Assembly (NCBI RefSeq): GCF_000799075.1
Contig: NZ_JTLI01000008.1
Coordinates: forward strand, 1 to 64,000
DNA: 64,000 nt
Reading direction: 5' to 3'
From: Cetobacterium sp. ZOR0034
GTDB taxonomy: Bacteria; Fusobacteriota; Fusobacteriia; Fusobacteriales; Fusobacteriaceae
Shown here: positions 1 through 64,000 of the stretch, in pieces
Layout of the letters: each line of letters opens with the position of its first letter
Numbering within the stretch: position 1 is the first letter of the stretch
Made by a program: the position numbers and the translations under genes
Notes under the pieces: generated by a model
What the model was told of the DNA's origin: nothing
Databases searched by the model: none
The model's input: the letters and a program-made list of their open reading frames with translations, nothing else

Positions 1-56
1 AGAGCGCACGACTGTTAATCGTGTTGTCGCTGGTTCGAGCCCAGCAAGAAGCGCCA
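1..56 (+). tRNA. tRNA-Asn (GTT), 5' end outside window
   Basis: The 3' three quarters of a tRNA. The anticodon stem CACGA/TCGTG encloses the loop CTGTTAA, giving anticodon GTT (Asn). The T arm GCTGG-TTCGAGC-CCAGC is intact, and the 3' acceptor strand ends in discriminator G plus an encoded CCA. The 5' acceptor strand and most of the D arm lie before the window. Confidence 0.93.
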
Positions 57-100
57 TTTTTTTATTTTTTGTAAAAGATAAAATTGAAGGAGAGAATTCT

Positions 101-1327
101 ATGGGAAATACTACAGGGCAATTTTTTCAAGAAAATTTAGAAAAAGCAAAAGAAAAGAAAAGACAAAAAATTAATAGATTAAAACAAAGAAGGTTTTCAA
201 TTTTTCTAATAGCGATTATATTAATGGTACTAAGTTCAATAAATATGGTTAGTGCAGCATTTTATATGAAGCCAGAAAATATAAAAAAACATTTTTTGTA
301 TATTTTAATATTTTTTATAATCTATTTATTTCTTGGAAACATAGGTAAGATAAAAAAATATAATTTGACATATAAAATTTTAAGTGAAAGAAAAGTAAAT
401 GGAATAGTTTTTTTAACAAGTATAGTCATTTTATTAGGAATGTATATAGGTGGAAAGATGGGGTTGTCATTTATTCCAAAAATAAATGGAGCTTATGGAT
501 GGATAAATTTGGGACCAGTATCAATTCAACCAGCAGAGATACTAAAATGTGCTTTTGTAATAAATATGGCAAATTGCTTAGCTAGAGCAGAGGATAATGA
601 TTTATCTGAAAGTGTTACAATCATAAATTCGTTGATATATCTATCAGTATACGGAGTTCTAATCTTAGCTCAAAAAGATATGGGAACAGTGATACATTAT
701 TTTTCAATTTGGGTATTTATGATTTTTATGAGTAAATTAAAAGATAAATGGATTTTAAGGGTTGGAACTGCGGGGATTACTTTAGGAATAACTGGTCTTG
801 CTGCAGTATATAAGTTTGCCTCAGAAGAGGGAGCATCGTACAAGATAATGAGAATAAAAAGTTATATAGATGGACTTTTCTTTGGTAATTATTCAGATGA
901 CTATGGGTATCAAGTGAAACAATCCGTATATGCCTTTGGGAGTGGTGGCTTCTTTGGAAAAGGATATGCGAATGGTGTTCAAAAATACAGTTATCTTCCG
1001 GAGATACACACAGATTTCATAATGGCAACTTTTGGAGAAGAATTTGGAATTATTGGAATGTTTGTTGTAATAGGGTTATTTTTCGCACTATACCATTTAA
1101 TAATAATTACAGGAAGAGAGAGTAAAAATTATTTTGGAAAATATTTAGCTATGGGAATTGGAGCACAAATAATAACACAAGTAATAATAAATATATTTGT
1201 GGCTGTGGGGTTATTTCCTGTGTTTGGATTGCCAATGCCATTCTTTAGTTACGGAGGAAGTGCGATGGTAACTATGGGGATTGCTCTTAGTTTAATTCAT
1301 AGTATAAATATTGATGTAGATATTTAA
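101..1327 (+). CDS. SEDS-family peptidoglycan polymerase (FtsW/RodA)
   Basis: A 408-residue polytopic membrane protein of the SEDS family, which polymerises lipid II into glycan strands with a class B penicillin-binding protein. A basic, coiled N-terminus (residues 5-30) precedes about ten hydrophobic segments. Family signatures include the QPAEILK motif near residue 148, the PEIHTDF motif near residue 308 containing the conserved aspartate, and PFFSYGGSAM near residue 382. An AAGGAGA ribosome binding site precedes the ATG. FtsW and RodA cannot be told apart here; no cognate PBP gene is adjacent. A tRNA gene ends 44 bases upstream. Confidence 0.88.
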   Translation: MGNTTGQFFQENLEKAKEKKRQKINRLKQRRFSIFLIAIILMVLSSINMVSAAFYMKPENIKKHFLYILIFFIIYLFLGNIGKIKKYNLTYKILSERKVNGIVFLTSIVILLGMYIGGKMGLSFIPKINGAYGWINLGPVSIQPAEILKCAFVINMANCLARAEDNDLSESVTIINSLIYLSVYGVLILAQKDMGTVIHYFSIWVFMIFMSKLKDKWILRVGTAGITLGITGLAAVYKFASEEGASYKIMRIKSYIDGLFFGNYSDDYGYQVKQSVYAFGSGGFFGKGYANGVQKYSYLPEIHTDFIMATFGEEFGIIGMFVVIGLFFALYHLIIITGRESKNYFGKYLAMGIGAQIITQVIINIFVAVGLFPVFGLPMPFFSYGGSAMVTMGIALSLIHSINIDVDI

Positions 1328-1353
1328 TAGATTACTTATTTATTAATAAGAAA

Positions 1354-1382
1354 TTGCTTTTTAAATGTAAAAATGATATACT
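1354..1382 (+). promoter_or_regulatory. Predicted sigma70-type promoter of pnp
   Basis: TTGCTT and TATACT are separated by 17 bases. The predicted start, about 7 bases downstream, lies just before the long leader hairpin of pnp. Prediction from sequence only. Confidence 0.6.
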
Positions 1383-1396
1383 TTAATGTAAGAATA

Positions 1397-1483
1397 TAGA
1401 GGATAAATATAAGGTAAGTAGTAAGAGATTAAAGCTAAATTTTTTAGTTTTAGTTCCTTATTATTTGCTATATTTATCCTCTA
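1397..1483 (+). promoter_or_regulatory. Long leader hairpin of pnp mRNA
   Basis: TAGAGGATAAATATA at 1397-1411 is perfectly complementary to 1469-1483. After a 2-base bulge another 12 pairs (with G-U) form between 1414-1425 and 1457-1468, and the apex AAAGCTAAA/TTTAGTTTT can pair again. The result is a nearly unbroken duplex of some 36 pairs ending 8 bases before the pnp ribosome binding site. Enterobacterial pnp has an RNase III-cleaved leader duplex used for autoregulation; similar control here is inference. Confidence 0.75.
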
Positions 1484-1506
1484 CCAATTTAAAAGGAGGA
1501 AACTTA

Positions 1507-3618
1507 ATGTTTAATGAAGTAAGTTTAAGCTTAGAAATAGGTGGAAGACAGTTAACGTTAAAAACTGGAAAAGTAGCAAGACAATCGAATGGTGCTGTTA
1601 TGCTTCAGTATGGAGACACAATATTATTAAGTACAGTTAATAGAAGTAAAAGTGCAAGAGAAGGAATAGACTTTTTCCCTTTAACAGTTGATTATGTAGA
1701 GAAATACTATGCTGCAGGAAAATTCCCTGGAGGATTTAATAAAAGAGAATCAAGACCATCAACAAACGCAACATTAATAGCAAGATTAATAGATAGACCA
1801 ATAAGACCAATGTTCCCAGAAGGATTCAAGTATGATGTACATGTTGTAAATACAACATTATCATACGATGGTGTTTCAACACCAGATTTCATGGGAATAG
1901 TTGGATCTTCAGTAGCTTTAACAGTATCTGATATTCCTTTCTTAGGACCAGTAGCTGGAGTAGTTGTAGGAATGATTGACGGAGAGTTTGTTTTAAATCC
2001 AACTCCTGAGCAATTAAAAGTGAGTGATTTAGATTTAACAGTAGCAGGAAGCATGGATGCAATAAACATGGTTGAGGCTGGAGCGAGAGAAGTAGATGAG
2101 GAAACAATGTTAAAAGCTATAATGTTTGCTCATGATAATATTAAAAAATTATGTCAATTCCAATTAGAGTTCGCAGCTCTTGTAGGAAAAGAGAAAATTG
2201 AATTTACAGCACCTGAAGTAATGCCATTAGTTAAAAACTTCATTGATACAAATGGAGCAGCTCAATTAAAAGAAGCAGTTTTAACAACTGGAAAGAAAGC
2301 TAGAGAAGAAGCTGTTGACGGATTAGAAGAAACTTTATTTGAAGCTTTCGTAGCAGAAAACTTCGGAGAAGAGGAAGTGCCAGCTGATGTAGTAGCAGAG
2401 TTCGCAAAGTACTACCATGATTTAATGAAAGAGCAAGTAAGAGATGCTATTCTTTATAACAAGCATAGAGTTGACGGAAGAGCAACTACAGAAATAAGAG
2501 ATTTAGCTGCTGAAGTAGAAGTTTTACCAATCGTTCACGGATCAGCTTTATTTACAAGAGGAGAAACACAAGCTTTAGTTGTTGCAACTTTAGGAACTAA
2601 AGAGGATGAGCAACTAATTGATGGATTAGATGAAGAGTACTACAAAAAGTTCTACTTACACTATAACTTCCCTCCATACTCAGTTGGAGAAACAGGAAGA
2701 ATGGGAGCTCCAGGAAGAAGAGAGTTAGGACATGGATCACTAGCTGAAAGAGCTTTAAGCTATGTATTACCTTCGATTGAAGATTTCCCATATACAGTAA
2801 GATTAGTTTCTGAAATAACTGAATCTAATGGATCATCATCTCAAGCTTCTATCTGTGGAGGATCATTAGCTTTAATGCACGCAGGAGTACCTATTAAAGA
2901 GCACGTAGCAGGAATAGCTATGGGTCTTATCAAAAAAGGTGACGACTATGTTGTATTAACAGATATCATGGGTCTAGAGGATCATCTAGGAGATATGGAC
3001 TTTAAAGTTGCAGGAACAAAAACTGGAATAACAGCTTTACAAATGGATATGAAAATAGCTGGAATCTCTGAAGATATCATGAGAATTGCTTTAAAGCAAG
3101 CATTAGATGCAAGATTACAAATCTTAACTTTAATGAACTCAACTATTCAAAATACAAATGAGTTAGCACCAACAGTTCCAAGAATTCACCAAATGGTAAT
3201 TCCAAAGGATAAGATAGCTGTATTAATCGGTCCTGGAGGAAAGAACATTAAAGGAATTATAGAAGCTACTGGAGCAACTATAGATATAGAAGACGATGGA
3301 AGAGTAGCAATATTCTGTCAAGGATTAGACGTTCTAGAAAGAACAATAACACTAGTAAACGGATATGTAAAAGATGTTGAAGTTGGAGAGGTTTATACTG
3401 GTAAAGTTGTAAACATAGCTAAGTTCGGAGCATTCATGGAGATATTACCTGGAAAAGAGGGATTATTACATGTATCGGAAATCTCTTTAGAAAGAGTAGC
3501 TAATGTTGAAGATGTATTAAAAGTTGGAGACACATTTGAGGTAAAAGTGATTTCTACTGAAAACGGAAAAATAAGTTTAAGTAGAAAGAAATTATTACAG
3601 GAAATGGCAGCTGAATAA
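1507..3618 (+). CDS. pnp: Polyribonucleotide nucleotidyltransferase (PNPase)
   Basis: A 703-residue 3'-to-5' phosphorolytic exoribonuclease that degrades mRNA as a trimer. Domain order is canonical: RNase PH-like domain 1 (about 1-140), helical linker, RNase PH-like domain 2 (about 300-540), a KH domain with GPGG near 575, and an S1 domain from about 620 to the end. The start is set by AAAGGAGGAAACTTA before ATG 1507; an upstream in-frame start would fall inside the leader hairpin. Length is typical. It stands alone between its own promoter and a terminator. Confidence 0.97.
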
Positions 3619-3636
3619 TTTTTAAATTAAGGGGGA

Positions 3637-3671
3637 TAACACAGAGGACTTCAACCTCTGTGTTATTTTTC
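3637..3671 (+). terminator. Rho-independent terminator of pnp
   Basis: Stem AACACAGAGG/CCTCTGTGTT with a 7-base loop followed by ATTTTT, 19 bases after the pnp stop codon. Confidence 0.88.
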
Positions 3672-3711
3672 CGTAGAGTATAGAGTAATGTAAATTGAAG
3701 GATGGTAAAAG

Positions 3712-5052
3712 ATGAAATTAGGTTTAATAAGTTTAGGTTGTAGTAAAAACTTAGTTGACAGTGAGCACTTAATTGGGCTTATGGTAGCTAGAAAAGGATT
3801 TGAAATAACAAATGATTTAGAGTTAGCAGATGTTGTGCTTGTAAATACGTGTGGATTTATAGGAGATGCTAAGGAAGAATCAATTCAAGCTATATTAGAA
3901 GTTGCTGAGAAAAAAGCTACAGGAAATGTAAAAAAAATAATTGTTGCGGGATGTTTAGCACAAAGATATGCAGACGAATTAATAGCTGAAATTCCTGAGA
4001 TAGATGCAGTTGTAGGAACTGGTGAAATTCATAAAATTGAAGAGATTGTAGATACAATATTAGCAGATGAAAAAATAATCAGATGTGAAACTTTTGATTT
4101 CTTAGCAAACGCAGGAACTGAAAGAATATTGACTACAAATCCGCATACAGCTTATTTAAAAATAGCTGAAGGATGTAACAGAAGATGTACTTACTGTATA
4201 ATTCCACAATTGAGAGGAAACTTAAGAAGTAGAACGATTGAGGATATAGTGGAAGAGGCTAAAGCATTAGCAGCAAATGGTGTAAGAGAGATAAACTTAT
4301 TAGCTCAAGAAACGACAGAATACGGAATTGATTTATATAAAAAGAAAGCTCTTCCAGATTTAATAAAAGAGTTAGTAAAAGTTGAAGGAATCGAATGGGT
4401 AAGATCATATTACATGTTCCCTAACTCTTTAACAGATGAATTAGTAGAAGTTATAAAAAATGAACCAAAAGTATGTAAATACTTTGACATACCAATTCAA
4501 CATATATCTGGAAATATTTTACAAAATATGGCTAGAGCTAAGTCAGGAGATCATATAAAGTCGATTTTAAATAAAATTAGAACAGAGATTCCTGAAGCAA
4601 CAATCAGAACAACAGTAATAGTTGGATTCCCTGGAGAAACAGAAGAAAACTTCGAAGAGTTAAAAGATTTCGTAAGAGAGTTCCAATTTGATTATGTTGG
4701 AGTATTTAAATATTCTAGAGAAGAGGGAACTGTTGCTCATGATTTAGCAGATCAAGTACCAGAAGAGATCAAAGAAAGAAGATGGGCAGAGTTAACAAAC
4801 TTACAAGCAGAAATAGCTGAAATCAAAAATAGATCAATGATAGGGAAAGTTGTTGAAGTTATGATTGATGGAGTATCTACAGAGAGTGAATTCATGTTAG
4901 AGGGAAGAACAAGAGGTCAAGCTTTAGATATTGATGGAAAAGTTTTAACAAACGATGGAACAGCTAAGCAAGGAGAAATCGTAAAAGTAAAAATAGAACA
5001 AAATTTTGAATATGACTATATAGGGGCAATTGTAGAAAACGAAGTTAAGTAG
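3712..5052 (+). CDS. rimO: Ribosomal protein uS12 methylthiotransferase RimO
   Basis: A 446-residue radical-SAM methylthiotransferase that thiomethylates an aspartate of ribosomal protein S12. The N-terminal MTTase domain opens with LGCSKNLVDSE, with further cluster cysteines near residues 46 and 81. The radical-SAM CxxxCxxC motif (CNRRCTYC) lies near 150, and a TRAM domain forms the last 65 residues. The LGCSKN motif and length favour RimO over MiaB. The ribosome binding site is GAAGGATGG. pgsA follows after 24 bases. Confidence 0.94.
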   Translation: MKLGLISLGCSKNLVDSEHLIGLMVARKGFEITNDLELADVVLVNTCGFIGDAKEESIQAILEVAEKKATGNVKKIIVAGCLAQRYADELIAEIPEIDAVVGTGEIHKIEEIVDTILADEKIIRCETFDFLANAGTERILTTNPHTAYLKIAEGCNRRCTYCIIPQLRGNLRSRTIEDIVEEAKALAANGVREINLLAQETTEYGIDLYKKKALPDLIKELVKVEGIEWVRSYYMFPNSLTDELVEVIKNEPKVCKYFDIPIQHISGNILQNMARAKSGDHIKSILNKIRTEIPEATIRTTVIVGFPGETEENFEELKDFVREFQFDYVGVFKYSREEGTVAHDLADQVPEEIKERRWAELTNLQAEIAEIKNRSMIGKVVEVMIDGVSTESEFMLEGRTRGQALDIDGKVLTNDGTAKQGEIVKVKIEQNFEYDYIGAIVENEVK

Positions 5053-5075
5053 TCTAAAATAAGGAGGGGTCAGTC

Positions 5076-5645
5076 TTGAATTTGCCAAATAAACTTACAG
5101 CAATTAGATTAATATTAGCAATACCTTTTATATACTTTTTACAAGAATCGGCCAATGTTTCACAGAGTAATTTATACAGATTGATAGCATTTGGAATATT
5201 CATATTTGCATCATTAACAGACTGGTTAGATGGATATATAGCTAGAAAATATAATTTAATAACTGATTTAGGAAAAATAATGGATCCACTGGCAGATAAG
5301 ATACTTGTTATTTCAGCATTAGTTATTTTTGTTAAGTTGGATTATATTCCTTCTTGGATGTCTATTGTTGTAATAGCTAGAGAGTTTTTAATAAGTGGAA
5401 TAAGAACTATAGCTGCAGCAAAAGGAGAAGTGATTCCTGCTGGAATTTTAGGAAAATATAAAACAACAACTCAAATGATTGTTATCATAGTAATGTTATT
5501 CTTTGGTTTAGGAAATACTCCTGAAAAAACACAATTGTATAAAGTGATATATTTCTACGCGACACTAGTTCCAGTTATTTTAACAATCTGGTCTGGATGG
5601 GAATATTCAGTGAAAGCAAAGCATTATTTTTTAGGAGAGGAATAA
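5076..5645 (+). CDS. pgsA: CDP-diacylglycerol-glycerol-3-phosphate 3-phosphatidyltransferase
   Basis: A 189-residue integral membrane enzyme that makes phosphatidylglycerolphosphate from CDP-diacylglycerol and glycerol-3-phosphate. The CDP-alcohol phosphotransferase motif (DG, AR, then G, D and D at the family spacing) is complete at residues 50-73. Several hydrophobic helices follow. Translation starts at TTG 5076 behind a strong AGGAGGGG site. It is the committed step to phosphatidylglycerol, in an envelope gene cluster with yggT and rsmH. Confidence 0.92.
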   Translation: MNLPNKLTAIRLILAIPFIYFLQESANVSQSNLYRLIAFGIFIFASLTDWLDGYIARKYNLITDLGKIMDPLADKILVISALVIFVKLDYIPSWMSIVVIAREFLISGIRTIAAAKGEVIPAGILGKYKTTTQMIVIIVMLFFGLGNTPEKTQLYKVIYFYATLVPVILTIWSGWEYSVKAKHYFLGEE

Positions 5646-5655
5646 GGAGAAAAAT

Positions 5656-5910
5656 ATGGGGTTAATTTATAGGTTAATAAACTTAGCTTTTGAAATTATG
5701 AATATACTTATATTAATAAGAATAGTAATCTCTTGGCTAGCACCATACTCAAGAAATGATTTTACAAATCTTGTTTATGCTTTGACTGAGCCAATCTTAA
5801 AACCTTTTAGAACTTTAATACCAATGGGAAATGTTAGAGTAGATTTATCACCATTATTGGCTTATTTTGCTTTGAAGATTCTAAGATATATTATTTTTTA
5901 TTTATTATAA
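5656..5910 (+). CDS. YggT family membrane protein
   Basis: An 84-residue protein with two hydrophobic segments (about 5-27 and 60-82). The loop LTEPILKPFRTLIP is the YggT-family signature. In other bacteria the family lies in division or cell-wall clusters; its molecular role is not settled. It follows pgsA by 10 bases and is closed by a terminator, so the two probably form one transcript, perhaps with rimO. Confidence 0.85.
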   Translation: MGLIYRLINLAFEIMNILILIRIVISWLAPYSRNDFTNLVYALTEPILKPFRTLIPMGNVRVDLSPLLAYFALKILRYIIFYLL

Positions 5911-5913
5911 TAG

Positions 5914-5945
5914 AATAGAGAAGCCGTTGGCTTCTCTATTTTTTG
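5914..5945 (+). terminator. Rho-independent terminator after yggT
   Basis: AATAGAGAAGCC/GGCTTCTCTATT hairpin followed by TTTTT, 4 bases after the stop codon and only about 14 bases before the rsmH start. Some rsmH transcription may depend on read-through or on a promoter in this gap. Confidence 0.85.
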
Positions 5946-5958
5946 TAGGAGGAACAAA

Positions 5959-6897
5959 ATGCACGAAATAGAAAGTGAATACCACATACCGGTATTGTAT
6001 TACGAGACGTTAGAAACATTAATAACAAATAAAGATGGAGTATATGTTGACTGTACTTTAGGAGGAGGAGGACACTCTGAAGGTATATTAAAAGAGATTA
6101 GTGATAAAGGAAGACTTATCTCAATAGATCAAGATGATCAGGCGATAGAGTTCGCTAAAAAAAGACTTGAAAAATATGGAAAGAAATGGTCTGTATTTAA
6201 AAGTAATTTTGAAAACATAGAGAAAGTACTTTATATGGCTGGGGCTGATAAAGTTACTGGAGTACTTATGGATATAGGTGTTTCATCAACACAATTAGAT
6301 GATCCAGAAAGAGGATTCTCTTATAGATATGATACAAGATTAGATATGAGAATGAACAGAAGTGATGCCTTATCAGCTTATGAAGTTGTAAATGAATATG
6401 AAGAATCAGAACTTACAAGAATCTTCTTTGAATATGGAGAGGACAGATTTGCTAGAAAAGTTGCTAGACTTATATGCGAGAGAAGACAAGAAAAAGCTAT
6501 TGAAACAACTGGAGAGCTTGTAGAAATAATAAGAAAAGCTTATCCTCCAAGAAGTGAGAAGCATCCAGCTAAAAAAGTATTCCAAGCTATAAGAATAGAG
6601 GTAAACAGGGAGTTAGAAGTTTTAAAAAATGCAATAACTAAATCATTTGATAATTTAGAAAAAGGTGGGCGTTTAGCAATAATAACTTTCCATTCATTAG
6701 AGGATAGAATAGTAAAAAATATGTTTAGAGATTTGTGCACTGGATGTAAGTGCCCAATTGAATTACCAATTTGTGTTTGTAACGAAAAACCAAAAGGAAA
6801 ATTGGTGAATAGAAAACCGATAACTTCAGGAAAAGATGAGTTACAGTTTAACAATAGAGCACACTCGGCAAAATTAAGAGTTATAGAAAAACTATAA
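5959..6897 (+). CDS. rsmH: 16S rRNA (cytosine1402-N4)-methyltransferase RsmH
   Basis: A 312-residue SAM-dependent methyltransferase (MraW family) that modifies C1402 in the ribosomal P site. The SAM-binding motif DCTLGGGGHS is at residues 31-40, followed by MDIGVSSTQLDDPERGFSYR near 108. The C-terminal HSLEDRIVK and the RAHSAKLR end are typical. Length is normal for the family. The AGGAGG site fixes ATG 5959. As in dcw clusters, an FtsL-like gene follows immediately. Confidence 0.96.
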   Translation: MHEIESEYHIPVLYYETLETLITNKDGVYVDCTLGGGGHSEGILKEISDKGRLISIDQDDQAIEFAKKRLEKYGKKWSVFKSNFENIEKVLYMAGADKVTGVLMDIGVSSTQLDDPERGFSYRYDTRLDMRMNRSDALSAYEVVNEYEESELTRIFFEYGEDRFARKVARLICERRQEKAIETTGELVEIIRKAYPPRSEKHPAKKVFQAIRIEVNRELEVLKNAITKSFDNLEKGGRLAIITFHSLEDRIVKNMFRDLCTGCKCPIELPICVCNEKPKGKLVNRKPITSGKDELQFNNRAHSAKLRVIEKL

Positions 6898-6917
6898 AAT
6901 TTTAAAGGAGAAACCTA

Positions 6918-7190
6918 ATGAAGAGAAAAAAAGTTTTATTGACAACAGTTGGTATAATTTTAATCTGGTCATTTTATGGGTATCTTATAAGAACAATCTC
7001 ATATTTAGAAAAAAACAATCTTAAGCTTGAAAGAGAGTTAAGAGAGCTTGAAAAAGAGAGAAGTAAAAGAATATATGAGTATGATTTACTTATGGACTTA
7101 AGAAAAATAGAGCAAGAGATGAATAAGCAAAAAAATATGGTTATATCGGAAAAAATAAATTTCTTTAAAATAGAAGATGGCTCTTTTTAA
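6918..7190 (+). CDS. FtsL-like bitopic membrane protein
   Basis: A 90-residue protein with a short basic N-terminus, one transmembrane helix (about 6-24) and a charged, coiled-coil periplasmic part (about 30-75). Sequence alone is too diverged to name it. The position directly behind rsmH is that of ftsL in division clusters, where FtsL helps activate the FtsW/PBP pair. A strong AAAGGAG site precedes the ATG. Calling it FtsL is inference from position and architecture. Confidence 0.6.
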   Translation: MKRKKVLLTTVGIILIWSFYGYLIRTISYLEKNNLKLERELRELEKERSKRIYEYDLLMDLRKIEQEMNKQKNMVISEKINFFKIEDGSF

Positions 7191-7208
7191 AAAAATAGGA
7201 GAGTATAT

Positions 7209-8570
7209 ATGAAATTAGAAAAAGGTCAAATAATTGAAATAAAAATAGAAAAAATTGTTTATGGTGGAGAAGGATTAGGATATTATAATGGTGAATTTGC
7301 TATGTTTGTTCCTATGTCTGTACCTGGAGATGTTGTTAAAGCAGAAATAATATCTTTAAAGAAGAGTTATGGGAGAGCTTTAATAGTTGAGATTATAACT
7401 GCAGGAGCTGAAAGAATTCAAAATTTGAATTGTATAACATTTGAAGATTTTCAAGGTTGTGATTTTGGAATGTTAAATTACTCAGCTCAAGTAAAATATA
7501 AAAAAGACATGGTTGAGGATGTAGTTAGAAGAATAGGTAAAAACAATGATATTACAGTTGAAGAAACATTGGAATCACCTATTGAAAAAAACTATAGAAA
7601 TAAAGTTGTAGAACCATTCTCTTTGAACGGCAAAGAGATTATAACAGGATTTTTTAAAAGAAAAAGCCATGATGTATTCCAAGTTGAAGATAATATGCTA
7701 AACTCTGTTTTAGGAAATAAAATAATTACTGAATTAAAAACAATATTGAATAATTCAAAAGTAAGTGTTTATGACGAGAAAAAACACAGTGGAGTATTAA
7801 GACATATAATGGTGAGAACTAACTCTTTTAATGAGGCGATGGTCGTTCTTGTTGTGAATGATACTAAAGTAACTGAAACTATAAAAAACATTTTGAAAGA
7901 GTTAATGGGTAAAATATCTGAAATAGCATCGGTTTATGTATCTTTAAATGACAGAAAAACAAATGTAGCTATAGGAAATAAAAATATTCTTGTATATGGA
8001 GAGAAAACAATAAAAGAGGATATATCAGGAATTCATTTTAATATATCACCAACTTCTTTCTTCCAAATAAACTTAGAACAAACAAGAAGATTGTACGAGT
8101 TGGCAATTAGTATGTTTGAAAATATTGAAAATAAAAGAATAGTAGATGCTTATGCTGGAACAGGAACGATAGGAATGATTCTATCTAAAAAAGCAAAACA
8201 AGTTTATTCAATTGAAATTATCGAGTCGGCAGTAAAAGATGGAATAAAAACTGCTAAAGAAAATAATATAAGTAATGTTGAATTTATATGTGGGGATGTA
8301 AATAAAGAACTAGGAAAACTAATAAAAGTTGAAGCTGTAGATTCAATAATATTAGACCCTCCTAGAAAAGGAATTGATGAAGAAAGTCTTTTAAATATAG
8401 CTAAAGTTGGCATAAAGGAGATTATATACATATCTTGTAACCCATCAACTTTTGCAAGAGATGTAGAAATTTTAGAAAGAGAGGGATATCAGTTGGTTAG
8501 AGTCAAACCTGTAGATATGTTCCCTCAAACAAGTCATATAGAAGTAGTGGGAAGATTAGTTAAAAAATAG
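7209..8570 (+). CDS. 23S rRNA (uracil-C5)-methyltransferase, RlmD/RlmCD type
   Basis: A 453-residue TrmA/RumA-family enzyme. An N-terminal TRAM domain (1-60) precedes the central domain and a SAM-binding fold with DAYAGTGTIGM near 316. ILDPPRKG near 381 and the catalytic cysteine in ISCNPSTFARD near 408 are intact, so m5U methylation is expected. The usual N-terminal iron-sulfur cysteine set looks incomplete: only two cysteines lie near residues 79-89, and CGGC is not present. The rRNA target position cannot be assigned from sequence. Confidence 0.85.
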   Translation: MKLEKGQIIEIKIEKIVYGGEGLGYYNGEFAMFVPMSVPGDVVKAEIISLKKSYGRALIVEIITAGAERIQNLNCITFEDFQGCDFGMLNYSAQVKYKKDMVEDVVRRIGKNNDITVEETLESPIEKNYRNKVVEPFSLNGKEIITGFFKRKSHDVFQVEDNMLNSVLGNKIITELKTILNNSKVSVYDEKKHSGVLRHIMVRTNSFNEAMVVLVVNDTKVTETIKNILKELMGKISEIASVYVSLNDRKTNVAIGNKNILVYGEKTIKEDISGIHFNISPTSFFQINLEQTRRLYELAISMFENIENKRIVDAYAGTGTIGMILSKKAKQVYSIEIIESAVKDGIKTAKENNISNVEFICGDVNKELGKLIKVEAVDSIILDPPRKGIDEESLLNIAKVGIKEIIYISCNPSTFARDVEILEREGYQLVRVKPVDMFPQTSHIEVVGRLVKK

Positions 8571-8579
8571 GAGGGTTTT

Positions 8580-9185
8580 ATGGAGAAGTTTTTAATATTT
8601 GCAGTAGTTGCATATGTATTTGGTTCATTACCTTGTGGGGTTTGGCTTGGAAAAGCTACAAAGAATATTGATATAAGAGAGCACGGAAGTAAAAACTCTG
8701 GGGCAACAAATGCATATAGAATTTTAGGTCCAAAGTATGGTATAATGGTTCTAATATTAGATGCTTTAAAAGGTTATCTTCCATTATACTTAGCTAGTAG
8801 CTTCGGTGTAGATGGAATCCATATAATATTATTAGGGTTAGTAGCAATATTAGGACATACGTTTTCGTTCTTTTTACATTTTAAAGGTGGAAAAGGTGTT
8901 GCTACAAGTTTAGGAGTTTTTCTTTTCTTAATGCCAAAAGTAGTTGGAATACTTGTATTGATATTCATATTAATAGTTGGAATTAGTAAATATATCTCTT
9001 TGGGATCGGTTGTATGTGCAGGGTTGCTACCAGTACTAGCATATTTTTTCCCGGTTAGAGATGCGTCTACAAGAATGCCACTAGTAATAATATCATTAGT
9101 AGTAGGAATATTTGTGATATATAAGCACAAAGCTAATATTCAAAGACTTATGGATGGAAAAGAAAATAAATTTAATTTAAAGTAA
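8580..9185 (+). CDS. plsY: Acyl-phosphate:glycerol-3-phosphate acyltransferase PlsY
   Basis: A 201-residue membrane acyltransferase that makes lysophosphatidate from acyl-phosphate and glycerol-3-phosphate. All three family motifs are visible: GSKNSGATNAYR near 38, the GGKGVATSLG phosphate loop near 100, and a C-terminal motif ending in KHKANIQRL. About five hydrophobic segments. AGGAGGGTTTT precedes ATG 8580, 9 bases after the upstream gene. gpsA, which makes its glycerol-3-phosphate substrate, follows after 13 bases. Confidence 0.94.
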   Translation: MEKFLIFAVVAYVFGSLPCGVWLGKATKNIDIREHGSKNSGATNAYRILGPKYGIMVLILDALKGYLPLYLASSFGVDGIHIILLGLVAILGHTFSFFLHFKGGKGVATSLGVFLFLMPKVVGILVLIFILIVGISKYISLGSVVCAGLLPVLAYFFPVRDASTRMPLVIISLVVGIFVIYKHKANIQRLMDGKENKFNLK

Positions 9186-9198
9186 GGAGATAAATTAA

Positions 9199-10200
9199 AT
9201 GGAAAAAGTAGTTGTAATTGGAGCAGGAAGCTGGGGAACAGCTTTAGGAATGATTTTGGCAAAAAAGGAATATGAAGTTACAATGTGGGAGCACAACAAA
9301 GAGATTGCCGAAAAATTATCTTTAGAAAAAGAGAATAAAAGGTTGCTTCCAGGAGTTAAGTTTCCAGAAAAATTAAAGGTAACTTCAGAAATTGATGGAC
9401 TTTTAACTGGTGTTAAATACATTATTTTTTCTGTTCCTTCACAAGTTTTAAGAGGAGTTATGGCAAAAATATCTCCACAAATTGAAGAGGGAATGATTTT
9501 AATAAATACGGCGAAAGGGATAGAGGTTTCTAGTGGAGAAACACTGTCGCACGTAATGAAGGATGAGATAAAAGGTAAATATCATAAAAATATAGTTATT
9601 TTATCGGGACCAACTCATGCTGAAGAGGTTGCACAAGAGTTACCAACAACAATAGTTGCAGCAGGAGAACTAGAGAATGCAAAAAAAGTTCAAGAGTTAT
9701 TCAATACTGAGAACTTCAGAGTTTATGTAAGTGAAGATATAGCTGGAGTTGAACTTGGAGGAGCTGTTAAAAACTGTTTAGCAATTGGAGCTGGAATAGC
9801 AGATGGATTAGGCTATGGTGACAATGCAAAGGCAGCACTTATAACAAGAGGAATAGCAGAGATGATCAGATTTGGAAAGGTTATGGGAGCAGATGAGCGA
9901 ACATTTTCAGGTTTAACTGGGATTGGGGACCTAGTTGTAACTTGTGCTAGTCAGCATAGTAGAAATAGATATGTTGGAGAGAGACTTGGAAAAGGAGAAC
10001 ATATAGATGATATTTTAAAGAGTATGGTTATGGTAGCAGAAGGTGTTCCAACAGTTAAAGCTGTATACGCAAAAAAGCTTCAACTAGGAATAAGCATGCC
10101 TATTGTCGAAGCAATTTATGGTATTATTTATGAAGGGGCAGATACAAAAGAGAAGGTTAAAGAGTTAATGACAAGGGAATTAAAAGAGGAGTTTTATTAA
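9199..10200 (+). CDS. gpsA: Glycerol-3-phosphate dehydrogenase [NAD(P)+]
   Basis: A 333-residue cytosolic enzyme reducing dihydroxyacetone phosphate to sn-glycerol-3-phosphate for phospholipid synthesis. The N-terminal Rossmann motif GAGSWGTALG is at residues 7-16. SGPTHAEEVA near 135, the catalytic lysine region GAVKNCLAIGAG near 190, and GLTGIGDLVVTC near 248 are all family signatures. The AAGGAG site sets the start. Co-directional with plsY, consistent with a phospholipid precursor pair. Confidence 0.96.
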   Translation: MEKVVVIGAGSWGTALGMILAKKEYEVTMWEHNKEIAEKLSLEKENKRLLPGVKFPEKLKVTSEIDGLLTGVKYIIFSVPSQVLRGVMAKISPQIEEGMILINTAKGIEVSSGETLSHVMKDEIKGKYHKNIVILSGPTHAEEVAQELPTTIVAAGELENAKKVQELFNTENFRVYVSEDIAGVELGGAVKNCLAIGAGIADGLGYGDNAKAALITRGIAEMIRFGKVMGADERTFSGLTGIGDLVVTCASQHSRNRYVGERLGKGEHIDDILKSMVMVAEGVPTVKAVYAKKLQLGISMPIVEAIYGIIYEGADTKEKVKELMTRELKEEFY

Positions 10201-10296
10201 AAGAATTGTATTTGAGTAGTTACATGAGCAAAGATCAGAAAAAGCAACACGGAAATTCAAAATAGAAAAAGATAACTAATGAGGTATGGGGTGTAT

Positions 10297-11121
10297 ATGA
10301 CAGAAAAAGATTTAGTTTCGTTTTATCTAGATGATATAAAAGAGTATGAAGTGTTAGACAAAGATGAAGAGGTCTCTCTATTAAAAAGAGCTAAAAATGG
10401 GGATATTGAGGCTAGAGAAAGATTGATTTTATGTAATTTGAGATTAGTAGTAAATGTTGCTAAAAAATATGGAAATAAAGGAATGGGGTTTATCGATCTA
10501 ATAAGTGAAGGAAATTTTGGCTTAATACATGCTATTGAAAAATTTGATGTAGAAAAGGGCTATAGATTTTCAACATATGCTGTTTGGTGGATAAAACAAG
10601 CTATCAGCAAAGCTATTATAAGTAAAGGACGAGAGATAAGAATACCATCTTATAAACACGATTTATTAAATAAGATAAATAAATTTATAATGGATGCTGT
10701 TATGCTAAAGGGGGATTACCCAAGTATATATGACATTTCAGATGGATTAGGTATAAATTTAGAAAAAGTTCAGGATTTAATGGTTGAATTCCAAGAGACG
10801 GTATCTTTAAGTTCGCCGATAGGTGAAGATATTTATTTAGAGGATACAATAGCTAGTGAAACACATAGTGACTTAGAGGATACTATTATAAGAGATATAA
10901 GTGCAGAGCAGATAAATGAGATTTTAAATAAACTTAATGAACGTGAAAAACAAATTTTAAAACTTAGATTTGGATTTGATGGAAATCAAATTCATACATT
11001 AGAAGATATCGGTCAAAGTTTTAGTATAACGAGAGAGCGAGTAAGACAAATCGAACAAAAAACATTGGAAAAATTAAGAATACGTTATAGTGACTTACTG
11101 AAAGGAAACTATTACTATTAA
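10297..11121 (+). CDS. RNA polymerase sigma factor, sigma70 family
   Basis: A 274-residue sigma factor with region 1.2 (DLVSFYLDDI), region 2 (NLRLVVNVAKKY, GFIDLISEGNFGL, YRFSTYAVWWIKQAI), region 3 and region 4 (LNEREKQILKLRFG, then ITRERVRQIEQ). It lacks the long N-terminal extension of many primary factors, so it may be a group 2 or alternative factor; whether a second rpoD exists elsewhere cannot be seen. ATG 10297 is chosen because GGGGTG lies just upstream, although ATG 10279 is in frame. Confidence 0.88.
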   Translation: MTEKDLVSFYLDDIKEYEVLDKDEEVSLLKRAKNGDIEARERLILCNLRLVVNVAKKYGNKGMGFIDLISEGNFGLIHAIEKFDVEKGYRFSTYAVWWIKQAISKAIISKGREIRIPSYKHDLLNKINKFIMDAVMLKGDYPSIYDISDGLGINLEKVQDLMVEFQETVSLSSPIGEDIYLEDTIASETHSDLEDTIIRDISAEQINEILNKLNEREKQILKLRFGFDGNQIHTLEDIGQSFSITRERVRQIEQKTLEKLRIRYSDLLKGNYYY

Positions 11122-11138
11122 AAGCAAGGAGGTTTAAA

Positions 11139-12260
11139 TTGATTTTAAAAGTTAATAGACTAGAATTTTTAAAAAAAATAAAAATTGTAGAAAAAGCTAT
11201 AAATGAAAATAAGATAAGGCCTATCATATCTTATGTTTACATTGAGACAAGAGAGAATAAACTTTGGTTTTGTGGTACAAACTTAGAATTGACAATTTCA
11301 ACTCATATGGAGTGCGAAATATTAAAAGAGGGAAAAGCTGTATTTCAGCATCATTTGGTTGAAGAATATCTTAAAGAGATTAAAGATGAGATTATAACAT
11401 TAAATATAGAAGAGGATGTTTTGACAATTGAAACGTCAGATTCAGCTTCGGAGTTTATATTAATGAATGCAGAAGAGTTTCCAAAAATTCAAGAGCCAGA
11501 GTTAAAAGATGAGGAGTTTGAGTTTAAATTAAAAAAGGTAGCATTAGCGGACTATTTTGATAAAGTAAAATTCTCGGCATCGATGTCAAGTGATAACCTA
11601 TCAATAAATTGCATCAGATTAGAGATAGAAGAGAATAAAATTAAATTTATATCGACAGATACTTACCGTTTAACATATTTGGAGCACGAGTATTTAGACA
11701 ACGCTGGAATATTTAAAGTGAGTATTCCTATAAATACAATAGATGCAATGTCTAAATTATTAAGAAATGGAAATGAAGATGAAATTGCATTTACTCAAAA
11801 AAATAAACAATTATACTTTAAGCTAGGGAATATCTCTATAGTAAGTAGAGTAATCGATTTACCTTTTCCGAATTATAAAACAATATTAGAAGCTAGTGGA
11901 TATAATAAAAAATTGCAAATAGATAGAGTTGAATTTGAAAAAATGCTTAAAAGAATTCAAATATTTGTAAAAAATAATTCAGAATCTAAATTTGGAGCTA
12001 TATTTACACTTTCTAATGGAACAATTGATATTGAAGGAATCGGAGAGATAGCAAAAGCAAAAGAAATTGCAAAAGTAAATTATGAGGGAGATAGTTTAAA
12101 AATCTCTTTAAATGTAAAGTTCTTATTAGAGTTTATTCAATCAAGTGATAGAGATGTTATAACATTAGAGTTTACAACATCAAATAGTGCTGTAAGAACA
12201 AGAAATATACAAGAAGATAATTATACTTACATAGTGATGCCTTTAGCTTTGAAAGACTAG
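11139..12260 (+). CDS. dnaN: DNA polymerase III beta subunit (sliding clamp)
   Basis: A 373-residue protein with the threefold repeated clamp domain of the beta subunit, which encircles DNA and tethers polymerase III. The central SCIR-like stretch (SINCIRLEIEENKIKF) and the C-terminal YIVMPLAL are family hallmarks. Start is TTG 11139 behind AAGGAGG. It is not next to dnaA, which is unusual for a beta clamp, and instead follows a sigma factor gene. It is divergent enough that a second clamp elsewhere should be considered. Confidence 0.85.
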   Translation: MILKVNRLEFLKKIKIVEKAINENKIRPIISYVYIETRENKLWFCGTNLELTISTHMECEILKEGKAVFQHHLVEEYLKEIKDEIITLNIEEDVLTIETSDSASEFILMNAEEFPKIQEPELKDEEFEFKLKKVALADYFDKVKFSASMSSDNLSINCIRLEIEENKIKFISTDTYRLTYLEHEYLDNAGIFKVSIPINTIDAMSKLLRNGNEDEIAFTQKNKQLYFKLGNISIVSRVIDLPFPNYKTILEASGYNKKLQIDRVEFEKMLKRIQIFVKNNSESKFGAIFTLSNGTIDIEGIGEIAKAKEIAKVNYEGDSLKISLNVKFLLEFIQSSDRDVITLEFTTSNSAVRTRNIQEDNYTYIVMPLALKD

Positions 12261-12266
12261 ATAATA

Positions 12267-12302
12267 AAAACTAGCTTACAGGGTGAGCTAGTTTTTTATT
12301 TT
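12267..12302 (+). terminator. Rho-independent terminator of dnaN
   Basis: AAAACTAGCT/AGCTAGTTTT stem with a 9-base loop followed by TTATTTT, 6 bases after the stop codon. Confidence 0.87.
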
Positions 12303-12329
12303 GCAAAGAGAAATGCTTTATGGTATAAT
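12301..12329 (+). promoter_or_regulatory. Predicted promoter of the DUF116-tonB-dnaX cluster
   Basis: TTGCAA, 17 bases, then TATAAT, placed directly behind the dnaN terminator and 33 bases before the DUF116 start codon. Confidence 0.7.
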
Positions 12330-12361
12330 TTGGATAATATTTTTTCATTTAAGGAGAAATA

Positions 12362-12898
12362 ATGAGCAAATTTTATATCTTAAAAATCATTTATGAACTT
12401 CACTATTTCAGGTGTTTACTGGAAGAGTTACTATTTAAAAATCACACTGACAATAATAGTGCAAAAAAATTTATCAAATTTAATAACAAAAAAGTATTGA
12501 ATTATATAAAAAAAACTCAAATAAATAAAATTGCAATATTATTACCTCATTGCATTCAAAAATATGATTGTAATTTAAAAATAACAAATAATGTAGAGAA
12601 TTGTAAAAAGTGTGGACTTTGTGACATTTCTGAAATTGTAAAGATTCAAGATGAGTTTAGTAATATTAATGTGAAAGTAGCCACTGGAGGAACATTGGCA
12701 CGAATGTATTTAAAAGAGTATAGACCAAATCTAGTTATAGCTATAGCTTGTAAAAGAGATTTAACTTCGGGAATTCGAGATTCATTTCCAATGCCAGTAT
12801 ATGGCTTATTTAATAGAATAGTGGAAGGACCATGTAAGAATACAAGGGTAGCTGTGAGTGAAATAAGAAAGGTATTAAGAGAGGTGGGGACAAGGTGA
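12362..12898 (+). CDS. DUF116 family protein
   Basis: A 178-residue protein matching the DUF116 pattern: PHCIQKYDC near 62, a CKKCGLC cysteine cluster near 82, GGTLARMYLKEY near 108 and AIACKRDLTSGI near 126. The clustered cysteines suggest metal or iron-sulfur binding. Function of the family is not established. It opens a nine-gene co-directional cluster and its stop overlaps the start of the TPR gene by four bases (GTGA), implying translational coupling. Confidence 0.82.
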   Translation: MSKFYILKIIYELHYFRCLLEELLFKNHTDNNSAKKFIKFNNKKVLNYIKKTQINKIAILLPHCIQKYDCNLKITNNVENCKKCGLCDISEIVKIQDEFSNINVKVATGGTLARMYLKEYRPNLVIAIACKRDLTSGIRDSFPMPVYGLFNRIVEGPCKNTRVAVSEIRKVLREVGTR

Positions 12899-15750
12899 GA
12901 AAACTTAAACTATTTATAGCTGGAGTTCTAATATGTTCAGGATTGTTAGCTTCTGAAAAAGAAGATATTAAATTCTTAGACGAATTATTTCTTCAAAAAA
13001 AATATTCTATGGCACTTCAAGAGTCAAATAATTTTATAACAAAATATCCTCGTTCAAAGTATATCAAAAATATCAGAATAAGAATGGGGCAAGTGTATTA
13101 TGTAGAAGGAAGATACCAAGAGTCTATAAATACTTTAAATGGATGTTTAAAAGAGTTAAAATTAACTCAAAATGAAACAAATAATATTTATCTATATTTA
13201 ACTAAATCATATATTGGATTGAAAGATTTTGAGACAGCAACTAAGGCTGCAAACTTAATAAATAAAACTACTGTAGAAGGTAAAAATGATTATGAAGAAG
13301 CTCTTTTAGCTGTTGGAAAAGGCTATATGGATAATAAGGATTATATTAGAGCACAAAGAGAACTCACAAGTGCGCTTAGTTTACAGGGAAAAAATTATGA
13401 GGATGTTGTTTTAAATCTTGCTTTAGCTGCATATAATAATTCTCAATATATAAAAACAATTGTTTATTTAGATGAGTATTATAGAGGTGGAAAAGTCGGA
13501 ATAAATCAGGAATTAGTTGATTACTTATACGGATCTTCATATTACAAAACGAATGAATCAACAAAAGCTCTAAATCATTTTAGAAAAGTGAAAGATAGTA
13601 AAAGTAATTCAGAATACAAAACACTATCAATTTTAACGATGATAGAAATTTATTTAAAGCAAGGAAATTCAAAAGAAGCAGAGAGTATATTGTCAACATT
13701 GGCTTCTGATCCAAAATTGTATAATACAGCTCTAAAAAGTTTTGGTGACTTTTACATAGTTAGAGGTTCAAATGATAAAGCTTTAGAATACTATAATAAA
13801 ATTACAAATAAAGATATCGATGTAATATATGGAATAGCTCTTTCACAATATAGAATGAAAGATTATAGAAGTTCATTAGAGAACTTTAGACGATTATACA
13901 CAACAAAATATAAAAACGAGAGTATATACTATCAACTTTCAATTGAATATTTAAATAAAAACTATAAATGGGTTTTAGGAAATAGAAATTTACTTACAGG
14001 ATTAAACTTGAAAAGAGAGGAAGAGATTGCAATCAACAATTTAGTTGCAGCATCTGCTTTTGAAGAAGGCGAATTTAAAATAGCTGAAGATTACTATAGA
14101 AAAAACAATACTATTGCTCCAACAAAAGAATCTTTATATAGATTAATTGTAACATTGAGCAAAACAAAAGATAGAGGAGCTTTAAACACATCAATATCAG
14201 AGTTTAATTCTAAATACCCAGGAGATCAAGAATATAAGAAAAACATAACAATAATAACTTCAGATAATCTTTTAGCTGAAGGTAAAGGTGAAGCGGCAGT
14301 AAATTTATATAAAGATTACTTAGCAACAAATAGGGATTCTGATATAGTTTCGAATTTGATTGAAGTTATGATTGCTCAGAAAAAGTATAATGAAGTTATG
14401 CAATATTTAAATATGCAAGATGCTTCTTTAGAAAATACATACCAGAAAGGAATTGCTACCATGGGTATGGGACGATATGAAGAAGCGGATATGTATTTTA
14501 AGCAGATTGTAAATAATACTCAATCAGCAGACAAAGCACTATATGAAAAAGCTAATTATAATGTAATAAAAAATTATTTCCTTTGGGAAAAATATGAGGA
14601 CGCTATTTCATCGGGTGAAAGTTATATAGCTGGAGATAATCTTTTTGCTTTAGAAGATGTAGTTGATAAAGTGGCAATAAGTTATTTTAGATTAGATAAT
14701 CCAGAAAAAGCTAGAGAATATTTTGAAAAATTAAAGTTAGTTTCAAGTATGGGAGATTATGCTCAATTCCAAATAGGAGAAACTTATTATACAGAGAAAA
14801 AATATAAAGAAGCTATAGATGCTTATAAGATAAGTGCCCAGGAATCAAAAAATCCTGAATACAAAGAAAAAGGTCTTTATTGGCAAATATCTTCATTATA
14901 TTTATTAAAGGACAATAAAGAGTTTGAAATAAAAAGTAAAGAATTCATAAGTTTATATCCTAACTCAAGATTAAAAGATAATATACTTTTAATGGAGGGA
15001 GAGTTATACGGTATTTCTGGAAATAGTTCAAACAGTTTAAAAACTTATGAAAAACTTTATAGTGAGACAAAAGATGAAACATTGAAAGAGAAATCACTTA
15101 TGAAAGTTATAGAGTTATCTCAAAGTACTAAAAATCTTCAAAAAGAGTTAGAATGGATAAATAAGATAACGAATGATGATAAAAAAAGTTATTATATGGC
15201 TAACCATTTACAAAGGGAGAAAAAAATAGAGGAAGCTAAAGTCGAATTTGAAAAGTTAACATCTAGTTCGTCGTATAAAGATTATGCTGCAATAGGTTTA
15301 GGAGATTATTACTTTACAAAGAAAGATTATAGTAACGCAAAGCCATATTATGATTCGGTTATTTTACTAGAAAGTAGTGCATACAAGGATAAAGCTTTAT
15401 TCCAAGTAGCAAATATAGAAAAAGAAACAGGATTATTAAATGAAGCTGTAAGAAATTATACTAAACTATATCTTTTATATCCAACAAGTGAGTTTGCATT
15501 AGAATCAAAAATAAGATCTGCTGAAGCATACGAAGGGTTGAATAGTTTTACAGATGCAATAGCACAGTATGATGAACTTTTAAAAACAGAGAGCAAAAAT
15601 AAAGATTATTTCTTAGAGAAATTAATTTTCTTAAATTTAAAAATTGAGAAAAAAGATAACGCAAAGAAGTACTATGAGCAGTTAAAAAGAGAGAATGCAA
15701 GTCTTTCTGAAAAATACAAAGATTTTTTTAACGGAGGAGAGAACATATGA
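12895..15750 (+). CDS. Large exported TPR protein of the TonB cluster
   Basis: A 951-residue protein with a signal peptide (residues 1-19, AGVLICSGLLA core) followed almost entirely by tetratricopeptide-like helical repeats, recognisable by recurring Y-x-A, A-x-x-Y and Y-P-x-S patterns every 34-36 residues. It should be periplasmic or surface-associated and serve as a protein-binding scaffold. GTG start overlaps the DUF116 stop; the downstream gene overlaps its own stop. Co-transcription with exbB, exbD and tonB suggests a role at the energised outer membrane, by inference only. Confidence 0.8.
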   Translation: MRKLKLFIAGVLICSGLLASEKEDIKFLDELFLQKKYSMALQESNNFITKYPRSKYIKNIRIRMGQVYYVEGRYQESINTLNGCLKELKLTQNETNNIYLYLTKSYIGLKDFETATKAANLINKTTVEGKNDYEEALLAVGKGYMDNKDYIRAQRELTSALSLQGKNYEDVVLNLALAAYNNSQYIKTIVYLDEYYRGGKVGINQELVDYLYGSSYYKTNESTKALNHFRKVKDSKSNSEYKTLSILTMIEIYLKQGNSKEAESILSTLASDPKLYNTALKSFGDFYIVRGSNDKALEYYNKITNKDIDVIYGIALSQYRMKDYRSSLENFRRLYTTKYKNESIYYQLSIEYLNKNYKWVLGNRNLLTGLNLKREEEIAINNLVAASAFEEGEFKIAEDYYRKNNTIAPTKESLYRLIVTLSKTKDRGALNTSISEFNSKYPGDQEYKKNITIITSDNLLAEGKGEAAVNLYKDYLATNRDSDIVSNLIEVMIAQKKYNEVMQYLNMQDASLENTYQKGIATMGMGRYEEADMYFKQIVNNTQSADKALYEKANYNVIKNYFLWEKYEDAISSGESYIAGDNLFALEDVVDKVAISYFRLDNPEKAREYFEKLKLVSSMGDYAQFQIGETYYTEKKYKEAIDAYKISAQESKNPEYKEKGLYWQISSLYLLKDNKEFEIKSKEFISLYPNSRLKDNILLMEGELYGISGNSSNSLKTYEKLYSETKDETLKEKSLMKVIELSQSTKNLQKELEWINKITNDDKKSYYMANHLQREKKIEEAKVEFEKLTSSSSYKDYAAIGLGDYYFTKKDYSNAKPYYDSVILLESSAYKDKALFQVANIEKETGLLNEAVRNYTKLYLLYPTSEFALESKIRSAEAYEGLNSFTDAIAQYDELLKTESKNKDYFLEKLIFLNLKIEKKDNAKKYYEQLKRENASLSEKYKDFFNGGENI

Positions 15751-16079
15751 AAAAATTAGTTATTACAGGATTAATGATTTTATCTTTAGGAGTTTTTGCT
15801 AATGAGGATGTTATTATTGACAAACAGGTAACAGGAGTTAATAAGGAGCAATTAGAAAACTATCCAAAAGAAAGTAATGTTCAACTTGAAAAGAAAGTTA
15901 TAAAAATAGAGGATACAAATATAAATGCAGATAAATTTAAAGATCAAAAACAAGTTATTCAATTAAATGAAAATAATGACTCTTTAAATAAAAGCTTAAC
16001 AGAAACAGAAACTAAAACTCCAATATGGAAGTATATAATAGGGGTTGTAGCTTTAGTAACATTAGGAATAGCATTATAA
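15747..16079 (+). CDS. Small exported protein with C-terminal membrane anchor
   Basis: A 110-residue protein I do not recognise. It has a signal peptide (1-18, ending VFA), a charged, low-complexity middle rich in N, K and E, and a hydrophobic helix at the extreme C-terminus (about 92-110). It would therefore be tail-anchored in the inner membrane with a periplasmic middle. It overlaps the TPR gene by four bases and precedes exbB by 34, so it is probably part of the same complex. Confidence 0.7.
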   Translation: MKKLVITGLMILSLGVFANEDVIIDKQVTGVNKEQLENYPKESNVQLEKKVIKIEDTNINADKFKDQKQVIQLNENNDSLNKSLTETETKTPIWKYIIGVVALVTLGIAL

Positions 16080-16113
16080 TAAAATTGCGAGAGAAAAATT
16101 AGGAGGTTCTAGA

Positions 16114-16725
16114 ATGTACTGGTTAGTAAATGGTGGAATACTTATGTATTTTATAATTTTTATGTCAATATTAGGTGTTTATGCAATTATTGAAAGAGCG
16201 ATTTATTTTAAAATGAATGAAAATATAGATATGTCAAGAATAAGACCTATATTACGTAATGCAATTGAAAAAAATGATATTAAAGGAGCTATCACAGCTT
16301 TAGGAAATCAAAAAAGTTCAACTGCAAAAGTAATCAAAGAAGTTTTAATCTATTGGTATAAAACAAGAAGTACAAACGTTGAAACTTTAGAGGAAAAGGC
16401 AAGAGAAATCGCTTTAGCACAAATTCCAAAGTTAGAAAAAAATATGTGGTTACTATCAGTAGTTGCTCATACGACACCGTTGATTGGACTGTTAGGAACA
16501 GTTACAGGGATGATAAAAGCGTTCCAAGCTGTATCGGTACACGGAACAGGAGATGCTTCAGTGTTAGCAAGTGGAATATCTCAAGCTCTATTAACAACAG
16601 CAGGTGGATTATTTGTAGCGATTCCATCAATCATTTTATATAACTACTTCAATAAAAAAATTGATGACCAAATAAATGATATGGAAAAAGGTAGTGCGGA
16701 ACTAATAAACTACTTCAGAAAATAG
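16114..16725 (+). CDS. exbB: ExbB/TolQ/MotA-type proton channel
   Basis: A 203-residue inner-membrane protein with three hydrophobic segments (about 8-28, 110-135 and 155-178). The MotA/ExbB signature HTTPLIGLLGTVTGMIKAF is at residues 116-134 and LLTTAGGLFVAIP near 160. With ExbD it forms the proton-driven motor that energises TonB. It lies immediately before exbD and tonB, which supports ExbB over TolQ. Confidence 0.92.
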   Translation: MYWLVNGGILMYFIIFMSILGVYAIIERAIYFKMNENIDMSRIRPILRNAIEKNDIKGAITALGNQKSSTAKVIKEVLIYWYKTRSTNVETLEEKAREIALAQIPKLEKNMWLLSVVAHTTPLIGLLGTVTGMIKAFQAVSVHGTGDASVLASGISQALLTTAGGLFVAIPSIILYNYFNKKIDDQINDMEKGSAELINYFRK

Positions 16726-16737
16726 AGGAGGGGGAGC

Positions 16738-17178
16738 ATGAAACTTAACAGAATTAAAAGAAGATCAGGTAATTCTTTAATCCTTGAATTAACTCCCTTA
16801 ATAGACGTAGTATTTTTACTATTAATCTTCTTCTTAGTTGCAACAACATTTGAAGATGTAAATAGTAGTATAAAAATAGATTTACCTACATCTACTGTAA
16901 AAAGTGCTAAACCAGTTAATGAATTACAGCTTATTATAACTAAAGATAGAGAGTATTTTATAAGTTATAAAGATAAGGGAACAAGTAAGAGAGATAAAAT
17001 AAATGCTAGAGATATGAAAAATGCTTTAGCTCAGAAGTTAGCAGAATCAGATGATAAAAATGTCATTATAAGTGCAGATAAGAGTGTAAACCATGGTATA
17101 ATTGTAGAAGCTATGACAGCAGCCAAAGAGGCGGGAGCTATCTCTTTAGATATAGATACAGCTTCGCCTGGAAAGTAG
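16738..17178 (+). CDS. exbD: ExbD/TolR-type motor subunit
   Basis: A 146-residue protein with a short cytosolic N-terminus, one transmembrane helix (about 20-40) and a periplasmic domain. The conserved membrane aspartate is visible in LTPLIDVVFLLLIFFLVA. The C-terminal domain carries the KSVNHGIIVEAM stretch typical of the family. Partner of ExbB and TonB, with 12 and 10 base gaps to the neighbours. GAGGGGG site before the ATG. Confidence 0.92.
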   Translation: MKLNRIKRRSGNSLILELTPLIDVVFLLLIFFLVATTFEDVNSSIKIDLPTSTVKSAKPVNELQLIITKDREYFISYKDKGTSKRDKINARDMKNALAQKLAESDDKNVIISADKSVNHGIIVEAMTAAKEAGAISLDIDTASPGK

Positions 17179-17188
17179 GTGCACATCT

Positions 17189-18103
17189 ATGAAGAGACAA
17201 AATAGTGATTTAAAAATACTTATATTATCAATAGTAATAAACCTTCTTATTTTGTTTTTAATCCCGGGAATTAAGATAGATGAAATAGTTGATAAGAAGT
17301 TAAAAGTAGGATTAGTAACACTTGAAACGACAACAAAAAAAACGACAACAAAACCGGAACCTAAAAAGAAGGTTACTCCTGTAAAAGAGGAGAAAAAAGA
17401 AGAAAAAAAGGTTGTTCCTAAAGAGGAACCAAAACCAATAGAAGCAAAACCAGAAGTAAAAGAAGTTAAAAAGTTATCGTTAGATGATTTAGCTAAAAAT
17501 ATAACAAAAAGAGAAACAGAGTTTTTAGCAATAGATACACCTTCAGCAAGAGAGATAAATAGTGATTTAAAAAATGAACTCTTAGACAAAAAAAGTTTAG
17601 AAGAGATTCAAAAAAGACCAACAGTTGATCCAACAAAAGATATAAGAATATCTAAAGATGAAAATGTTTTAGAAAAAACAATGGAGTATCAATTAGATAA
17701 TAGTTCTAGGGAATTAGCCTTCGAAGGTGAGGGAGAAGAAGAGTTAGGATTTAAGACAATGGTTGAAAAAAATGGAGCTGATGGCTTACCAAGTGGTTAT
17801 AGGCTTGGAGTTGAAGATGGTGACGTTGTAGCTAGATGGGATCAAAATAATAGAGAACCAAGATATCCGGAAGCGGCTCAATTGAGAGGAATGCAGGGTA
17901 GAGTATTATTAAAAATACAAATAGATGAAGCTGGAAAAGTGACATCAGTATTTATAGAAAAGGGTAGTGGAGTTCCAGAGATAAACATGGCTATTGAAGA
18001 GATTGCAAGAACTTGGAGAATATATTTAACAAAAAATGGATTAAATATAAAAGGGAATGTAACATTAGAATATAGCTTTAAATTATTGGGGGCTTCTAAT
18101 TAG
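17189..18103 (+). CDS. tonB: TonB energy transducer
   Basis: A 304-residue protein with an N-terminal signal anchor (about 9-26), a long Lys/Pro/Glu-rich periplasmic spacer (about 48-100) and a C-terminal TonB domain (about 215-300) with YPEAAQLRGMQGRVLLKIQI and VTLEYSFKL. It transfers motor energy to outer-membrane receptors. No TonB-dependent receptor gene lies in this window. Context with exbB and exbD makes the call firm. Confidence 0.92.
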   Translation: MKRQNSDLKILILSIVINLLILFLIPGIKIDEIVDKKLKVGLVTLETTTKKTTTKPEPKKKVTPVKEEKKEEKKVVPKEEPKPIEAKPEVKEVKKLSLDDLAKNITKRETEFLAIDTPSAREINSDLKNELLDKKSLEEIQKRPTVDPTKDIRISKDENVLEKTMEYQLDNSSRELAFEGEGEEELGFKTMVEKNGADGLPSGYRLGVEDGDVVARWDQNNREPRYPEAAQLRGMQGRVLLKIQIDEAGKVTSVFIEKGSGVPEINMAIEEIARTWRIYLTKNGLNIKGNVTLEYSFKLLGASN

Positions 18104-18132
18104 AAGTAAAAATTAGAGGATGGTGAAGAGAT

Positions 18133-19524
18133 TTGACTCTTTTAGGATTTAGATTAGAAAATGAATTAAAAGACGAGTTAGAAAGTAATTTTGAAAATGA
18201 ATTGAGGTTTGCAGAAAATATAAGCTCTTTTATGGAATTATTAAAAGAGAGAAAATATGAAGCAGTTGTGATAGATGAAACAAACTTACAACAAGATGCT
18301 TTAGTAAACCTTGTAAAGAAAATTACGGAAACACATAAAAGATCAGTAATTATAATAATGGGAGAAACATCTAATTTAAAATTAGTTGCGGGAGTTATAA
18401 AAGCTGGAGCATATGACTATATTTTAAAACCAATTAGTCCGAAAGATGTTAATAAAATCTTAGAAAAAGCAGTTAAAGATCATAAACTTTTAGCTGAAAG
18501 AGTGGATAGAAACAAGAATACTGGTGATAAACTGATAGGACAAACGAAAGAGATTGTTGAAGTTTACAAAATGATTGGTAGAGTTTCTAATAGTAGAATA
18601 CCTGTTCTTGTTGTGGGAGAGAAAGGAACAGGAAAAAGTAGTGTGGCAACTGCAATTCATCAATTTAGTGATTGGAGTTCAAAACCATTTTTAACAGTTA
18701 ACTGTACTTCTTTCCAAAATAACTTATTGGAGAGAAAACTATTTGGATATGAGAAAGGTGCCTTTGAGGGGGCAGCTTTCTTACAAGTAGGAGATTTAGA
18801 GAAAGCCAATGGCGGAACGTTACATTTAGGAAATATTGAATCATTAAGTTTAGATATGCAATCTAAAATTTTATATCTTTTACAAGAGGGTGAGTTCTTC
18901 AGAATGGGAGGATCAGAACCGATAGAGATGGATATAAGAATTGTTGCAACAACAAGTGAGAATTTAGAGGAATTAATAAATAAGAAAATGTTTATTGATG
19001 AGCTATATAATAAGTTAAAAATATTAGAAATTAACATTCCTCCTTTAAGAGATAGAAAAGATGATATTCCATTTATTATCGATCATTATCTAGCTAGCTG
19101 CAACGGGGAGCTACATAAATCAGTTAAGGGTGTTAGTAAACCTGCGATGAAGAAGATAATGAGATATGACTGGCCAGGGAATGTAAATGAATTAAAAAAT
19201 GCGATAAAATCAGCAGTTGCTCTTTGCAGAGGAAGTTCTATATTAATAGAGGAGTTACCAGGAAATGTAACGGGAAATAAAATCTCTAAAAGAAAAGGAG
19301 ATAACCAAAGTTGGGTATTGACAGATTGGATAGAGGGAGAACTTTTAGGATTAAAAAACAATAAACAGAATAACTATTATGGGATAATCATATCAAAAGT
19401 AGAAAAAGAGTTAATACGTCAAGTTTTAGAGATTACAAGTGGTAAAAAAGTTGAAACTGCTGAATTACTTGGAATAACGAGAAATACATTAAGAACTAAG
19501 ATGAATAACTATGGCTTAGAGTAA
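18133..19524 (+). CDS. NtrC-family regulator with altered GAFTGA loop
   Basis: A 463-residue protein with receiver-like domain (1-120, candidate aspartate in VVIDET, lysine in ILKPI), AAA+ domain (about 135-365) and a Fis-type HTH (about 420-463). Walker A is GEKGTGKSS. The sigma54-contacting loop reads GAFEGA instead of GAFTGA. The LHLGN and PPLRDRKDD motifs are otherwise typical. The T-to-E change suggests it does not activate sigma54 polymerase in the usual way. Start is TTG 18133. It sits between tonB and dnaX. Confidence 0.85.
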   Translation: MTLLGFRLENELKDELESNFENELRFAENISSFMELLKERKYEAVVIDETNLQQDALVNLVKKITETHKRSVIIIMGETSNLKLVAGVIKAGAYDYILKPISPKDVNKILEKAVKDHKLLAERVDRNKNTGDKLIGQTKEIVEVYKMIGRVSNSRIPVLVVGEKGTGKSSVATAIHQFSDWSSKPFLTVNCTSFQNNLLERKLFGYEKGAFEGAAFLQVGDLEKANGGTLHLGNIESLSLDMQSKILYLLQEGEFFRMGGSEPIEMDIRIVATTSENLEELINKKMFIDELYNKLKILEINIPPLRDRKDDIPFIIDHYLASCNGELHKSVKGVSKPAMKKIMRYDWPGNVNELKNAIKSAVALCRGSSILIEELPGNVTGNKISKRKGDNQSWVLTDWIEGELLGLKNNKQNNYYGIIISKVEKELIRQVLEITSGKKVETAELLGITRNTLRTKMNNYGLE

Positions 19525-19546
19525 AATCTAAGCCTTAGGAGGAAAA

Positions 19547-21007
19547 ATGCACGTAACATTATATAGAAAATATAGACCTAAAGGTTTTGAAGAGATAGCT
19601 GGAGAACATGAAATTGTTCAAACTCTAAAAAACTCTTTAAAATCAAACAGATTAGCACACGCTTATTTATTTACAGGACCTCGTGGTGTTGGAAAAACAT
19701 CTATAGCTAGATTGATGGCAAAGGGTTTGAATTGTTTGACGAATGGAATAACGGATACACCTTGTAATATCTGTGAAAATTGTAAGGAGATTTCATCAGG
19801 AAACTTTTTAGATTTAATAGAGATTGATGCAGCATCAAATAGAGGAATAGATGAAATAAGACAGCTAAAAGAAAAAATAAACTATAGTCCTACAAAAGGT
19901 AGGAAGAAAGTTTATATAATAGATGAAGTTCATATGCTAACAAAAGAAGCATTCAACGCCCTATTAAAAACTTTAGAAGAACCGCCAGAACATGTCCTAT
20001 TTATTTTAGCAACTACAGAACCCGATAAAATATTGCCAACAATTATTTCTAGATGTCAAAGATATGACTTTAAAAGTGTAAATTATAAAGATATGAGAGA
20101 AAAACTTTTATATATTGTCAATAGTGAAGGCTATGTAATAGATGAAGCAAGCTTAGTAGCTATATATGAAGCTTCTGGTGGAAGTATGAGAGATTCAATC
20201 TCAATATTAGAGAGATTGATGATAAATACAGAAGACAAAACTATTGAAATTGAAAAGACGGAAGATGTTTTAGGAATAACACCTATAAAAATAATAGATC
20301 AATTTATTTCAGTTATAGAAAAATCAAATTATTCTGAGGGGATTGAGCTATTAGAAGATATTTGGAAGAACTCTATTGATATAGAATTATTTTTTAAAGA
20401 TTTAGCAAAAAGATCAAAAGATAGAATGATAAAAGGTGACTTAGATATTCAAAAAGGATTAGAAATAATAGATACAATATACGATATACTATCTAAATTC
20501 CGTCATGAAGAGGATAAAAGGCTTGTAGGGTATGTAATTCTGAATAGACTTACAGAGAAGAAAGAAAAAGAGATTATAGTAGAGAAAATAATCGAAAAAG
20601 TTCAAGAACCAGTAGAGATATTTGAAAATTCTTTAACAGATAAAATTGAAGAGTCACAAACTATTACAAAATTGTCATATGAAGAGGTAAAAGGTTCGTG
20701 GAATAAAATAGTTGATGAAGCGAAAAAAACTAAAATAACATTTGGAGCATTTTTAGTTAAAGCATATTTTAAAGATTTTACAAACAACACTTTAATTGTA
20801 GGTTTTTCAAATGATCAAAGTTTTGCTAAAAATATGATGGAATCAGAACCTTATAGATCATTATTCTTAGATGTAGTTAGAAAAGTTTTAAAAACAAAAA
20901 TTATGATAAAATATGAATTACAAGAGGTTAATAGAAGTAAAGAGAAAGTAGAGGGAGAGGATTTCTCTAAAAAAATAATAGATTTTTTTGGAGGAGAAAT
21001 AATATAG
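19547..21007 (+). CDS. dnaX: DNA polymerase III subunit gamma/tau
   Basis: A 486-residue clamp-loader ATPase. YRKYRPKGFEEIAG at the N-terminus, Walker A GPRGVGKTS near 45, four zinc cysteines between residues 63 and 80, DEVHMLT near 124 and the sensor SRCQRYDFK near 168 are all canonical. The C-terminal tau part is short. AGGAGG site before ATG. It ends the DUF116-tonB cluster. Confidence 0.95.
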   Translation: MHVTLYRKYRPKGFEEIAGEHEIVQTLKNSLKSNRLAHAYLFTGPRGVGKTSIARLMAKGLNCLTNGITDTPCNICENCKEISSGNFLDLIEIDAASNRGIDEIRQLKEKINYSPTKGRKKVYIIDEVHMLTKEAFNALLKTLEEPPEHVLFILATTEPDKILPTIISRCQRYDFKSVNYKDMREKLLYIVNSEGYVIDEASLVAIYEASGGSMRDSISILERLMINTEDKTIEIEKTEDVLGITPIKIIDQFISVIEKSNYSEGIELLEDIWKNSIDIELFFKDLAKRSKDRMIKGDLDIQKGLEIIDTIYDILSKFRHEEDKRLVGYVILNRLTEKKEKEIIVEKIIEKVQEPVEIFENSLTDKIEESQTITKLSYEEVKGSWNKIVDEAKKTKITFGAFLVKAYFKDFTNNTLIVGFSNDQSFAKNMMESEPYRSLFLDVVRKVLKTKIMIKYELQEVNRSKEKVEGEDFSKKIIDFFGGEII

Positions 21008-21008
21008 C

Positions 21009-21037
21009 TTAACAAAACTCTACCTTTATGGTATAAT
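21009..21037 (+). promoter_or_regulatory. Predicted promoter before membrane protein-rplI-dnaB
   Basis: TTAACA, 17 bases, TATAAT. The predicted start leaves a leader of only about 20 bases ahead of the AGGAGG site of the next gene. Confidence 0.65.
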
Positions 21038-21063
21038 TATCCTGAATGTATTTAGGAGGAACA

Positions 21064-21867
21064 ATGTTTTTGATAACAGGAGTAATAATAGCAGCCTTAT
21101 TTTTAGTTTCAACACTGATGCCTTTTCTAAGTTGGGTATTACCTTTTTACAAAATAAAAAAATTAGAAAATGCAGATATGAAAACAAAAATTATAGCAAA
21201 CATTATAGCTTTAGCTGCTATAGCTTGGGTAGATGTAAACTATCTTATTACTTATATAGGAGTTTTTTGTCTAATAGAATTATTGTATTATTTATTTAAA
21301 AAATATGGTGAAAAATTAGGTGAGTTTGATAAAATTTTTATTACGAGTTTGATAGTGGGTTCTTTAGTTTGTGCATATATATATTTTAATAGAGTCGGAT
21401 TTAATATAGGGTTTGAAAATCTAAAAAATATGTATGTACAAAAGACAACGTTTACTCAATATGAAGTTGATATGGCTTTTAAATTTATGAAAGAGAATTT
21501 TATATATTTAATTTTTGCATATATGGGAATGACAGTATTTTTAACAAATTATTTTTTAAATAAAGAAAATTTTATGAATTGGGAAGCATCATATATGTGG
21601 CTAATACCGTATGTAGTATTGTTCTTTATAAAAGAATACACTCAATTTAAAGGAATAGTTATAGAAAATACAGTAGAAGTTTTAAAGATTATTTATATAA
21701 TGTATTTTATAAAAATAGTTGCGGGAACATTGAATGAAAAAGTAAAAAAACAATCTTTATGTTTCACAGTAGGAGTTTTCTTAGCGATAATCTCTCCGGA
21801 ATTTGCATTTATTTTTGGTGGATTAGCAAGTGGAATAAAAATAAAAATAGTAAAAACAAGAAGATAA
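21064..21867 (+). CDS. Polytopic membrane protein upstream of rplI
   Basis: A 267-residue protein with about seven or eight hydrophobic segments and no recognisable catalytic motif. In Firmicutes a DUF2232/YybS-type membrane protein holds the same place before rplI and dnaB, so it may be a distant relative; sequence evidence for that is weak. ATG 21064 is chosen over the in-frame ATG 21046 because AGGAGGA lies between them. It is 16 bases from rplI. Confidence 0.7.
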   Translation: MFLITGVIIAALFLVSTLMPFLSWVLPFYKIKKLENADMKTKIIANIIALAAIAWVDVNYLITYIGVFCLIELLYYLFKKYGEKLGEFDKIFITSLIVGSLVCAYIYFNRVGFNIGFENLKNMYVQKTTFTQYEVDMAFKFMKENFIYLIFAYMGMTVFLTNYFLNKENFMNWEASYMWLIPYVVLFFIKEYTQFKGIVIENTVEVLKIIYIMYFIKIVAGTLNEKVKKQSLCFTVGVFLAIISPEFAFIFGGLASGIKIKIVKTRR

Positions 21868-21883
21868 TTTAGGAGGAATTTTT

Positions 21884-22330
21884 ATGTCAAAGATACAAGT
21901 AATTTTAACAGCAGATGTGGCAGGACAAGGAAGAAAAGGAGAAATTGTAAGTGTTTCTGAAGGTTATGCAAAAAACTTCCTATTAAAAAATAATAAAGGT
22001 ATAGTAGCAACTCCAGAAGAGTTAAAAAAGATAGAGAATAAAAAATTAAAAGATGCGAAAAAAGCAGAAGAAGAAAAGAAAAAATCAATAGAGATAAAAG
22101 CTCTATTAGAAAGCAAGAAACTAGCAGTAACTGCAAAAATTGGAGATAACGGAAAGCTATTTGGTGCAATAACTAATAAAGAGATTTCAGCAGAACTAAA
22201 AAAAGAGTTTGGATTAGATATTGATAGAAAAAAAATAGAGTGCACTATTAAAAGCTTAGGAGAACACAAAGTAGTTGTAAAATTACATACAGATGTAAAG
22301 GCTGAGGTTTTAGTGGTAATAAAAGGATAG
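21884..22330 (+). CDS. rplI: Large ribosomal subunit protein bL9
   Basis: A 148-residue ribosomal protein. The N-terminal RNA-binding domain (VILTADVAGQGRKGEIVSVS, then GYAKNFLLKNNKG) is followed by the long connecting helix (45-75, K/E rich) and the C-terminal domain with GKLFGAITNKEI. Length is the family norm. dnaB follows after 6 bases, a common neighbour. Confidence 0.97.
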   Translation: MSKIQVILTADVAGQGRKGEIVSVSEGYAKNFLLKNNKGIVATPEELKKIENKKLKDAKKAEEEKKKSIEIKALLESKKLAVTAKIGDNGKLFGAITNKEISAELKKEFGLDIDRKKIECTIKSLGEHKVVVKLHTDVKAEVLVVIKG

Positions 22331-22336
22331 TGAAAT

Positions 22337-23677
22337 ATGGAAGATATAGAAAAACTTAGAAAAATTCCAAGTAGTTTAGAAGCTGAAAGATCTGTTTTAG
22401 GAGGAATATTTTTAAAACCAGATATATTTAGTGAAGTAATAGAGGTAATTCATTCAGCAGATTTTTATAAAATGGCTCATAAAATAATTTTTGAAGTGAT
22501 GCAAGAGGTTTATAATTCTGGAGAATCAATCGATCCAATTATAGTAATGGATAGATTAAAAAGAAAAGATAAGTTTGATGATATTGGTGGAGAGGCTATA
22601 TTCTATGAGATAATAGAAGAAGTCCCAACGGCTGCAAATATTTTAACTTATGCAAAGATTATAAAAGAGAAAGCTACTTTAAGAAAACTTGGAGATATAG
22701 GAACTAAGATAGTAGAGATGACTTATGAAGGTTACGAAGATGTGGATACTATTTTAGATAAAGCTGAGGGAATGATATTTAAAGTTGCCGAAAGCAAAGA
22801 ATCAAAAGATATAATAAGCTTAAAAGAAGTGGTAACTAATGAGTTTGAAAGATTAGAACAACTTCTTCAAAATAAAGGTGTAACAACAGGAATATCAAGT
22901 GGATTTAAACATTTTGATGAAATGACTAGTGGATTCCATCCATCAGACTTAGTAATTCTTGCAGCAAGACCATCAATGGGTAAGACAGCCTTTGCACTTA
23001 ACTTAGCTTTAAATGCAGCAATGAAGGCTGGTAAAGGCGTTTTAGTATTCAGTCTAGAGATGTCTAGCTCACAATTATTACAAAGACTTCTAGCAATAGA
23101 AGCTGGAATAGGATTACAAAAAATAAGAAATGGTTTCTTAGGTGAAGATGATTGGGGAAAATTAGGAATAGCTAGTGGAAAATTAGCGAATGCTGAAATC
23201 AATATAGCAGATGTTCCGAATGTAAATGTTTTAGAGATTAGATCGATTGCTAGAAGATTAAAAGCTGCAGGAAGATTAGATATGATCTTAATAGATTATC
23301 TACAACTTATAAAAGGAACAAGTGGAAAATCAGATAATAGACAGCAAGAGATTTCAGATATTTCGAGATCTCTAAAAGGTATAGCAAGAGAATTAGATAT
23401 CCCAATAGTAGCTTTATCACAGCTATCTCGTGCTCCAGAACAAAGAGCTGATAGAAGACCAATGCTATCGGATTTAAGAGAATCAGGAGCAATTGAGCAA
23501 GATGCGGATATGGTTGTATTTTTATATAGAGATGATTACTATAATGATGAATCAGAGCAAAGAGGTATAACTGAAGTTATTATAGGGAAGCAAAGAAATG
23601 GACCGGTTGGTACTGTGAACTTGAAGTTCTTCCATGAAATTACAAAGTTTGGAGATTACACAACTAAGGTTGAATAG
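22337..23677 (+). CDS. dnaB: Replicative DNA helicase DnaB
   Basis: A 446-residue hexameric helicase. The N-terminal domain starts IPSSLEAERSVLGG. The RecA-like domain has Walker A ARPSMGKTAFALN near 210, Walker B ILIDYLQLI near 322, and ALSQLSRAPEQRADRRPMLSDLRESG split over 355-380. Full-length, no intein. The prophage in this window has no helicase of its own in view, so this could be its host partner. Confidence 0.97.
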   Translation: MEDIEKLRKIPSSLEAERSVLGGIFLKPDIFSEVIEVIHSADFYKMAHKIIFEVMQEVYNSGESIDPIIVMDRLKRKDKFDDIGGEAIFYEIIEEVPTAANILTYAKIIKEKATLRKLGDIGTKIVEMTYEGYEDVDTILDKAEGMIFKVAESKESKDIISLKEVVTNEFERLEQLLQNKGVTTGISSGFKHFDEMTSGFHPSDLVILAARPSMGKTAFALNLALNAAMKAGKGVLVFSLEMSSSQLLQRLLAIEAGIGLQKIRNGFLGEDDWGKLGIASGKLANAEINIADVPNVNVLEIRSIARRLKAAGRLDMILIDYLQLIKGTSGKSDNRQQEISDISRSLKGIARELDIPIVALSQLSRAPEQRADRRPMLSDLRESGAIEQDADMVVFLYRDDYYNDESEQRGITEVIIGKQRNGPVGTVNLKFFHEITKFGDYTTKVE

Positions 23678-23696
23678 AGAAAGGTGAGAGAAAAGA

Positions 23697-24914
23697 ATGA
23701 AAAGAGCAGAATTATTAGCTCCAGCAGGAAATATGGAAAAGTTAAAAATGGCTTTCCACTATGGAGCAGATGCAGTATTCTTAGGTGGAAAGATGTTTAA
23801 CTTAAGAGCTGGAAGTCATAACTTTAATGACGAGGAGTTAAAAGAGGCAGTAGATTATGCACACTCTATGGAGAAAAGGGTGTATGTGGCATTAAATATA
23901 ATACCTCATAACGATGAACTAGATTTATTACCAGATTATGTAATGTATCTAGAGAAAATTGGAGTAGATGGAGTTATAGTTGCAGACTTAGGAGTATTCC
24001 AAGTTGTAAAAGAACATACAAACTTAAACATAAGTGTAAGTACTCAAGCAAGTAATACAAACTGGCGTTCAGTAAAAATGTGGAAAGATTTAGGAGCTAA
24101 AAGAGTAGTTTTAGCAAGAGAGATTTCATTAGATAATATAGCTGAAATTAGAGCTAAAGTACCTGATATTGAGCTAGAAGTATTTGTGCATGGAGCTATG
24201 TGTATGTCTATTTCAGGAAGATGTCTATTAAGTAACTATATGACTGGTAGAGATGCTAATAGAGGAGATTGTGCTCAATCATGCAGATGGAAGTATAACT
24301 TAGTTGAAGAAACTAGACCGAATGAATATATGCCTGTTTATGAAGATGAGAGAGGAACTTATATATTCAACTCGAAAGATTTATGTACAATAGAAATAAT
24401 AGATAAGATTCTAGATTTAGGTGTGGATTCACTTAAAATAGAGGGAAGAATGAAGGGTATTTATTATGTTTCAAATGCTGTAAAAGTATATAAAGACGCA
24501 TTAAATAAATACTATTCTGGAGAGTATGAATACGATCCGACTTGGATGGAAGAGATTCAATCAACTTCAAATAGATCATATACTCAAGGATTCTACCATG
24601 GGCAACCAGGAGAAGAAGCTAATAACTACAACGACAGAAATTCATATAGTCAAACTCATCAATTAGTTGCAAAAATTGAGGAGAAGATTGGAGATAATGA
24701 ATACGTATTAGGTATTAGAAATAGAGTTTTAGAAGGTGAGTCTTTAGAGGTTATAACAACTTCAGGAAAACCAAGAGTTATAACTATGCCAAAAATGACA
24801 TTAATAACTAAATCTGGAGAAGAGGAAGTAGCAGCAGCTAATCCAAATTCAGTTGTAAGAGTAACTTTAGATGGTGGATTTGAAGCCATGGATATGATTA
24901 GAAGAGTTAAATAA
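23697..24914 (+). CDS. U32 family peptidase-like protein, probable tRNA hydroxylation enzyme
   Basis: A 405-residue U32-family protein. ELLAPAGNMEKLKMAFHYGADAVFLGG opens it, split by no gaps, and the family cysteines appear around residue 170 (GAMCMSISGRCLLS) and 190 (GDCAQSCRW). The length and short C-terminus match YegQ/TrhP, which hydroxylates U34 of some tRNAs, better than the longer RlhA. The original peptidase label is doubtful for this subgroup. It lies 20 bases after dnaB and ends at a bidirectional terminator. Confidence 0.85.
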   Translation: MKRAELLAPAGNMEKLKMAFHYGADAVFLGGKMFNLRAGSHNFNDEELKEAVDYAHSMEKRVYVALNIIPHNDELDLLPDYVMYLEKIGVDGVIVADLGVFQVVKEHTNLNISVSTQASNTNWRSVKMWKDLGAKRVVLAREISLDNIAEIRAKVPDIELEVFVHGAMCMSISGRCLLSNYMTGRDANRGDCAQSCRWKYNLVEETRPNEYMPVYEDERGTYIFNSKDLCTIEIIDKILDLGVDSLKIEGRMKGIYYVSNAVKVYKDALNKYYSGEYEYDPTWMEEIQSTSNRSYTQGFYHGQPGEEANNYNDRNSYSQTHQLVAKIEEKIGDNEYVLGIRNRVLEGESLEVITTSGKPRVITMPKMTLITKSGEEEVAAANPNSVVRVTLDGGFEAMDMIRRVK

Positions 24915-24941
24915 AAAAGAGGCATTGCCTCTTTTTTATTT
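24913..24941. terminator. Bidirectional terminator between convergent genes
   Basis: AAAAGAGGC/GCCTCTTTT hairpin with an A run on one side and a T run on the other. It serves the U32 gene (plus) and the cyclophilin gene (minus). Confidence 0.88.
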
Positions 24942-25726
24942 TAATTATTTTTAGTTTCTTTTATCTTCTTTTCAGTTGCTCTAATAAATCTAGGTATAAG
25001 CCATTCTTTCTCTTCTTCAGTTTTAGTATCTTTTTTAGCATAGATTACTTTTAATTCATCATAATAAGCTTGAACATCTCCACTGAATTCAGATCTATCT
25101 TTTATTGGATATTTTTTTAAGTTTGGAAACTCTTTATCTAAAATAGCATTCCATTCTTCAACTTGTGATTTATGTAGTGATAAGAACAAGTCAATATCTC
25201 CTGAGAATCTAATCTCTTTAATAACATCTCCAACTTCAAGCTTTTTAATGTTGTTAAAGTCTTTTTCATCAATAAACTCTCCAAATATAGTGTGTTTATT
25301 GTTTAACCAGTCAGCAGGATAAAGAGTGAAGAAGAACTGAGAACCTCCAGTTTCAGGACCAGTATTAGCCATAGCTAACATTCCAGGTTGGTAGAAGTCT
25401 AACCATTTAGAAAATTCATCAGGAATAGAGTAACCAGGACCTCCATCTCCTCTACCAGTAGGGTCTCCACCTTGAACTACAAAGTTTTCAACGGCTCTAT
25501 GTATTTTTGTATTGTCATAGAATCCTCTTTTAGCAAGATTTATAAAATTAGCTACAGTTATTGGTGAAGCTTCAGGATATAAATAGAAACTAATATCTCC
25601 TTGAGTTGTAACAAATGTAGCTCTAATATTGTTATATTTTACCGCTTGAGTCTTACTAGTAGATGAACAAGCTGTTACAACAACTAATAACATCACTAGA
25701 GATAGTAATTTAATGATTTTTTTCAT
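24941..25726 (-). CDS. Cyclophilin-type peptidyl-prolyl isomerase lipoprotein
   Basis: A 261-residue lipoprotein with signal peptide and lipobox (VVTACSS, cysteine 20). The cyclophilin domain (about 35-160) has ITVANFINLAKRGFYD, FHRAV-like IHRAVENFVVQGGDPTGRG, the GSQFFF core and LNNKHTIFGE. A charged C-terminal extension of some 90 residues is not part of the fold. It likely folds envelope proteins on the periplasmic side. It has its own promoter and a GGAGGGT site. Confidence 0.9.
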   Translation of the reverse strand: MKKIIKLLSLVMLLVVVTACSSTSKTQAVKYNNIRATFVTTQGDISFYLYPEASPITVANFINLAKRGFYDNTKIHRAVENFVVQGGDPTGRGDGGPGYSIPDEFSKWLDFYQPGMLAMANTGPETGGSQFFFTLYPADWLNNKHTIFGEFIDEKDFNNIKKLEVGDVIKEIRFSGDIDLFLSLHKSQVEEWNAILDKEFPNLKKYPIKDRSEFSGDVQAYYDELKVIYAKKDTKTEEEKEWLIPRFIRATEKKIKETKNN

Positions 25727-25753
25727 ATGTACCCTCCTGTATTTACTGCTAGT

Positions 25754-25782
25754 ATTATACTATATAAGAACCTATTTTACAA
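25754..25782 (-). promoter_or_regulatory. Predicted promoter of the cyclophilin gene
   Basis: On the minus strand TTGTAA, 17 bases, TATAAT. The -35 hexamer lies within the last codons of the upstream potC gene. Confidence 0.65.
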
Positions 25783-26545
25783 AGTACTTTTGTAAACTTT
25801 TTGTTGAAAGAGTAAGTGCTATAGATAAAACAATAAGTAAAACTGATAATGCGTTGACAACTGGCGAAACCCCTAATCTAATCATTGAGTAAATTCTTAA
25901 AGGTAGAGTAGAAGAACCTGGTCCAGCAACGAAGAATGTAGTAACGAAATCATCTAGTGATAAAGTTAATGACATTAAAAATCCTGAAACAATAGCAGGT
26001 GTAAGCATTGGAAGAATTACTTTTTTTAATGTTTGCATCTCATTTGCGCCTAAATCATAAGCAGCTTCAACAATAGAGTAATCAAATTCTCCAAGTCTTG
26101 ATAAAACTATAAACAAAACAAATGGAATATTAAATGTTGTATGAGCTATGAAAATACTTGTTAATCCTAATTGTAGTTTAACTGTTGCAAACATAATCAG
26201 AAGTGAAACCCCTAAGATAATATCTGGAATAACTAAAGGAAGGAATGTTATAACTTTTAAATAGTTTTTATGTTTAAAGTTATACCAGTGTAATCCAATA
26301 GCCCCAAGAGTTCCAATTAATGTAGAAGTAGTGCTCGAAATAATTCCAATGAATAAACTATATTTAAATGCTTTCCAAATGTTATCAGAATAAAGGAATA
26401 ACTCTTCGTACCATTTTAAAGAAAATCCTTGCCAAGTACTTGATCTTCCCTCATTGAAAGAGTAGATTACAAGAATTAACAGAGGCAAATAAAAGAATAT
26501 CATAGATAAAATGAAGAAAAATAGTGATGTTCTTCTCTTATTCAT
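25772..26545 (-). CDS. potC: Spermidine/putrescine ABC transporter permease PotC
   Basis: A 257-residue permease with six hydrophobic segments. The EAAYDLGANEMQTLKKVILP stretch near residue 160 is the EAA loop that docks on the ATPase. The start is ATG 26545 because AAGGAGG precedes it; this gives an 8-base overlap with potB. Pairs with PotB in a polyamine importer. Confidence 0.88.
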   Translation of the reverse strand: MNKRRTSLFFFILSMIFFYLPLLILVIYSFNEGRSSTWQGFSLKWYEELFLYSDNIWKAFKYSLFIGIISSTTSTLIGTLGAIGLHWYNFKHKNYLKVITFLPLVIPDIILGVSLLIMFATVKLQLGLTSIFIAHTTFNIPFVLFIVLSRLGEFDYSIVEAAYDLGANEMQTLKKVILPMLTPAIVSGFLMSLTLSLDDFVTTFFVAGPGSSTLPLRIYSMIRLGVSPVVNALSVLLIVLSIALTLSTKSLQKYFVK

Positions 26546-27383
26546 CGTCAACCTCCTTAGACTTTTTTTCAACTCTCATAAAAATTAAGAGAGCGATTGA
26601 TGTAATTAAAATAAGCATAGCCGAAATAGCTGAAGCTAAAGGCCAGTTTCTAGTCACAGTAAGATGTTGAGCGATAACAGTACCAAGCATAGTTGCCTTT
26701 GTACCTCCTACTAGTTTTGGAATAGCGTAAGATCCCATAGATGGAATAAATGTAAATAAGACTGCTGTAATAATACCAGATTTTATATTTGGTAAAAATA
26801 CCTTTCTAAAAGCTTGAGCATTAGTTGCTCCCAAATCTCTAGCTGCTTCAACTAAAGCGAAATCAAATTTCTCAATAATAGCATATAGTGGTAATATTGC
26901 AAACGGTAAACTAGTATATACCGTGATTAAAATTACAGAGCTTGTATTATAAAGAAGCTTTAAAGGAGCGTCAATGATTCCTAATTTCATTAAAAAAGTA
27001 TTTAAAAAACCATTAGAACCTAAAATAGATATCCAAGCATAGATTCTTATTAAAAAGTTAGTCCAAAACGGAATAATAACAAGAATAAGAAGTTCTTGTT
27101 TGAATTTTGACCTAGCTATAAAATAAGCCGTTGGAATAGCTAAAGTAACAGTTAAAATAGTTACAATAGCTGAGATATAAGTAGTTCTAAGAAGTATTTT
27201 TAGAAATACAGGTTCAAAAAATACATTGAAGTTCTTTAAGGTAAAGATCATTTGAACTCCACCATAAGTACCTTTAGTTAAAAAAGCATAGCTTAAAACG
27301 ATTAGCATAGGAATAACAAAAAATACAGACATCCATAAAGTTAGTGGAATACTATATAAACTTCCAGAAGAGATTTTTTTCAA
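26538..27383 (-). CDS. potB: Spermidine/putrescine ABC transporter permease PotB
   Basis: A 281-residue inner-membrane permease with six predicted helices and the EAA loop EAARDLGATNAQAFRKVFLP near residue 185. GSYAIPKLVGG is typical of PotB-type permeases. Start is TTG 27383 directly after the potA stop. No substrate-binding potD gene is next to the operon. Confidence 0.88.
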   Translation of the reverse strand: MKKISSGSLYSIPLTLWMSVFFVIPMLIVLSYAFLTKGTYGGVQMIFTLKNFNVFFEPVFLKILLRTTYISAIVTILTVTLAIPTAYFIARSKFKQELLILVIIPFWTNFLIRIYAWISILGSNGFLNTFLMKLGIIDAPLKLLYNTSSVILITVYTSLPFAILPLYAIIEKFDFALVEAARDLGATNAQAFRKVFLPNIKSGIITAVLFTFIPSMGSYAIPKLVGGTKATMLGTVIAQHLTVTRNWPLASAISAMLILITSIALLIFMRVEKKSKEVDDE

Positions 27384-28502
27384 TTATATCACCTCTACTA
27401 AGAAACTATCATCAGCATGCCAAGAAATATAAGCATCTTCATCCCAGTGTATTGTATCATTATCATCTTCATCAAAGTAAACAGCATGCTGTTTAAAAGC
27501 TTTAAATAATAGATTTTTATCTCCGTTTACCCAAACAAAGTATTTACTTTGGAATCCAGAGTAAATAAGTTCATCAACATAAACTTTTAAAGTATTGTGT
27601 TTTTCTGATAACCCTGTAGGTATTTGTTTAGAAACCCTAATTTTTTCAGGTCTGATAGAAACTCTAATTTTATCTCCAACTTTAACTATTTTATCAAGTT
27701 CAAAAATAAGTTCTCCTAAATGTTCCGTTTGAATCTTACCATAAGTTTCATCAAAAATTTCTGTAACAATGCCATCAAAGAAGTTATTTTCACCGATAAA
27801 ATCAGCTACAAAAGTATCAGCAGGAGCTTCATAAACCTCAGCAGGAGTTCCTACTTGTAATACTTCTCCTTTATTCATAACAGCTATTCTATCAGAGATA
27901 GATAACGCTTCTTGCTGATCATGAGTAATAAAGATAAATGTAATTCCTACTTCATCATGAATATTATCTAGTTCAATCAAAAGATTTTGTCTAAGTTTTG
28001 CATCTAATGCTGATAAAGGTTCATCTAATAATAAAACTCCAGGTTTATTTATAAGAGCTCTTGCTATAGAAACTCTTTGTTGTTGACCTCCAGAAAGTTG
28101 ATTTGGTTTTTTGTAGATATGTTCCTTCAAATCTACAAGTTCAATAAATTTTTTAACCTCTTCATCGATTGTTTTTTCATCAATTTTTTTCAGTCTTAAT
28201 GGGAAAGCAACATTTTCATAAACTGTTAAATGAGGAAATAGAGCATATTTTTGAAAGATTGTATTAACGTTCCTCTTATTTGGGGCTAAATCAACTATAT
28301 TCTCATCTCCTAGATAGATTGCACCACTATCTGGAGTTATAAATCCTGCAATCATTCTTAAAAGAGTAGTTTTACCACATCCAGATGGACCCAAAATAGA
28401 AAAAAACTCTCCATCTTTAATCTCTAAGTTAATATTTTTCAAAACATCAACTCCGTCGAAACTTTTTTTGATATCGACAATTTTAATATCTGTTTTTTTC
28501 AA
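27384..28502 (-). CDS. potA: Spermidine/putrescine ABC transporter ATPase PotA
   Basis: A 372-residue ABC ATPase. Walker A GPSGCGKTT at about 39-47, Q-loop FQKYALFPH, signature LSGGQQQRVSIARAL near 136, Walker B LLLDEPLSALD and H-loop FITHDQQEA. A C-terminal TOBE domain (about 240-372) follows. Start is TTG 28502 behind TTAGGAGG. First gene of the potABC operon. Confidence 0.92.
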   Translation of the reverse strand: MKKTDIKIVDIKKSFDGVDVLKNINLEIKDGEFFSILGPSGCGKTTLLRMIAGFITPDSGAIYLGDENIVDLAPNKRNVNTIFQKYALFPHLTVYENVAFPLRLKKIDEKTIDEEVKKFIELVDLKEHIYKKPNQLSGGQQQRVSIARALINKPGVLLLDEPLSALDAKLRQNLLIELDNIHDEVGITFIFITHDQQEALSISDRIAVMNKGEVLQVGTPAEVYEAPADTFVADFIGENNFFDGIVTEIFDETYGKIQTEHLGELIFELDKIVKVGDKIRVSIRPEKIRVSKQIPTGLSEKHNTLKVYVDELIYSGFQSKYFVWVNGDKNLLFKAFKQHAVYFDEDDNDTIHWDEDAYISWHADDSFLVEVI

Positions 28503-28589
28503 TTTTACCTCCTAATATATAATAAATTTGTTTACAATAATAATATTTTACCACATTTAACGAATAAAATAAACCAGTTTATTTGTTAT

Positions 28590-28624
28590 AAATAAAAAAG
28601 AATCCTAGTAGGACTAGGATTCTC
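28590..28624 (-). terminator. Terminator of hpf
   Basis: AGAATCCTAG/CTAGGATTCT stem; on the minus strand it is followed by TTTTTTATTT, 9 bases after the hpf stop. Confidence 0.87.
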
Positions 28625-28632
28625 ATAAATAT

Positions 28633-29193
28633 TTAAAAGTGAGCTGGTTCTACGTGACCGTAATCTCCATTTCTTTTTTTATAAACAATATTCATATCAC
28701 CTGATTCTGAATTAGTGAATACATAAAAATCTTTATTTAAAGCTTCTAATTGTAATATTGCTTCTTCAACATCCATAGGTCTAGGATTAACTGTAACACT
28801 TTCTATTTTCTTTATAGATTGAACAGTTATTGAGTTGTCTCCAGGTTCGAAGGTAATTTTCTTACCAATATTCAGATTAGGAGAAACATGGTTATTATCT
28901 CTTAATTTTTCTTTATGTTTCTTGATTTGTTTAGCTAAAATTTCAGTTACACGATCTATCGCATTATAAAGATCATCATCTGTATAAACACCCTTAATAA
29001 CATTTCCATTTACATGGACTCTCGCATCAACTCTTTGTAGAGGACCTGATTTAGATTTTGTAGCTGATAATGTAACGTTAACTGTTAAAATGTTATCAAA
29101 GAATTTTTTTAATTTAAAAAAGTTCTTTTCACAATGATTTTTGATGGCATCAGTAATAACAAGATCTCCGTTAGTATTATAGTTTATTCTCAT
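28633..29193 (-). CDS. hpf: Long ribosome hibernation promoting factor
   Basis: A 186-residue protein of the long HPF class. The N-terminal YfiA-like domain (1-100) contains DDDLYNAIDRVTEILAKQI; the C-terminal dimerisation domain (about 125-186) contains PRPMDVEEAILQLEAL and DFYVFTN. The long form dimerises 70S ribosomes into 100S particles in stationary phase. ATG 29193 is preferred because AAGGGGTGG lies upstream. Monocistronic with its own terminator. Confidence 0.93.
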   Translation of the reverse strand: MRINYNTNGDLVITDAIKNHCEKNFFKLKKFFDNILTVNVTLSATKSKSGPLQRVDARVHVNGNVIKGVYTDDDLYNAIDRVTEILAKQIKKHKEKLRDNNHVSPNLNIGKKITFEPGDNSITVQSIKKIESVTVNPRPMDVEEAILQLEALNKDFYVFTNSESGDMNIVYKKRNGDYGHVEPAHF

Positions 29194-29245
29194 ACAAACC
29201 ACCCCTTATGGATATTTATGTAGCTTTCTTAGTTTATCTATACAG

Positions 29246-29926
29246 CTATTCTGAAAGAATTCCTTTTTTTAAGAATAATTTTTTATTAGATATTTCAGCA
29301 AGCTCTCTCGAATGTGTTACTGTTATAATTGTTTGACGTTTTTTGTCATTAATTTGTTTGAAAATATTAAAAATTTTTTCACTTGTTTCATTATCTAAGT
29401 TTCCAGTAGGCTCATCAAGTAGAAGAATTTTAGGATTATTAATAAGAGCTCTAGCTATAGCAACTCTTTGTTTTTCTCCACCAGATAGCTCTGTAGGTTT
29501 ATGACTAGCTCTATGTTCAACGCCAACCTCTTTTAATAGTTGAAGAGCTCTTTTTTCAATTTCCTCTTTTTTGGAAAAATCTTGAGTTAGTGCAGGAATC
29601 ATAACATTTTCAAGAGCTGTAAATTCAGGTAAAAGATAATGAAATTGAAAAACAAATCCAATAGTTTTATTTCTAATAGAATCAATAGTGGAGCTATTTA
29701 TTGAGATTTTTTCATTATTAATATATATATCACCAGAGGTTGGTGAATCTAAAAGTCCAATCAGATTTAAAAGTGTTGTTTTTCCAGAACCAGATTGACC
29801 AAGAATAGATATAAAATCCCCTTCTTCAATTTTAAGATTTAGGTCTTTTATAATTTCTAAAGTTTCGTTTTTAGTAGAATAATTTTTACAAATATTTTTA
29901 AGTTCTAGAACGATATTTTTAGTCAT
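29246..29926 (-). CDS. LolD-like ABC transporter ATPase
   Basis: A 226-residue ATPase of the MacB/LolD group. Walker A GQSGSGKTT near 40, Q-loop VFQFHYLLPEFTALEN, signature LSGGEKQRVAIARAL near 140 and Walker B LLLDEPTGNLD. FQFHYLLPEFTALENV is characteristic of LolD, which powers release of lipoproteins for the outer membrane. It overlaps its permease partner by 8 bases. Confidence 0.85.
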   Translation of the reverse strand: MTKNIVLELKNICKNYSTKNETLEIIKDLNLKIEEGDFISILGQSGSGKTTLLNLIGLLDSPTSGDIYINNEKISINSSTIDSIRNKTIGFVFQFHYLLPEFTALENVMIPALTQDFSKKEEIEKRALQLLKEVGVEHRASHKPTELSGGEKQRVAIARALINNPKILLLDEPTGNLDNETSEKIFNIFKQINDKKRQTIITVTHSRELAEISNKKLFLKKGILSE

Positions 29927-31085
29927 GTCTTAAAGCCTCCACAATTTTTAATTTTCCGGCTCTATAAGCAGGAAATATACTTGATAAGAATATTAAAGTT
30001 GTATTAGTTCCTATAATTGTAAGTAGTTCTTTTAAAGATAATTCAATAGGAACTTTAGTTAGATAGTATATCGACGATATTCCTGGCAAAGAATATGTTT
30101 TTATATACCAAAGTAAAAATAGGGAAACAATGACACCAATGATGATTCCTGTTGCTCCAAGAATAATACCTTGGATTAAAAATATTTTAATAACAGAGCT
30201 ATGAGATATTCCCATAGATCTCATAATCCCAATATATCTTATTTTTTCTCTAACCATAGTATTTAAAATAACCCAAACAACGAATCCAGCTATAATAACA
30301 ATTAAAGAAAAGCCTATTATCATAACAGTTTTTTCAAGTGAAAGGGCTCTTAATAAGTTTTGGTTAAGGCTACCCCAAGTTCTGTTAAAAAGACCAGTAT
30401 CGCTATAAATTTTATTTGAAACTTTCTCAGCATCATATGGATTATTTAAAATTAAGTCAATAGAGCTTACAGTCTCATCTCTTTCAGTCATATATTGAGC
30501 AGTTCGAAGTGGTAAAAGAATCATAGAAAGATCATAATCATAGTAACCACTTTGAAAAGTTGCCATTATTTCAAGTTCTAACTCCTTATTATTAGCTGAA
30601 ATAATAGTTATAGAATCACCGATTGATCCAGCAATTCTATTTAAAAGCTCGTCACCAATAATAACACCCTTCATATTTGAAAGATCAATATCTCCTCTTT
30701 TGATTTTACTTTCTAAATTAAGTGCAGGAATAGCTTTTCCTAAATCTAAACCATCCAATTTAACTCCAGATACATATGTACCTAAAATTCCGTTATACTT
30801 AACAATACCTTGAGTTGCAACTTTAGGAATCACTCCTTTGACTTCAGAATATGTTTTAAAAGTATCTTCTAGAGTATCATAGTTTTTGATATTTTCATTC
30901 CCAATAATAGTAACATGACTAGATAAAGAGAGTATGCTATCGATCATATTTTTATTTAATCCGTTAGATATACCTATAGAGACGGTTAAAACCATAATAC
31001 CTATAGCAATCCCAATAATACCAATAAAACTTTGTTTTTTATGTTCTAAGATATGTTTTTTTGCTATAAAAAATTCAAATAACAT
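29919..31085 (-). CDS. LolC/LolE-like lipoprotein-release permease
   Basis: A 388-residue FtsX/MacB-type permease: one N-terminal helix (about 20-40), a periplasmic domain of some 200 residues, then three C-terminal helices (about 260-285, 305-335, 355-375). FFIAKKHILEHKKQ at the start and AYRAGKLKIVEALRHD at the end fit the LolC/E family. ATG 31085 is chosen because GAGGTG precedes it. A single permease gene suggests a homodimer (LolF-like). Confidence 0.82.
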   Translation of the reverse strand: MLFEFFIAKKHILEHKKQSFIGIIGIAIGIMVLTVSIGISNGLNKNMIDSILSLSSHVTIIGNENIKNYDTLEDTFKTYSEVKGVIPKVATQGIVKYNGILGTYVSGVKLDGLDLGKAIPALNLESKIKRGDIDLSNMKGVIIGDELLNRIAGSIGDSITIISANNKELELEIMATFQSGYYDYDLSMILLPLRTAQYMTERDETVSSIDLILNNPYDAEKVSNKIYSDTGLFNRTWGSLNQNLLRALSLEKTVMIIGFSLIVIIAGFVVWVILNTMVREKIRYIGIMRSMGISHSSVIKIFLIQGIILGATGIIIGVIVSLFLLWYIKTYSLPGISSIYYLTKVPIELSLKELLTIIGTNTTLIFLSSIFPAYRAGKLKIVEALRHD

Positions 31086-31101
31086 GTAGTTCACCTCATA
31101 A

Positions 31102-33021
31102 TTAGTTTGTAAAGAGAGTTTTTATAAGAATCTCTTTCAATTCATCAGTAGTAATATTTATATTTAAGGAGTTACGTAAATTTATAAGTTGATTTTCACC
31201 TAGATATTTTTCATCAATAATATTATCAACATGCAACATATCAATCTCTTGTGGGGAAAGTTGATTGATTGTTTTTAAGAATAGGTTTCCATAATTTTTA
31301 AATTTTTGATTACCAATACCACGAACTTTAAGCATCTCCCAACGATTTCTAGGCTTTTTTTCAGCCAGTTCCATAAGAGTCAAATCTGAGAAAATGATAT
31401 ATGGTGGAACGCCTTCTTTTTCAGAAATCTCTTTTCTTAATGAGTTTAAAGTCTCGAAAAGTGGATCTTCAAAATAATCGAATGTAACAGATTCGTTAGA
31501 TTTTCTAAAAACAGCCTTAATATTTTTCAAAACTTCAAAAGATTTAGTTGTTAATTTTAAAGTAGGGAAGCTTCCAGCACTTTGTTCTAGGTAATTTTCT
31601 GATATTAAATAGTAAATAAATTCCTCTAAATTGATTCGATTATATGACGACATAATACCGAATGTAGAAAGTTTAAAATACTCTTTTCTCTCAATTTTAC
31701 TATCAACTTTACCCATTAAAATATTTGTTAATGTAGATATGCCAATACTTTCTTTTGTACGTCCGATACATGAAAAAATTTTCTGTGCATCTAAAGTGAA
31801 AGATTGAATATCCTTAAAATTTTTACAATTGCCACAATTACCACAATAATTTTTTATTCTTTTGTCACCAAAGTATTTTAAGATATATTCACGATAGCAA
31901 CTTTCTAGATAGGCGTAATCAATCATAGCATCCAGTTTTTTTCGTTTTGTTCTTTTTAATTCTTTAGAACTTTCTTCATTTTGTTCAATTAAAAATTCCT
32001 GAGTCGAAACATCCTCTTCAAAGAATAGCAAAATAGCTTCCGATGGAGCACCATCTCTTCCCGCTCTTCCAGCTTCTTGATAATAACTCTCCAAATCTTT
32101 TGGAATATTTCGATGAATAACATATCTTACATTGGATTTATCTATCCCCATACCAAAAGCATTTGTGGCAATCATAATTTTGATATCATCTTTTAAAAAC
32201 TTATCTTGAAAATTAGTTCTTTCTTTTTCATCTAATCCAGCATGATATTTTCCAACATTAAATCCTTTAAGGAGTAAATAACTGTATAAATTATCAACTT
32301 CTTTTCTTGTTGCCGCATATATTATACCAGATTTTTTAGAGTTTCTTTTAATGTATTCAGATATAAATGCTTCTGGAACAACACCTTTTTCAACTTTAAA
32401 AGTTAGATTGTCTCTATCAAATCCATCAACATAGATTTTTGGAGCTTGTAACGCTAGTCTTTCAATAATATCTTTTCTAACTTTACTTGTAGCGGTTGCT
32501 GTTAAAGCTAATATTTGTGGACGTTGATTAATTTTATCTAAAAATTTAGGAATTTCCAGGTAACTTTTTCTAAAGTCGTGTCCCCATTGAGATATACAAT
32601 GAGCTTCATCAACTGCAATCATTGAAATTGGAAAATCTTTAATAAAATTTATAAACTTATCACTCATTAGTCTTTCTGGTGCAATATACAATAGCTTAAT
32701 ACTTTTATTTCTAATACCTAAAATAAGCTTTACATACTCTTCTTTTGTTAGTGTTGAGTTTAAAAAACCAGCTCTAACACCTAGATATTTTAAAGAATCA
32801 ACTTGATCTTTCATCAGAGAAATAAGTGGTGAGATTACAATAGTCAGATGAGGATAAAGTAGTGCAGGTATTTGATAACATATTGATTTACCTCCTCCTG
32901 TAGACATAACACCTAAAGAATCTCTTTTTGAAAGAGCATTGTTGATTATTATCTCTTGTCCTTTTCTAAAATTATCATATCCATAAATAGTTTTTAATAG
33001 TTCTTTTGCTTTTGTTTTCAT
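31102..33021 (-). CDS. recQ: ATP-dependent DNA helicase RecQ
   Basis: A 639-residue 3'-to-5' helicase. Walker A MSTGGGKSICYQIP near 40, DEAH box VDEAHCISQWGHDFR near 137, and QEAGRAGRDG near 317 define the RecQ core. The zinc-binding cysteines lie at about 371-400 (NYCGNCGNC), then the winged-helix region and an HRDC domain with VRGIGNQKFKNYG near 570. It functions in recombination and fork repair. Confidence 0.93.
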   Translation of the reverse strand: MKTKAKELLKTIYGYDNFRKGQEIIINNALSKRDSLGVMSTGGGKSICYQIPALLYPHLTIVISPLISLMKDQVDSLKYLGVRAGFLNSTLTKEEYVKLILGIRNKSIKLLYIAPERLMSDKFINFIKDFPISMIAVDEAHCISQWGHDFRKSYLEIPKFLDKINQRPQILALTATATSKVRKDIIERLALQAPKIYVDGFDRDNLTFKVEKGVVPEAFISEYIKRNSKKSGIIYAATRKEVDNLYSYLLLKGFNVGKYHAGLDEKERTNFQDKFLKDDIKIMIATNAFGMGIDKSNVRYVIHRNIPKDLESYYQEAGRAGRDGAPSEAILLFFEEDVSTQEFLIEQNEESSKELKRTKRKKLDAMIDYAYLESCYREYILKYFGDKRIKNYCGNCGNCKNFKDIQSFTLDAQKIFSCIGRTKESIGISTLTNILMGKVDSKIERKEYFKLSTFGIMSSYNRINLEEFIYYLISENYLEQSAGSFPTLKLTTKSFEVLKNIKAVFRKSNESVTFDYFEDPLFETLNSLRKEISEKEGVPPYIIFSDLTLMELAEKKPRNRWEMLKVRGIGNQKFKNYGNLFLKTINQLSPQEIDMLHVDNIIDEKYLGENQLINLRNSLNINITTDELKEILIKTLFTN

Positions 33022-33155
33022 AACGTCCTTTCTATAAAAAAAGCCTTTTTTATAATAAATTTTATCATATTAAAGTTTTTTTTTATATAAATAATATTCA
33101 ATTTTATTAAAAATCATAGTAGAATATACTATAAGGATAAAAAATGGAGGAAGAG

Positions 33156-34196
33156 ATGGTTATAGTAAAATACGAAGATTTATTAAAAGAGAGAAACTAC
33201 ACTCTAATAGATGTAAGAACCCCAAAAGAATTTGAAGAGGAAGGGATTCCAGGAGCTATAAATATTCCTTTACTTTTAGATGAGGAAAGAGTTGAGGTTG
33301 GGACAGCATATAAACAAGTCTCTCCTGAAAAAGCAAAAGAGTTAGGAATAGAGGCTATTTCTAAAAGATTGCCAGAAATATTTAAAGAAGTACAAAAACA
33401 TGCAAAAGGAAGAGTTGTGTTTTATTGTGCCCGTGGAGGAATGAGAAGTGGATCGATGTCTGCTTTATTCGCAGCACTAGGGTACACAACTTGGAAATTA
33501 GAGGGTGGATACAGAGCATATAGACAATATATATTAAAAAATATTGGAGAATATAATAAAGGTGTAAAATATTTTGTGTTGCATGGAAAGACAGGAATTG
33601 GAAAAACAAAGATATTGAAAGCTTTAGAAGAAAGAGGGTACTCTGTTTTAGATTTAGAAAAAATGGCGGATCATAAAGGATCATTTTTTGGAGGAGTTTG
33701 TGAGGAGAGAGAGCAGAGCCAAAAAAGATTTGATTCATCAGTATTCGATTTTTTATATACAAAAAAGCCAGAATATGTTTTAGCTGAAAGTGAAAGTAAA
33801 AGAATAGGAAATGTATACGTGCAAGATGATATATTTGATTCTTTAGCAGAAGGAATTCATATAGCTTTAGATACTTCTATTGAACATAGATTACAAATAA
33901 TAGATGAGGACTATGCCGGGGCAACATTAGAGGAGTTGCAAGAGTGTTTAGATAAAGTTGGGAGATATATACCAAAAGCTAAGTATAAAGAGTACTCAGA
34001 GATGTTATCCGAAAATAAAATAAAAGAATTGTCAGAGATTTTAATGGTTGAATATTATGATCCACTTTATCAAAAAAGTATAGAAAAATATAGTTATGAT
34101 GCAGAGATATTTTATGAAACTTTAGATGAAGGTGTGGAGAAAGTGGTGAGATATCTAAATGAAAAAGGTATTTTTGGAAAAGAGATCACTGAATAA
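33156..34196 (+). CDS. mnmH: tRNA 2-selenouridine synthase
   Basis: A 346-residue enzyme (SelU/YbbB) that converts 2-thiouridine to 2-selenouridine at the wobble base of certain tRNAs using selenophosphate. An N-terminal rhodanese domain (1-130) has the catalytic cysteine in FYCARGGMRSGS; a P-loop domain follows (GKTGIGKTK near 147). ATG 33156 is chosen because GGAGGAAGAG lies just before it; ATG 33144 is in frame but has no site. It lies next to a molybdenum-hydroxylase operon, suggesting a selenium-using host. Confidence 0.93.
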   Translation: MVIVKYEDLLKERNYTLIDVRTPKEFEEEGIPGAINIPLLLDEERVEVGTAYKQVSPEKAKELGIEAISKRLPEIFKEVQKHAKGRVVFYCARGGMRSGSMSALFAALGYTTWKLEGGYRAYRQYILKNIGEYNKGVKYFVLHGKTGIGKTKILKALEERGYSVLDLEKMADHKGSFFGGVCEEREQSQKRFDSSVFDFLYTKKPEYVLAESESKRIGNVYVQDDIFDSLAEGIHIALDTSIEHRLQIIDEDYAGATLEELQECLDKVGRYIPKAKYKEYSEMLSENKIKELSEILMVEYYDPLYQKSIEKYSYDAEIFYETLDEGVEKVVRYLNEKGIFGKEITE

Positions 34197-34734
34197 AATA
34201 GTTATTGTATTGTCATCATTCGCATTAGGAGTTTTAATATATCTATTATTTAGAAGTAGAAAATTGTTTTATTATCAATTTATTGAGATGATATATTTAG
34301 ACCCATATGTAAGAGCCATTAGAAAAATTGTGTGGGTTTATAGAAAACATATACCAAATTGGGTAATATATTCACTTCCAGATGGATTGTGGTTGTTTTC
34401 GATGGGAGTTTCAATACTACATAATAGATATTATTATAAGCAAGCACAGTATATATTTAATTTAATATTTATTTCTATAGTTGGAGTAGAGATTTTTCAA
34501 GGTATTTATGGAGGACATGGAACTTTTGTAGGAACTTTCGATTTAGCAGATGTAATATGTTATATAGTAGGATATATTTTAGCAACTGTAATAGGGTATG
34601 TTTATTGGAAAGAGAAATATAAGGGAAAAGATATTGAGAATAAAAATGAAGTATTAAAAAAAGAGCGAAGAAAAATCTTATTAATTGTAATTGTATTTAC
34701 AATTTTAGGATTTTTCCCGGCTCTAATTAATTGA
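34159..34734 (+). CDS. VanZ-like membrane protein
   Basis: A 191-residue protein with about five hydrophobic segments. The stretch EIFQGIYGGHGTFVGTFDLAD then ICYIVGYILA (split around residue 130) resembles the end of VanZ-type domains. Function unknown. It overlaps mnmH by 38 bases and converges with xpt, whose stop codon is adjacent. Identification is tentative. Confidence 0.55.
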   Translation: MKKVFLEKRSLNKIVIVLSSFALGVLIYLLFRSRKLFYYQFIEMIYLDPYVRAIRKIVWVYRKHIPNWVIYSLPDGLWLFSMGVSILHNRYYYKQAQYIFNLIFISIVGVEIFQGIYGGHGTFVGTFDLADVICYIVGYILATVIGYVYWKEKYKGKDIENKNEVLKKERRKILLIVIVFTILGFFPALIN

Positions 34735-35301
34735 TTATCTTAAAGTGATAATATTATTTTCTAATGATTCGATAACAGCAAGGGATTCTAAGTGGATTCC
34801 TTGCTCTTTTAATATTGTACCACCTGGTTGGAATCCTTTTTCAATAACTATTCCAACACCAGCAAGATTAGCTCCAGCTTGTTCAATGATGCTTTTTAAA
34901 CCAATAATAGCATTACCCATAGCTAAGAAATCATCAACAACAAGAATATTGTCTTCAGGAGACAAGAATTCTTTTGAAACTGTGATGTTATAATCAGTTT
35001 TTTTAGTGAAAGAGTGTACGTTTGCATTATAAGAATCACCCATAGTTGATGGTTTTTTCTTTTTAGCAAATACCATAGGAACTTTAAAAGCATAAGCTGC
35101 AGCTATACCAATAGCAATTCCAGAAGCTTCAATAGTAAGTATTTTATTGATATTTTTTCCTTCAAAACGTTTTTTAAACTCTTCACCTATCTCTATCATT
35201 AAAACGGGATCAATTTGGTGATTGATAAAGCTATCAACCTTTAAGATTGAGCTATCAGTCACAGACCCGTATTTTTCGATGTATTCCTCTAATAATTTCA
35301 T
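34735..35301 (-). CDS. xpt: Xanthine phosphoribosyltransferase
   Basis: A 188-residue phosphoribosyltransferase converting xanthine and PRPP to XMP. The PRPP-binding motif NILVVDDFLAMGNAI lies near residue 117, and ILTIEASGIAIG near 60 and VFAKKKKPSTM near 78 are typical of Xpt. It is the last gene of the riboswitch-led purine operon and overlaps the YqeC-MocA gene by four bases. Confidence 0.92.
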   Translation of the reverse strand: MKLLEEYIEKYGSVTDSSILKVDSFINHQIDPVLMIEIGEEFKKRFEGKNINKILTIEASGIAIGIAAAYAFKVPMVFAKKKKPSTMGDSYNANVHSFTKKTDYNITVSKEFLSPEDNILVVDDFLAMGNAIIGLKSIIEQAGANLAGVGIVIEKGFQPGGTILKEQGIHLESLAVIESLENNIITLR

Positions 35302-36575
35302 ATTTGTTCCTCCAGTGTTTCTAATATTTTTAAATCATTTTGTGTATCTATATCAAAAAACTCGAACGAGTTTTTAAAATTGCATTTTATAAATTCCTCT
35401 TTTTTTAAAATTTCTCGGCCGCCACTATCTCCTTTTAAAGATGTTAAATCTTTAAAGTAGATTTTCGGAAATAAAATAGGGGCACTTTTTTCTCCATTAA
35501 TAAATGGAACTATAATTTTATTATATTTTTGAAATTCAAAAATAATTTTTAGGAGAGATTCTCTTGTTAAGAAGGGCATATCTCCAGGAATAAATATAAA
35601 TCCTTGAAGTGTTGCTTCAGATGTTCCCAAAACAACAGAACGACTTTGGCCAAGTTCTGGATTTTTATTTTCAATAAATTTAAATCCAAATTTTTTAGAT
35701 AGATCGTAGTGGAAATTATTTTTTCCAACCAAAATTTTTTCTTTAAAATCTATTTTATTTATATTTGTTAAAGTCATTTCTAAAATTGTTTTACCATTTT
35801 TAAGTTTATAGCTTAGTTTGTCACCAAAAAATCTTTTTGAGAAACCAGAAGCTAAAACTATGGGAGTTACATTTTTAAATTTGAAAAAATTATTACTAAA
35901 AATAGAACCAAAGTAAATATTTTCAAAATTCTCGATTTTGCTAACAATATCTAAAAAACTTCCAAAAGAATCTAAAGATTCTATTTTATTAAAAAAAAGT
36001 ATTTTTTCTCCTAAAGAATTATTAAAAAATATATTTGAATTAATATAACCTATATAATCATTTTTTTCAATAGTTTTATTAAAATTAAAGTATTGTTTTT
36101 GAAAAAGTTCAAATCTATGGATAGTTGTTTCGTTTTTATCTTTATGTAGAGCTGTAATATCTATTATAGCAATGGTTTTAGTAGATTTTGGATATATATT
36201 AGGTTCATCATCTCTCCAACCTTTTAAAGCTTTATTAGCACTTCCATCAGCTTCTATCAAGATATAATCGAAATATTTTCTCAACACATTTAAATCTTCA
36301 AATTGAGCACTCATAATTTTATTATTTATAATTTCTGGACAAAAGATGTGTATAAAATTATCCTGAGGAGATAAAGTTGAAATCTCCTCAGGATATATGA
36401 AAATAAAACTATTATTTTCTGTAATTTCTGGTTTAAATATTTTTGTGGTTGTAGCGATTAAGACAGTTCCATTTTTTTTAAGTGTATTAGCTAGATGAAA
36501 CATGAGAGATGTTTTTCCACCAGCTCCAGTAATTGATACTATATCACCTTTTTTGATATTGAATAGTTCTGTCAT
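35298..36575 (-). CDS. YqeC-MocA fusion, molybdenum hydroxylase maturation factor
   Basis: A 425-residue two-domain protein. The first half (1-235) is YqeC-like, with P-loop TGAGGKTSLM near 17 and LIEADGSANKALKGW near 106. YqeC is linked to selenium-dependent molybdenum hydroxylases. The second half (236-425) is a MobA/MocA nucleotidyltransferase with VLASGFSKRFFGDKL and FIPGDMPFL, which adds a nucleotide to the molybdenum cofactor. The domains are usually separate proteins. Immediately downstream of the hydroxylase subunit it would serve. Confidence 0.82.
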   Translation of the reverse strand: MTELFNIKKGDIVSITGAGGKTSLMFHLANTLKKNGTVLIATTTKIFKPEITENNSFIFIYPEEISTLSPQDNFIHIFCPEIINNKIMSAQFEDLNVLRKYFDYILIEADGSANKALKGWRDDEPNIYPKSTKTIAIIDITALHKDKNETTIHRFELFQKQYFNFNKTIEKNDYIGYINSNIFFNNSLGEKILFFNKIESLDSFGSFLDIVSKIENFENIYFGSIFSNNFFKFKNVTPIVLASGFSKRFFGDKLSYKLKNGKTILEMTLTNINKIDFKEKILVGKNNFHYDLSKKFGFKFIENKNPELGQSRSVVLGTSEATLQGFIFIPGDMPFLTRESLLKIIFEFQKYNKIIVPFINGEKSAPILFPKIYFKDLTSLKGDSGGREILKKEEFIKCNFKNSFEFFDIDTQNDLKILETLEEQI

Positions 36576-36603
36576 AGAGCTCCTCCCATTTTAATTTTTG
36601 AAG

Positions 36604-38856
36604 TTATAAGTTAAATATTCCCATAAGAACTTTTTCAGATGTTACAGGTAAAGATCTTACTCTAACTTTAGTTGCGTTATAAACAGCATCTGCAATAGCA
36701 GGAGCAGGAGTATTAACAACAACCTCACCAACAGATTTTGCTCCGAAAGGTCCTGTTTTTTCATAAGAGCTTGAAATTTCTACTCTTATACTTTTACAAT
36801 CAAGTCTTGATGGTATTTTATATTGCATCAGAGAGTCAGAAATAACTCTTCCTTTTTTATCATACTTTATATCTTCGAAAAGAGCAAGTCCAATTCCTTG
36901 AGATGCCCCTCCTTCAACTTGAACTTTAACTAAGTTAGGATTTATAGGAGTTCCACAATCAACAACAGAAAGGTAATCAATAACTTCAACTTCTCCAGTT
37001 AGAGTATCCACTTCAACCTCGGCAAAACCAGCGATGAAAGGCGGTGGCGAAGTTTCTCCTCCCCAAGTTCCAGTAGTTGTAATTTGATTCATTCCTTCAA
37101 ACGAGATTGAACGCTGTGCAAACTCTTCTAAAGAGATAATCTTGTCTCCAACTTTTAAATCAGTTCCAAGGTACTCAATTTCATTTATGTCGGTATTGAA
37201 CATTTTTGCAGCGCCTTTAAGAATCTCTTCTTTCATTTTATTAGCAGCTATAATAACAGCATTTCCTGTAACATAAGTTCCACTTGAAGCATATGCTCCT
37301 GGATCATATGGAGATAAATCTGTATCAGCTGAATGAATTGCAACTCTATCCATAGGAACATCTAAAATTTCAGCAGCCATTTGTGTAAGAACCGTATCAC
37401 ATCCTTGTCCCATATCAGTAACTCCAATCATCAGATTGAAATCTCCTCTATCTCCAAGTTTAATAGTTGCAGCAGCAGTATCTACTCCAGCAATTCCAGA
37501 TCCTTGCATAGTAACAGCCATTCCAGCAGCTCTAACTTTATTAGGTGCTACTTCTCTAGGAATAACTCTCTCTTCCCAATTAAAGTTTTCTTTACCAATT
37601 TCGATACATTTTTTAATATCTCCACTTGTAATATATTTCCCTTCAGCAGGTTCAACTAAATTCTTCATTCTAATAACTGTAGGATCTATGTTAAGCTCAT
37701 GAGCTAACTCATTGATAATAGATTCAACAGCAAATGTTCCTTGAGTAGCTCCGTATCCTCTAAAAGCACCAGCATTCATAGTGTTAGAGTAAACTATATT
37801 AGCATTAAATCTCATTGGAACAGTATCATAAAGTGGGAAAGTTTTATATGATACAAGAGATGTAACCGTAGGAGCATGTTCTCCGTAAGCACCAGCATTA
37901 GAAAGAGCTTTGATATCAATAGCCTTGATATTTCCTTCTAAGTCTGCACCAATTTTTACATCCAATCTCATACCGTGTCTTGTAGTTGTACAAGTATGAG
38001 TTTCTTTTCTATTATATATAATCTTAGATGGTTTACCAGTTTTTAAAGTAACAAAAGCTGAGTAAATTTCACAAACAGCTGTTTGTTTTCCACCAAATCC
38101 ACCACCTATTCTAGGTTTGATAACTCTTAATTTGCTTGAAGGCATCTCTAGTGCTCTAGCAAGATGTCTTCTTACATGGAATGGAATTTGTGTAGAACTT
38201 ACTGTTGTAAGTCTTCCATTTACATCGAAGTAGCTGTATGATCTATAAGTTTCCATCATAGCATGCATCTGAGGCTGAGTGTAGTAGGTTCTTTCAAGGA
38301 TGATATCACTTTGTAAAAATCCATCATCTACTCCAGGCTTTTCAGCGTAAGCTTTAGCAGCTATATTTCTTTCTCTTTCATATCCAATTTCAAAGTTAGT
38401 GTGAACCTCTTCAGGGTGAACTAAGATATGAGAATCGATAGCTTTTTCAAAATCTAAAATTGGTTCTAAAACCTCATATTGAACTTTAATTAATTTCATA
38501 GCTTTTTCAGCAGCTCTTTCATCTTCAGCAGCTATTATAGCAACAGGGTCGCCTACATATCTAACATACTCATCAAGAATTCTTCTATCGTATGGAGATG
38601 GTTCAGGGAAGCTTTGTCCAGCTAAAGTAAATCTAGTTTTAGGTGTATCTTCATGAGTGTAAATAGCTTCAACACCAGGAACTTTTAAAGCTATCGAAAC
38701 ATCAATAGCTTTAATTTTTGCAAAAGCATGAGGAGATCTAAGTAGCTTTATAGTCAGAACATTGTTATTTAGGATTAGATCTTCTGTATAAGCAGGATTT
38801 CCTGTAACAACACCCATTCCATCTACTTTTCTAACAGATGTATTAACAATTTTCAT
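36604..38856 (-). CDS. Xanthine dehydrogenase-type molybdenum-binding subunit
   Basis: A 750-residue large subunit of a molybdenum hydroxylase. Hallmarks are RIGGGFGGKQ near 245, MNAGAFRGYGATQG near 355, and the catalytic glutamate in GAKSVGEVV near 716. Domain order is aldehyde oxidase a/b hammerhead (1-130) then Mo-binding domains. Genetic linkage to xpt and pbuX supports xanthine or hypoxanthine as substrate. Start overlaps the iron-sulfur subunit by 14 bases. The Mo is probably selenium-modified given the YqeC domain next door. Confidence 0.9.
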   Translation of the reverse strand: MKIVNTSVRKVDGMGVVTGNPAYTEDLILNNNVLTIKLLRSPHAFAKIKAIDVSIALKVPGVEAIYTHEDTPKTRFTLAGQSFPEPSPYDRRILDEYVRYVGDPVAIIAAEDERAAEKAMKLIKVQYEVLEPILDFEKAIDSHILVHPEEVHTNFEIGYERERNIAAKAYAEKPGVDDGFLQSDIILERTYYTQPQMHAMMETYRSYSYFDVNGRLTTVSSTQIPFHVRRHLARALEMPSSKLRVIKPRIGGGFGGKQTAVCEIYSAFVTLKTGKPSKIIYNRKETHTCTTTRHGMRLDVKIGADLEGNIKAIDIKALSNAGAYGEHAPTVTSLVSYKTFPLYDTVPMRFNANIVYSNTMNAGAFRGYGATQGTFAVESIINELAHELNIDPTVIRMKNLVEPAEGKYITSGDIKKCIEIGKENFNWEERVIPREVAPNKVRAAGMAVTMQGSGIAGVDTAAATIKLGDRGDFNLMIGVTDMGQGCDTVLTQMAAEILDVPMDRVAIHSADTDLSPYDPGAYASSGTYVTGNAVIIAANKMKEEILKGAAKMFNTDINEIEYLGTDLKVGDKIISLEEFAQRSISFEGMNQITTTGTWGGETSPPPFIAGFAEVEVDTLTGEVEVIDYLSVVDCGTPINPNLVKVQVEGGASQGIGLALFEDIKYDKKGRVISDSLMQYKIPSRLDCKSIRVEISSSYEKTGPFGAKSVGEVVVNTPAPAIADAVYNATKVRVRSLPVTSEKVLMGIFNL

Positions 38857-39307
38857 TATTCATCTCCTTCATAAAGTTTTTGATAGCTCTAAGTTGAGAC
38901 ACATATCCACTACATCTACAAAGGTTTCCATTTAAATAGTGCATAATTTCGTCATCAGTTGGATTAGTTAACTCTTTAGTCATAGCAAGTACTGTTAAAG
39001 TAAATCCAGGAGAACAAAAACCACATTGCTCAGCACCCTCAGTTGTCATGAAAGAGGCAAATTTTTTAGCTTCTACAGGGAAATGTTCTATTGTAGAAAT
39101 CTGTTTCCCCGCAGCTCTAGCAGCAAGAGTGCTACAAGAAAGTATAGGCGATCCATTTAAAAGAACTGTACAAAGTCCACAAGCTCCAGTGTCACACCCT
39201 CTTTTAACACTTAGGTATCCCTCTTTTCTTAAAACATCAAGTAGGTAGTCGTCATCTTTAATAAGAATCTCTTTTCTTCTACCATTTATAGTAGTTGTCA
39301 ATAACAT
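38843..39307 (-). CDS. Xanthine dehydrogenase-type [2Fe-2S] subunit
   Basis: A 154-residue small subunit with both clusters: a plant ferredoxin-type set (RGCDTGACGLCTVL and a further cysteine after it, residues 37-60) and the second helical set (QCGFCSPGF near 97, LCRCSGY near 132). It relays electrons from molybdenum to FAD. It sits between the FAD and molybdenum subunit genes and shares one base with the FAD gene (TAATG type). Confidence 0.93.
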   Translation of the reverse strand: MLLTTTINGRRKEILIKDDDYLLDVLRKEGYLSVKRGCDTGACGLCTVLLNGSPILSCSTLAARAAGKQISTIEHFPVEAKKFASFMTTEGAEQCGFCSPGFTLTVLAMTKELTNPTDDEIMHYLNGNLCRCSGYVSQLRAIKNFMKEMNNENC

Positions 39308-40101
39308 TAATTTAAAACCTCCTGAATTCCTTTTTTAAGTAATGCTGTTAAGAGAAGTTCTCTATATGTCTTAGAACCTCTCATATTTGAATCTAAAGGA
39401 ATTTCATCTCCAATATATTTAATAGCATTAATGATGTCTTTTTCAATATTTTCACTATTGTTTAAAATATCCATAGTTTTTTGAGCTAACATAGCTTTAC
39501 CAGGTCTTGAACCAACTGCAATAGTTATTTTATTCTCTGAGTAAGAGATAGCTAAGTTAACAACAGAATAATCTGTTTTACTTTTTCTAACACATTGGAA
39601 AGATGTTTTAGAGATTTTTTTAGGAATAATAATTTCAACTAAAATATCTTTTCTAATCTCTTTCTCGTTTAAAAAATTCTCTAAAGATAAAACTCCACCA
39701 TTGAATAGTTTTATTTTAGCATTTAAAGATAGTAACACAGGTATTAAATCAGAGAAACCATATTTACTAAAAACTGTTGCTCCAACAGTTACGTTACTTC
39801 TAAATTGAACACCAATAATATCTTTTAAAGCAGTTAAAAAGATATCACCAAAATATTCTTTTAAAAGTGAGTTAGTCTCAAGGTTTCTAAAAGTTGTCAT
39901 AGCTCCTATAGATATAGTTTCTTCATCTTCTAAAATATAGTTTAAATTTAGATTAGATAAATCAATAGCAACATTCCAAGCAGTATTTCCCATTCTTAAA
40001 TATGAAGTTCCACCAAGAATAATATTTTTTTTATTTTTTACAAGTTCTGAATATGCTTCTTCAATGGAAGATGCTAGGAAAAATTTTGAAAAAGAAAACA
40101 A
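39307..40101 (-). CDS. Xanthine dehydrogenase-type FAD-binding subunit
   Basis: A 264-residue flavoprotein of the CoxM/XdhB family. The FAD-contacting ILGGTSYLRMG is near residue 30 and NVTVGATVFSKYGFSDLIP near 103; the C-terminal CO dehydrogenase flavoprotein domain follows. It accepts electrons from the iron-sulfur subunit. Second gene after pbuX in the riboswitch-led operon. Confidence 0.88.
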   Translation of the reverse strand: MFSFSKFFLASSIEEAYSELVKNKKNIILGGTSYLRMGNTAWNVAIDLSNLNLNYILEDEETISIGAMTTFRNLETNSLLKEYFGDIFLTALKDIIGVQFRSNVTVGATVFSKYGFSDLIPVLLSLNAKIKLFNGGVLSLENFLNEKEIRKDILVEIIIPKKISKTSFQCVRKSKTDYSVVNLAISYSENKITIAVGSRPGKAMLAQKTMDILNNSENIEKDIINAIKYIGDEIPLDSNMRGSKTYRELLLTALLKKGIQEVLN

Positions 40102-40129
40102 TTTAAAACCTCCAATTAATCTAATTTAT

Positions 40130-41479
40130 TTATACAGCTTTTTTTGCAACTGAAATATTCTCAACTGTACTCTTTTCAGTTTCTTCACTTTCAAGAGGTA
40201 GGATAATATTTAATAAAACAGCTATTGTACCAGAAACAACAATTCCAGATCCTCCAAATATAAGTTTAATACTTTCAGGGAAAATAGTAAGAGCTTCAGG
40301 AACATTTCCAAGTCCATATCCAAGACCTAAAGAAACAGCTAAGATAACAGAATTTCTATTTTTTAATGGTTCTTTTGTGATTAAGTTTATTCCACTGATA
40401 GATATCATAGCAAATACCATAACTAAGCTTCCACCGATAACACTAGCTGGGATTATAGTAAATAAAGCTCCAATTTTTGGAATGAAAGCCCCAACAACTA
40501 AGAACATCGCACCAGTTGCAACTACGAATCTACTCATGATACCAGTCATTGCAATGATACCTGTATTTTGACTGAAAGAAGTCGTAGGTAAAACTGAGAA
40601 TACAGCAGCTAAAGCACTTCCAAGTCCATCTGCAAGAATTCCACCAGATAATTCTTTATCAGTAGTTTCTCTTCCAGCTCCACCCATAGTAACTCCAGAC
40701 ATATCTCCAACAGTTTCAACAGCAGAAACAATAAACATTAAAATCATAGCTAATATTGCATCAAGATGGAATGCAAATCCAAACATTAAAGGTCTAGGTA
40801 CTGTTAAATAATCAGCTTGAACAAGAGGTTGTAAATCCACTTTTCCAAGAAGTAAAGCAACGATAAATCCAACAATAGTTCCAATAAAAATAGATCCAGT
40901 ACTTAAAATTCCTTTTGTAAATTGTTTGAAGAATACAACAGTGATAAGAACGATAGTTCCAATTAATAGATTTTCTAAAGATCCGAAATCAGGGGCACCT
41001 ACACCACCAGCAAAACTTTTTACTCCAACTGGTAAAAGAGATAATCCTATCGAAAGAACAACAACACCAGTAACGATAGGTGGGAAGAATTTTCTGACTC
41101 TTTTAATAATTAAACCTAAAAGTCCTTCAAATAATCCACCAATTAAAGCGGCTCCAAGAACTCCTTCAAAACCATATTTAGTTCCGATAGATATTGCAAC
41201 AGGGACGAAAGCAAAGCTTGTTCCAACAACGATTGGTAATCTAGCACCAATAGGTCCAAGAGTGTAAGCTTGAATTAAAGTGTTTAAACCGGCAACAAAC
41301 ATAGAAGCCTGAATAAGAAGTGTTTTTTGTTCAGATGAAAGTCCAAGAACTCCAGCAACTATAATGATAGGTGTAATATTACTAACGAACATAGCAAGTA
41401 TGTGCTGTAATCCTAAAGGTAAAGCCGTTTTTAGTTCAGGTACTCCATCTAAGTGATAAGGTGATCTGTTTTTTTTCAT
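40130..41479 (-). CDS. pbuX: Xanthine/uracil permease family transporter (PbuX-like)
   Basis: A 449-residue nucleobase transporter of the NCS2 family with about 12-14 helices. QHILAMFVSNITP near the N-terminus, and SAVETVGDMSGVT near 255 with the conserved glutamate, are typical. Xanthine is the likeliest substrate because the operon encodes a xanthine dehydrogenase and xpt. First gene of the operon; AGGAGGATT lies before its ATG and a guanine-class riboswitch precedes it. Confidence 0.9.
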   Translation of the reverse strand: MKKNRSPYHLDGVPELKTALPLGLQHILAMFVSNITPIIIVAGVLGLSSEQKTLLIQASMFVAGLNTLIQAYTLGPIGARLPIVVGTSFAFVPVAISIGTKYGFEGVLGAALIGGLFEGLLGLIIKRVRKFFPPIVTGVVVLSIGLSLLPVGVKSFAGGVGAPDFGSLENLLIGTIVLITVVFFKQFTKGILSTGSIFIGTIVGFIVALLLGKVDLQPLVQADYLTVPRPLMFGFAFHLDAILAMILMFIVSAVETVGDMSGVTMGGAGRETTDKELSGGILADGLGSALAAVFSVLPTTSFSQNTGIIAMTGIMSRFVVATGAMFLVVGAFIPKIGALFTIIPASVIGGSLVMVFAMISISGINLITKEPLKNRNSVILAVSLGLGYGLGNVPEALTIFPESIKLIFGGSGIVVSGTIAVLLNIILPLESEETEKSTVENISVAKKAV

Positions 41480-41555
41480 TTTTGATAATCCTCCTAAAAT
41501 TCTTTTTTGTGAATTTTACTCAATATATAGTTGGATTAAACTATATTTATAGAAA

Positions 41556-41607
41556 ATAAAAAAAGATTATCTTTTTTCATCTTCTACAAGTGAAAAATAG
41601 ATAATCT
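41556..41607 (-). terminator. Riboswitch-controlled terminator before pbuX
   Basis: On the minus strand AGATTATCT (41607-41599) pairs with AGATAATCT (41572-41564), followed by TTTTTTTATTTT. The upstream arm can alternatively pair with the segment that follows the aptamer, giving the usual terminator/antiterminator switch. Confidence 0.8.
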
Positions 41608-41633
41608 AAAATAGTTAGATAAGAAATCTATTT

Positions 41634-41706
41634 AATTCACCCATAGTGGCTAATTTAAGGTTAGCCGTAGAAACTTCCGACCGTATTACGGATATATATG
41701 AGTAAT
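41634..41706 (-). promoter_or_regulatory. Guanine-class purine riboswitch aptamer
   Basis: On the minus strand the aptamer has P1 ACTCAT/ATGGGT, the J1/2 ATAT stretch, a P2 hairpin, the conserved core AAGTTTCTAC, a P3 hairpin with CCTTAAA loop, and J3/1 ACTATGGG. The specificity base in ACTAT is C, which predicts guanine, hypoxanthine or xanthine-type ligands over adenine. It is followed by a terminator and pbuX, so ligand should switch the whole purine operon off. Confidence 0.93.
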
Positions 41707-41715
41707 TCTTTAATT

Positions 41716-41738
41716 TCCCTTGAAAATATTAAGGGAAT
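41716..41738. repeat. Inverted repeat at the prophage left end
   Basis: TTCCCTT and AAGGGAA separated by nine bases, between the integrase stop and the riboswitch. No strong T tract follows on either strand, so it is either a weak integrase terminator or part of the attachment site. Confidence 0.5.
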
Positions 41739-41748
41739 GTTATTGGTT

Positions 41749-41770
41749 GCACTTAAAATGCACTTAAAAT
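41749..41770. repeat. Tandem 11-base repeat beside integrase, candidate arm sites
   Basis: GCACTTAAAAT occurs twice in direct tandem, 16 bases beyond the integrase stop codon. Short direct repeats beside int are common binding sites for the N-terminal domain of tyrosine integrases. attL core is therefore expected nearby. Confidence 0.5.
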
Positions 41771-41786
41771 AATTAAGATTATAGTA

Positions 41787-42833
41787 TCACAACTCTTCCA
41801 ACATTGCAATAATTTTTTCACTAGAATCAGGGTATAGATGAGAGTATACATTTAAAGTGGTGTCAACTTTCTCATGTCCCAATCTCTTTGATATAGCTAA
41901 GGGATTAACACCCAAGTGAATTAAAAGTGACGCGTGAGAGTGTCTGAGGTCGTGAATTCTTATCTCTTTAACTCCCACTCTTTCAGCAAACTTTTTTATC
42001 TGTTTTCGTATGTTAGTTTGATGTAATCTAAAAAGTCTAGTTTCCATTTTTAAAGCGTATATCTTTCTAGTGTAAATCTTCAATATTTCTAATAATGAAT
42101 CAGTTATCATAATCTCTCTATTGCTGCTTTCAGTTTTTGGAGGAGTTACTAGATCCTCGCCATTTATTCTTGAAAGTGTTTTATTTATTTTTATAGTTTT
42201 TTTCTTAAAGTTTATATCTCCATACTCCAGTGCAAGAAGTTCACCTATCCTCATTCCAGTATAGAATAATAGATTCAATATAGTGTAAATATCAATTCTT
42301 TCCTCAGCTTCTGCACTAACTCTTTTAAAATCATCTATTGTCCAGATGTTTATTTCTGTACCTAGCTTTCCAATTGTTCCAGCTTTTGTAACTGGATTGT
42401 AGCTCAAATCATGAAATTTTACGGCATAGTTAAATACAGCAGTAAGGGTTGAATTTATCAATCTTAGATATGTTTGACTATATTCAGTTTCTTTCATTAA
42501 TAAATTTTGGAAAGTTCTTATATCGGCTGGAGTGATTTCGCTAAGTTTGTGGCTATTGAAATATGGAATGATTCTTTGAGTTAAAACTACTTTTCTTAAA
42601 TTTGCTGTACTGGCTTTTACTCTACAGCTAATATCATCTAAATATAGCTTACACATCTCTTCAAATGTAGATGTTATATTAGCATCAGGACTTGTTAAAA
42701 ATTCTCTTTCATATTCTAAAGCTTCTTTTTTAGTTTTAAAACCTCTTTTAAAACTTTGTTTTCTTTCTCCTGTATGGGTTATATAATAAAAACGGGATAT
42801 CCAAGTCCCGTTTTTATCTTTAGTTGCTGGCAT
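41787..42833 (-). CDS. int: Phage tyrosine integrase
   Basis: A 348-residue site-specific recombinase. N-terminal AP2-like arm-binding segment (1-50), SAM-like core-binding domain (about 55-150) and catalytic domain. Active-site residues are visible: R in TGMRIGELLAL near 193, HxxR in HDLRHSHASLL near 296, H in LGHEKVDTTLN near 318 and the nucleophile in VYSHLYP near 328. Last gene of the leftward operon, overlapping the excisionase-like gene by 14 bases. It reads towards the host purine riboswitch. Confidence 0.95.
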   Translation of the reverse strand: MPATKDKNGTWISRFYYITHTGERKQSFKRGFKTKKEALEYEREFLTSPDANITSTFEEMCKLYLDDISCRVKASTANLRKVVLTQRIIPYFNSHKLSEITPADIRTFQNLLMKETEYSQTYLRLINSTLTAVFNYAVKFHDLSYNPVTKAGTIGKLGTEINIWTIDDFKRVSAEAEERIDIYTILNLLFYTGMRIGELLALEYGDINFKKKTIKINKTLSRINGEDLVTPPKTESSNREIMITDSLLEILKIYTRKIYALKMETRLFRLHQTNIRKQIKKFAERVGVKEIRIHDLRHSHASLLIHLGVNPLAISKRLGHEKVDTTLNVYSHLYPDSSEKIIAMLEEL

Positions 42834-43011
42834 ATTTTTCTCCTTTTATTCCTAGTTTTTTAAAGAGAAACTCTCTATTCACTCTGCCGCGAATAGTCAT
42901 ATATCCCTCCTTCGCCATCTCTTCATTTACAGTTTTCATTATTTTATATGCAGTACATTTCTTTACCTTACATATCTCTACTACCTCATCTACTCTCAAT
43001 AGTTCATTCAT
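42820..43011 (-). CDS. Excisionase-like small DNA-binding protein
   Basis: A 63-residue protein with a winged-helix/MerR-like helix-turn-helix (LLRVDEVVEICKVKKCTAYK at 4-23) of the kind seen in phage excisionases. It overlaps int. Function as Xis is inferred from size, fold and position. AAGGGAG precedes the ATG, and a perfect 20-base palindrome lies just upstream of that site. Confidence 0.7.
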   Translation of the reverse strand: MNELLRVDEVVEICKVKKCTAYKIMKTVNEEMAKEGYMTIRGRVNREFLFKKLGIKGEKYASN

Positions 43012-43025
43012 CTATTTCTCCCTTC

Positions 43026-43045
43026 ATTTCGAACGCGTTCGAAAT
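43026..43045. promoter_or_regulatory. Perfect 20-base palindrome upstream of the excisionase-like gene
   Basis: ATTTCGAACGCGTTCGAAAT is its own reverse complement and sits 15 bases before the start codon, next to the ribosome binding site. It contains CGAAC and GTTCG half sites as in Gram-positive LexA boxes, but with a 2-base instead of a 4-base spacer. Either an operator or a recombination-protein site. Confidence 0.6.
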
Positions 43046-43063
43046 CATTAACCTATATGGATT

Positions 43064-43207
43064 TCAATAATTTTTATTACTATTCTCCATTCTCAATTCG
43101 TTTATTAATTTTTCATGTATTTCAATCTCACAATTTTCACAAGTATTATGATAATATTTAATTTCTTCTTCCGTTAAATTTTTGCCACAATATATGCAGG
43201 TACTCAT
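43064..43207 (-). CDS. Small zinc-ribbon protein
   Basis: A 47-residue protein with two CxxC pairs (CIYCG at 4-8 and CENC at 25-28) forming a likely zinc ribbon, and a charged C-terminal helix. Its ATG overlaps the stop of the gene before it by one base (TAATG), typical of coupled phage genes. Function unknown. Confidence 0.65.
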   Translation of the reverse strand: MSTCIYCGKNLTEEEIKYYHNTCENCEIEIHEKLINELRMENSNKNY

Positions 43208-43377
43208 TAATCCTCCTTGATTTCAAATCTACTAGCTAGATAACTTCCATAATCTCCACTTTCGTCGATTATATCTATCCATTCATCATCCAGCCATTCA
43301 TAAACTCTGTTAGTTTCATATTTTTTATTTAATTTAAGTTTTATAGTTCCATTATTATCTATACACGTAGCTTTCAT
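43207..43377 (-). CDS. Small acidic phage protein
   Basis: A 56-residue acidic protein (YEWLDDEWIDIIDESGDYG in the middle) with no recognised domain. GGAGGTATAA precedes its ATG. It is coupled to the zinc-ribbon gene downstream and follows the 426-residue gene by 13 bases. Confidence 0.65.
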   Translation of the reverse strand: MKATCIDNNGTIKLKLNKKYETNRVYEWLDDEWIDIIDESGDYGSYLASRFEIKED

Positions 43378-43390
43378 TTATACCTCCAAA

Positions 43391-44671
43391 TTACTTTCTT
43401 TTATAACCTATTCTATCTAAATAAACTTTTATATTTTGAGCTTTTAAAAACTCCCAATTTTCAGAATGTTCTCTTAGTTTATTTAAAGCTCTACCTATTC
43501 TTTCATCTTTATCTAAAGTGCATTTAATAATATTAGGGTTATATAACTCAACTCTTTTTTCATTAGCTTCTATGATAGTATCTTGATACTTCCCTTTTAT
43601 TTTTAAAGTGTACCAATCATCAAATTGGGTAACTATACCTCTAAATATTATTTTTCCTCTTCGATAATCTCTAACTAAGACTTCTTTATTTAAAAATTCA
43701 TGGTCTGCTGTACGAGTTCTTTCTGATTTTTCACATTCAATAAATTCAACTCCATATTTAGCCATACATTTTTTAAGTTTTAAAATTATAGTTCTAAAAA
43801 ATAGTTGTTCATGACGTGTAACTAAATCGTTATAGTAAATTAATGTTCTGTAATATTTATCCAATATTCTTATTTTTTTATCAGAGTTAGGAATATCAAA
43901 TATAAACTCTTTTTGTCTTGAATTGTAGATATATTTTGTTTTCAATGACTTTCTAAAGTTTCTCATAATAGTTCCAATTCTATCTTCTATCAACTCAAAA
44001 TCTTTATTGGTTATTTGGATATAGCTATCATTTACATCATAATGAATAATCATTTTGTTTTTATGTTTTCTAAATCCTGTTTTATATTTTCTTTTCAATT
44101 TTTTTATTGAGTTGTTTGAAAATTCTTTATTATTTTCATCAATTGGAATGTATTTACTTTCTCCACAATGGATACAAATGTATTCTACGGCATCAATATG
44201 AGGGAATTTATTTTCTCTAAGACTACCTCTTAAAGTATAGTCATCTTTTTCTTGCTTAATCCACAGATGATCACTTTTGTTTTTACAATTTGGTCTTATA
44301 GTTTTTATTTCATAACTATCAGCATATTCATGTTCCATATGTATTTCATACTCGTTTTCTTTGTAACAGTTCCTACATTCAAAAGTCCCATCATTTTCAT
44401 AGTATATATCGCTATCATCTAATTCATTCTCATGTCCACAAAATCTGCAAACAGCTTCTTCAGAATTATAATCAAGATTAGATCCTATTTTTTTCTCATA
44501 GCTATTCAAATACTGCTGATATTCTTCACAAACAAAATCCCAATCGCTTGCGAGTTCTTTTGCTTCTTCATCATCGCAAGCATTATTTTCTATATATTCC
44601 TCTTTAGTAAGAGAGCCATCACATAATATACAACTTCCTAGATATTCATCAAACTCGTGCATTGTTAACAT
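43391..44671 (-). CDS. Unknown phage protein with zinc-finger clusters
   Basis: A 426-residue protein that I cannot assign. It has three cysteine pairs resembling zinc fingers: CRFCG near 75 pairing with CRNC near 98, and CIHCG near 165, in an acidic N-terminal half. The C-terminal half is basic and contains a candidate small beta domain (VLVRDYRRGKIIFRGIVTQF near 335). Begins one base after the previous gene ends; GGAGG lies 8 bases before ATG. Confidence 0.6.
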   Translation of the reverse strand: MLTMHEFDEYLGSCILCDGSLTKEEYIENNACDDEEAKELASDWDFVCEEYQQYLNSYEKKIGSNLDYNSEEAVCRFCGHENELDDSDIYYENDGTFECRNCYKENEYEIHMEHEYADSYEIKTIRPNCKNKSDHLWIKQEKDDYTLRGSLRENKFPHIDAVEYICIHCGESKYIPIDENNKEFSNNSIKKLKRKYKTGFRKHKNKMIIHYDVNDSYIQITNKDFELIEDRIGTIMRNFRKSLKTKYIYNSRQKEFIFDIPNSDKKIRILDKYYRTLIYYNDLVTRHEQLFFRTIILKLKKCMAKYGVEFIECEKSERTRTADHEFLNKEVLVRDYRRGKIIFRGIVTQFDDWYTLKIKGKYQDTIIEANEKRVELYNPNIIKCTLDKDERIGRALNKLREHSENWEFLKAQNIKVYLDRIGYKRK

Positions 44672-45544
44672 TTATCTAGCCTCCATATTCTTCCAATGTT
44701 TTAAATTCATTCCAACATATTTTGCATATTTGCTCTCTTTCTTAGGTTGAACAGGAACTTTATTCTCTATTTCAACTTTAGTAAGCTCTAATGATTTTTT
44801 CAATTTAGTAATTGTAGTTTTCAGATATTTAAGATCTTTATCAAAATCATCTGGAAGCAGCTCTTTTAGTTTTTCTCTATATCCTTCAATTAATTCTTGA
44901 ATAATGAAAAATCTATAATAAATCTCTTTACAAACATTCTTTTCAGCAGCAAAGTCTGAGTTACTGAACTCTAAACTATGTTTTTTAGAAAAAACCTCAT
45001 TTGTATTTTCTAGAAGCTCTACTAAGCTATCTTGGTTGTACATAAATTCGTTATATTTAAACATTCTCATAATCATTCTTCCAAGATACTTTGTAGAGGA
45101 GTTCCAAGAGTCTATAACCTCTTTAGAGAACTCAACCTTTTCAGGTAACTCTATTGTAACGGATTCTCTAAGCTGTGAAGTCATCGTTTTATAATCGTTC
45201 TTCAATTTATCATCTACTTGAACCTCTTTTTCAAAAGCTATTTCAGTGCCTATAAATTTAGATATTAGTATATCTAGCTCTACTGCTGTATAAAAAGCTA
45301 CTAGATTTGGAGAAGGGATTATGTTATCAAACACCTCTTTTAGAAATAACTTGATATTTGCTTTAACTTGAGTTTGATACCTTAACTTTTGATTTCTATC
45401 TTTAATAGATTCAACTTTTTTCATATCCAAGAATAAACTTTTCGACTGCTCGTTGATGTAGCCCTCACCACTCTCTGTAAATCTCATTAGAACAGCTATA
45501 TTTCTTTCACCATATATCTCTTTTAATTTTTTACCTAAACTCAC
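44672..45544 (-). CDS. Unknown phage protein, helical
   Basis: A 290-residue, mostly helical protein with coiled-coil segments near 60-75 and 225-265 and no known motif. GTG 45544 is preferred because GAGGAGG lies six bases upstream; an in-frame ATG 45562 would place that site inside the gene. It overlaps the neighbouring HTH gene by 14 bases. Confidence 0.6.
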   Translation of the reverse strand: MSLGKKLKEIYGERNIAVLMRFTESGEGYINEQSKSLFLDMKKVESIKDRNQKLRYQTQVKANIKLFLKEVFDNIIPSPNLVAFYTAVELDILISKFIGTEIAFEKEVQVDDKLKNDYKTMTSQLRESVTIELPEKVEFSKEVIDSWNSSTKYLGRMIMRMFKYNEFMYNQDSLVELLENTNEVFSKKHSLEFSNSDFAAEKNVCKEIYYRFFIIQELIEGYREKLKELLPDDFDKDLKYLKTTITKLKKSLELTKVEIENKVPVQPKKESKYAKYVGMNLKHWKNMEAR

Positions 45545-46028
45545 TTTGCTCCTCCTCATCAATTTGTATTCTTTTTATAGCTCTTGCTATTCCAGCTTTT
45601 GTCATTCCAGTAATTTTAATTAAATCTTGTTTGGTCATAGTTTTATAGTTTTCTTTTATGAAAGCACCCCATTTTGTATTTTTCCTTTTTTTCTTACAGA
45701 TTTGTCCAGTTGCTAGTAATCTATCCACAGTAGACTGAACCTTGTGTATTGATACTCCTAGCATGTTTGAAATGTGTTGTATTGATGATGTACTATAATG
45801 CTTTCTAACGAACTTGTCACACTCATCGCTTCTATTTAATAATATCTTTAGATCCCTAGATAATTTCTCATGATAACACTCAATTGCGTATTCAATATCC
45901 TCTTTACGCAACTCTCTAGCTATATATGTTTTCTTTTTAGTGATAACGAACAGAGTTTTTTCATGAGAATAAACCCTATCCGCTACATTTATAATCTTTT
46001 CAAGTTCAGTTCTATTCAGCTGTATCAT
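45531..46028 (-). CDS. Phage DNA-binding protein with helix-turn-helix segments
   Basis: A 165-residue protein with two HTH-like segments: SIQHISNMLGVSIHKVQSTV near 85 and KQDLIKITGMTKAGIARAIK near 130. It may be a regulator or accessory partition protein. Start ATG 46028 overlaps the ParB-like gene; an in-frame GTG at 46040 is possible. No clear Shine-Dalgarno, suggesting coupled translation. Confidence 0.6.
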   Translation of the reverse strand: MIQLNRTELEKIINVADRVYSHEKTLFVITKKKTYIARELRKEDIEYAIECYHEKLSRDLKILLNRSDECDKFVRKHYSTSSIQHISNMLGVSIHKVQSTVDRLLATGQICKKKRKNTKWGAFIKENYKTMTKQDLIKITGMTKAGIARAIKRIQIDEEEQSEFR

Positions 46029-46731
46029 CTGCAACACCAACTAATTTCAGATTATCTTTATTTTCAAACTCTTTATTTCTCTCAGAGATATTTTTTCTCA
46101 ATTCTTTTAAATATTTTTCTAAAACTTCCAACTCTCTTTCAGCTGCATGGAGCTGCTTAGAGTCCATTTTATTTAAACTTTTCTCTAATTTTTCAAAGTT
46201 TTTATAATTTACACATTTAACTTCTTTTTGTAAAAAGTTAGTATTAGTTTCAATAGGAACTATATCAATAGTTTTATTTTCGTTCATACGAGCATCTAAA
46301 AATATTTTTATTTCCTCAGTAGTTGTCAGCTGAAGTTCAGCAGCATCATAGATTATGTTTATAGCAATCTCTTTGTTAGAGAGCATCTTTATAGCTCTTA
46401 CTGATAACGATGTAACCCATTCTTTCTTGTCTCCGAAGTGCATATAAAGCTCATATCTTCTAAGAAGCTCACTAACTTTATCTTTACTAAGCCCAATTCC
46501 TCCATACCACTCCATAAAGCTTCCATCAGCTTTCAGCTTTAGTGAGTTTTCATATAAAGCTTTACAAACTTTAAACATAGAATCAGACATACTTCTGAAA
46601 TTTCTAAAAATAATAGCTTCATTTTCAATAATCTCTTTTTTTAAATTATCTTCAATAGCATATTTTTCAAAGTCAAATATGCTATTATAATCCTCTTGCA
46701 TTTTGCTTTTTAAACTTTGTAAAGCTTTCAT
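46012..46731 (-). CDS. ParB-like partner of ParA (tentative)
   Basis: A 239-residue protein whose start overlaps the parA stop by one base. A helical segment near 65-95 (EWYGGIGLSKDKVSELLRRY) looks like an HTH, and the C-terminal third is a coiled coil (175-225), fit for dimerisation. No ParB CTPase or nuclease motif is visible. The call rests on position behind ParA; it could also be an adaptor of another type. Confidence 0.5.
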   Translation of the reverse strand: MKALQSLKSKMQEDYNSIFDFEKYAIEDNLKKEIIENEAIIFRNFRSMSDSMFKVCKALYENSLKLKADGSFMEWYGGIGLSKDKVSELLRRYELYMHFGDKKEWVTSLSVRAIKMLSNKEIAINIIYDAAELQLTTTEEIKIFLDARMNENKTIDIVPIETNTNFLQKEVKCVNYKNFEKLEKSLNKMDSKQLHAAERELEVLEKYLKELRKNISERNKEFENKDNLKLVGVADDTAE

Positions 46732-47429
46732 TACAGAATCGCCTCCAGAACAGCCTTAAATACTTCCTGAGTGGCTTCCACTCTTTTAGAGTTACATTCC
46801 CATATTGTTTTACCTTCATCAATCAATTTTCCGATGATGGCACTTTGAGAGATTGGAACAGTCAGAAGTATATCGCTTCCTTTTAGAACTTCCTCTAATC
46901 CTCTGTAGTACTCTTTTTCCTTAGCTGTTTTTGTCCATTTATTTATTACAACAGCTGATAGTTTTGAAAGCTCAATATTTTCTAACATTGCTGTAATACT
47001 ATTTATCGTAACCTTATCAGCGAACCCAGGAACAACAACTTTGTCAGCTAAATCTACAAATATTTGGTCAATCCCAATCATTGGAGTTGAGTCTATTAAT
47101 ATATATTTGTATTTAGACCTCATATTGTTTATAAATTGGCTTAGTTTCTCTTTTGATGCACTGTTTATATGTGAAGCTTTCAAAGGTATGAAATATAGCT
47201 TCTCACGAAGTCTCACGACATCCCCAGTACCAGTTTTAATCCAGTTTTCTAAACCAGTTGATGTTTCTACCTTCTCCATTCCTGCGTACTCTAATATATT
47301 ATTTTGGTTATCAGATGTTATTATCAAAACATCTTCTCCACTCAAATACTGTAATCCATGTGCTAATTGCAGAGTCATCCAGCTTTTTCCAACTCCACCT
47401 TTATTATTTTTAATTGCTATTACTTGCAT
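46731..47429 (-). CDS. ParA-type partition ATPase
   Basis: A 232-residue deviant Walker ATPase. The KNNKGGVGKSWMTLQLA motif (residues 7-23) contains the signature lysine, Walker B is YILIDSTP near 107, and PGFADKVTINSI near 131 fits the family. It should drive segregation of an extrachromosomal replicon. Its presence in an integrated prophage points to a plasmid-like phase. A 41-residue gene overlaps its start. Confidence 0.88.
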   Translation of the reverse strand: MQVIAIKNNKGGVGKSWMTLQLAHGLQYLSGEDVLIITSDNQNNILEYAGMEKVETSTGLENWIKTGTGDVVRLREKLYFIPLKASHINSASKEKLSQFINNMRSKYKYILIDSTPMIGIDQIFVDLADKVVVPGFADKVTINSITAMLENIELSKLSAVVINKWTKTAKEKEYYRGLEEVLKGSDILLTVPISQSAIIGKLIDEGKTIWECNSKRVEATQEVFKAVLEAIL

Positions 47430-47545
47430 AATTCCACCCCTATTTTCTCAAAAAGTTCATCTATATTGTATCCAGAGAAAACTCTTCTTTCTCCTTTGAT
47501 AACTACCGATGTAAATACTTTATCTCCAATAAATTTTAATGACAT
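47420..47545 (-). CDS. Small protein upstream of parA
   Basis: A 41-residue basic peptide with a strong GGGAGGA site 7 bases before its ATG. It overlaps the first codons of parA by 10 bases, so it is likely the leader cistron coupling parA translation. No homology recognised. Confidence 0.55.
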   Translation of the reverse strand: MSLKFIGDKVFTSVVIKGERRVFSGYNIDELFEKIGVELCK

Positions 47546-47558
47546 TTTAAATCCTCCC

Positions 47559-47588
47559 TTGACATTTTGAGAGATTAAATGTTATACT
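47559..47588 (+). promoter_or_regulatory. Predicted plus-strand promoter antisense to par leader
   Basis: TTGACA, 18 bases, TATACT on the plus strand, opposite to the partition operon. A terminator begins about 16 bases after the -10 hexamer, so any transcript would be only about 40 bases long. Confidence 0.45.
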
Positions 47589-47626
47589 TCAATTACCAGT
47601 CGAGGTTTAACATTTGTTGAATCTCT
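47570..47626. repeat. Interrupted dyad upstream of the partition operon (parS or operator candidate)
   Basis: AGAGATT-AAATGTTA on the left is mirrored by TAACATTT-(GTTG)-AATCTCT on the right, around a 23-base centre. It lies 25 bases before the first gene of the parA operon, the usual place of a centromere-like site or autoregulatory operator. Confidence 0.5.
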
Positions 47627-47639
47627 TTTTTTATTTTTT
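47604..47639 (+). terminator. Plus-strand terminator
   Basis: GGTTTAAC/GTTGAATC stem (with G-U pairs) and ATTT loop followed by a long T tract. It would end the short antisense transcript. Confidence 0.55.
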
Positions 47640-47653
47640 GTAACTTTTTCATT

Positions 47654-48040
47654 TTATCCAACTTTTGATTCGAAGAATTTTAATTCAAATTTTTGATTTT
47701 CATTTTTTAACTGCTCAGATCTATAAGATAGATTGCTATAAAGTTTATCTCTTAAATCATCACTAAGCTTTTCATAATGAAGTTGCTTTTCTAAATCAGC
47801 TTTTATGAAGTTTGAATATCTATTTACCCAGTTACTGAAAGTTTTATCCTGGAACTGCTCTGCAAACTTTTTTAATCTTTCAAGAGCTTCTCTAGAAACT
47901 TTGATATACTCATCTCTTCTCGCGTCGTCTAAGGCATCAATTTGATAGTCTATTTCAACAGTGGACTTAGTTTCAAAGATAACTCCTGTAGTTCCCATTG
48001 TTAAGCTTAAAGCTTCATCAATCATTGTTGGCTTTCTCAT
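47654..48040 (-). CDS. Unknown phage protein
   Basis: A 128-residue charged, helical protein with no recognised domain (YIKVSREALERLKKFAEQF near 46). It overlaps the preceding gene by one base (TAATG). Second gene from the leftward promoter. Confidence 0.6.
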   Translation of the reverse strand: MRKPTMIDEALSLTMGTTGVIFETKSTVEIDYQIDALDDARRDEYIKVSREALERLKKFAEQFQDKTFSNWVNRYSNFIKADLEKQLHYEKLSDDLRDKLYSNLSYRSEQLKNENQKFELKFFESKVG

Positions 48041-48306
48041 TAGCTACAACCTCCATTTTCTGATTTCAGAAACATTAAAATATTTTTTTCTTTTCGCCTT
48101 ATAAATTTATAAAAAATGTTATCTTCTAATTCATCATGGAAAAAGTTTCCTTTATCATTCTCTTTGATTTCAACATTTAACATTCCAGACAGATCATCTT
48201 CATCTAAGATAAAAGATGTAGTTACCTCATTTATCATTTTCTCTTTATAAAATTCATTGAATATATCTCTAACTTGAAATTCAAGCTCTTGTTCTCTTGT
48301 TCTCAT
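48040..48306 (-). CDS. Unknown phage protein, first gene of leftward operon
   Basis: An 88-residue acidic protein, no recognised domain. ATG 48306 is chosen because TAGGAGGAAAG precedes it; an in-frame ATG 48342 lies farther up without such a site. It starts the leftward operon that runs to int. Confidence 0.6.
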   Translation of the reverse strand: MRTREQELEFQVRDIFNEFYKEKMINEVTTSFILDEDDLSGMLNVEIKENDKGNFFHDELEDNIFYKFIRRKEKNILMFLKSENGGCS

Positions 48307-48363
48307 CTTTCCTCCTAAAATATTTTTATTTATAAAATTCAAACTTTAAAAATCGTGCTATAA

Positions 48364-48384
48364 TTGTCCAATAAAGTTGGACAA
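48364..48384. promoter_or_regulatory. Repressor operator 1 (leftward promoter)
   Basis: TTGTCCAA-TAAAG-TTGGACAA, perfect 8-base arms. On the minus strand it overlaps a candidate promoter TTGTCC-16-TATAGC for the leftward operon. Confidence 0.82.
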
Positions 48385-48426
48385 AGTGTTTAAATTTTTT
48401 TGAAAACTCATTTTACAAGTTAATTA

Positions 48427-48447
48427 TATCCAATAATCTTGGATATG
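48427..48447. promoter_or_regulatory. Repressor operator 2
   Basis: ATATCCAA-TAATC-TTGGATAT, perfect 8-base arms with the same inner TCCAA-N5-TTGGA as operator 1. Lies 71 bases before the repressor gene. Confidence 0.82.
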
Positions 48448-48465
48448 TCAAATAAAATTTGACGA
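48447..48465. promoter_or_regulatory. Repressor operator 3
   Basis: TGTCAAA-TAAAA-TTTGACG, one mismatch, centre 19 bases from operator 2, so two dimers could bind side by side. Weaker match to the consensus, as expected for a graded operator set. Confidence 0.7.
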
Positions 48466-48517
48466 AATTATGAAAAATCTTTTAAAATATAAAATTAATA
48501 ACGAAGGAGGATGATTA

Positions 48518-49252
48518 ATGAAGACTTTAGCTCTAACTCTTAAAATGTTAAGAGAAAAAAAAGGACTTTCTATGGAACAACTTGCAGAAAAAGCAAAAGT
48601 TAGTAAGGGTATCATTGGAGAAATTGAAAGGGACAAGACTAGGTCCACAGTAAAAACATTGAATAAAATAGCTAACGCTTTAGAATTGACAATTGCAGAA
48701 AAAAATGATTTAGATAATGCTTTTTTACAAAAAAATACATCAGATATAAATGTTTTGAATATAGGCGATCCCATAAAGATGATGGTAATACCTGTTTTTT
48801 CTAGTGTTGCAGCTGGAATGGGTTATATACCTGATGCAGAACCAATAGATTTTATAAGTATTCCAGAAGTTGGCGGAGAATGTATCGGAATTAGGGTGGC
48901 TGGTGATAGCATGGAGCCTACATTTTATAATAATGATATAGTTGTTATAAAAAAAGATATTGAGGTCGGATTAGGGGAAGTAGGTGTATTTTTAAATAAA
49001 CATTCTGGAGAGTCTTGGGTTAAAAGATTAAAAAAGAAAAATGGAGTTTATGTACTAGAGAGTGATAATCACATGTTTAAAGATAAAGAGATAAAATCAG
49101 ATGAAATATGTTGTTGTGGTAAAGTTATAAATGTGGTTAAAAAAGATTTGAAAAAAAGAGTAAATCCGCTGCTTGAAAAAATAGAGATGCTAGATCCTAA
49201 GCAACAGGAAATTTTAGAAATGATGATTAACGGATTGTTAGATAAAAAATAA
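48518..49252 (+). CDS. CI-like phage repressor, XRE HTH plus S24 peptidase
   Basis: A 244-residue lysogeny repressor. HTH_3 domain at 5-60 (LSMEQLAEKAKVSKGIIGEI), then a LexA/CI-type self-cleaving domain: Ala-Gly cleavage site in SVAAGMGY near 97, catalytic serine in GDSMEPTF near 133 and lysine in SWVKRLKKK near 172. It should maintain lysogeny and cleave after DNA damage. GAAGGAGG precedes the ATG. Operators 2 and 3 lie upstream for autoregulation. Confidence 0.95.
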   Translation: MKTLALTLKMLREKKGLSMEQLAEKAKVSKGIIGEIERDKTRSTVKTLNKIANALELTIAEKNDLDNAFLQKNTSDINVLNIGDPIKMMVIPVFSSVAAGMGYIPDAEPIDFISIPEVGGECIGIRVAGDSMEPTFYNNDIVVIKKDIEVGLGEVGVFLNKHSGESWVKRLKKKNGVYVLESDNHMFKDKEIKSDEICCCGKVINVVKKDLKKRVNPLLEKIEMLDPKQQEILEMMINGLLDKK

Positions 49253-49350
49253 ATAAAAATGGGGGGATAAAAATAAAGTCTCAAATTGTAAGTATAAAGT
49301 CTATAAAGGAGAGTTGTAGTCATCTATACGATAATAACTGCCTTAATTTT

Positions 49351-50553
49351 TTGTATAAGAAGAAATTTTCACTAGCTTATGCTTTTGATTTATCAACGGA
49401 TAAAATAGAATTATTTGTTCCAGTACAATTTTCACTGCTAGAAGATTCAAATGTTGTTTTAGAATTTTGTAAAAGAGTATTGGACCTTAGATTTTCAAAT
49501 AGAAAGCAAATTACAATAAACTTCTCGAAATGTATATTATTGGATGTTGCAGCTCTATCTATTTTGAATACGTTTCTTTTACATCTCAGAGATGAAGCAA
49601 ACTCAAAAGAAAAAAATATTGTGTTTAAAACTACATTTACAGGGAAAACTAATTTAGATATATTAATCTATAAAGTTGGGATTATAACATTGTTAAAACT
49701 AGAAAATTTTCCAGAGAAAACAAAGCAGTATATTGAAAAATTAAAGCTAGAAATAGATGATAAAAATATAAAGACATTACCGCTATTAGCTGGTGGTGGA
49801 ACAACCATCGAATTTTTAAGAGAGTTGATTATAAAGAACAAAACTGCAAAGTACATAAGCGATAACTCTAAGTTTGGAACAGAGGTAGTGAGATTTGTAA
49901 ATGAATGTTTAGAGACGGTTGGGTATATTCTGAATTTAAAAGGCAATCGGAACTTTAAAGGAATGATAGGGGAACTAGCAACAAATTCACTTGAGCATTT
50001 GGGTGAAGAGATGTGCCAGCTTTATTGTACTGGATATTATATAATAGATAAAAATACAGAAGGAGAAGGCAGTATAGTATTTTTTAATTTTGGAAATACT
50101 ATATATGAAAGCTTGTTACACGATTCAACCAAAGATATAAAAGAAAAATTGTCGAGATTGTCAAAGTTGCATTATTTTGATGACCTTTTCACAGAGGAAA
50201 ATTTGTGGACATTGGCAGCACTACAACCTAAAATAAGTAGAAAGTATGATAGAAAAATAAATAATGAGAGAGGAACAGGGACGATAAAATTGTTAGAAGG
50301 CTTTAAAAATTTTTCAAGTGATAAAGAAAAATTGATGACAATAGTATCTGGTAAGACTCAAATATTATTTGATAATTCAAAAATTTCAAGTTATAATGAT
50401 ATAGATAAAAGAGTAGCATTAAATGAAGAAAATAGTTTAGAAACTCGTCCCTCTTCGAAGTATCTTAAAAATTTGAAACATAGCTTTCCAGGGACGATTA
50501 TATATATACAATTTTCTTTAAGTGGAGAATATTTAAAAAAGGGGGTGGAATAA
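49351..50553 (+). CDS. STAS-GHKL ATPase fusion, candidate immunity regulator
   Basis: A protein of 400 residues or more. Residues 40-95 look STAS-like (ITINFSKCILLDVAALSILN). Residues 195-320 form a GHKL/HATPase fold: N-box in GMIGELATNSLEHLGEEM near 202, a G1-like FFNFGNTIYESL near 242, and G2 in NERGTGTIKLLEGF near 300. The architecture recalls SpoIIAB/SpoIIAA partner switching. The TTG at 49351 has no ribosome site; the open frame extends upstream to ATA 49273, placed correctly behind GGGGGG. First gene of a three-gene cargo between repressor and Cro-like gene. Confidence 0.7.
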   Translation: MYKKKFSLAYAFDLSTDKIELFVPVQFSLLEDSNVVLEFCKRVLDLRFSNRKQITINFSKCILLDVAALSILNTFLLHLRDEANSKEKNIVFKTTFTGKTNLDILIYKVGIITLLKLENFPEKTKQYIEKLKLEIDDKNIKTLPLLAGGGTTIEFLRELIIKNKTAKYISDNSKFGTEVVRFVNECLETVGYILNLKGNRNFKGMIGELATNSLEHLGEEMCQLYCTGYYIIDKNTEGEGSIVFFNFGNTIYESLLHDSTKDIKEKLSRLSKLHYFDDLFTEENLWTLAALQPKISRKYDRKINNERGTGTIKLLEGFKNFSSDKEKLMTIVSGKTQILFDNSKISSYNDIDKRVALNEENSLETRPSSKYLKNLKHSFPGTIIYIQFSLSGEYLKKGVE

Positions 50554-50909
50554 TGATAAAAAAAATTGAATTAGAAAAATTTTTAACTCCTGGCGGAGAT
50601 TATTTATCTGGACGTCCTGAAGGTGAAGGTGCAAGAGGAATTGAAAAATTAGATGAGTTTGATTTAAACAAAGATAACAGTATAGAACTTTTAATTTCTG
50701 ATAGCATTATTGGAGTAAATATCTCTTTTTTCTTGGGATTACTTAGTATATCATTAAAGCCTTTTCAAACTAGAGAGGATATTCTAAAGAAAGTAAAATT
50801 GACATTTACAGGAGAGGACCTAGAAATAAAAGAACTTGTAACTGAGGATTTCGAGTACATGATAAAAAAAATCTTAGATAAGAGGGATATAAATGACATC
50901 CTCAAGTAA
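50553..50909 (+). CDS. STAS-like (DUF4325-type) protein, partner of the GHKL ATPase
   Basis: A 118-residue protein. The core ELLISDSIIGVNISFFLG followed by a helix and KVKLTF resembles the STAS-like DUF4325 domain, which is often encoded beside GHKL ATPases. It starts on the last base of the preceding stop (TAATG) and overlaps the next gene by 17 bases, so all three are translationally coupled. Role as a phosphorylatable or nucleotide-gated antagonist is inferred. Confidence 0.55.
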   Translation: MIKKIELEKFLTPGGDYLSGRPEGEGARGIEKLDEFDLNKDNSIELLISDSIIGVNISFFLGLLSISLKPFQTREDILKKVKLTFTGEDLEIKELVTEDFEYMIKKILDKRDINDILK

Positions 50910-51417
50910 GGCAGCTATAGAAATAGGATCTTGGACGGACATTATAAATTTGGTAATTGTTTGTTTTACTTTGATTTTTAATGGAGTTAAAAATAGAACA
51001 GCAAACAAAGAGGATATGGAAGAGAAACTTAGATTATTCAAACTTAAAACAAAAGCTAGTTGGTTTGAAAGAGTTGTGTTAAAAAAGTTGGAAATCTATG
51101 ATAAGTTTTTCAAAAAAAGTAGAGATATTTATTTTTCTATAGATAAAAGCAACAGAAAAAGTAAAATATCTGCAAGAAGAATGTATCAACAGAAAAGAGA
51201 TGAAATTAGAGATGAAATGTTACCTCTAAAGGCATTTGACCAAAGTTTATTTGATGAGCTAGATAAAATAATTGAAGCGTTGGAAAATAAGCTATTTTCT
51301 AATGAGGAAGTAAGAAAAGGAGAACTAAAAGAGTATCAGGTATTTTTTACAACAGTTCTTATTAATTATGAAAAAGACGAGTATGAGGTAAAGAATATAA
51401 TACATTTAAATAGTTAA
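50893..51417 (+). CDS. Membrane-anchored coiled-coil protein, candidate effector
   Basis: A 174-residue protein with one hydrophobic segment near the N-terminus (about 14-31, IINLVIVCFTLIFNGV) and a long, strongly charged helical remainder (35-150). No enzymatic motif. A membrane protein as last gene of a signalling pair suggests the effector of an abortive-infection circuit, like RexB of lambda, but nothing proves this. It ends at a strong terminator. Confidence 0.6.
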   Translation: MTSSSKAAIEIGSWTDIINLVIVCFTLIFNGVKNRTANKEDMEEKLRLFKLKTKASWFERVVLKKLEIYDKFFKKSRDIYFSIDKSNRKSKISARRMYQQKRDEIRDEMLPLKAFDQSLFDELDKIIEALENKLFSNEEVRKGELKEYQVFFTTVLINYEKDEYEVKNIIHLNS

Positions 51418-51423
51418 AAAGCA

Positions 51424-51466
51424 CAAAAAAAGAGGTTGATAGTTAATCAATCTCTTTTTTGTTTGT
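51424..51466 (+). terminator. Terminator closing the repressor-cargo transcript
   Basis: AAAAAGAGGTTGAT/ATCAATCTCTTTTTT hairpin with GT-rich tail containing TTTTTTG, 7 bases after the third cargo gene. It separates the lysogenic transcript from the Cro-like promoter. Confidence 0.85.
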
Positions 51467-51493
51467 TTATTTTGAATTTTTATCAAAAATAAT

Positions 51494-51522
51494 TTGACTT
51501 GTCCAATTTTATTGGATATAAT
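51494..51522 (+). promoter_or_regulatory. Early rightward promoter with embedded operator 4
   Basis: TTGACT, 17 bases, TATAAT, a near-consensus promoter. TTGTCCAA-TTTTA-TTGGATAT (51499-51519) lies exactly between and over the two hexamers, matching the operator consensus at 48.4 kb. Repressor binding should block this promoter. Confidence 0.85.
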
Positions 51523-51552
51523 TATATATATTGATTCTGTGAGGTGATAGTT

Positions 51553-51762
51553 TTGAGAAAAGAAGAAATATTGTATAAAAAAATTAAAGATATACAGCAA
51601 GAAAAAGGGTTAACAGTTGCCAAAATAGCGGAAAAAACAGGCGTAAGCAAACAGACCGTTTCACATAGAATACTGAACATAAAAAAAAACGGCATTGTTA
51701 ATTTAAGGTTTATTCAGCAAATAGAAGAATTGGCAGGGGTAGATATAATTAAATTTTTTTAA
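51553..51762 (+). CDS. Cro-like small HTH protein
   Basis: A 69-residue XRE-type DNA-binding protein (LTVAKIAEKTGVSKQTVSHR near 19-38). TTG 51553 is chosen because GAGGTG lies six bases upstream; GTG 51544 is in frame within that site. First gene behind the operator-controlled early promoter, the position of Cro. Confidence 0.78.
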   Translation: MRKEEILYKKIKDIQQEKGLTVAKIAEKTGVSKQTVSHRILNIKKNGIVNLRFIQQIEELAGVDIIKFF

Positions 51763-51767
51763 TTATA

Positions 51768-51788
51768 TTGTCCAATTAAATTGACTAG
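51768..51788. promoter_or_regulatory. Operator 5 (imperfect)
   Basis: TTGTCCAA-TTAAA-TTGACTAG: one perfect half site and one degenerate one, 5 bases after the Cro-like stop codon, also within a possible weak -35 region. Confidence 0.5.
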
Positions 51789-51846
51789 AGCTTTTAATAG
51801 GCTCTTAATTAAAACTTATCACCAGATGGTAGGTTTTAATTAGGAG
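51789..51846 (+). promoter_or_regulatory. Structured leader element, copy 1
   Basis: AGAGC/GCTCT hairpin, then a hairpin of 15 pairs in which AATTAAAA-CTTATCA pairs with TGGTAGG-TTTTAATT around a 5-base loop. The 3' arm runs directly into AGGAGGTG of the next gene. Copies 2 and 3 share the TTATCA/TGGTAG inner stem while the outer stems differ. Confidence 0.7.
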
Positions 51847-51855
51847 GTGATTGAT

Positions 51856-52152
51856 GTGAATGATAAAAATAATATTTATGAACTCAAAAACATAAATGGA
51901 AATTTAGAAATTTTAATACATCACGATAAAACCGCTATCAATAAAGAGGCTACAGAAAATCAAGTTATTGAATTTCCGTCTTTAGAATTTGCAAAAGAAG
52001 GGGATATAGAAATAACTATAACTAAGAATTCAATAATGGTTAAAGAAATTGGAGAAGATGGTGAAGTGTTATTTAAAAAACATGCTTTTTTAAAAGATAA
52101 AACAAAAATCTGCTCTTTGGGCATTAGTTTGGCTGATATAACTGAGAAGTGA
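51856..52152 (+). CDS. Unknown early phage protein
   Basis: A 98-residue protein, probably beta-rich, no recognised domain. GTG 51856 sits 8 bases after AGGAGG; a GTG inside that site at 51847 is also in frame. An ATG-TGA start-stop pair overlaps the GTG. Its N-terminus (NDKNNIYEL) resembles that of the gene at 52903 (KDKTEKIYDL), suggesting related gene starts. Confidence 0.6.
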   Translation: MNDKNNIYELKNINGNLEILIHHDKTAINKEATENQVIEFPSLEFAKEGDIEITITKNSIMVKEIGEDGEVLFKKHAFLKDKTKICSLGISLADITEK

Positions 52153-52156
52153 TAAA

Positions 52157-52741
52157 TTATTTTTTTATTTGTTCTAAGATTTTATTTTTCAAATCAATAT
52201 CGGCTTCAATAGCATTATTTGTATTGTATTCCAATCCAAATAAATCACGATAGTGATTAACGATTTCTTTTTCATCCTTAGTGAGAATAGGATTGATTTT
52301 TCTAAGTAAAGATTGGTAATTCATTTTATTCCAAATAAAATTTGAAATACAGCTTTTATTTTCCTTATAAAAAAGATTCTTAAATCTGCTACCAACAGAT
52401 ACAGGAATTTCGTAAGGGTTATCATTAGGAATAAATAGTATATTTTCGTTGTATCTAGATGTTATGTGGTGAAGAGTTTTGTTTGGTGATTCCCAAACAG
52501 CAAAAGATTCTGCTTCAAAAATAATATCAGACTCTAGAAGTGATATACCATATACTGTTTTACCTCCGTATTCTTCTGAATATCTGTTTACAGTTTCGAA
52601 AGAATCGTTAAGATTAATTTTTTTTAGTTGGATATTAAATTCTATTTCACGTTTTAAAAAAAAGTGTTGGGTTCCTATTGCAAAACGTTTAAGTTCTTGG
52701 TGAAAAGAATTTGGACAACGTAATTTTGAATAGTTTCTCAT
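52157..52741 (-). CDS. Unknown protein encoded against the early genes
   Basis: A 194-residue cytosolic protein without a recognised domain, on the minus strand within a rightward operon. AGTATTAGAT then GGAGGT precede ATG 52741, and TATAAT lies 39 bases upstream. Opposite orientation and own signals suggest a moron expressed in the lysogen. Confidence 0.6.
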   Translation of the reverse strand: MRNYSKLRCPNSFHQELKRFAIGTQHFFLKREIEFNIQLKKINLNDSFETVNRYSEEYGGKTVYGISLLESDIIFEAESFAVWESPNKTLHHITSRYNENILFIPNDNPYEIPVSVGSRFKNLFYKENKSCISNFIWNKMNYQSLLRKINPILTKDEKEIVNHYRDLFGLEYNTNNAIEADIDLKNKILEQIKK

Positions 52742-52800
52742 AATACCTCCAGTATTAGATTCTCAGTTATATCAATTAAATTATAGCATTAAAAATAAAA

Positions 52801-52899
52801 AAGAACCTACAGAAAAGTAGGCTCTTAGTTCAAGCTTATCACTTAACTCTTCCCCTAGAGTTAATTTCCCCCCCGAAAATAGTGGTAGGTTTCAATTAG
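52801..52899 (+). promoter_or_regulatory. Structured leader element, copy 2
   Basis: A first hairpin (CCTAC/GTAGG) leads to AGTTCAAG-CTTATCAC, which pairs with GTGGTAGG-TTTCAATT just before AGGAGGTG. The loop holds an extra hairpin TTAACTCT/AGAGTTAA and a run of seven C. Inner stem is identical to copy 1. Confidence 0.65.
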
Positions 52900-52902
52900 G
52901 AG

Positions 52903-53343
52903 GTGATTAACACGAAAGATAAAACTGAAAAAATTTATGATTTAATTAATTTTACTGAAAATGAAGTGTTACCTAAACTTGAATACATCAAAAGTCAAAT
53001 GGATGAACTTTTTCCAGAATCAAAGGACATTAGACACATGAACGCTTTTAAAGAGAATATTGGAGCCAGATTAAAAAAAGATGATTCGATAGGAAATATT
53101 TTAAAAGTTTTAGCTGAGAATATACAAAAGCATGAGTTTATATCTGAAGCTTATGAAGCTAAAACAGAGTTACTATATCATTTGTTAGGAAAAATGTTAA
53201 AAGGAAACTTAAAAAGTGCAATTGATGAAAGAGCCATAGCCGATTTCATCTCTACACTAACAAAAGCTGGATATGATTTGAGTTGTACACCAGATAGAAT
53301 AACTATCGAAAAAACATGGAAGGCTAACTATAAAAAAAGTTAG
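52903..53343 (+). CDS. Unknown early phage protein, unusual start
   Basis: A 146-residue helical protein, no recognised domain (a C-terminal AIADFISTLTKAGYDLS segment). The only standard in-frame start, GTG 52903, lies inside AGGAGGTG. By alignment with the leader at 51856 the natural start position is the ACG at 52912. Either the GTG or a rare ACG start is used. Confidence 0.55.
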   Translation: MINTKDKTEKIYDLINFTENEVLPKLEYIKSQMDELFPESKDIRHMNAFKENIGARLKKDDSIGNILKVLAENIQKHEFISEAYEAKTELLYHLLGKMLKGNLKSAIDERAIADFISTLTKAGYDLSCTPDRITIEKTWKANYKKS

Positions 53344-53419
53344 CCACACTTAATGAATTAATAACCTAATGCTTCTGCAATTTTCTTTGCAAAATCTAAA
53401 GAGCAAGGAGGTGATTGAT

Positions 53420-53698
53420 GTGATTCTTGAAAAAATAAAAATCCTCTTTAAGAACAAGAATAGAGAAAACTCTTTTAAGGGAATGAGTGATGCTATACCA
53501 AATGTTAAAAATGAAGCTTTTGAAGAATATACAAAAAATCCATTTACTTGTGTTAAGTTATTTAAATTAAAATATGGATATGATGGCTTGTTAGCCATCT
53601 TGCAGTATAACGCTTTAAATAATATTGTGACTCCTTTTTACGTGATTAAAGAATACGAAGATCCATTTTTTACGGTATTTGTCTCAAACGAAATTTAG
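53420..53698 (+). CDS. Small early phage protein
   Basis: A 92-residue protein, no recognised domain; YEDPFFTVFVSNEI at the end. GTG 53420 is chosen because AAGGAGGTGATT is correctly spaced. As at 51856 an ATG-TGA pair overlaps the GTG. It converges with the minus-strand membrane protein gene across a shared hairpin. Confidence 0.55.
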   Translation: MILEKIKILFKNKNRENSFKGMSDAIPNVKNEAFEEYTKNPFTCVKLFKLKYGYDGLLAILQYNALNNIVTPFYVIKEYEDPFFTVFVSNEI

Positions 53699-53732
53699 TA
53701 TGCACAACTTTTATAAGTTGAGCATACTAATC
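53698..53732. terminator. Hairpin between convergent genes
   Basis: TAGTATGC and GCATACTA flank CAACTT/AAGTTG, giving about 14 pairs; placed between two convergent stop codons. T tracts are poor, so termination strength is uncertain. Confidence 0.55.
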
Positions 53733-54319
53733 AAAATTTTAAGAAGATCTGGTGAAATTTTCTCTAAAAAAGTAATAAGAATAGTGAGAGCCATAATAGT
53801 GTCTACTATAATTTCGATAGTTTTTTTTAGAGTAGAATGAATCTTGAATGGAAATAGTGATAAAAAATTAGTTACTATAAATCTTACTCCTTTTTTCAGC
53901 CAGTAAAAAGGGTTTATAAGATTGATAGCGTAGTTCTGTATTTTTATTTCGCTTTCCACTTGAATCGCTTTAGAAAACAATGCGTTTAAAGAATAACTAA
54001 GGATATTCTTTAAATATCTAGTTAACAGAGATTGATAATTAAAAAGAACATATTCTAAAAGTGACTGTGATGGTAAATATCCAGATTTTAATTCGCCTAA
54101 AGATGTTGAATTTATAAGTTTACAATTTTGATTTAAAAATAGTAAGTGTTCATCTAAGTCACCTATTCCTAAGTCGATTTTATTTCTAAATTCTTTAAAA
54201 TGATTTATAGATTTTGCTATTGTTCTTTTGATGTTAATAATAATAATAAGTTCTTTTAGAGAAATGAAAAATCCAATTATAAGTAAGATGATAAAAATAT
54301 TTTTTAAAGTAAATGACAT
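53711..54319 (-). CDS. Membrane protein moron
   Basis: A 202-residue protein with an N-terminal transmembrane helix (about 7-28), a helical middle, and one or two hydrophobic segments at the C-terminus (about 170-200). No motif recognised. It is on the minus strand within rightward early genes and has its own near-consensus promoter. A membrane protein expressed from a lysogen could act in superinfection exclusion; that is inference. Confidence 0.6.
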   Translation of the reverse strand: MSFTLKNIFIILLIIGFFISLKELIIIINIKRTIAKSINHFKEFRNKIDLGIGDLDEHLLFLNQNCKLINSTSLGELKSGYLPSQSLLEYVLFNYQSLLTRYLKNILSYSLNALFSKAIQVESEIKIQNYAINLINPFYWLKKGVRFIVTNFLSLFPFKIHSTLKKTIEIIVDTIMALTILITFLEKISPDLLKILISMLNL

Positions 54320-54357
54320 AATCCCTCCATAAATTTGTTTTGTTGTGTTGGAACTCT

Positions 54358-54386
54358 ATTATAACTATTTGGAGGATTATATACAA
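54358..54386 (-). promoter_or_regulatory. Promoter of the membrane protein moron
   Basis: On the minus strand TTGTAT, 17 bases, TATAAT. The -10 element ends 39 bases before the start codon of the gene at 54319. Confidence 0.65.
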
Positions 54387-54419
54387 GCCTACTACGGTAG
54401 GCATCTTATTTCAACTCTT

Positions 54420-54496
54420 CATGTTTAGCCAGTTGACTATAACTAAGCATGGAGGGTTGTAATAAGATAAATAATAAAATAAAGATGGTCAACTGG
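54420..54496 (+). promoter_or_regulatory. Predicted pseudoknot leader of the replication initiator
   Basis: CATGTTTAG (54420-54428) pairs with CTAAGCATG (54443-54451). Twelve bases of its loop, CCAGTTGACTAT (54429-54440), pair with ATGGTCAACTGG (54485-54496), all pairs matched with one G-U. The second stem ends 17 bases before GGGGAGG. A further hairpin GCCTAC/GTAGGC lies at 54387-54402. Confidence 0.65.
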
Positions 54497-54523
54497 CACT
54501 TGACCTCTTAGGGGAGGAACAAA

Positions 54524-55540
54524 ATGAATCATAGTTTTGATATAGATTTAGCAAAAGAATACGGGATAGAGGAAGCTATAATGATTGAAAATATCGCTTT
54601 CTGGATTAAAAAAAATATGGTTAATAACAAGCATTATATAGAGGATAAGTATTGGACATTTAACTCAGTGAGAGCTTTCAATGAACTTTTCCCTTATATG
54701 AATCCAAGCAAGATAAATAGAACTTTGAAAAAATTAGAAAAAATTGGAATTATAGAGATTGGAAAACATAATAAAGCTGCTTATGACCAAACATCGTGGT
54801 ATACGATAATAAACGAAGAAATTTTAGAGAAATATAAGCTAATACCTGATAATTGCTCATTTTGCAAAATGAAAAATGGTTTTGTCAATTTGCAAAATAG
54901 ATCTGTGCAAAATGAAAAACCTATACCATATGTAAACACAGATATAAACACAGATATAAAAAATAAACATGTAACATGCTCTGATTTAAAAAAACCTGAA
55001 AAGAAAATAATGCTTGGACTAAATCCAAAAGGTTATCCTCAGAAAGATGAATGGGAAAAGTTCTTAAATAAAAATTTAATTGGAGTAGACTATACTCCAG
55101 CTATAGAAAAAGCAATTAAGAATCTATTAAAAACAGAAACTTCAGTTGCGGTAGAAAAGATATTGCTAGAAACGTATAAAACTGGAATTGAGACTGGTAG
55201 AACAGTTTCAGAGATAGCAACTATCATCAGCAAAGGAAATGCCCTTAGAGCTAAAGCTGTAAAGCCTAAGAAAGAAAAAAAGATTACAGAGGAGAAAGGG
55301 CAAGATGAAATAATCATAGCATCATCACTAGACAAAGAAAAAGAGTTTATCCAGAAAAGAGAACTGGAGAAACAAGAAGTTGAAAAACAGAAGTTGCCAG
55401 AAGTGGAATTAACACCAGAATTGGAGGAAGTGTTGATAGAAAAAGTTGTTGCAACAGAGGGAATTGCAAAGACTTTTCTAAAAAAAATGAAAATCAAAAA
55501 TAATTTTATGTATGAAAACATGCTGAAAAAATATTTATAA
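54524..55540 (+). CDS. Phage replication initiator, DnaD-like
   Basis: A 338-residue protein. The N-terminal winged helix (IDLAKEYGIEEAIMIENIAFW and FNELFPYMNPSKINRTLKKL, residues 7-70) is typical of phage replisome organisers. The centre (118-145) encodes iterated sequence and the C-terminal half is charged with a coiled coil (250-290). It should bind the origin and recruit host DnaB. GGGGAGGAAC precedes ATG. Iterons inside the gene suggest the origin is internal. Confidence 0.78.
   Translation: MNHSFDIDLAKEYGIEEAIMIENIAFWIKKNMVNNKHYIEDKYWTFNSVRAFNELFPYMNPSKINRTLKKLEKIGIIEIGKHNKAAYDQTSWYTIINEEILEKYKLIPDNCSFCKMKNGFVNLQNRSVQNEKPIPYVNTDINTDIKNKHVTCSDLKKPEKKIMLGLNPKGYPQKDEWEKFLNKNLIGVDYTPAIEKAIKNLLKTETSVAVEKILLETYKTGIETGRTVSEIATIISKGNALRAKAVKPKKEKKITEEKGQDEIIIASSLDKEKEFIQKRELEKQEVEKQKLPEVELTPELEEVLIEKVVATEGIAKTFLKKMKIKNNFMYENMLKKYL
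54861..54957 (+). repeat. Iterons inside the initiator gene, candidate phage origin
   Basis: TTTTGCAAAATGAAAA-type repeats at 54860, 54889 and 54904 (shared core TGCAAAAT), followed by a perfect 12-base tandem repeat AAACACAGATAT at 54934-54957 and an A-rich stretch. In lambda and many Gram-positive phages such repeats in the initiator gene are its binding sites. Confidence 0.6.
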
Positions 55541-55560
55541 AAAAAACGGGAGTGAGTTTA

Positions 55561-55833
55561 ATGGGTAAACAAGATTTAATAATAATTGCTAGCTTAAGTG
55601 GAGTAATGATTAGTCTGAGGTTGTTGATTTATTACTTTGAAAAAGTTATAGAAAGGAATACCTCTAGATGCTGTGGGGATTGCAACTTTTTCGAAGTGTG
55701 TTTCCACTATGTGGATGAGAAAAGACTTTACACAAACAGGAACTATACCGAGCGTCCAGCTTGCGAGTCGTTTAAAGAAAAAAGTGAGATAATCATTGGA
55801 GGGGAAAATGAGAACACCGGAAAACATTTTTGA
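55561..55833 (+). CDS. Small membrane protein with cysteine cluster
   Basis: A 90-residue protein with one transmembrane helix (about 4-25) followed by a cysteine-rich domain (CCGDCNFFEVC near 37). ATG 55561 is chosen because CGGGAG lies 8 bases upstream. It overlaps the dUTPase-like gene by 26 bases. Function unknown. Confidence 0.55.
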   Translation: MGKQDLIIIASLSGVMISLRLLIYYFEKVIERNTSRCCGDCNFFEVCFHYVDEKRLYTNRNYTERPACESFKEKSEIIIGGENENTGKHF

Positions 55834-56362
55834 GTTATTGAAATTACAAAAAGAATTGGATAAAAAAACCAGTGGATTGAGAGAAAGCGGCTTTACACCT
55901 AGAAAACGTGATGCTTTTGATTTATCTATGGCACTTGATGATGAGTTTAATGAATTCATGAAAGAGCTTCCAGACGAATTAAATTTCAAATATTGGAAAG
56001 ATAAAAAACATGATCCTCACAAGCAATTGATTGAGTATGTAGATTGTTTATTTTTCCTACTGGGTGCTATAAATGATTTTCATTCTAGGAAGATAGATAT
56101 GCAAATTAGAATCTGTTTGAGTATGGATGATTTAAAATCGAGTGATAAAAAATTAGATAAAAAATCACTCTCAGAGTTTAAATATGCTATTCAGATAGCG
56201 AACTTAGAAGATGAGTTTGATATGGTGACACTATCTCGTTTTTATTTAGAGATTGGAGCTGCGGCAGGATATTGTGCTAAAGATATTTATAACGCTTATT
56301 GGGAAAAATGGAATATAAATATGGGTAGAGATAAAAAAGATTGGACATTGGGAGGAGAATAA
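55808..56362 (+). CDS. dUTPase-like all-alpha NTP pyrophosphohydrolase
   Basis: A 184-residue protein resembling the dimeric dUTPase/MazG superfamily: DLSMALDDEFNEFMKELP near 46 has the E-x-x-E metal site, and EYVDCLFFLLGAIND near 84 the second E-x-x-D. Such enzymes cleanse or alter the dNTP pool during phage replication. ATG 55808 follows GGAGGGG. Substrate is not certain. Confidence 0.72.
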   Translation: MRTPENIFELLKLQKELDKKTSGLRESGFTPRKRDAFDLSMALDDEFNEFMKELPDELNFKYWKDKKHDPHKQLIEYVDCLFFLLGAINDFHSRKIDMQIRICLSMDDLKSSDKKLDKKSLSEFKYAIQIANLEDEFDMVTLSRFYLEIGAAAGYCAKDIYNAYWEKWNINMGRDKKDWTLGGE

Positions 56363-56946
56363 TGGAAAATATTAGAATCGGTTTAGTATTATTGGCAGGA
56401 GCGAGCCTGTACGTAAACTATTTACTATGGAAAAGATTAAAAAGTGCAGAAAAGCAAAATGAAGAGTCGTCACAAGTTCGGTACGAGGAAAGAGATTTGT
56501 TTTTTAAGTCTTTAAATAGCAGAGAAATAACTATTGACAATTGTGAAAAAGAGATAAAAGCTCTAAGAAACTCAAGAGATAATCTTAGAAATATAATATC
56601 AAAAACTCAAAAGAGATTTGATAATCTTGAATCTGATTATAAAAAATTAGTAGAGTCAAACGAAAGACTTGGGCGTGAGTTTGATTCGCTCGCTATTTCT
56701 CACAAAAAGATAGCTGAAACAAATGAAAAGTTATACTCTAATTTTTTTGAAAAAGAAGAAGAACTATCAATATTAGATATGGCATATGACGAGTTAATGA
56801 AAGCGTATAATTCAAATGCAATGGATTTATATTTTTGGAATCTACTTCCAAAAGCGGATAGAGAAACGAGAAGACGATTCTTAAAAAATGGTAAATATAG
56901 AGTTTGTAACTTGAACACAGGAGAGTTAGTTTTTGAGGTAGTTTAA
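56362..56946 (+). CDS. Phage membrane-anchored coiled-coil protein
   Basis: A 194-residue protein with an N-terminal transmembrane helix (about 5-22) and a long coiled coil (25-130), ending in a small globular part. ATG 56362 shares its first base with the stop of the dUTPase-like gene and follows GGGAGGAG. It resembles Rz-type or cell-wall-associated phage proteins only in architecture. Confidence 0.6.
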   Translation: MENIRIGLVLLAGASLYVNYLLWKRLKSAEKQNEESSQVRYEERDLFFKSLNSREITIDNCEKEIKALRNSRDNLRNIISKTQKRFDNLESDYKKLVESNERLGREFDSLAISHKKIAETNEKLYSNFFEKEEELSILDMAYDELMKAYNSNAMDLYFWNLLPKADRETRRRFLKNGKYRVCNLNTGELVFEVV

Positions 56947-56966
56947 AATGGTTTCGAGGGGATAAA

Positions 56967-57104
56967 ATGATTATAGTTGTAAGTGATAATGATTTGAAAA
57001 AATTTGAAGAGAAGTTAGTGGAAACAAATAGCGAATACAACGTTGCAGATGTGGATGTAGATAATTATGGCGGGATATATATTGCTAGATTCACAGTTGG
57101 CTAG
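56967..57104 (+). CDS. Small phage protein
   Basis: A 45-residue protein with GAGGGG 6 bases before its ATG; no domain recognised. It overlaps the zinc-ribbon gene that follows by 38 bases in a different frame. Confidence 0.5.
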   Translation: MIIVVSDNDLKKFEEKLVETNSEYNVADVDVDNYGGIYIARFTVG

Positions 57105-57297
57105 TGGGAAAAAGGGGTGCTTCAAAATTAATAGTAAAATTAAAAATACGTATGTTTGTAAAAAGTGTAAGATGTTTATAGCTGAAAAAAAGGATGATGG
57201 GTACATCCATTACAACACAAAATGCAGATTTGCAAGTAATGGTATAGATATAAAAATAACTTGTAAATGTGGAGAAGTTCATATGATTAAAAGATAA
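57067..57297 (+). CDS. Zinc-ribbon phage protein (Com-like)
   Basis: A 76-residue protein with CKKC near 31 and CKCGEVHMIKR at the C-terminus, a zinc-ribbon arrangement reminiscent of phage Com translational regulators. The start is uncertain because no ribosome site precedes ATG 57067; coupling to the overlapping upstream gene is possible. Confidence 0.5.
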   Translation: MAGYILLDSQLASGKKGCFKINSKIKNTYVCKKCKMFIAEKKDDGYIHYNTKCRFASNGIDIKITCKCGEVHMIKR

Positions 57298-57358
57298 ATT
57301 AATAGAAAAAAATAGATAAAAATGTTATTATAAGTATGCAGATAGGAGGTGACTCGAT

Positions 57359-57439
57359 TTGAGTATCTTAAAAAGCATACTAGAAATAGTTGTTTTAGTC
57401 CTAACAATCTTTAAACTGATTAGAGATTTAAGGAAGTAG
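57359..57439 (+). CDS. Candidate type I toxin, 26-residue membrane peptide
   Basis: A peptide with a single hydrophobic helix (ILEIVVLVLTIFKLI) and a basic C-terminus (RDLRK). TTG start is 9 bases after AGGAGG. Its start region is duplicated at 57604-57632, where an antisense RNA originates. Size, composition and layout match Fst/par-type toxins. It could alternatively be a tiny holin because the endolysin follows. Confidence 0.6.
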   Translation: MSILKSILEIVVLVLTIFKLIRDLRK

Positions 57440-57472
57440 AGTCGCAGGGAGGAAACTCCCAGCTTCCTATCT
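57427..57472 (+). promoter_or_regulatory. Stable hairpin at the toxin 3' end
   Basis: AGGAAG/CTTCCT outer and GGGAG/CTCCC inner stems with a GAAA tetraloop overlap the toxin stop codon. No T tract follows, so it more likely stabilises the mRNA or partners the antisense RNA. Confidence 0.55.
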
Positions 57473-57494
57473 TGTAAAAAAATGGAGGTATCTT

Positions 57495-57584
57495 ATGGAA
57501 AATATATTAAATAATATCAAAACTATTTTGATTTTTATTCTGGGAGCAGTAGTGATATATTCTATTTATAAGAAAAAAAAGTAG
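57495..57584 (+). CDS. Second candidate membrane toxin, 29 residues
   Basis: A peptide with one transmembrane helix (TILIFILGAVVIYSIY) and a KKKK tail, the usual composition of type I toxins. GGAGGT lies 8 bases before ATG. Its last codons supply the T tract of the minus-strand antisense terminator. Confidence 0.6.
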   Translation: MENILNNIKTILIFILGAVVIYSIYKKKK

Positions 57585-57636
57585 ACCCCTTTGCAGAATT
57601 TAGGAGGGCCTACTTGATTTGAGTATCTTAACTGAT
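57575..57636 (-). ncRNA. Predicted antisense antitoxin RNA
   Basis: From the minus-strand promoter an RNA of about 60 bases is expected. It ends in GTAGGCCCT/AGGGGTCTAC with a nine-T tail. Its 5' part is complementary to TTGAGTATCTTAA in the duplicated region and, in trans, to the start codon region of the first toxin (18 of 19 bases over the shared block, plus AGGAGG). Confidence 0.6.
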
Positions 57637-57642
57637 AAAATG

Positions 57643-57671
57643 ATTATAATATTCTTTTGCCAAAAAGTCAA
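57643..57671 (-). promoter_or_regulatory. Antisense promoter
   Basis: On the minus strand TTGACT, 17 bases, TATAAT: near consensus, pointing back towards the toxin genes. Confidence 0.78.
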
Positions 57672-57697
57672 TACAAATAGAAGATTCTAAAAAAATA

Positions 57698-57726
57698 TTG
57701 ACATATGATTTTTTATGTATTATACT
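57698..57726 (+). promoter_or_regulatory. Strong promoter before the endolysin (late promoter candidate)
   Basis: TTGACA, 17 bases, TATACT. Transcription would start about 57,733 and meet a terminator before the endolysin, as at lambda pR'. Confidence 0.8.
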
Positions 57727-57782
57727 CATGACAAATATACGGATTAATTCCGAGGAAATTTAATATGATAGGATGACTTTAT

Positions 57783-57830
57783 GAGTCGGGGCTTGGGTGA
57801 CCAAGTTCTCGGCTCTTTTATTTTTTGTAA
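57783..57830 (+). terminator. Terminator between late promoter and endolysin
   Basis: GAGTCGGGGCTTGG-GTGA-CCAAGTTCTCGGCTC hairpin followed by TTTTATTTTTT. With the promoter upstream it defines an RNA of about 100 bases unless read-through occurs. Confidence 0.85.
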
Positions 57831-57848
57831 AAATATTTGGAGGTGTTT

Positions 57849-58394
57849 ATGAAAAGAGTAGTTTTACTTGCAGGACATAACTTCCAAGACCAAGGATGTC
57901 AGGTTAAATTAGATGGAGCGGTTATAACAGAGTTCAATTTAACAACTTGGTTAGTTGCTGAAGTTTTTAAAAAAGAAAGATTAATGAATGTGGATTTAGT
58001 TGCTAAAGCAAGAAATAATTATAGAGACTTAGTTAGTGAGGTCAACAGCTTAAATGCAGATATATTAATTAGTTGCCATTTTAATGCAGCTAATGGAGTG
58101 GCTCAAGGAACAGAGGTGTTACACTCTAGCAAAAGTACAAAGGGTAAAAAATTAGCTGGAATAGCTCAGGATATTTTAGTTAAAAATTTAAAACTTAGAG
58201 ATAGAGGTTTAAAGTCTACCTCTCCAGATATGAGAGGAGGATCTATACTAAATAAAACTAAGCCAGTAGCCATACTGATAGAACCGTTCTTCTTAGATTC
58301 AGTAAAGACGATGTCGGAATTGGTGGATTATATGGATAAAACAGCAGCATCTGTTATAGAGCTTTTAGAATATTTGGAAAAGAATGAGTTATAA
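57849..58394 (+). CDS. Endolysin, N-acetylmuramoyl-L-alanine amidase (Amidase_3)
   Basis: A 181-residue zinc amidase. LLAGHNFQDQG (residues 5-15) supplies the first ligand, LISCHFNAANG near 78 another, and VAILIEPFFLDS near 140 the catalytic glutamate. No signal peptide or cell-wall-binding domain, so a holin is needed for release. ATG 57849 follows GGAGGTG. It cleaves the amide bond between MurNAc and the stem peptide. Confidence 0.9.
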   Translation: MKRVVLLAGHNFQDQGCQVKLDGAVITEFNLTTWLVAEVFKKERLMNVDLVAKARNNYRDLVSEVNSLNADILISCHFNAANGVAQGTEVLHSSKSTKGKKLAGIAQDILVKNLKLRDRGLKSTSPDMRGGSILNKTKPVAILIEPFFLDSVKTMSELVDYMDKTAASVIELLEYLEKNEL

Positions 58395-58410
58395 ATAAAA
58401 TAATTAGGTT

Positions 58411-58520
58411 GAACCAATGTGTAAACCACAGGTAGGTTCGGGATAGGGGACGGCAAACGAGGACTTCGTGTCCTCTTCATTAGAGGTTATCATACGCCCC
58501 CCGCATGGTAGCTTCTAATG
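58411..58520 (+). promoter_or_regulatory. Structured leader element, copy 3
   Basis: GAACC/GGTTC outer hairpin, a GAGGAC/GTCCTC hairpin, then CATTAGAGG-TTATCAT pairs base for base with ATGGTAG-CTTCTAATG (16 pairs, some G-U) and is followed directly by AGGAGGTG. A C6 run in the loop could pair with GGGG upstream. Confidence 0.68.
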
Positions 58521-58538
58521 AGGAGGTGTATTTATGAC

Positions 58539-59660
58539 GTGATAGGTTTAGATAGAGCAAGAGTAAGCATAAAGCGAATTAATATCACTCCAGAACAGTT
58601 GAAGTTCAATATATTACAAAAATTCAGCATAAGAGGAGATATAAAAACATCCAACGGTGAAAAGATTTATATTGGAGACCAAGATGGAATAAAAAAAGCT
58701 TTTAAGTTTATAAATTTCATTAAAATTGGCATTAATAATCAATTATGTTCTGTTGAGATAGAGTTTAATTATACTAAATATTATCGAAATACAAACTTCG
58801 ATTTGATGAAAACTCAGAAAGAAAAAGAAAATGTAGATTTGAATATATTGATAATTTTATCTGAAATAACTGAAGTGGATATATCAAAGATGACTTACGA
58901 ATACTCTTTCCTTGAAGTTGCTGAGCAGATGGAAGTAAAAAGATTTTCAGACTATACGAATGTGATGTATTTAATCTATAAAGCTTTACATCTAAATAAA
59001 GATTTTAAAAAATCAGGCAAAGTTTTTTATGATTACTCATTAGTTTTAGATAGATTTTTTACAACGGGTTTTGTTTTTTCTTTTAAAGATGGACTGACTT
59101 TTGAAACTTATAATAAAAGTTTAGAAAATAATAAAAAAAGTATAGATGAACTCGATAAAGTAAATAAATCATCTTTGAAAAATGAGTTTAAGTTTACAAA
59201 AACGACTTTAAAAAATATATTTGGGTCTTCAGGAGTTGAAACTTTAAACTTAAATGCTATAAGAGAACAAATATCAGAAAGCGTGGGATTGTGCATAAAA
59301 AATGCAGTGATTGAACAATTGAAGAAAAATCAACTCGAAATAGAAAAAAGATTGGATGCTTTAGATAGTTTAACACCTAGAAATATCCAGTTATTTGTAA
59401 CAGAGAATAATGAATGGATACTAGATTACGATTGGTTTAACTGCATCTTAAAAAATAAACTATCAAATAAAAAATCAGAACGAATGGTTAGAATTTGTCA
59501 AAAAACAGCACGGGATAAACTTGTTGCTTTAGAGAAATCGAATAGCCCCAAAAGAAGTAATACAAAAAATATAAAGAGATTAGAACAGTATTTAAGAGTT
59601 CTTTTTGGAATAAAACTTGAAATAAAATTAACAAAAAATGGAGAAATCCAAGTTTTTTAA
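58539..59660 (+). CDS. Unknown protein with structured flanks
   Basis: A 373-residue basic protein I cannot assign with confidence. A stretch near 195 (GLTFETYNKSLE) is weakly reminiscent of rolling-circle or phage replication proteins, but no HUH motif is seen. GTG 58539 lies 12 bases after AGGAGG; a two-codon ORF (ATG ACG TGA) at 58534 overlaps it. It lies between endolysin and terminase, flanked by non-coding structured stretches. Confidence 0.5.
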   Translation: MIGLDRARVSIKRINITPEQLKFNILQKFSIRGDIKTSNGEKIYIGDQDGIKKAFKFINFIKIGINNQLCSVEIEFNYTKYYRNTNFDLMKTQKEKENVDLNILIILSEITEVDISKMTYEYSFLEVAEQMEVKRFSDYTNVMYLIYKALHLNKDFKKSGKVFYDYSLVLDRFFTTGFVFSFKDGLTFETYNKSLENNKKSIDELDKVNKSSLKNEFKFTKTTLKNIFGSSGVETLNLNAIREQISESVGLCIKNAVIEQLKKNQLEIEKRLDALDSLTPRNIQLFVTENNEWILDYDWFNCILKNKLSNKKSERMVRICQKTARDKLVALEKSNSPKRSNTKNIKRLEQYLRVLFGIKLEIKLTKNGEIQVF

Positions 59661-59841
59661 TGTCAAAAAGTGCAATAAAAGTTGCCGTTTTTGGGGGTGT
59701 CGATTTTTGAAAATTCCAATGTTTTCAAGGTTTTATGATGTGTTTCTCGCACGTAATAATAAGAGAGCTACTTTCCTTTAAAAGTTTTAGTTTATTTTAG
59801 GTTATTTTATCCCTAGCATTATTTAAAAAAATTAGGAGGTG
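59661..59841. other. Non-coding stretch before terminase, packaging-site candidate
   Basis: No gene found. It contains a G-rich spot (GTTTTTGGGGGTGTCG family at 59,684-59,703, unusual in this AT-rich phage) and the dyad TTGAAAA-N8-TTTTCAA (59707-59728). Location directly before the terminase genes fits a cos or pac element, unproven. Confidence 0.35.
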
Positions 59842-60408
59842 ATGGAGATAGCTTTAACAGAAAAAAAGATTATGATAATCGAAGAGTATTTAAGAAATCC
59901 AAAGGATAAAACTTCAGCAGTCAAAGAGATAGATCCATCTATAAAAAATCCTAGTGCTTATGCTTGGAAGTTGTTTAATGAATTAGAAGTAAAAGAATAT
60001 CTTTTAACTAGAAGACTAGAGCTTTTGAAAGAGAGTGCCATAACAACAAAGGAGCTAGTAAGGGGAGTTAGCACAGGACTAAGGCAAAGCTTAGGTCTCC
60101 AAGAGAGAGTAATATTCTCTTTTACAAAAGAAGGTATAGAATATTCGGACAGTGGAATACATCCAGATTCAGGAGATGCCAAGAACTACTATTCAATACT
60201 TGAGAGAATATTAGGAAGTGAAATATCTGGAGCTTTAGCACAGAAGGATTTACAGGAAGAACGTAAATTACTTTTAAAGAGCAAAGATACAGATACTAAG
60301 ACGACTGTTGGTAAAGAGAATTTAAGATTGAAGAACGAGAAGCTAAGGAAAGAGTTGTTAGAAGATGAACTAAAGGGCGGCGAGGGCAATGTAGAACTAG
60401 ATTATTAA
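59842..60408 (+). CDS. Terminase small subunit-like protein
   Basis: A 188-residue protein resembling TerS of the Terminase_2 type: N-terminal HTH segment (KIMIIEEYLRNPKDKTSAVKE) and a central helical region, with a charged C-terminal helix. It would recognise the packaging site. The ATG is only two bases from AGGAGG, so a slightly later start cannot be excluded. A second small-subunit-like gene follows. Confidence 0.6.
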   Translation: MEIALTEKKIMIIEEYLRNPKDKTSAVKEIDPSIKNPSAYAWKLFNELEVKEYLLTRRLELLKESAITTKELVRGVSTGLRQSLGLQERVIFSFTKEGIEYSDSGIHPDSGDAKNYYSILERILGSEISGALAQKDLQEERKLLLKSKDTDTKTTVGKENLRLKNEKLRKELLEDELKGGEGNVELDY

Positions 60409-60510
60409 ACGGGTCCTCCCGGGAGAAAATAGAAGGCTTTGCGGGGGACCGAGAGGCCTGGGAGTTTTGCCGTTTCAGAATTTTTCTAGGGCTCGTGCCA
60501 AATTATTTTT
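60409..60510. other. GC-rich spot between terminase genes, cos candidate
   Basis: No gene. CGGGTCCTCCCGGGAG and GCGGGGGACCGAGAGGCC are strikingly GC-rich for this phage, and GGGTCC/GGACC form a dyad. In lambda the cohesive end lies directly before the Nu1 small terminase gene, as here. Confidence 0.45.
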
Positions 60511-60524
60511 GGAGGTTATATGCG

Positions 60525-60980
60525 ATGGCTATTACAGCAACGGAAAATCAATTAACAAGATTACTTCAGATTTCAGATAGAACAATTAGAGAAAATTATA
60601 AAACTGCAAAAATCTCTCCGGGTAAATATGACTTGATAAAAGCTATAGAGATATTTGTTTCTAGTGTTAAGGTTGCGAATGATAGGAGTGAGTTAGTGGA
60701 GAGTGAGAAGCGATATAAGCTTTCTCAAGTGGCTTTAAATGATGCAAAATTGAAAATAATTGAAAAAGAATATATATCTGTGGATGAAGCGGTAGAATCA
60801 GTCTCAACTATGCTCTTCAATTTCAAATCAAAAATTATGTCGCTACCTAAGAAAATAATGTTGGATTTAAAAAAGAGCAAATCAGCAGGAGAGCAGGAAA
60901 AAATAATTGAAAAACATCTGAAACATGCAATAGGAGAATTGAAGGGCTACTTGGAAATAAAGGAGAAAAAGGATGAATAG
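60525..60980 (+). CDS. Nu1-like terminase small subunit
   Basis: A 151-residue protein with an N-terminal winged-helix/HTH (NQLTRLLQISDRTIRENY, residues 7-24) and a long coiled C-terminal half, as in the Nu1 family. ATG 60525 is chosen because GGAGG lies 10 bases upstream. It overlaps the large terminase by 8 bases. In lambda Nu1 binds cosB and recruits GpA. Confidence 0.72.
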   Translation: MAITATENQLTRLLQISDRTIRENYKTAKISPGKYDLIKAIEIFVSSVKVANDRSELVESEKRYKLSQVALNDAKLKIIEKEYISVDEAVESVSTMLFNFKSKIMSLPKKIMLDLKKSKSAGEQEKIIEKHLKHAIGELKGYLEIKEKKDE

Positions 60981-62811
60981 AAGAGAAATGTTTTTTAAAG
61001 CCATATCTCACGCTTTGAAAATGCCTCCAGACTTATCTTTGACAGAATGGAGTGACAAGAATCGAAAATTATCGAAAGAGTCGTCAGCCGAGCATGGAGA
61101 TTGGGTAACTTCAAGAACACCATATATGCTAGAAATATATGATAGCGTTATGAAAGCACGTGTAAGGAAGGTTGTTTTACAGTTCGGATCACAATTGGCA
61201 AAGACAGAGTTTATATTGAATAGCTTTGGTTGGTATGCTAATTTAGATCCTTGTCCCATGATGGTTGTTCAACCGACGGATAGATTAGCTTCTGAGTTTT
61301 CAAAAGAAAGAGTAGCTCCTATGATACGTGATTGTGAAGTTCTCAGGGAACTGATAAAAGATTCTAGTAAAAAGAACAGCGGAAACACAGTAACACACAA
61401 GATGTTTCCTGGTGGGTTTTTGGCCTTTAAGGGCGCGAATTCTCCTGCTGGATTAGCTTCTAAGCCAGTTAAAGTTTTGTTCATGGATGAGGTGGACAGA
61501 TACCCTAAATCATCTGGAGACGAGGGGTCACCAATTACACTTGCAGAAAAAAGGGTGCAGACTTATGACGATCACAAAATTATAATAACTGGAACTCCGA
61601 CTATAAAAGGGCAGTCTGAGATAGAAACAGAATATGAAAAAGGCTCTATGGCTAGATATTTTGTAGCTTGTCCAATATGCGGAGATGATAATGAGTTGTT
61701 GTTTGATAATCTAAGTTGGGATTTAAATGAGAATGATATTTTGAAAGTTGATAAAGTTGAAATGATTTGCGAACATTGTGGATGTGGAGCAGATGAAGAG
61801 TCTTGGAAAGATGAAAAGGGGCGATGGATTCATGAGTATCCTGAAAGAACAACCCTTTCATATAAGTTATCAGCTTTAGCAAGCGTAATGAGGGATTGGA
61901 AAAGTATTGTGGAAGAATATTTATCAAAAAAAGATAACGAACAAGAATTAATATCGTTTGTAAATACAGTTTTAGGAGAATCCTACGAACAAACACTTGG
62001 AGAGATATTGGACCATGAGATTCTAATGCAGAGACGTGAAACTTATGAAGCTGAGGTTCCAGAAGGAGTATTGTTATTAACAGCTGGTGTCGACGTACAA
62101 GATGGCTGGTTAGCAATAGAAGTTGTTGGGCATGGAATGGATAACGAAACTTGGGGTATTCAATATAAGATATTATCTGGCAATTTAGAAAAATCAGAGA
62201 TTTGGGAAGAACTAGACGAGTTTTTATCTAAAAAATTTTATTATGAAGATGGCACAGGTATCAATATTTATTCTACATGTATAGATACTGGAGGACATCA
62301 TACAGAAGCAGTTTATGATTTTGTAAAACCTCGTGAAACCCACAGAAGAATATTTGGAATCAAAGGTTTAGGCGGAGAAAATGTACCGATTATAAATGGA
62401 TTTAGATTAACAAAAAATAAAAAAATAAATCTGTTGTCGTTAGGTGTTAACGCATTAAAAGATATGACTATGGGTAGATTAAAAATTTCTGAACCAGGAC
62501 CTGGATATTGTCACTACCCGCTTGATCCGATATTAAAATATGATGAGAGGTATTTTAAGGCTCTAACTGCAGAAACTAAAACGGTTAATAAAAAGAACTG
62601 GAAAGTCACATGGACACAAGTTAGAAAAAGAAATGAAGCACTCGATTGTAGAAACTACGCTTTAGCTGCTAAAGAGATATTTACGAAGTTGGATATGAAC
62701 AAGTTGGCCAAGTTGAGAAGAGAGCAATTAGGAGAGATTTTCGAGTATAAAATCTCACAGAAGAAAAAGCATAAAATAAAAATAGAGGGAGGTGTAAATA
62801 AGTATGACTAG
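60973..62811 (+). CDS. Terminase large subunit, GpA family
   Basis: A 612-residue packaging motor and nuclease. LTEWSDKNRKLSKESSAEHG near the N-terminus, a Walker A-like VVLQFGSQLAKTEF near 59, Walker B VLFMDEVDRYP near 168 and coupling motif IITGTP near 198 define the ATPase. A zinc ribbon (CPICG, CEHCG near 231-268) and the GVDVQDGWLAIEVVG nuclease segment near 370 follow. GpA-type terminases cut at cos sites. Confidence 0.92.
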   Translation: MNRREMFFKAISHALKMPPDLSLTEWSDKNRKLSKESSAEHGDWVTSRTPYMLEIYDSVMKARVRKVVLQFGSQLAKTEFILNSFGWYANLDPCPMMVVQPTDRLASEFSKERVAPMIRDCEVLRELIKDSSKKNSGNTVTHKMFPGGFLAFKGANSPAGLASKPVKVLFMDEVDRYPKSSGDEGSPITLAEKRVQTYDDHKIIITGTPTIKGQSEIETEYEKGSMARYFVACPICGDDNELLFDNLSWDLNENDILKVDKVEMICEHCGCGADEESWKDEKGRWIHEYPERTTLSYKLSALASVMRDWKSIVEEYLSKKDNEQELISFVNTVLGESYEQTLGEILDHEILMQRRETYEAEVPEGVLLLTAGVDVQDGWLAIEVVGHGMDNETWGIQYKILSGNLEKSEIWEELDEFLSKKFYYEDGTGINIYSTCIDTGGHHTEAVYDFVKPRETHRRIFGIKGLGGENVPIINGFRLTKNKKINLLSLGVNALKDMTMGRLKISEPGPGYCHYPLDPILKYDERYFKALTAETKTVNKKNWKVTWTQVRKRNEALDCRNYALAAKEIFTKLDMNKLAKLRREQLGEIFEYKISQKKKHKIKIEGGVNKYD

Positions 62812-63028
62812 TCCTATAACTCGAGAAATAGCAAAAGAAAAGCTCGAGAAGTATTTAGCCGCCGAGGAAAAGGTTTTGGCTGCACAAGAATACACTTTAG
62901 AAGGGAGAAGAGTAACTAGAGCTGATTTGCCCGAGATTAGAAAAGGTATAGAATTTTGGGAAAAAAAATATGAGGGAAAAAATAAAACTAGAATTAAAAG
63001 CTATAGAGTTCAAATTAAGAATGATTAA
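62804..63028 (+). CDS. Small head-joining protein (gpW/DUF6148-like)
   Basis: A 74-residue helical protein whose pattern (TREIAKEKLEKYLAAEEKVL, then GRRVTRADLPEIRKGIEFW) matches small head-tail joining proteins encoded between terminase and portal. Overlaps the terminase by 8 bases; GGGAGGTG precedes ATG. Confidence 0.75.
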   Translation: MTSPITREIAKEKLEKYLAAEEKVLAAQEYTLEGRRVTRADLPEIRKGIEFWEKKYEGKNKTRIKSYRVQIKND

Positions 63029-63039
63029 GGAGGAGAAGT

Positions 63040-64000
63040 GTGTTTAATTTTTTTAAAAATAAAGTAGCAACAAAACAACGGCTACCTCCACCGGTGAAAG
63101 AAGTTAAAATTCTGAACTATGCACAAGGTGCCGCTTCTCCAATAAAAAATATATACAAAAAAACAAGAGATGAAATTAACACAGCGGATGAAGATATTGG
63201 AGAATCAAAAGACTTGCTAATGGCTAGATCATCATATTTATATATGAACAATGCTATAGGAGCTGCAGCGATAAAAAAAATTAGAACAAATGTCATAGGA
63301 AGAGGTTTGAGAGTGAAACCTTCAATAGCGAATGAAATTTTAGGTTTGAAACAAGAGGATGTAGATAGAATTCATAAGGAAATAAGCATATTATGGGAAA
63401 TGTTTACAGATGAATGCGATATAGAGAATTTTTCAAATTTTTATCAAATACAATCACTTGTTCTCATAAATCAACTTGTGTATGGTGAAACATTTGTACT
63501 TTTGCCTCTGAAAAAAAGAGAGGGACAATTATTCGATTTAAAGATAAAGCTTGTGGATTCAACTAGATGTCAAAATCCTAGTGGAGCAAGCGATAGAATA
63601 AAAAATGGTGTTGAAATATCAGAAGATGGAGAGATAATTGGGTATCATTTCACCAAGTCAAATACATCATCTGAAACAGTTAGAGTTGAACCTCGAGGTA
63701 AACAATCAGGGAGAAGAAATGTATTGTGTGTAATGGAGAAAGAAAGAATAGGGCAAAGAAGAGGAGTGCCGATTTTAGCTCCTGTTATAGAGCTACTATA
63801 CCAGTTGTCTGAATATACAGCTACAGAAATCACTTCTGCCTCAGTCGCAGCACTATTTTCAGTATTTATAAAAAACGCTTCGGAAGATACATTTACACCA
63901 GAAGGTCAAGACCCGCTAGATAACGTTGAGACTGATAAAGAAAATGATAAGGATTATATAGTGAAAATGGGTTATGGAACAATTAATGAACTTCCGCCAG
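63040..64000 (+). CDS. Phage portal protein, lambda gpB family (3' end outside window)
   Basis: The first 320 residues of a portal protein, open to the window end. KIRTNVIGRGLRVKP near 85, VYGETFVLLPL near 147, and RRGVPILAPVIELLYQLSEYT near 245 are hallmarks of lambda-type portals. GTG 63040 follows AAGGAGGAG. The portal forms the dodecameric gate for DNA packaging; capsid genes should follow. Confidence 0.9.
   Translation, partial: MFNFFKNKVATKQRLPPPVKEVKILNYAQGAASPIKNIYKKTRDEINTADEDIGESKDLLMARSSYLYMNNAIGAAAIKKIRTNVIGRGLRVKPSIANEILGLKQEDVDRIHKEISILWEMFTDECDIENFSNFYQIQSLVLINQLVYGETFVLLPLKKREGQLFDLKIKLVDSTRCQNPSGASDRIKNGVEISEDGEIIGYHFTKSNTSSETVRVEPRGKQSGRRNVLCVMEKERIGQRRGVPILAPVIELLYQLSEYTATEITSASVAALFSVFIKNASEDTFTPEGQDPLDNVETDKENDKDYIVKMGYGTINELPP

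Follow-up and report, generated by a model that had tools for sequence, protein, structure and literature searches.

A probable partition operon overlapped by a predicted antisense RNA in an integrated Cetobacterium prophage

Prophage, integration site and leftward operon

The window, i.e., the entire 64,000-nucleotide stretch analyzed here (G000:C8:1-64000), belongs to a Cetobacterium sp. ZOR0034 assembly of 2.74 Mb in 121 contigs, and harbors part of a 41.9-kb prophage that spans C8:41684-83552. The prophage is bounded by exact 40-bp repeats, the left of which (attL core, 41684-41723) is located inside a full-length host purine riboswitch aptamer (41624-41721, minus strand; RF00167, 67.9 bits, positions 1-102 of 102), with the right (attR, C8:83513-83552) lying outside the window. 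A xanthine/uracil-type permease gene, named by eye, is situated downstream of the riboswitch (40130-41479). When left flank, core and right flank were joined, the resulting sequence matched relatives across the junction (90.5% over 443 bp in genome G004), indicating that the empty site exists. The bacterium's own assembly contains exactly two copies of the core, attL and attR, and the attP junction is absent from these 2.74 Mb. Integration into this riboswitch attB restores the aptamer on the permease side and shifts any upstream promoter 42 kb away, so that the int end of the phage may now drive the permease; a literature search for a prophage attB within a riboswitch yielded no clear case.

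Contractile-tail-like genes were named by eye from the ORFs of the prophage, as was a DGR-like pair outside the window, in which a reverse-transcriptase-like protein (C8:81047-82111; L009 17047-18111) is encoded downstream of a possible variable tail protein (C8:79498-80670; L009 15498-16670). The rightward arm encodes a phage replication initiation protein (54524-55540, plus strand; phrog_11233, 1.1e-34), in front of which no antisense unit of the kind described below was found. Both phage structural genes and plasmid maintenance genes are present in the prophage, a combination that is one of the features by which phage-plasmids are recognized.

The plasmid-type genes belong to an unbroken run of minus-strand genes that extends from position 48342 to the integrase gene at 41787. 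From its upstream end, this run includes a conserved 128-aa gene (47654-48040), a short leader cistron, parA, its partner gene, and genes for a 169-aa HTH-like protein (45531-46040; weak matches to MarR and to phage regulator/initiator families) and for two unknown proteins of 296 aa (44672-45562) and 426 aa (43391-44671). Two small ORFs of 56 aa (43207-43377) and 47 aa (43064-43207) bridge the gap before a 63-aa protein in the xis position (42820-43011; phrog_989, 3.1e-17, function unknown), which is followed by a tyrosine integrase (41787-42833; Phage_integrase 4.1e-24, phrog_1 1.6e-73). parAB and int are accordingly contained in one leftward run, for which a single transcript is predicted. 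The initial annotation had placed ParA in the same operon as xis and int; the continuous same-strand run to int is in line with this, and the name 'xis' is not established by the phrog_989 match.

A leftward early promoter (TTGACA-17-TATAAT, 12 of 12 consensus positions; 48423-48451, minus strand) precedes the run, and a CI-like S24 repressor is encoded divergently (48518-49252, plus strand; Peptidase_S24 9.7e-19, phrog_4). CI-type operators are positioned just downstream of the promoter (TCCAATAAAGTTGGA, 48367-48381) and between its -35 and -10 elements (TCCAATAATCTTGGA, 48429-48443), and an operator-like sequence covers the -35 element (TCAAATAAAATTTGA, 48448-48462). Since operators of this type overlap the promoter, a lysogen is expected to keep the par-int operon silent.

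At the distal end of the run, a strong terminator-like hairpin on the plus strand (42786-42817) lies within the start of int and may reflect coding constraint, and the int start on contig C76 of the same genome has an inverted repeat that shares an arm with this hairpin. A PreQ1 riboswitch-like match within the xis-like gene (42846-42879) reached 26 bits against a gathering threshold of 39 and is probably due to chance.

ParA, its partner and candidate parS sites

The full ParA with deviant Walker motif that had been proposed from the sequence is confirmed: the 232-aa ATPase (46731-47429, minus strand) carries the deviant Walker A motif NNKGGVGKS and matches Pfam AAA_31 (2.8e-17) and CbiA (1.9e-13) as well as the PHROG 'ParA-like partition protein' (6.6e-30). 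The coupled partner gene (46012-46731, minus strand), which starts on the last base of parA, and the leader cistron (47420-47545, minus strand; 41 aa), which overlaps the parA start and has homologues, likewise proved to be as first described. The closest ParA outside the genome itself is 69% identical (G048:C46, also CAMTIW010000046.1), as is a second copy within the genome, on contig C76, and both of these ParA cassettes end in a related integrase. ParAs adjoining plasmid rep genes are 40-45% identical to that of the window. A scan of viral contigs with the single ParA returned no relatives, nor did a scan with the partner alignment.

Pfam assigned no family to the partner of the window and the ParB N-terminal domain was not matched; a weak match to UPF0137 (4.7e-5, below the cut-off) was obtained solely for the partner encoded on the plasmid-like contig C74. 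The partner was modeled with AlphaFold from 8 sequences (mean pLDDT 72), and the model was compared with 192 chains using VIA-align, which placed M. xanthus ParB first (Z 8.4; 98 residues, 2.9 A, model residues 47-151), with Noc (7.9), KorB (7.2), Spo0J (6.9) and SopB (5.4) among the further rows. DNA-binding domains of the ParB family fill the top eight rows (Z 8.4 to 5.4, residues about 47-151); middling Z values are common in such comparisons, and the rows after these eight are unrelated ATPases with Z of 5.1 and below. A Foldseek search against the PDB returned nothing at E <= 0.001 (best 1.9). By this fold comparison, the partner models as a putative ParB-type DNA-binding protein that lacks the ParB N-terminal domain.

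An earlier search for parS, based on 7-base arms and repeated words, produced nothing convincing common to the phages, and the candidate site emerged from a later search for long perfect palindromes. The prophage contains three perfect palindromes of at least 16 bp, two of which are identical, i.e., the 20-bp ATTTCGAACGCGTTCGAAAT, located at 43026-43045 just before the xis-like gene and, outside the window, at C8:67528-67547 in an intergenic position between structural genes. The pattern TTTCGN8CGAAA occurs at two places in the 2.74-Mb assembly, both in this prophage, as against 11 per strand for the reversed-pattern control. ATTTCGAACGCGTTCGAAAT is therefore presented as a candidate parS, a putative binding site, at 3.7 kb and 20 kb from parA and in neither case adjoining it.

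Comparable palindromes accompany other ParA genes and are situated within parB or next to it in related phages and plasmids: ATTTCGCAAGCTTGCGAAAT is found about 1 kb after parA in both G048:C46 and G028, and TTTCGN4-8CGAAA occurs near parA in 21 of 49 non-redundant ParA loci, plasmids included, with a density of 0.115 per kb around parA versus 0.0146 per kb elsewhere. The stretch searched began 1 kb ahead of parA and ended 3 kb behind it (17 of the 49 loci have short flanks only), and the remaining 28 loci have no such pattern within it; the window itself was scored as a miss because its nearer palindrome is 3.7 kb from parA. As the TTTCG...CGAAA class was picked after viewing the copies of the window, L072 and L144, the enrichment is not independent for these loci, and the other loci are independent. 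In twelve phage ParB genes a palindrome lies within the coding sequence, where the half sites are kept and the encoded peptide varies (FDFESYE, FDFGTFE, FDFGSRE, FRNFRN...); the parB of the window has no in-gene palindrome. The reading of this locus as a partition system is thus supported, and is strengthened by the ParB-type fold of the partner and the predicted parS sites.

A predicted antisense RNA over the par leader

The dyad noted upstream of parA is real (47566-47626) and was found to hold a plus-strand promoter followed directly by a terminator. The promoter (TTGACA-18-TATACT, with an extended -10; 47559-47588) and an intrinsic terminator with seven Ts (47602-47625) are predicted to produce a 38-nt antisense RNA (47595-47632) opposite the leader of the par mRNA; countertranscribed RNAs are recognized by such a layout, in which an opposite-strand promoter and terminator span the target's leader. 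Such a promoter-terminator pairing with a score of at least 10 occurs once only on both strands of the 64-kb window. As plain single-stranded DNA, the dyad folds modestly better than shuffled sequences (z -2.05; 9 of 200 as good). Rfam returned no match at the antisense unit, in either the window (41500-57000, E up to 1) or ten related loci (gathering threshold).

The conservation of this layout was assessed through the 128-aa gene that lies upstream of the unit, which was matched 38 times across 16 of the 61 genomes of the family and was also found on seven IMG/VR contigs; 43 profile matches reduced to 33 distinct downstream stretches, of which 31 were non-redundant. At a score of at least 9, an antisense unit follows the gene in 18 of the 31 loci versus none on the sense strand, with an average of 0.19 in 100 shuffles (maximum 3), while at a score of at least 10 the corresponding figures are 13 of 31, none and 0.05. 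The background of such units amounts to 0.022 per stretch of the same length. Chance may account for the weak units of L089, L090, L098 and L100, which score 9 or lack a clear target. The unit stands before the leader and ParA in G048:C46 and G013, and contig C76 has the same layout twice, before a replication gene and before the parA operon. Small ORFs resembling the leader cistron come after the antisense unit in relatives.

RNAalifold independently predicted the same stem between 5' and 3' arms in four par leaders and in five leaders of the other type, with both-sided changes in five of ten and seven of thirteen pairs, respectively; these smaller sets were used since the 5' arms came out of register when all ten leaders were aligned with MAFFT. 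Across nine leaders, arms paired in cis averaged -14.6 kcal/mol versus -6.1 in trans, and 20,000 permutations produced no value as good. The window has one of the weaker stems, which reached -8.2 in the 20-nt duplex test, with 19% of trans pairs as good. When the part covered by the antisense RNA was masked, leaders of the second type formed a different hairpin. This hairpin overlaps the Shine-Dalgarno sequence and precedes a T run, which makes the layout attenuator-like. The alternative hairpin over the Shine-Dalgarno sequence is weak in the window (5 bp, with an anti-Shine-Dalgarno pairing of 5-6 bp) and has no T run, so that control would be translational; pairing of the 3' arm with the Shine-Dalgarno sequence is barely better in cis than in trans (p 0.0475, borderline). 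Taken together, the conserved layout and the compensating stems indicate that the dyad is a predicted promoter-terminator unit for an antisense RNA, which probably keeps the partition genes in check.

Related prophages, competing explanations and known systems

Among 33 unique loci of the 128-aa gene with more than 2.5 kb downstream (34 rows, as L166 appears twice), 20 contain ParA, in 15 cases (of 20) together with a tyrosine or serine integrase on the same strand within 9 kb; parAB together with an integrase is the rule in prophages of this group. Of the 17 loci that have an antisense unit, 13 contain ParA, as do 7 of the 16 that lack one, and with a Fisher p of 0.157 (on 34 rows) the two are not significantly linked. 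In G013, the same par module has an integrase of the serine type (named by eye) as its neighbor, and three contigs of this genome (L121-L126) represent attL (C1), attR (C3) and exactly the junction of phage end to phage end, i.e., attP (C5), at the shared 15-bp core. This attP means that DNA sequenced from a relative included the phage as a circle or in tandem, which is not the same as stability; a tandem prophage or lytic induction are alternative sources of the contig.

Two further elements were observed in this survey. The 13.4-kb contig C76 carries a second par-int element (L011, G000:C76, 1-8507), which could be either a satellite or a prophage that is broken, and whose two antisense units precede a 42-aa leader with a replication gene and a 108-aa gene with parA, respectively. 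Numerous genes of chromosomal type, as well as an early region like that of Funu1, are found in L058 (NZ_CP077186, F. animalis pSB029A), a 219-kb plasmid-labelled record.

We consider it probable that the locus represents a plasmid-descended parABS system, embedded in the leftward early operon of a prophage that integrates, and that it partitions the circular phage genome under antisense control. This suggests active transmission of the circular form to daughter cells, before integration or after it. ParA and the ParB-type protein would act on the two TTTCG...CGAAA palindromes and so distribute a circle that would be present once a cell has been infected, prior to integration, or following excision. 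In a lysogen, the repressor would act at the promoter to keep the operon closed, and any leader mRNA that leaks through would be caught by a constitutive 38-nt antisense RNA; upon firing of the operon, the antisense RNA would scale the output of the leader, ParA and ParB, and perhaps of Xis and Int, to the number of template copies, in analogy to the countertranscribed RNAs of plasmid rep genes. The translational switch would set the 3' arm of the leader against the Shine-Dalgarno sequence. We infer antisense transcription, this switch, binding of ParB to parS, and partition with its timing. It is a more tentative proposal that fusobacterial integrating prophages of a widespread group combine, within the early operon, a complete parABS with a copy-sensing antisense RNA that sets rep or par output, giving a regulated episomal phase between infection and integration and a form intermediate between integrating phages and phage-plasmids.

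The initial annotation had gone further in suggesting a probable phage-plasmid, and a dual-state element, whose lysogens are either integrated or stably episomal, with par and a copy-sensing antisense RNA maintaining the episome for many generations, would explain the full plasmid-type parABS (parS being a candidate), the occurrence of such par modules in real Cetobacterium and Fusobacterium plasmids, the antisense units before replication genes in relatives and the attP contig of G013. We regard it as unlikely, given that the CI-type operators cover the only strong promoter, that a phage replication protein and no plasmid Rep was found among the proteins scanned, and that the prophage is integrated between two 40-bp att copies with no attP in its own assembly; the single-contig genome G024, moreover, holds both of its related prophages within that one contig. 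Stable maintenance as a plasmid is thus not supported, whereas the proposed switching between integrated and episomal states is plausible in view of the G013 attP junction found beside an integrated copy, even though the assembly of the window lacks this junction.

Somewhat less likely still is a role of ParAB in regulation or DNA positioning during lytic growth, be it genome organization, repression of the operon, or help in replication or packaging. Expression should indeed be early and lytic, a second candidate site is located in the structural-gene arm (C8:67528), and the par genes of N15 can reportedly affect late gene expression; against this, bona fide plasmids carry related ParA-ParB genes that are accompanied by TTTCG...CGAAA palindromes. 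That the dyad at 47566-47626 is itself parS or an operator, its promoter and terminator overlapping by accident, is highly improbable. Many type Ib systems have their centromere as an inverted repeat just upstream of parA, which is where this dyad lies, but its arms differ in sequence among relatives whose partners are 60% identical, while their pairing, the promoter and the terminator are kept, and the dyad was rejected as parS on these grounds.

With regard to the preferred reading of a partitioned circular stage, the maintenance of par and int together under a repressor makes this a concrete and testable case for such a stage in integrating phages, and possibly a route between phages and phage-plasmids. 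The group also adds a set of very short predicted antisense RNAs without an Rfam match. A literature search found no paper on the combination of parABS, an antisense RNA and an integrase in a prophage.

Several known systems share individual elements with this locus. Fusobacterium phage Funu1 (KR131710) encodes a ParA and a partner that are 39% and 32% identical, respectively, with a replisome organizer nearby and an integrase; it differs in having neither an antisense unit at a score of at least 10 nor a TTTCG...CGAAA site near parA. The rep-parA-parB cassettes of Cetobacterium and Fusobacterium plasmids resemble the locus in their ParA (40-45% identical), in the partner gene that comes next and, in several cases, in their palindromes, but have rep adjoining parA and lie outside an int operon. 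The plasmids pT181 and pIP501 possess antisense-controlled attenuators, to which the sense-strand terminator that overlaps the Shine-Dalgarno sequence upstream of the relatives' phage replication genes may be compared, unlike the alternative hairpin of the window with its missing T run. The 48-nt antisense RNAII of pMV158 was called the smallest characterized in 2015 (PMC4485353). It resembles the predicted 38-nt RNA of the window in being a very short countertranscript, located between two operon genes and complementary to the next leader, yet it controls repB of a rolling-circle plasmid, whereas the predicted RNA of the window lies ahead of a leader cistron and parA and belongs to a prophage (PMC4485353). 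A phage parallel is provided by cluster A mycobacteriophages such as RedRock, in about 20% of which parABS takes the place of the integration cassette, with an extrachromosomal prophage (PMC7157519). These are likewise temperate phages with a plasmid-type parABS and an adjacent noncoding RNA, unlike which the window keeps parAB and an integrase in one operon of an integrated prophage (PMC7157519). The best-studied parABS phages, then, carry the partition cassette in place of the integrase, whereas the whole group described here keeps both modules, in one repressor-controlled operon and with a plasmid-like antisense RNA predicted before the rep or par genes.

Follow-up and report, generated by a model that had tools for sequence, protein, structure and literature searches.

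A candidate translational switch with a conserved loop-to-downstream pseudoknot ahead of prophage replication initiators in Fusobacteriaceae

The prophage and the leader of its initiator gene

The window, our term for the whole 64,000-nucleotide stretch analysed here from Cetobacterium sp. ZOR0034 (NZ_JTLI01000008.1, positions 1 to 64,000), carries a prophage integrated into the genome of a member of the Fusobacteriaceae. Prophage genes include an integrase (41787-42833), a ParA-type ATPase (46731-47429), a CI-like repressor (48518-49252), and a gpA-type terminase (60973-62811). The replication initiator gene (54524-55540, plus strand) starts at an ATG at 54524 and encodes a DnaD-like protein of 338 amino acids with a phrog_11233 N-terminus. 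Its Shine-Dalgarno (SD) sequence, GGGGAGG, lies at 54511-54517 on the plus strand. Repeats of TTTTGCAAAAT and TGCAAAATGAAAAA within the gene (54857-54919) may be origin iterons of the kind present in initiator genes of other phages. Beside the integrase end of the prophage, a purine riboswitch (41624-41721; Rfam RF00167, 67.9 bits) precedes a purine/xanthine permease-like gene. The ParA-type ATPase has a neighbor in the ParB position (46012-47429), with both genes inside the integrated prophage.

The leader of the initiator gene folds at -50 kcal/mol (z = -7.2), and none of 200 shuffled sequences folded equally well. At its 5' end is a small G+C hairpin (GCCTAC-TACG-GTAGGC, 54387-54402, plus strand) that is limited to a subfamily comprising the window and genomes G048, G007, and G008, with a degenerate form in G002. 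Read on the minus strand, the sequence of this hairpin could mark the end of an antisense RNA. Next comes hairpin I (54403-54468, plus strand), a stem of 25 pairs arranged as 8 and 17 pairs flanking a U-U mismatch (54403-54410 with 54461-54468, and 54412-54428 with 54443-54459). Its loop exposes strand a, GCCAGTTGACTAT (54428-54440, plus strand), which pairs with the downstream strand b, ATGGTCAACTGGC (54485-54497, plus strand), over 13 base pairs including one G-U. In the window leader, a match of this length was reached in 1 of 5000 shuffles that retained the hairpin and randomized the downstream part. An earlier note on this sequence had described a 9-pair hairpin at 54420-54451 whose loop pairs over 12 bases with 54485-54496. 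The hairpin is present (54420-54428 with 54443-54451) but is merely the top of the longer stem, and the loop pairing is real but its downstream strand had been placed one base off.

Between hairpin I and b lies an A/T-rich single-stranded linker (54469-54481, plus strand) whose character is conserved. Strand b is followed directly by strand c, ACTTGACCTCTTA (54498-54510, plus strand), which combines a mimic of a with an anti-SD. Strand c has two alternative partners. Positions 54500-54509 can pair with 54482-54492, which includes most of b, to form hairpin III and leave the SD open, or 54504-54508 can pair with 54513-54517 and close the SD.

Immediately upstream of the leader, a promoter-like element on the minus strand (TTGTAT-17-TATAAT, 54360-54386) points away from the leader and toward the gene at 54319-53711. 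Its sequence is kept in G048, G007, and G025. We rejected the conserved TATAACTTTTTGGAGGATTATATACAAG element as a promoter or SD of the leader because it was better explained as this promoter of the divergent gene on the opposite strand.

A family of leaders in Fusobacteriaceae prophages

The initial relative was G048, which has a closely related initiator behind the same leader, whose loop and downstream strand carry compensatory changes. DNA and pattern searches added the leaders of G007 and G025. A first covariance model was built from these four leaders with a structure consisting of hairpin I and b:c, without a:b, and yielded more members when used to search 98 Fusobacteriota genomes. A second model, built from 20 leaders and an RNAalifold structure of only 13 hairpin I pairs, yielded three further leaders that we treated as hold-outs. 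We count 25 leaders, distributed over 16 of 61 Fusobacteriaceae genomes, and the covariance model search found no convincing leader in the 37 genomes of other Fusobacteriota. The prophages with leaders span six Fusobacteriaceae genera, and the leader also occurs on seven IMG/VR stretches (L049, L050, and L084-L088). The window displays the features that define this family of initiator leaders, namely hairpin I, a:b, b:c, and an anti-SD before a phage initiator.

Genes following the leader encode replication initiators or helicase loaders belonging to several unrelated families, and 9 of 10 tested genes matched PHROGs of this kind. The occurrence of unrelated initiator types behind the leader suggests it is a module that travels independently of initiator type.

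Several arrangements depart from that of the window. In L120:2363-3025 (G017:C5), an ORF that we read as GIY-YIG-like sits between the leader and the initiator, overlapping the initiator start. Two G002 prophage loci, L119 (G002:C13:62500-66000) and G002:C9:33535-33729, have tandem copies of hairpin I before a single b strand. Both loops match b in C13, and only the second loop does so in C9. At a contig end of G048, a second element resembling the promoter plus leader (L037:1-145, minus strand) has a tiny hairpin loop and ends before any gene. Relatives of the initiator from another genus (L013:1289-1500 and L014:1162-1462) lack the leader and are instead preceded by short direct-repeat arrays (ATACGCCACAT and ACGTCATAT).

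DNA searches found no homologue of the leader in named phages. One DNA search of plasmid records returned nothing, and another returned only a prophage on the 705-kb plasmid of Cetobacterium somerae (NZ_CP092520.1). The leader had no match in Rfam, and we found no description of such an RNA in open-licence papers. Most weak covariance hits (E 0.006-0.05) lacked the a:b arrangement on checking and were taken as chance. Outside the family, the weak match L103 (G097:C15:1803-1908; E 0.007) has a strong b:c-like hairpin before an SD and no clear a:b. Scans of viral contigs with generic a...b...SD patterns matched only unrelated DNA that appeared to be protein-coding.

Covariation and accessibility of the SD

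We quantified pairing between a and b across the family after anchoring each strand solely at its GC dinucleotide. Positions 1-11 formed standard pairs in 18-19 of 19 leaders. All four Watson-Crick pairs occurred at positions 5, 6, 7, and 9, and three of them at positions 8 and 11. Among 22 non-redundant leaders, the mean a:b energy was -20.3 kcal/mol with a strand's own partner versus -9.2 kcal/mol with the partners of other leaders, and the sum of self-pairing energies was matched by none of 50,000 permutations. The three hold-outs also have a:b pairs of 10-13 bp (GCCAAACTTCTCT/AGAGAAGTTTGGC, TTCCACAAGTC/GACTTGTGGAA, and CCAACCACGG/CCGTGGTTGG) even though the model that retrieved them was blind to a:b. 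The GCCA start is missing in two of these three.

Hairpin I covaried strongly, with changes on both sides in 14 of 21 counted pairs and 93% of cells paired. Its covariation score was 0.61, compared with 0.07-0.14 after sliding. Relatedness among leaders inflates the shuffle tests, whereas the slid control and the hold-outs are independent of them. Chance can be excluded as the source of the a:b pairing in the window because the pairing is conserved in relatives. We conclude that the loop-to-downstream pseudoknot is real and conserved. The conservation in related phages that the earlier note had named as a check held across the 22 leaders. In the window, the pseudoknot precedes a replication initiator (phrog_11233/DnaD-like) within what is probably a translational-control leader.

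Strand c resembles a, both in the window (a, GTTGACTA; c, CTTGACCT) and in G048 (a, GTGGATTC; c, CTGGATCT), and most leaders have CCUC or CUCC as the anti-SD in c. The b:c energy was -10.9 for a leader's own strands versus -7.1 for those of others, which was equalled by none of 50,000 permutations. This self-specificity implies that c covaries with b and mimics a. Hairpins formed by c and the SD were weak, at a mean of -5.2 kcal/mol, and had p < 0.2 relative to shuffled c in 15 of 19 leaders. They displayed no self-specificity, since the SD is nearly constant, and hence no covariation support, which leaves the conserved anti-SD motif as the backing for this helix.

Folding the 3' segment of each leader yielded a mean probability of a free SD of 0.68 when b was open and 0.31 when b was blocked (22 leaders). 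Blocking b reduced this probability in 18 of 22 leaders, and 60 sets in which c was shuffled produced no mean drop of this size. The remaining four (G007, G002_C1, G002_C13b, and G035_C5) changed little, since their SD is already closed within the short segment. Slightly altered segment ends do make G002_C1 switch.

A two-state model and its rivals

Based on sequence and folding models, we consider it reasonably probable that the 5' leader of the prophage's replication-initiator mRNA works in cis as a translational switch, with the pseudoknot belonging to the OFF state. Four helices would participate: hairpin I, the a:b pseudoknot, and hairpin III (b:c), all of which are backed by covariation, together with c:SD. 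Since b is common to a:b and b:c, and c is common to b:c and c:SD, these helices would sort into two coherent states. In the OFF state, a would capture b, freeing c to close the SD. In the ON state, a would be unavailable and b would capture c, leaving the SD open. The pseudoknot should then turn translation off and the b:c hairpin turn it on, opposite to the IncI-alpha arrangement. However, a single base separates the end of hairpin III from the SD, and the hairpin itself could hinder the ribosome, which would permit the opposite sign. Given that a is transcribed first, followed by b and then c, the nascent RNA should reach the OFF state before the ON state. The initiator would be expected to turn on in response to a signal that makes loop a unavailable by masking or unfolding it. 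The likely purpose would be to restrain synthesis of the initiator in the prophage state, limiting replication until induction. This design resembles riboswitch-type anti-SD/anti-anti-SD switches in that two exclusive folds decide whether the anti-SD binds the SD. It differs in that the leader would sense through a long hairpin loop that pairs internally, and no conserved ligand pocket is evident.

A less favored alternative, which we regard as possible but rather unlikely, is that hairpin I acts in trans. Release could occur, for example, by cutting in the A/U-rich linker, after which loop a would bind b on other leaders. The released hairpin would silence the initiator, whether that of the same phage or that of a superinfecting one, resulting in immunity or copy control. 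One parallel is the CI RNA of satellite phage P4, in the leader of the alpha replication operon, where the middle strand seqB is complementary to both seqA and seqC. P4 immunity operates by premature transcription termination via a processed trans-acting RNA. Like the P4 RNA, the leader precedes phage replication genes and has three successive strands, a, b, and c, of which b can pair with the upstream as well as the downstream one. Unlike in P4, a rather than b occupies a hairpin loop, and the downstream c is an anti-SD. The c4 antisense RNA of P1/P7/P22 (RF01695) is another structured RNA that lies upstream in the same transcript and pairs at a downstream ribosome site. As with c4, a structured RNA of a temperate phage pairs near a ribosome site further along the transcript, but the leader has one loop rather than two and targets a replication initiator. 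The c4 model had no match at the gathering threshold in the window and none up to E = 5 in 54300-54600.

Action in trans would fit the fast divergence of the loop, which differs even among prophages within one genome (AAGTACTATC, AAGTAAATCT, and AAGTATCT in G002), as well as the duplication of hairpin I in G002:C13 and G002:C9 and the unstructured A/T-rich linker that follows hairpin I in the aligned leaders. Against it, the sequence between hairpin I and b contains no terminator or terminator-like U-run, and there is no sign at the sequence level of a separate small RNA or of processing. Two prophages in G027 have near-identical specificity, which implies that orthogonality is not enforced. 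The sequence tests respond identically to pairing in cis and in trans. A bolder extension, which we hold only tentatively and think unlikely, is that the leaders carry a three-copy specificity code, consisting of a, its complement b, and its mimic c. Such leaders would form an undescribed class of phage RNA switch whose loop acts between genomes, with the code of each prophage setting whose initiators are silenced. If true, fusobacterial phages would possess an RNA-only immunity and copy-number code.

Control of the IncI-alpha/IncB type appears improbable, more so than action in trans. It would require an antisense RNA that binds hairpin I and senses copy number, with a:b activating initiator translation. 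In IncI-alpha plasmids, the pseudoknot activates translation and hairpin III sequesters the SD. The anatomy of the leader corresponds to IncI-alpha/IncB in its long hairpin, the pairing of the loop just ahead of the SD, and the competing hairpin III. Specifically, the leader shares with IncI-alpha (ColIb-P9 RepZ) and IncB/IncL/M a loop that pairs just ahead of the initiator SD, a hairpin III, and initiator translation as the target. It differs in residing in Fusobacteriaceae prophages, in an a:b of about 8-14 bp, and in having no conserved repY/repB. Furthermore, hairpin III of the leader holds an anti-SD and not the SD itself, for which the folding models predict the reversed sign. I-complex plasmids use RNAI together with a leader peptide to control their initiators (PMC10286972, PMC10724649), and translation of the leader peptide gene (repY/repB) is needed for initiator expression (PMC10286972). 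No conserved leader peptide, defined as an SD, a start, and an ORF over hairpin I, was found in 20 leaders. A candidate ORF read from GGAGG...TTG (MEDYIQAY...) was dropped because, although open in the window and in G048, it is interrupted in both G007 and G025.

The search for an antisense RNA had a mixed result. On its minus strand, the window has a promoter candidate (TTGACC-17-TATCTT) with the G+C hairpin as a possible terminator, and its best antisense promoter score had p = 0.03. However, antisense promoters were weak family-wide when scored against shuffles (median p = 0.155), and the candidate terminator hairpin is missing from most members. The host genome has no second copy of the specificity sequence, making a separately encoded antisense RNA unlikely. 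We found no link in Rfam between the leader and IncI-alpha/IncB systems. Of the plasmid-type copy control that the earlier note proposed, then, the pseudoknot anatomy survives, while the leader peptide is not conserved and the computed sign is inverted, in that a:b frees the anti-SD. The note had also tied copy control to ParA, yet of the stretches tested only G048, the nearest relative, shares the ParA/ParB region with the window (60-69% identity), and we regard the link as incidental. The leader works partly like I-complex control but is not a member of it.

Finally, the idea that a and b are inverted repeats acting as DNA elements, such as operator or origin sites, is nearly refuted: they adjoin the initiator gene and inverted repeats are often protein sites, but their letters vary freely while complementarity is maintained, G-U pairs included, whereas a protein site would keep its letters, and the surroundings of the repeat are those of an RNA, in which both a hairpin and a third strand covary.

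RNA pseudoknots are familiar as regulators of replication initiators in a few enterobacterial plasmids. The cis-acting switch that we favor would be a different build, adding a third strand that mimics a and apparently inverting the logic. Its position ahead of mutually unrelated initiators points to a portable control module, and natural variants already supply distinct sets of a, b, and c. The leader may thereby offer direct access to the question of how prophages in Fusobacteriaceae, including those of Cetobacterium, keep their replication off.
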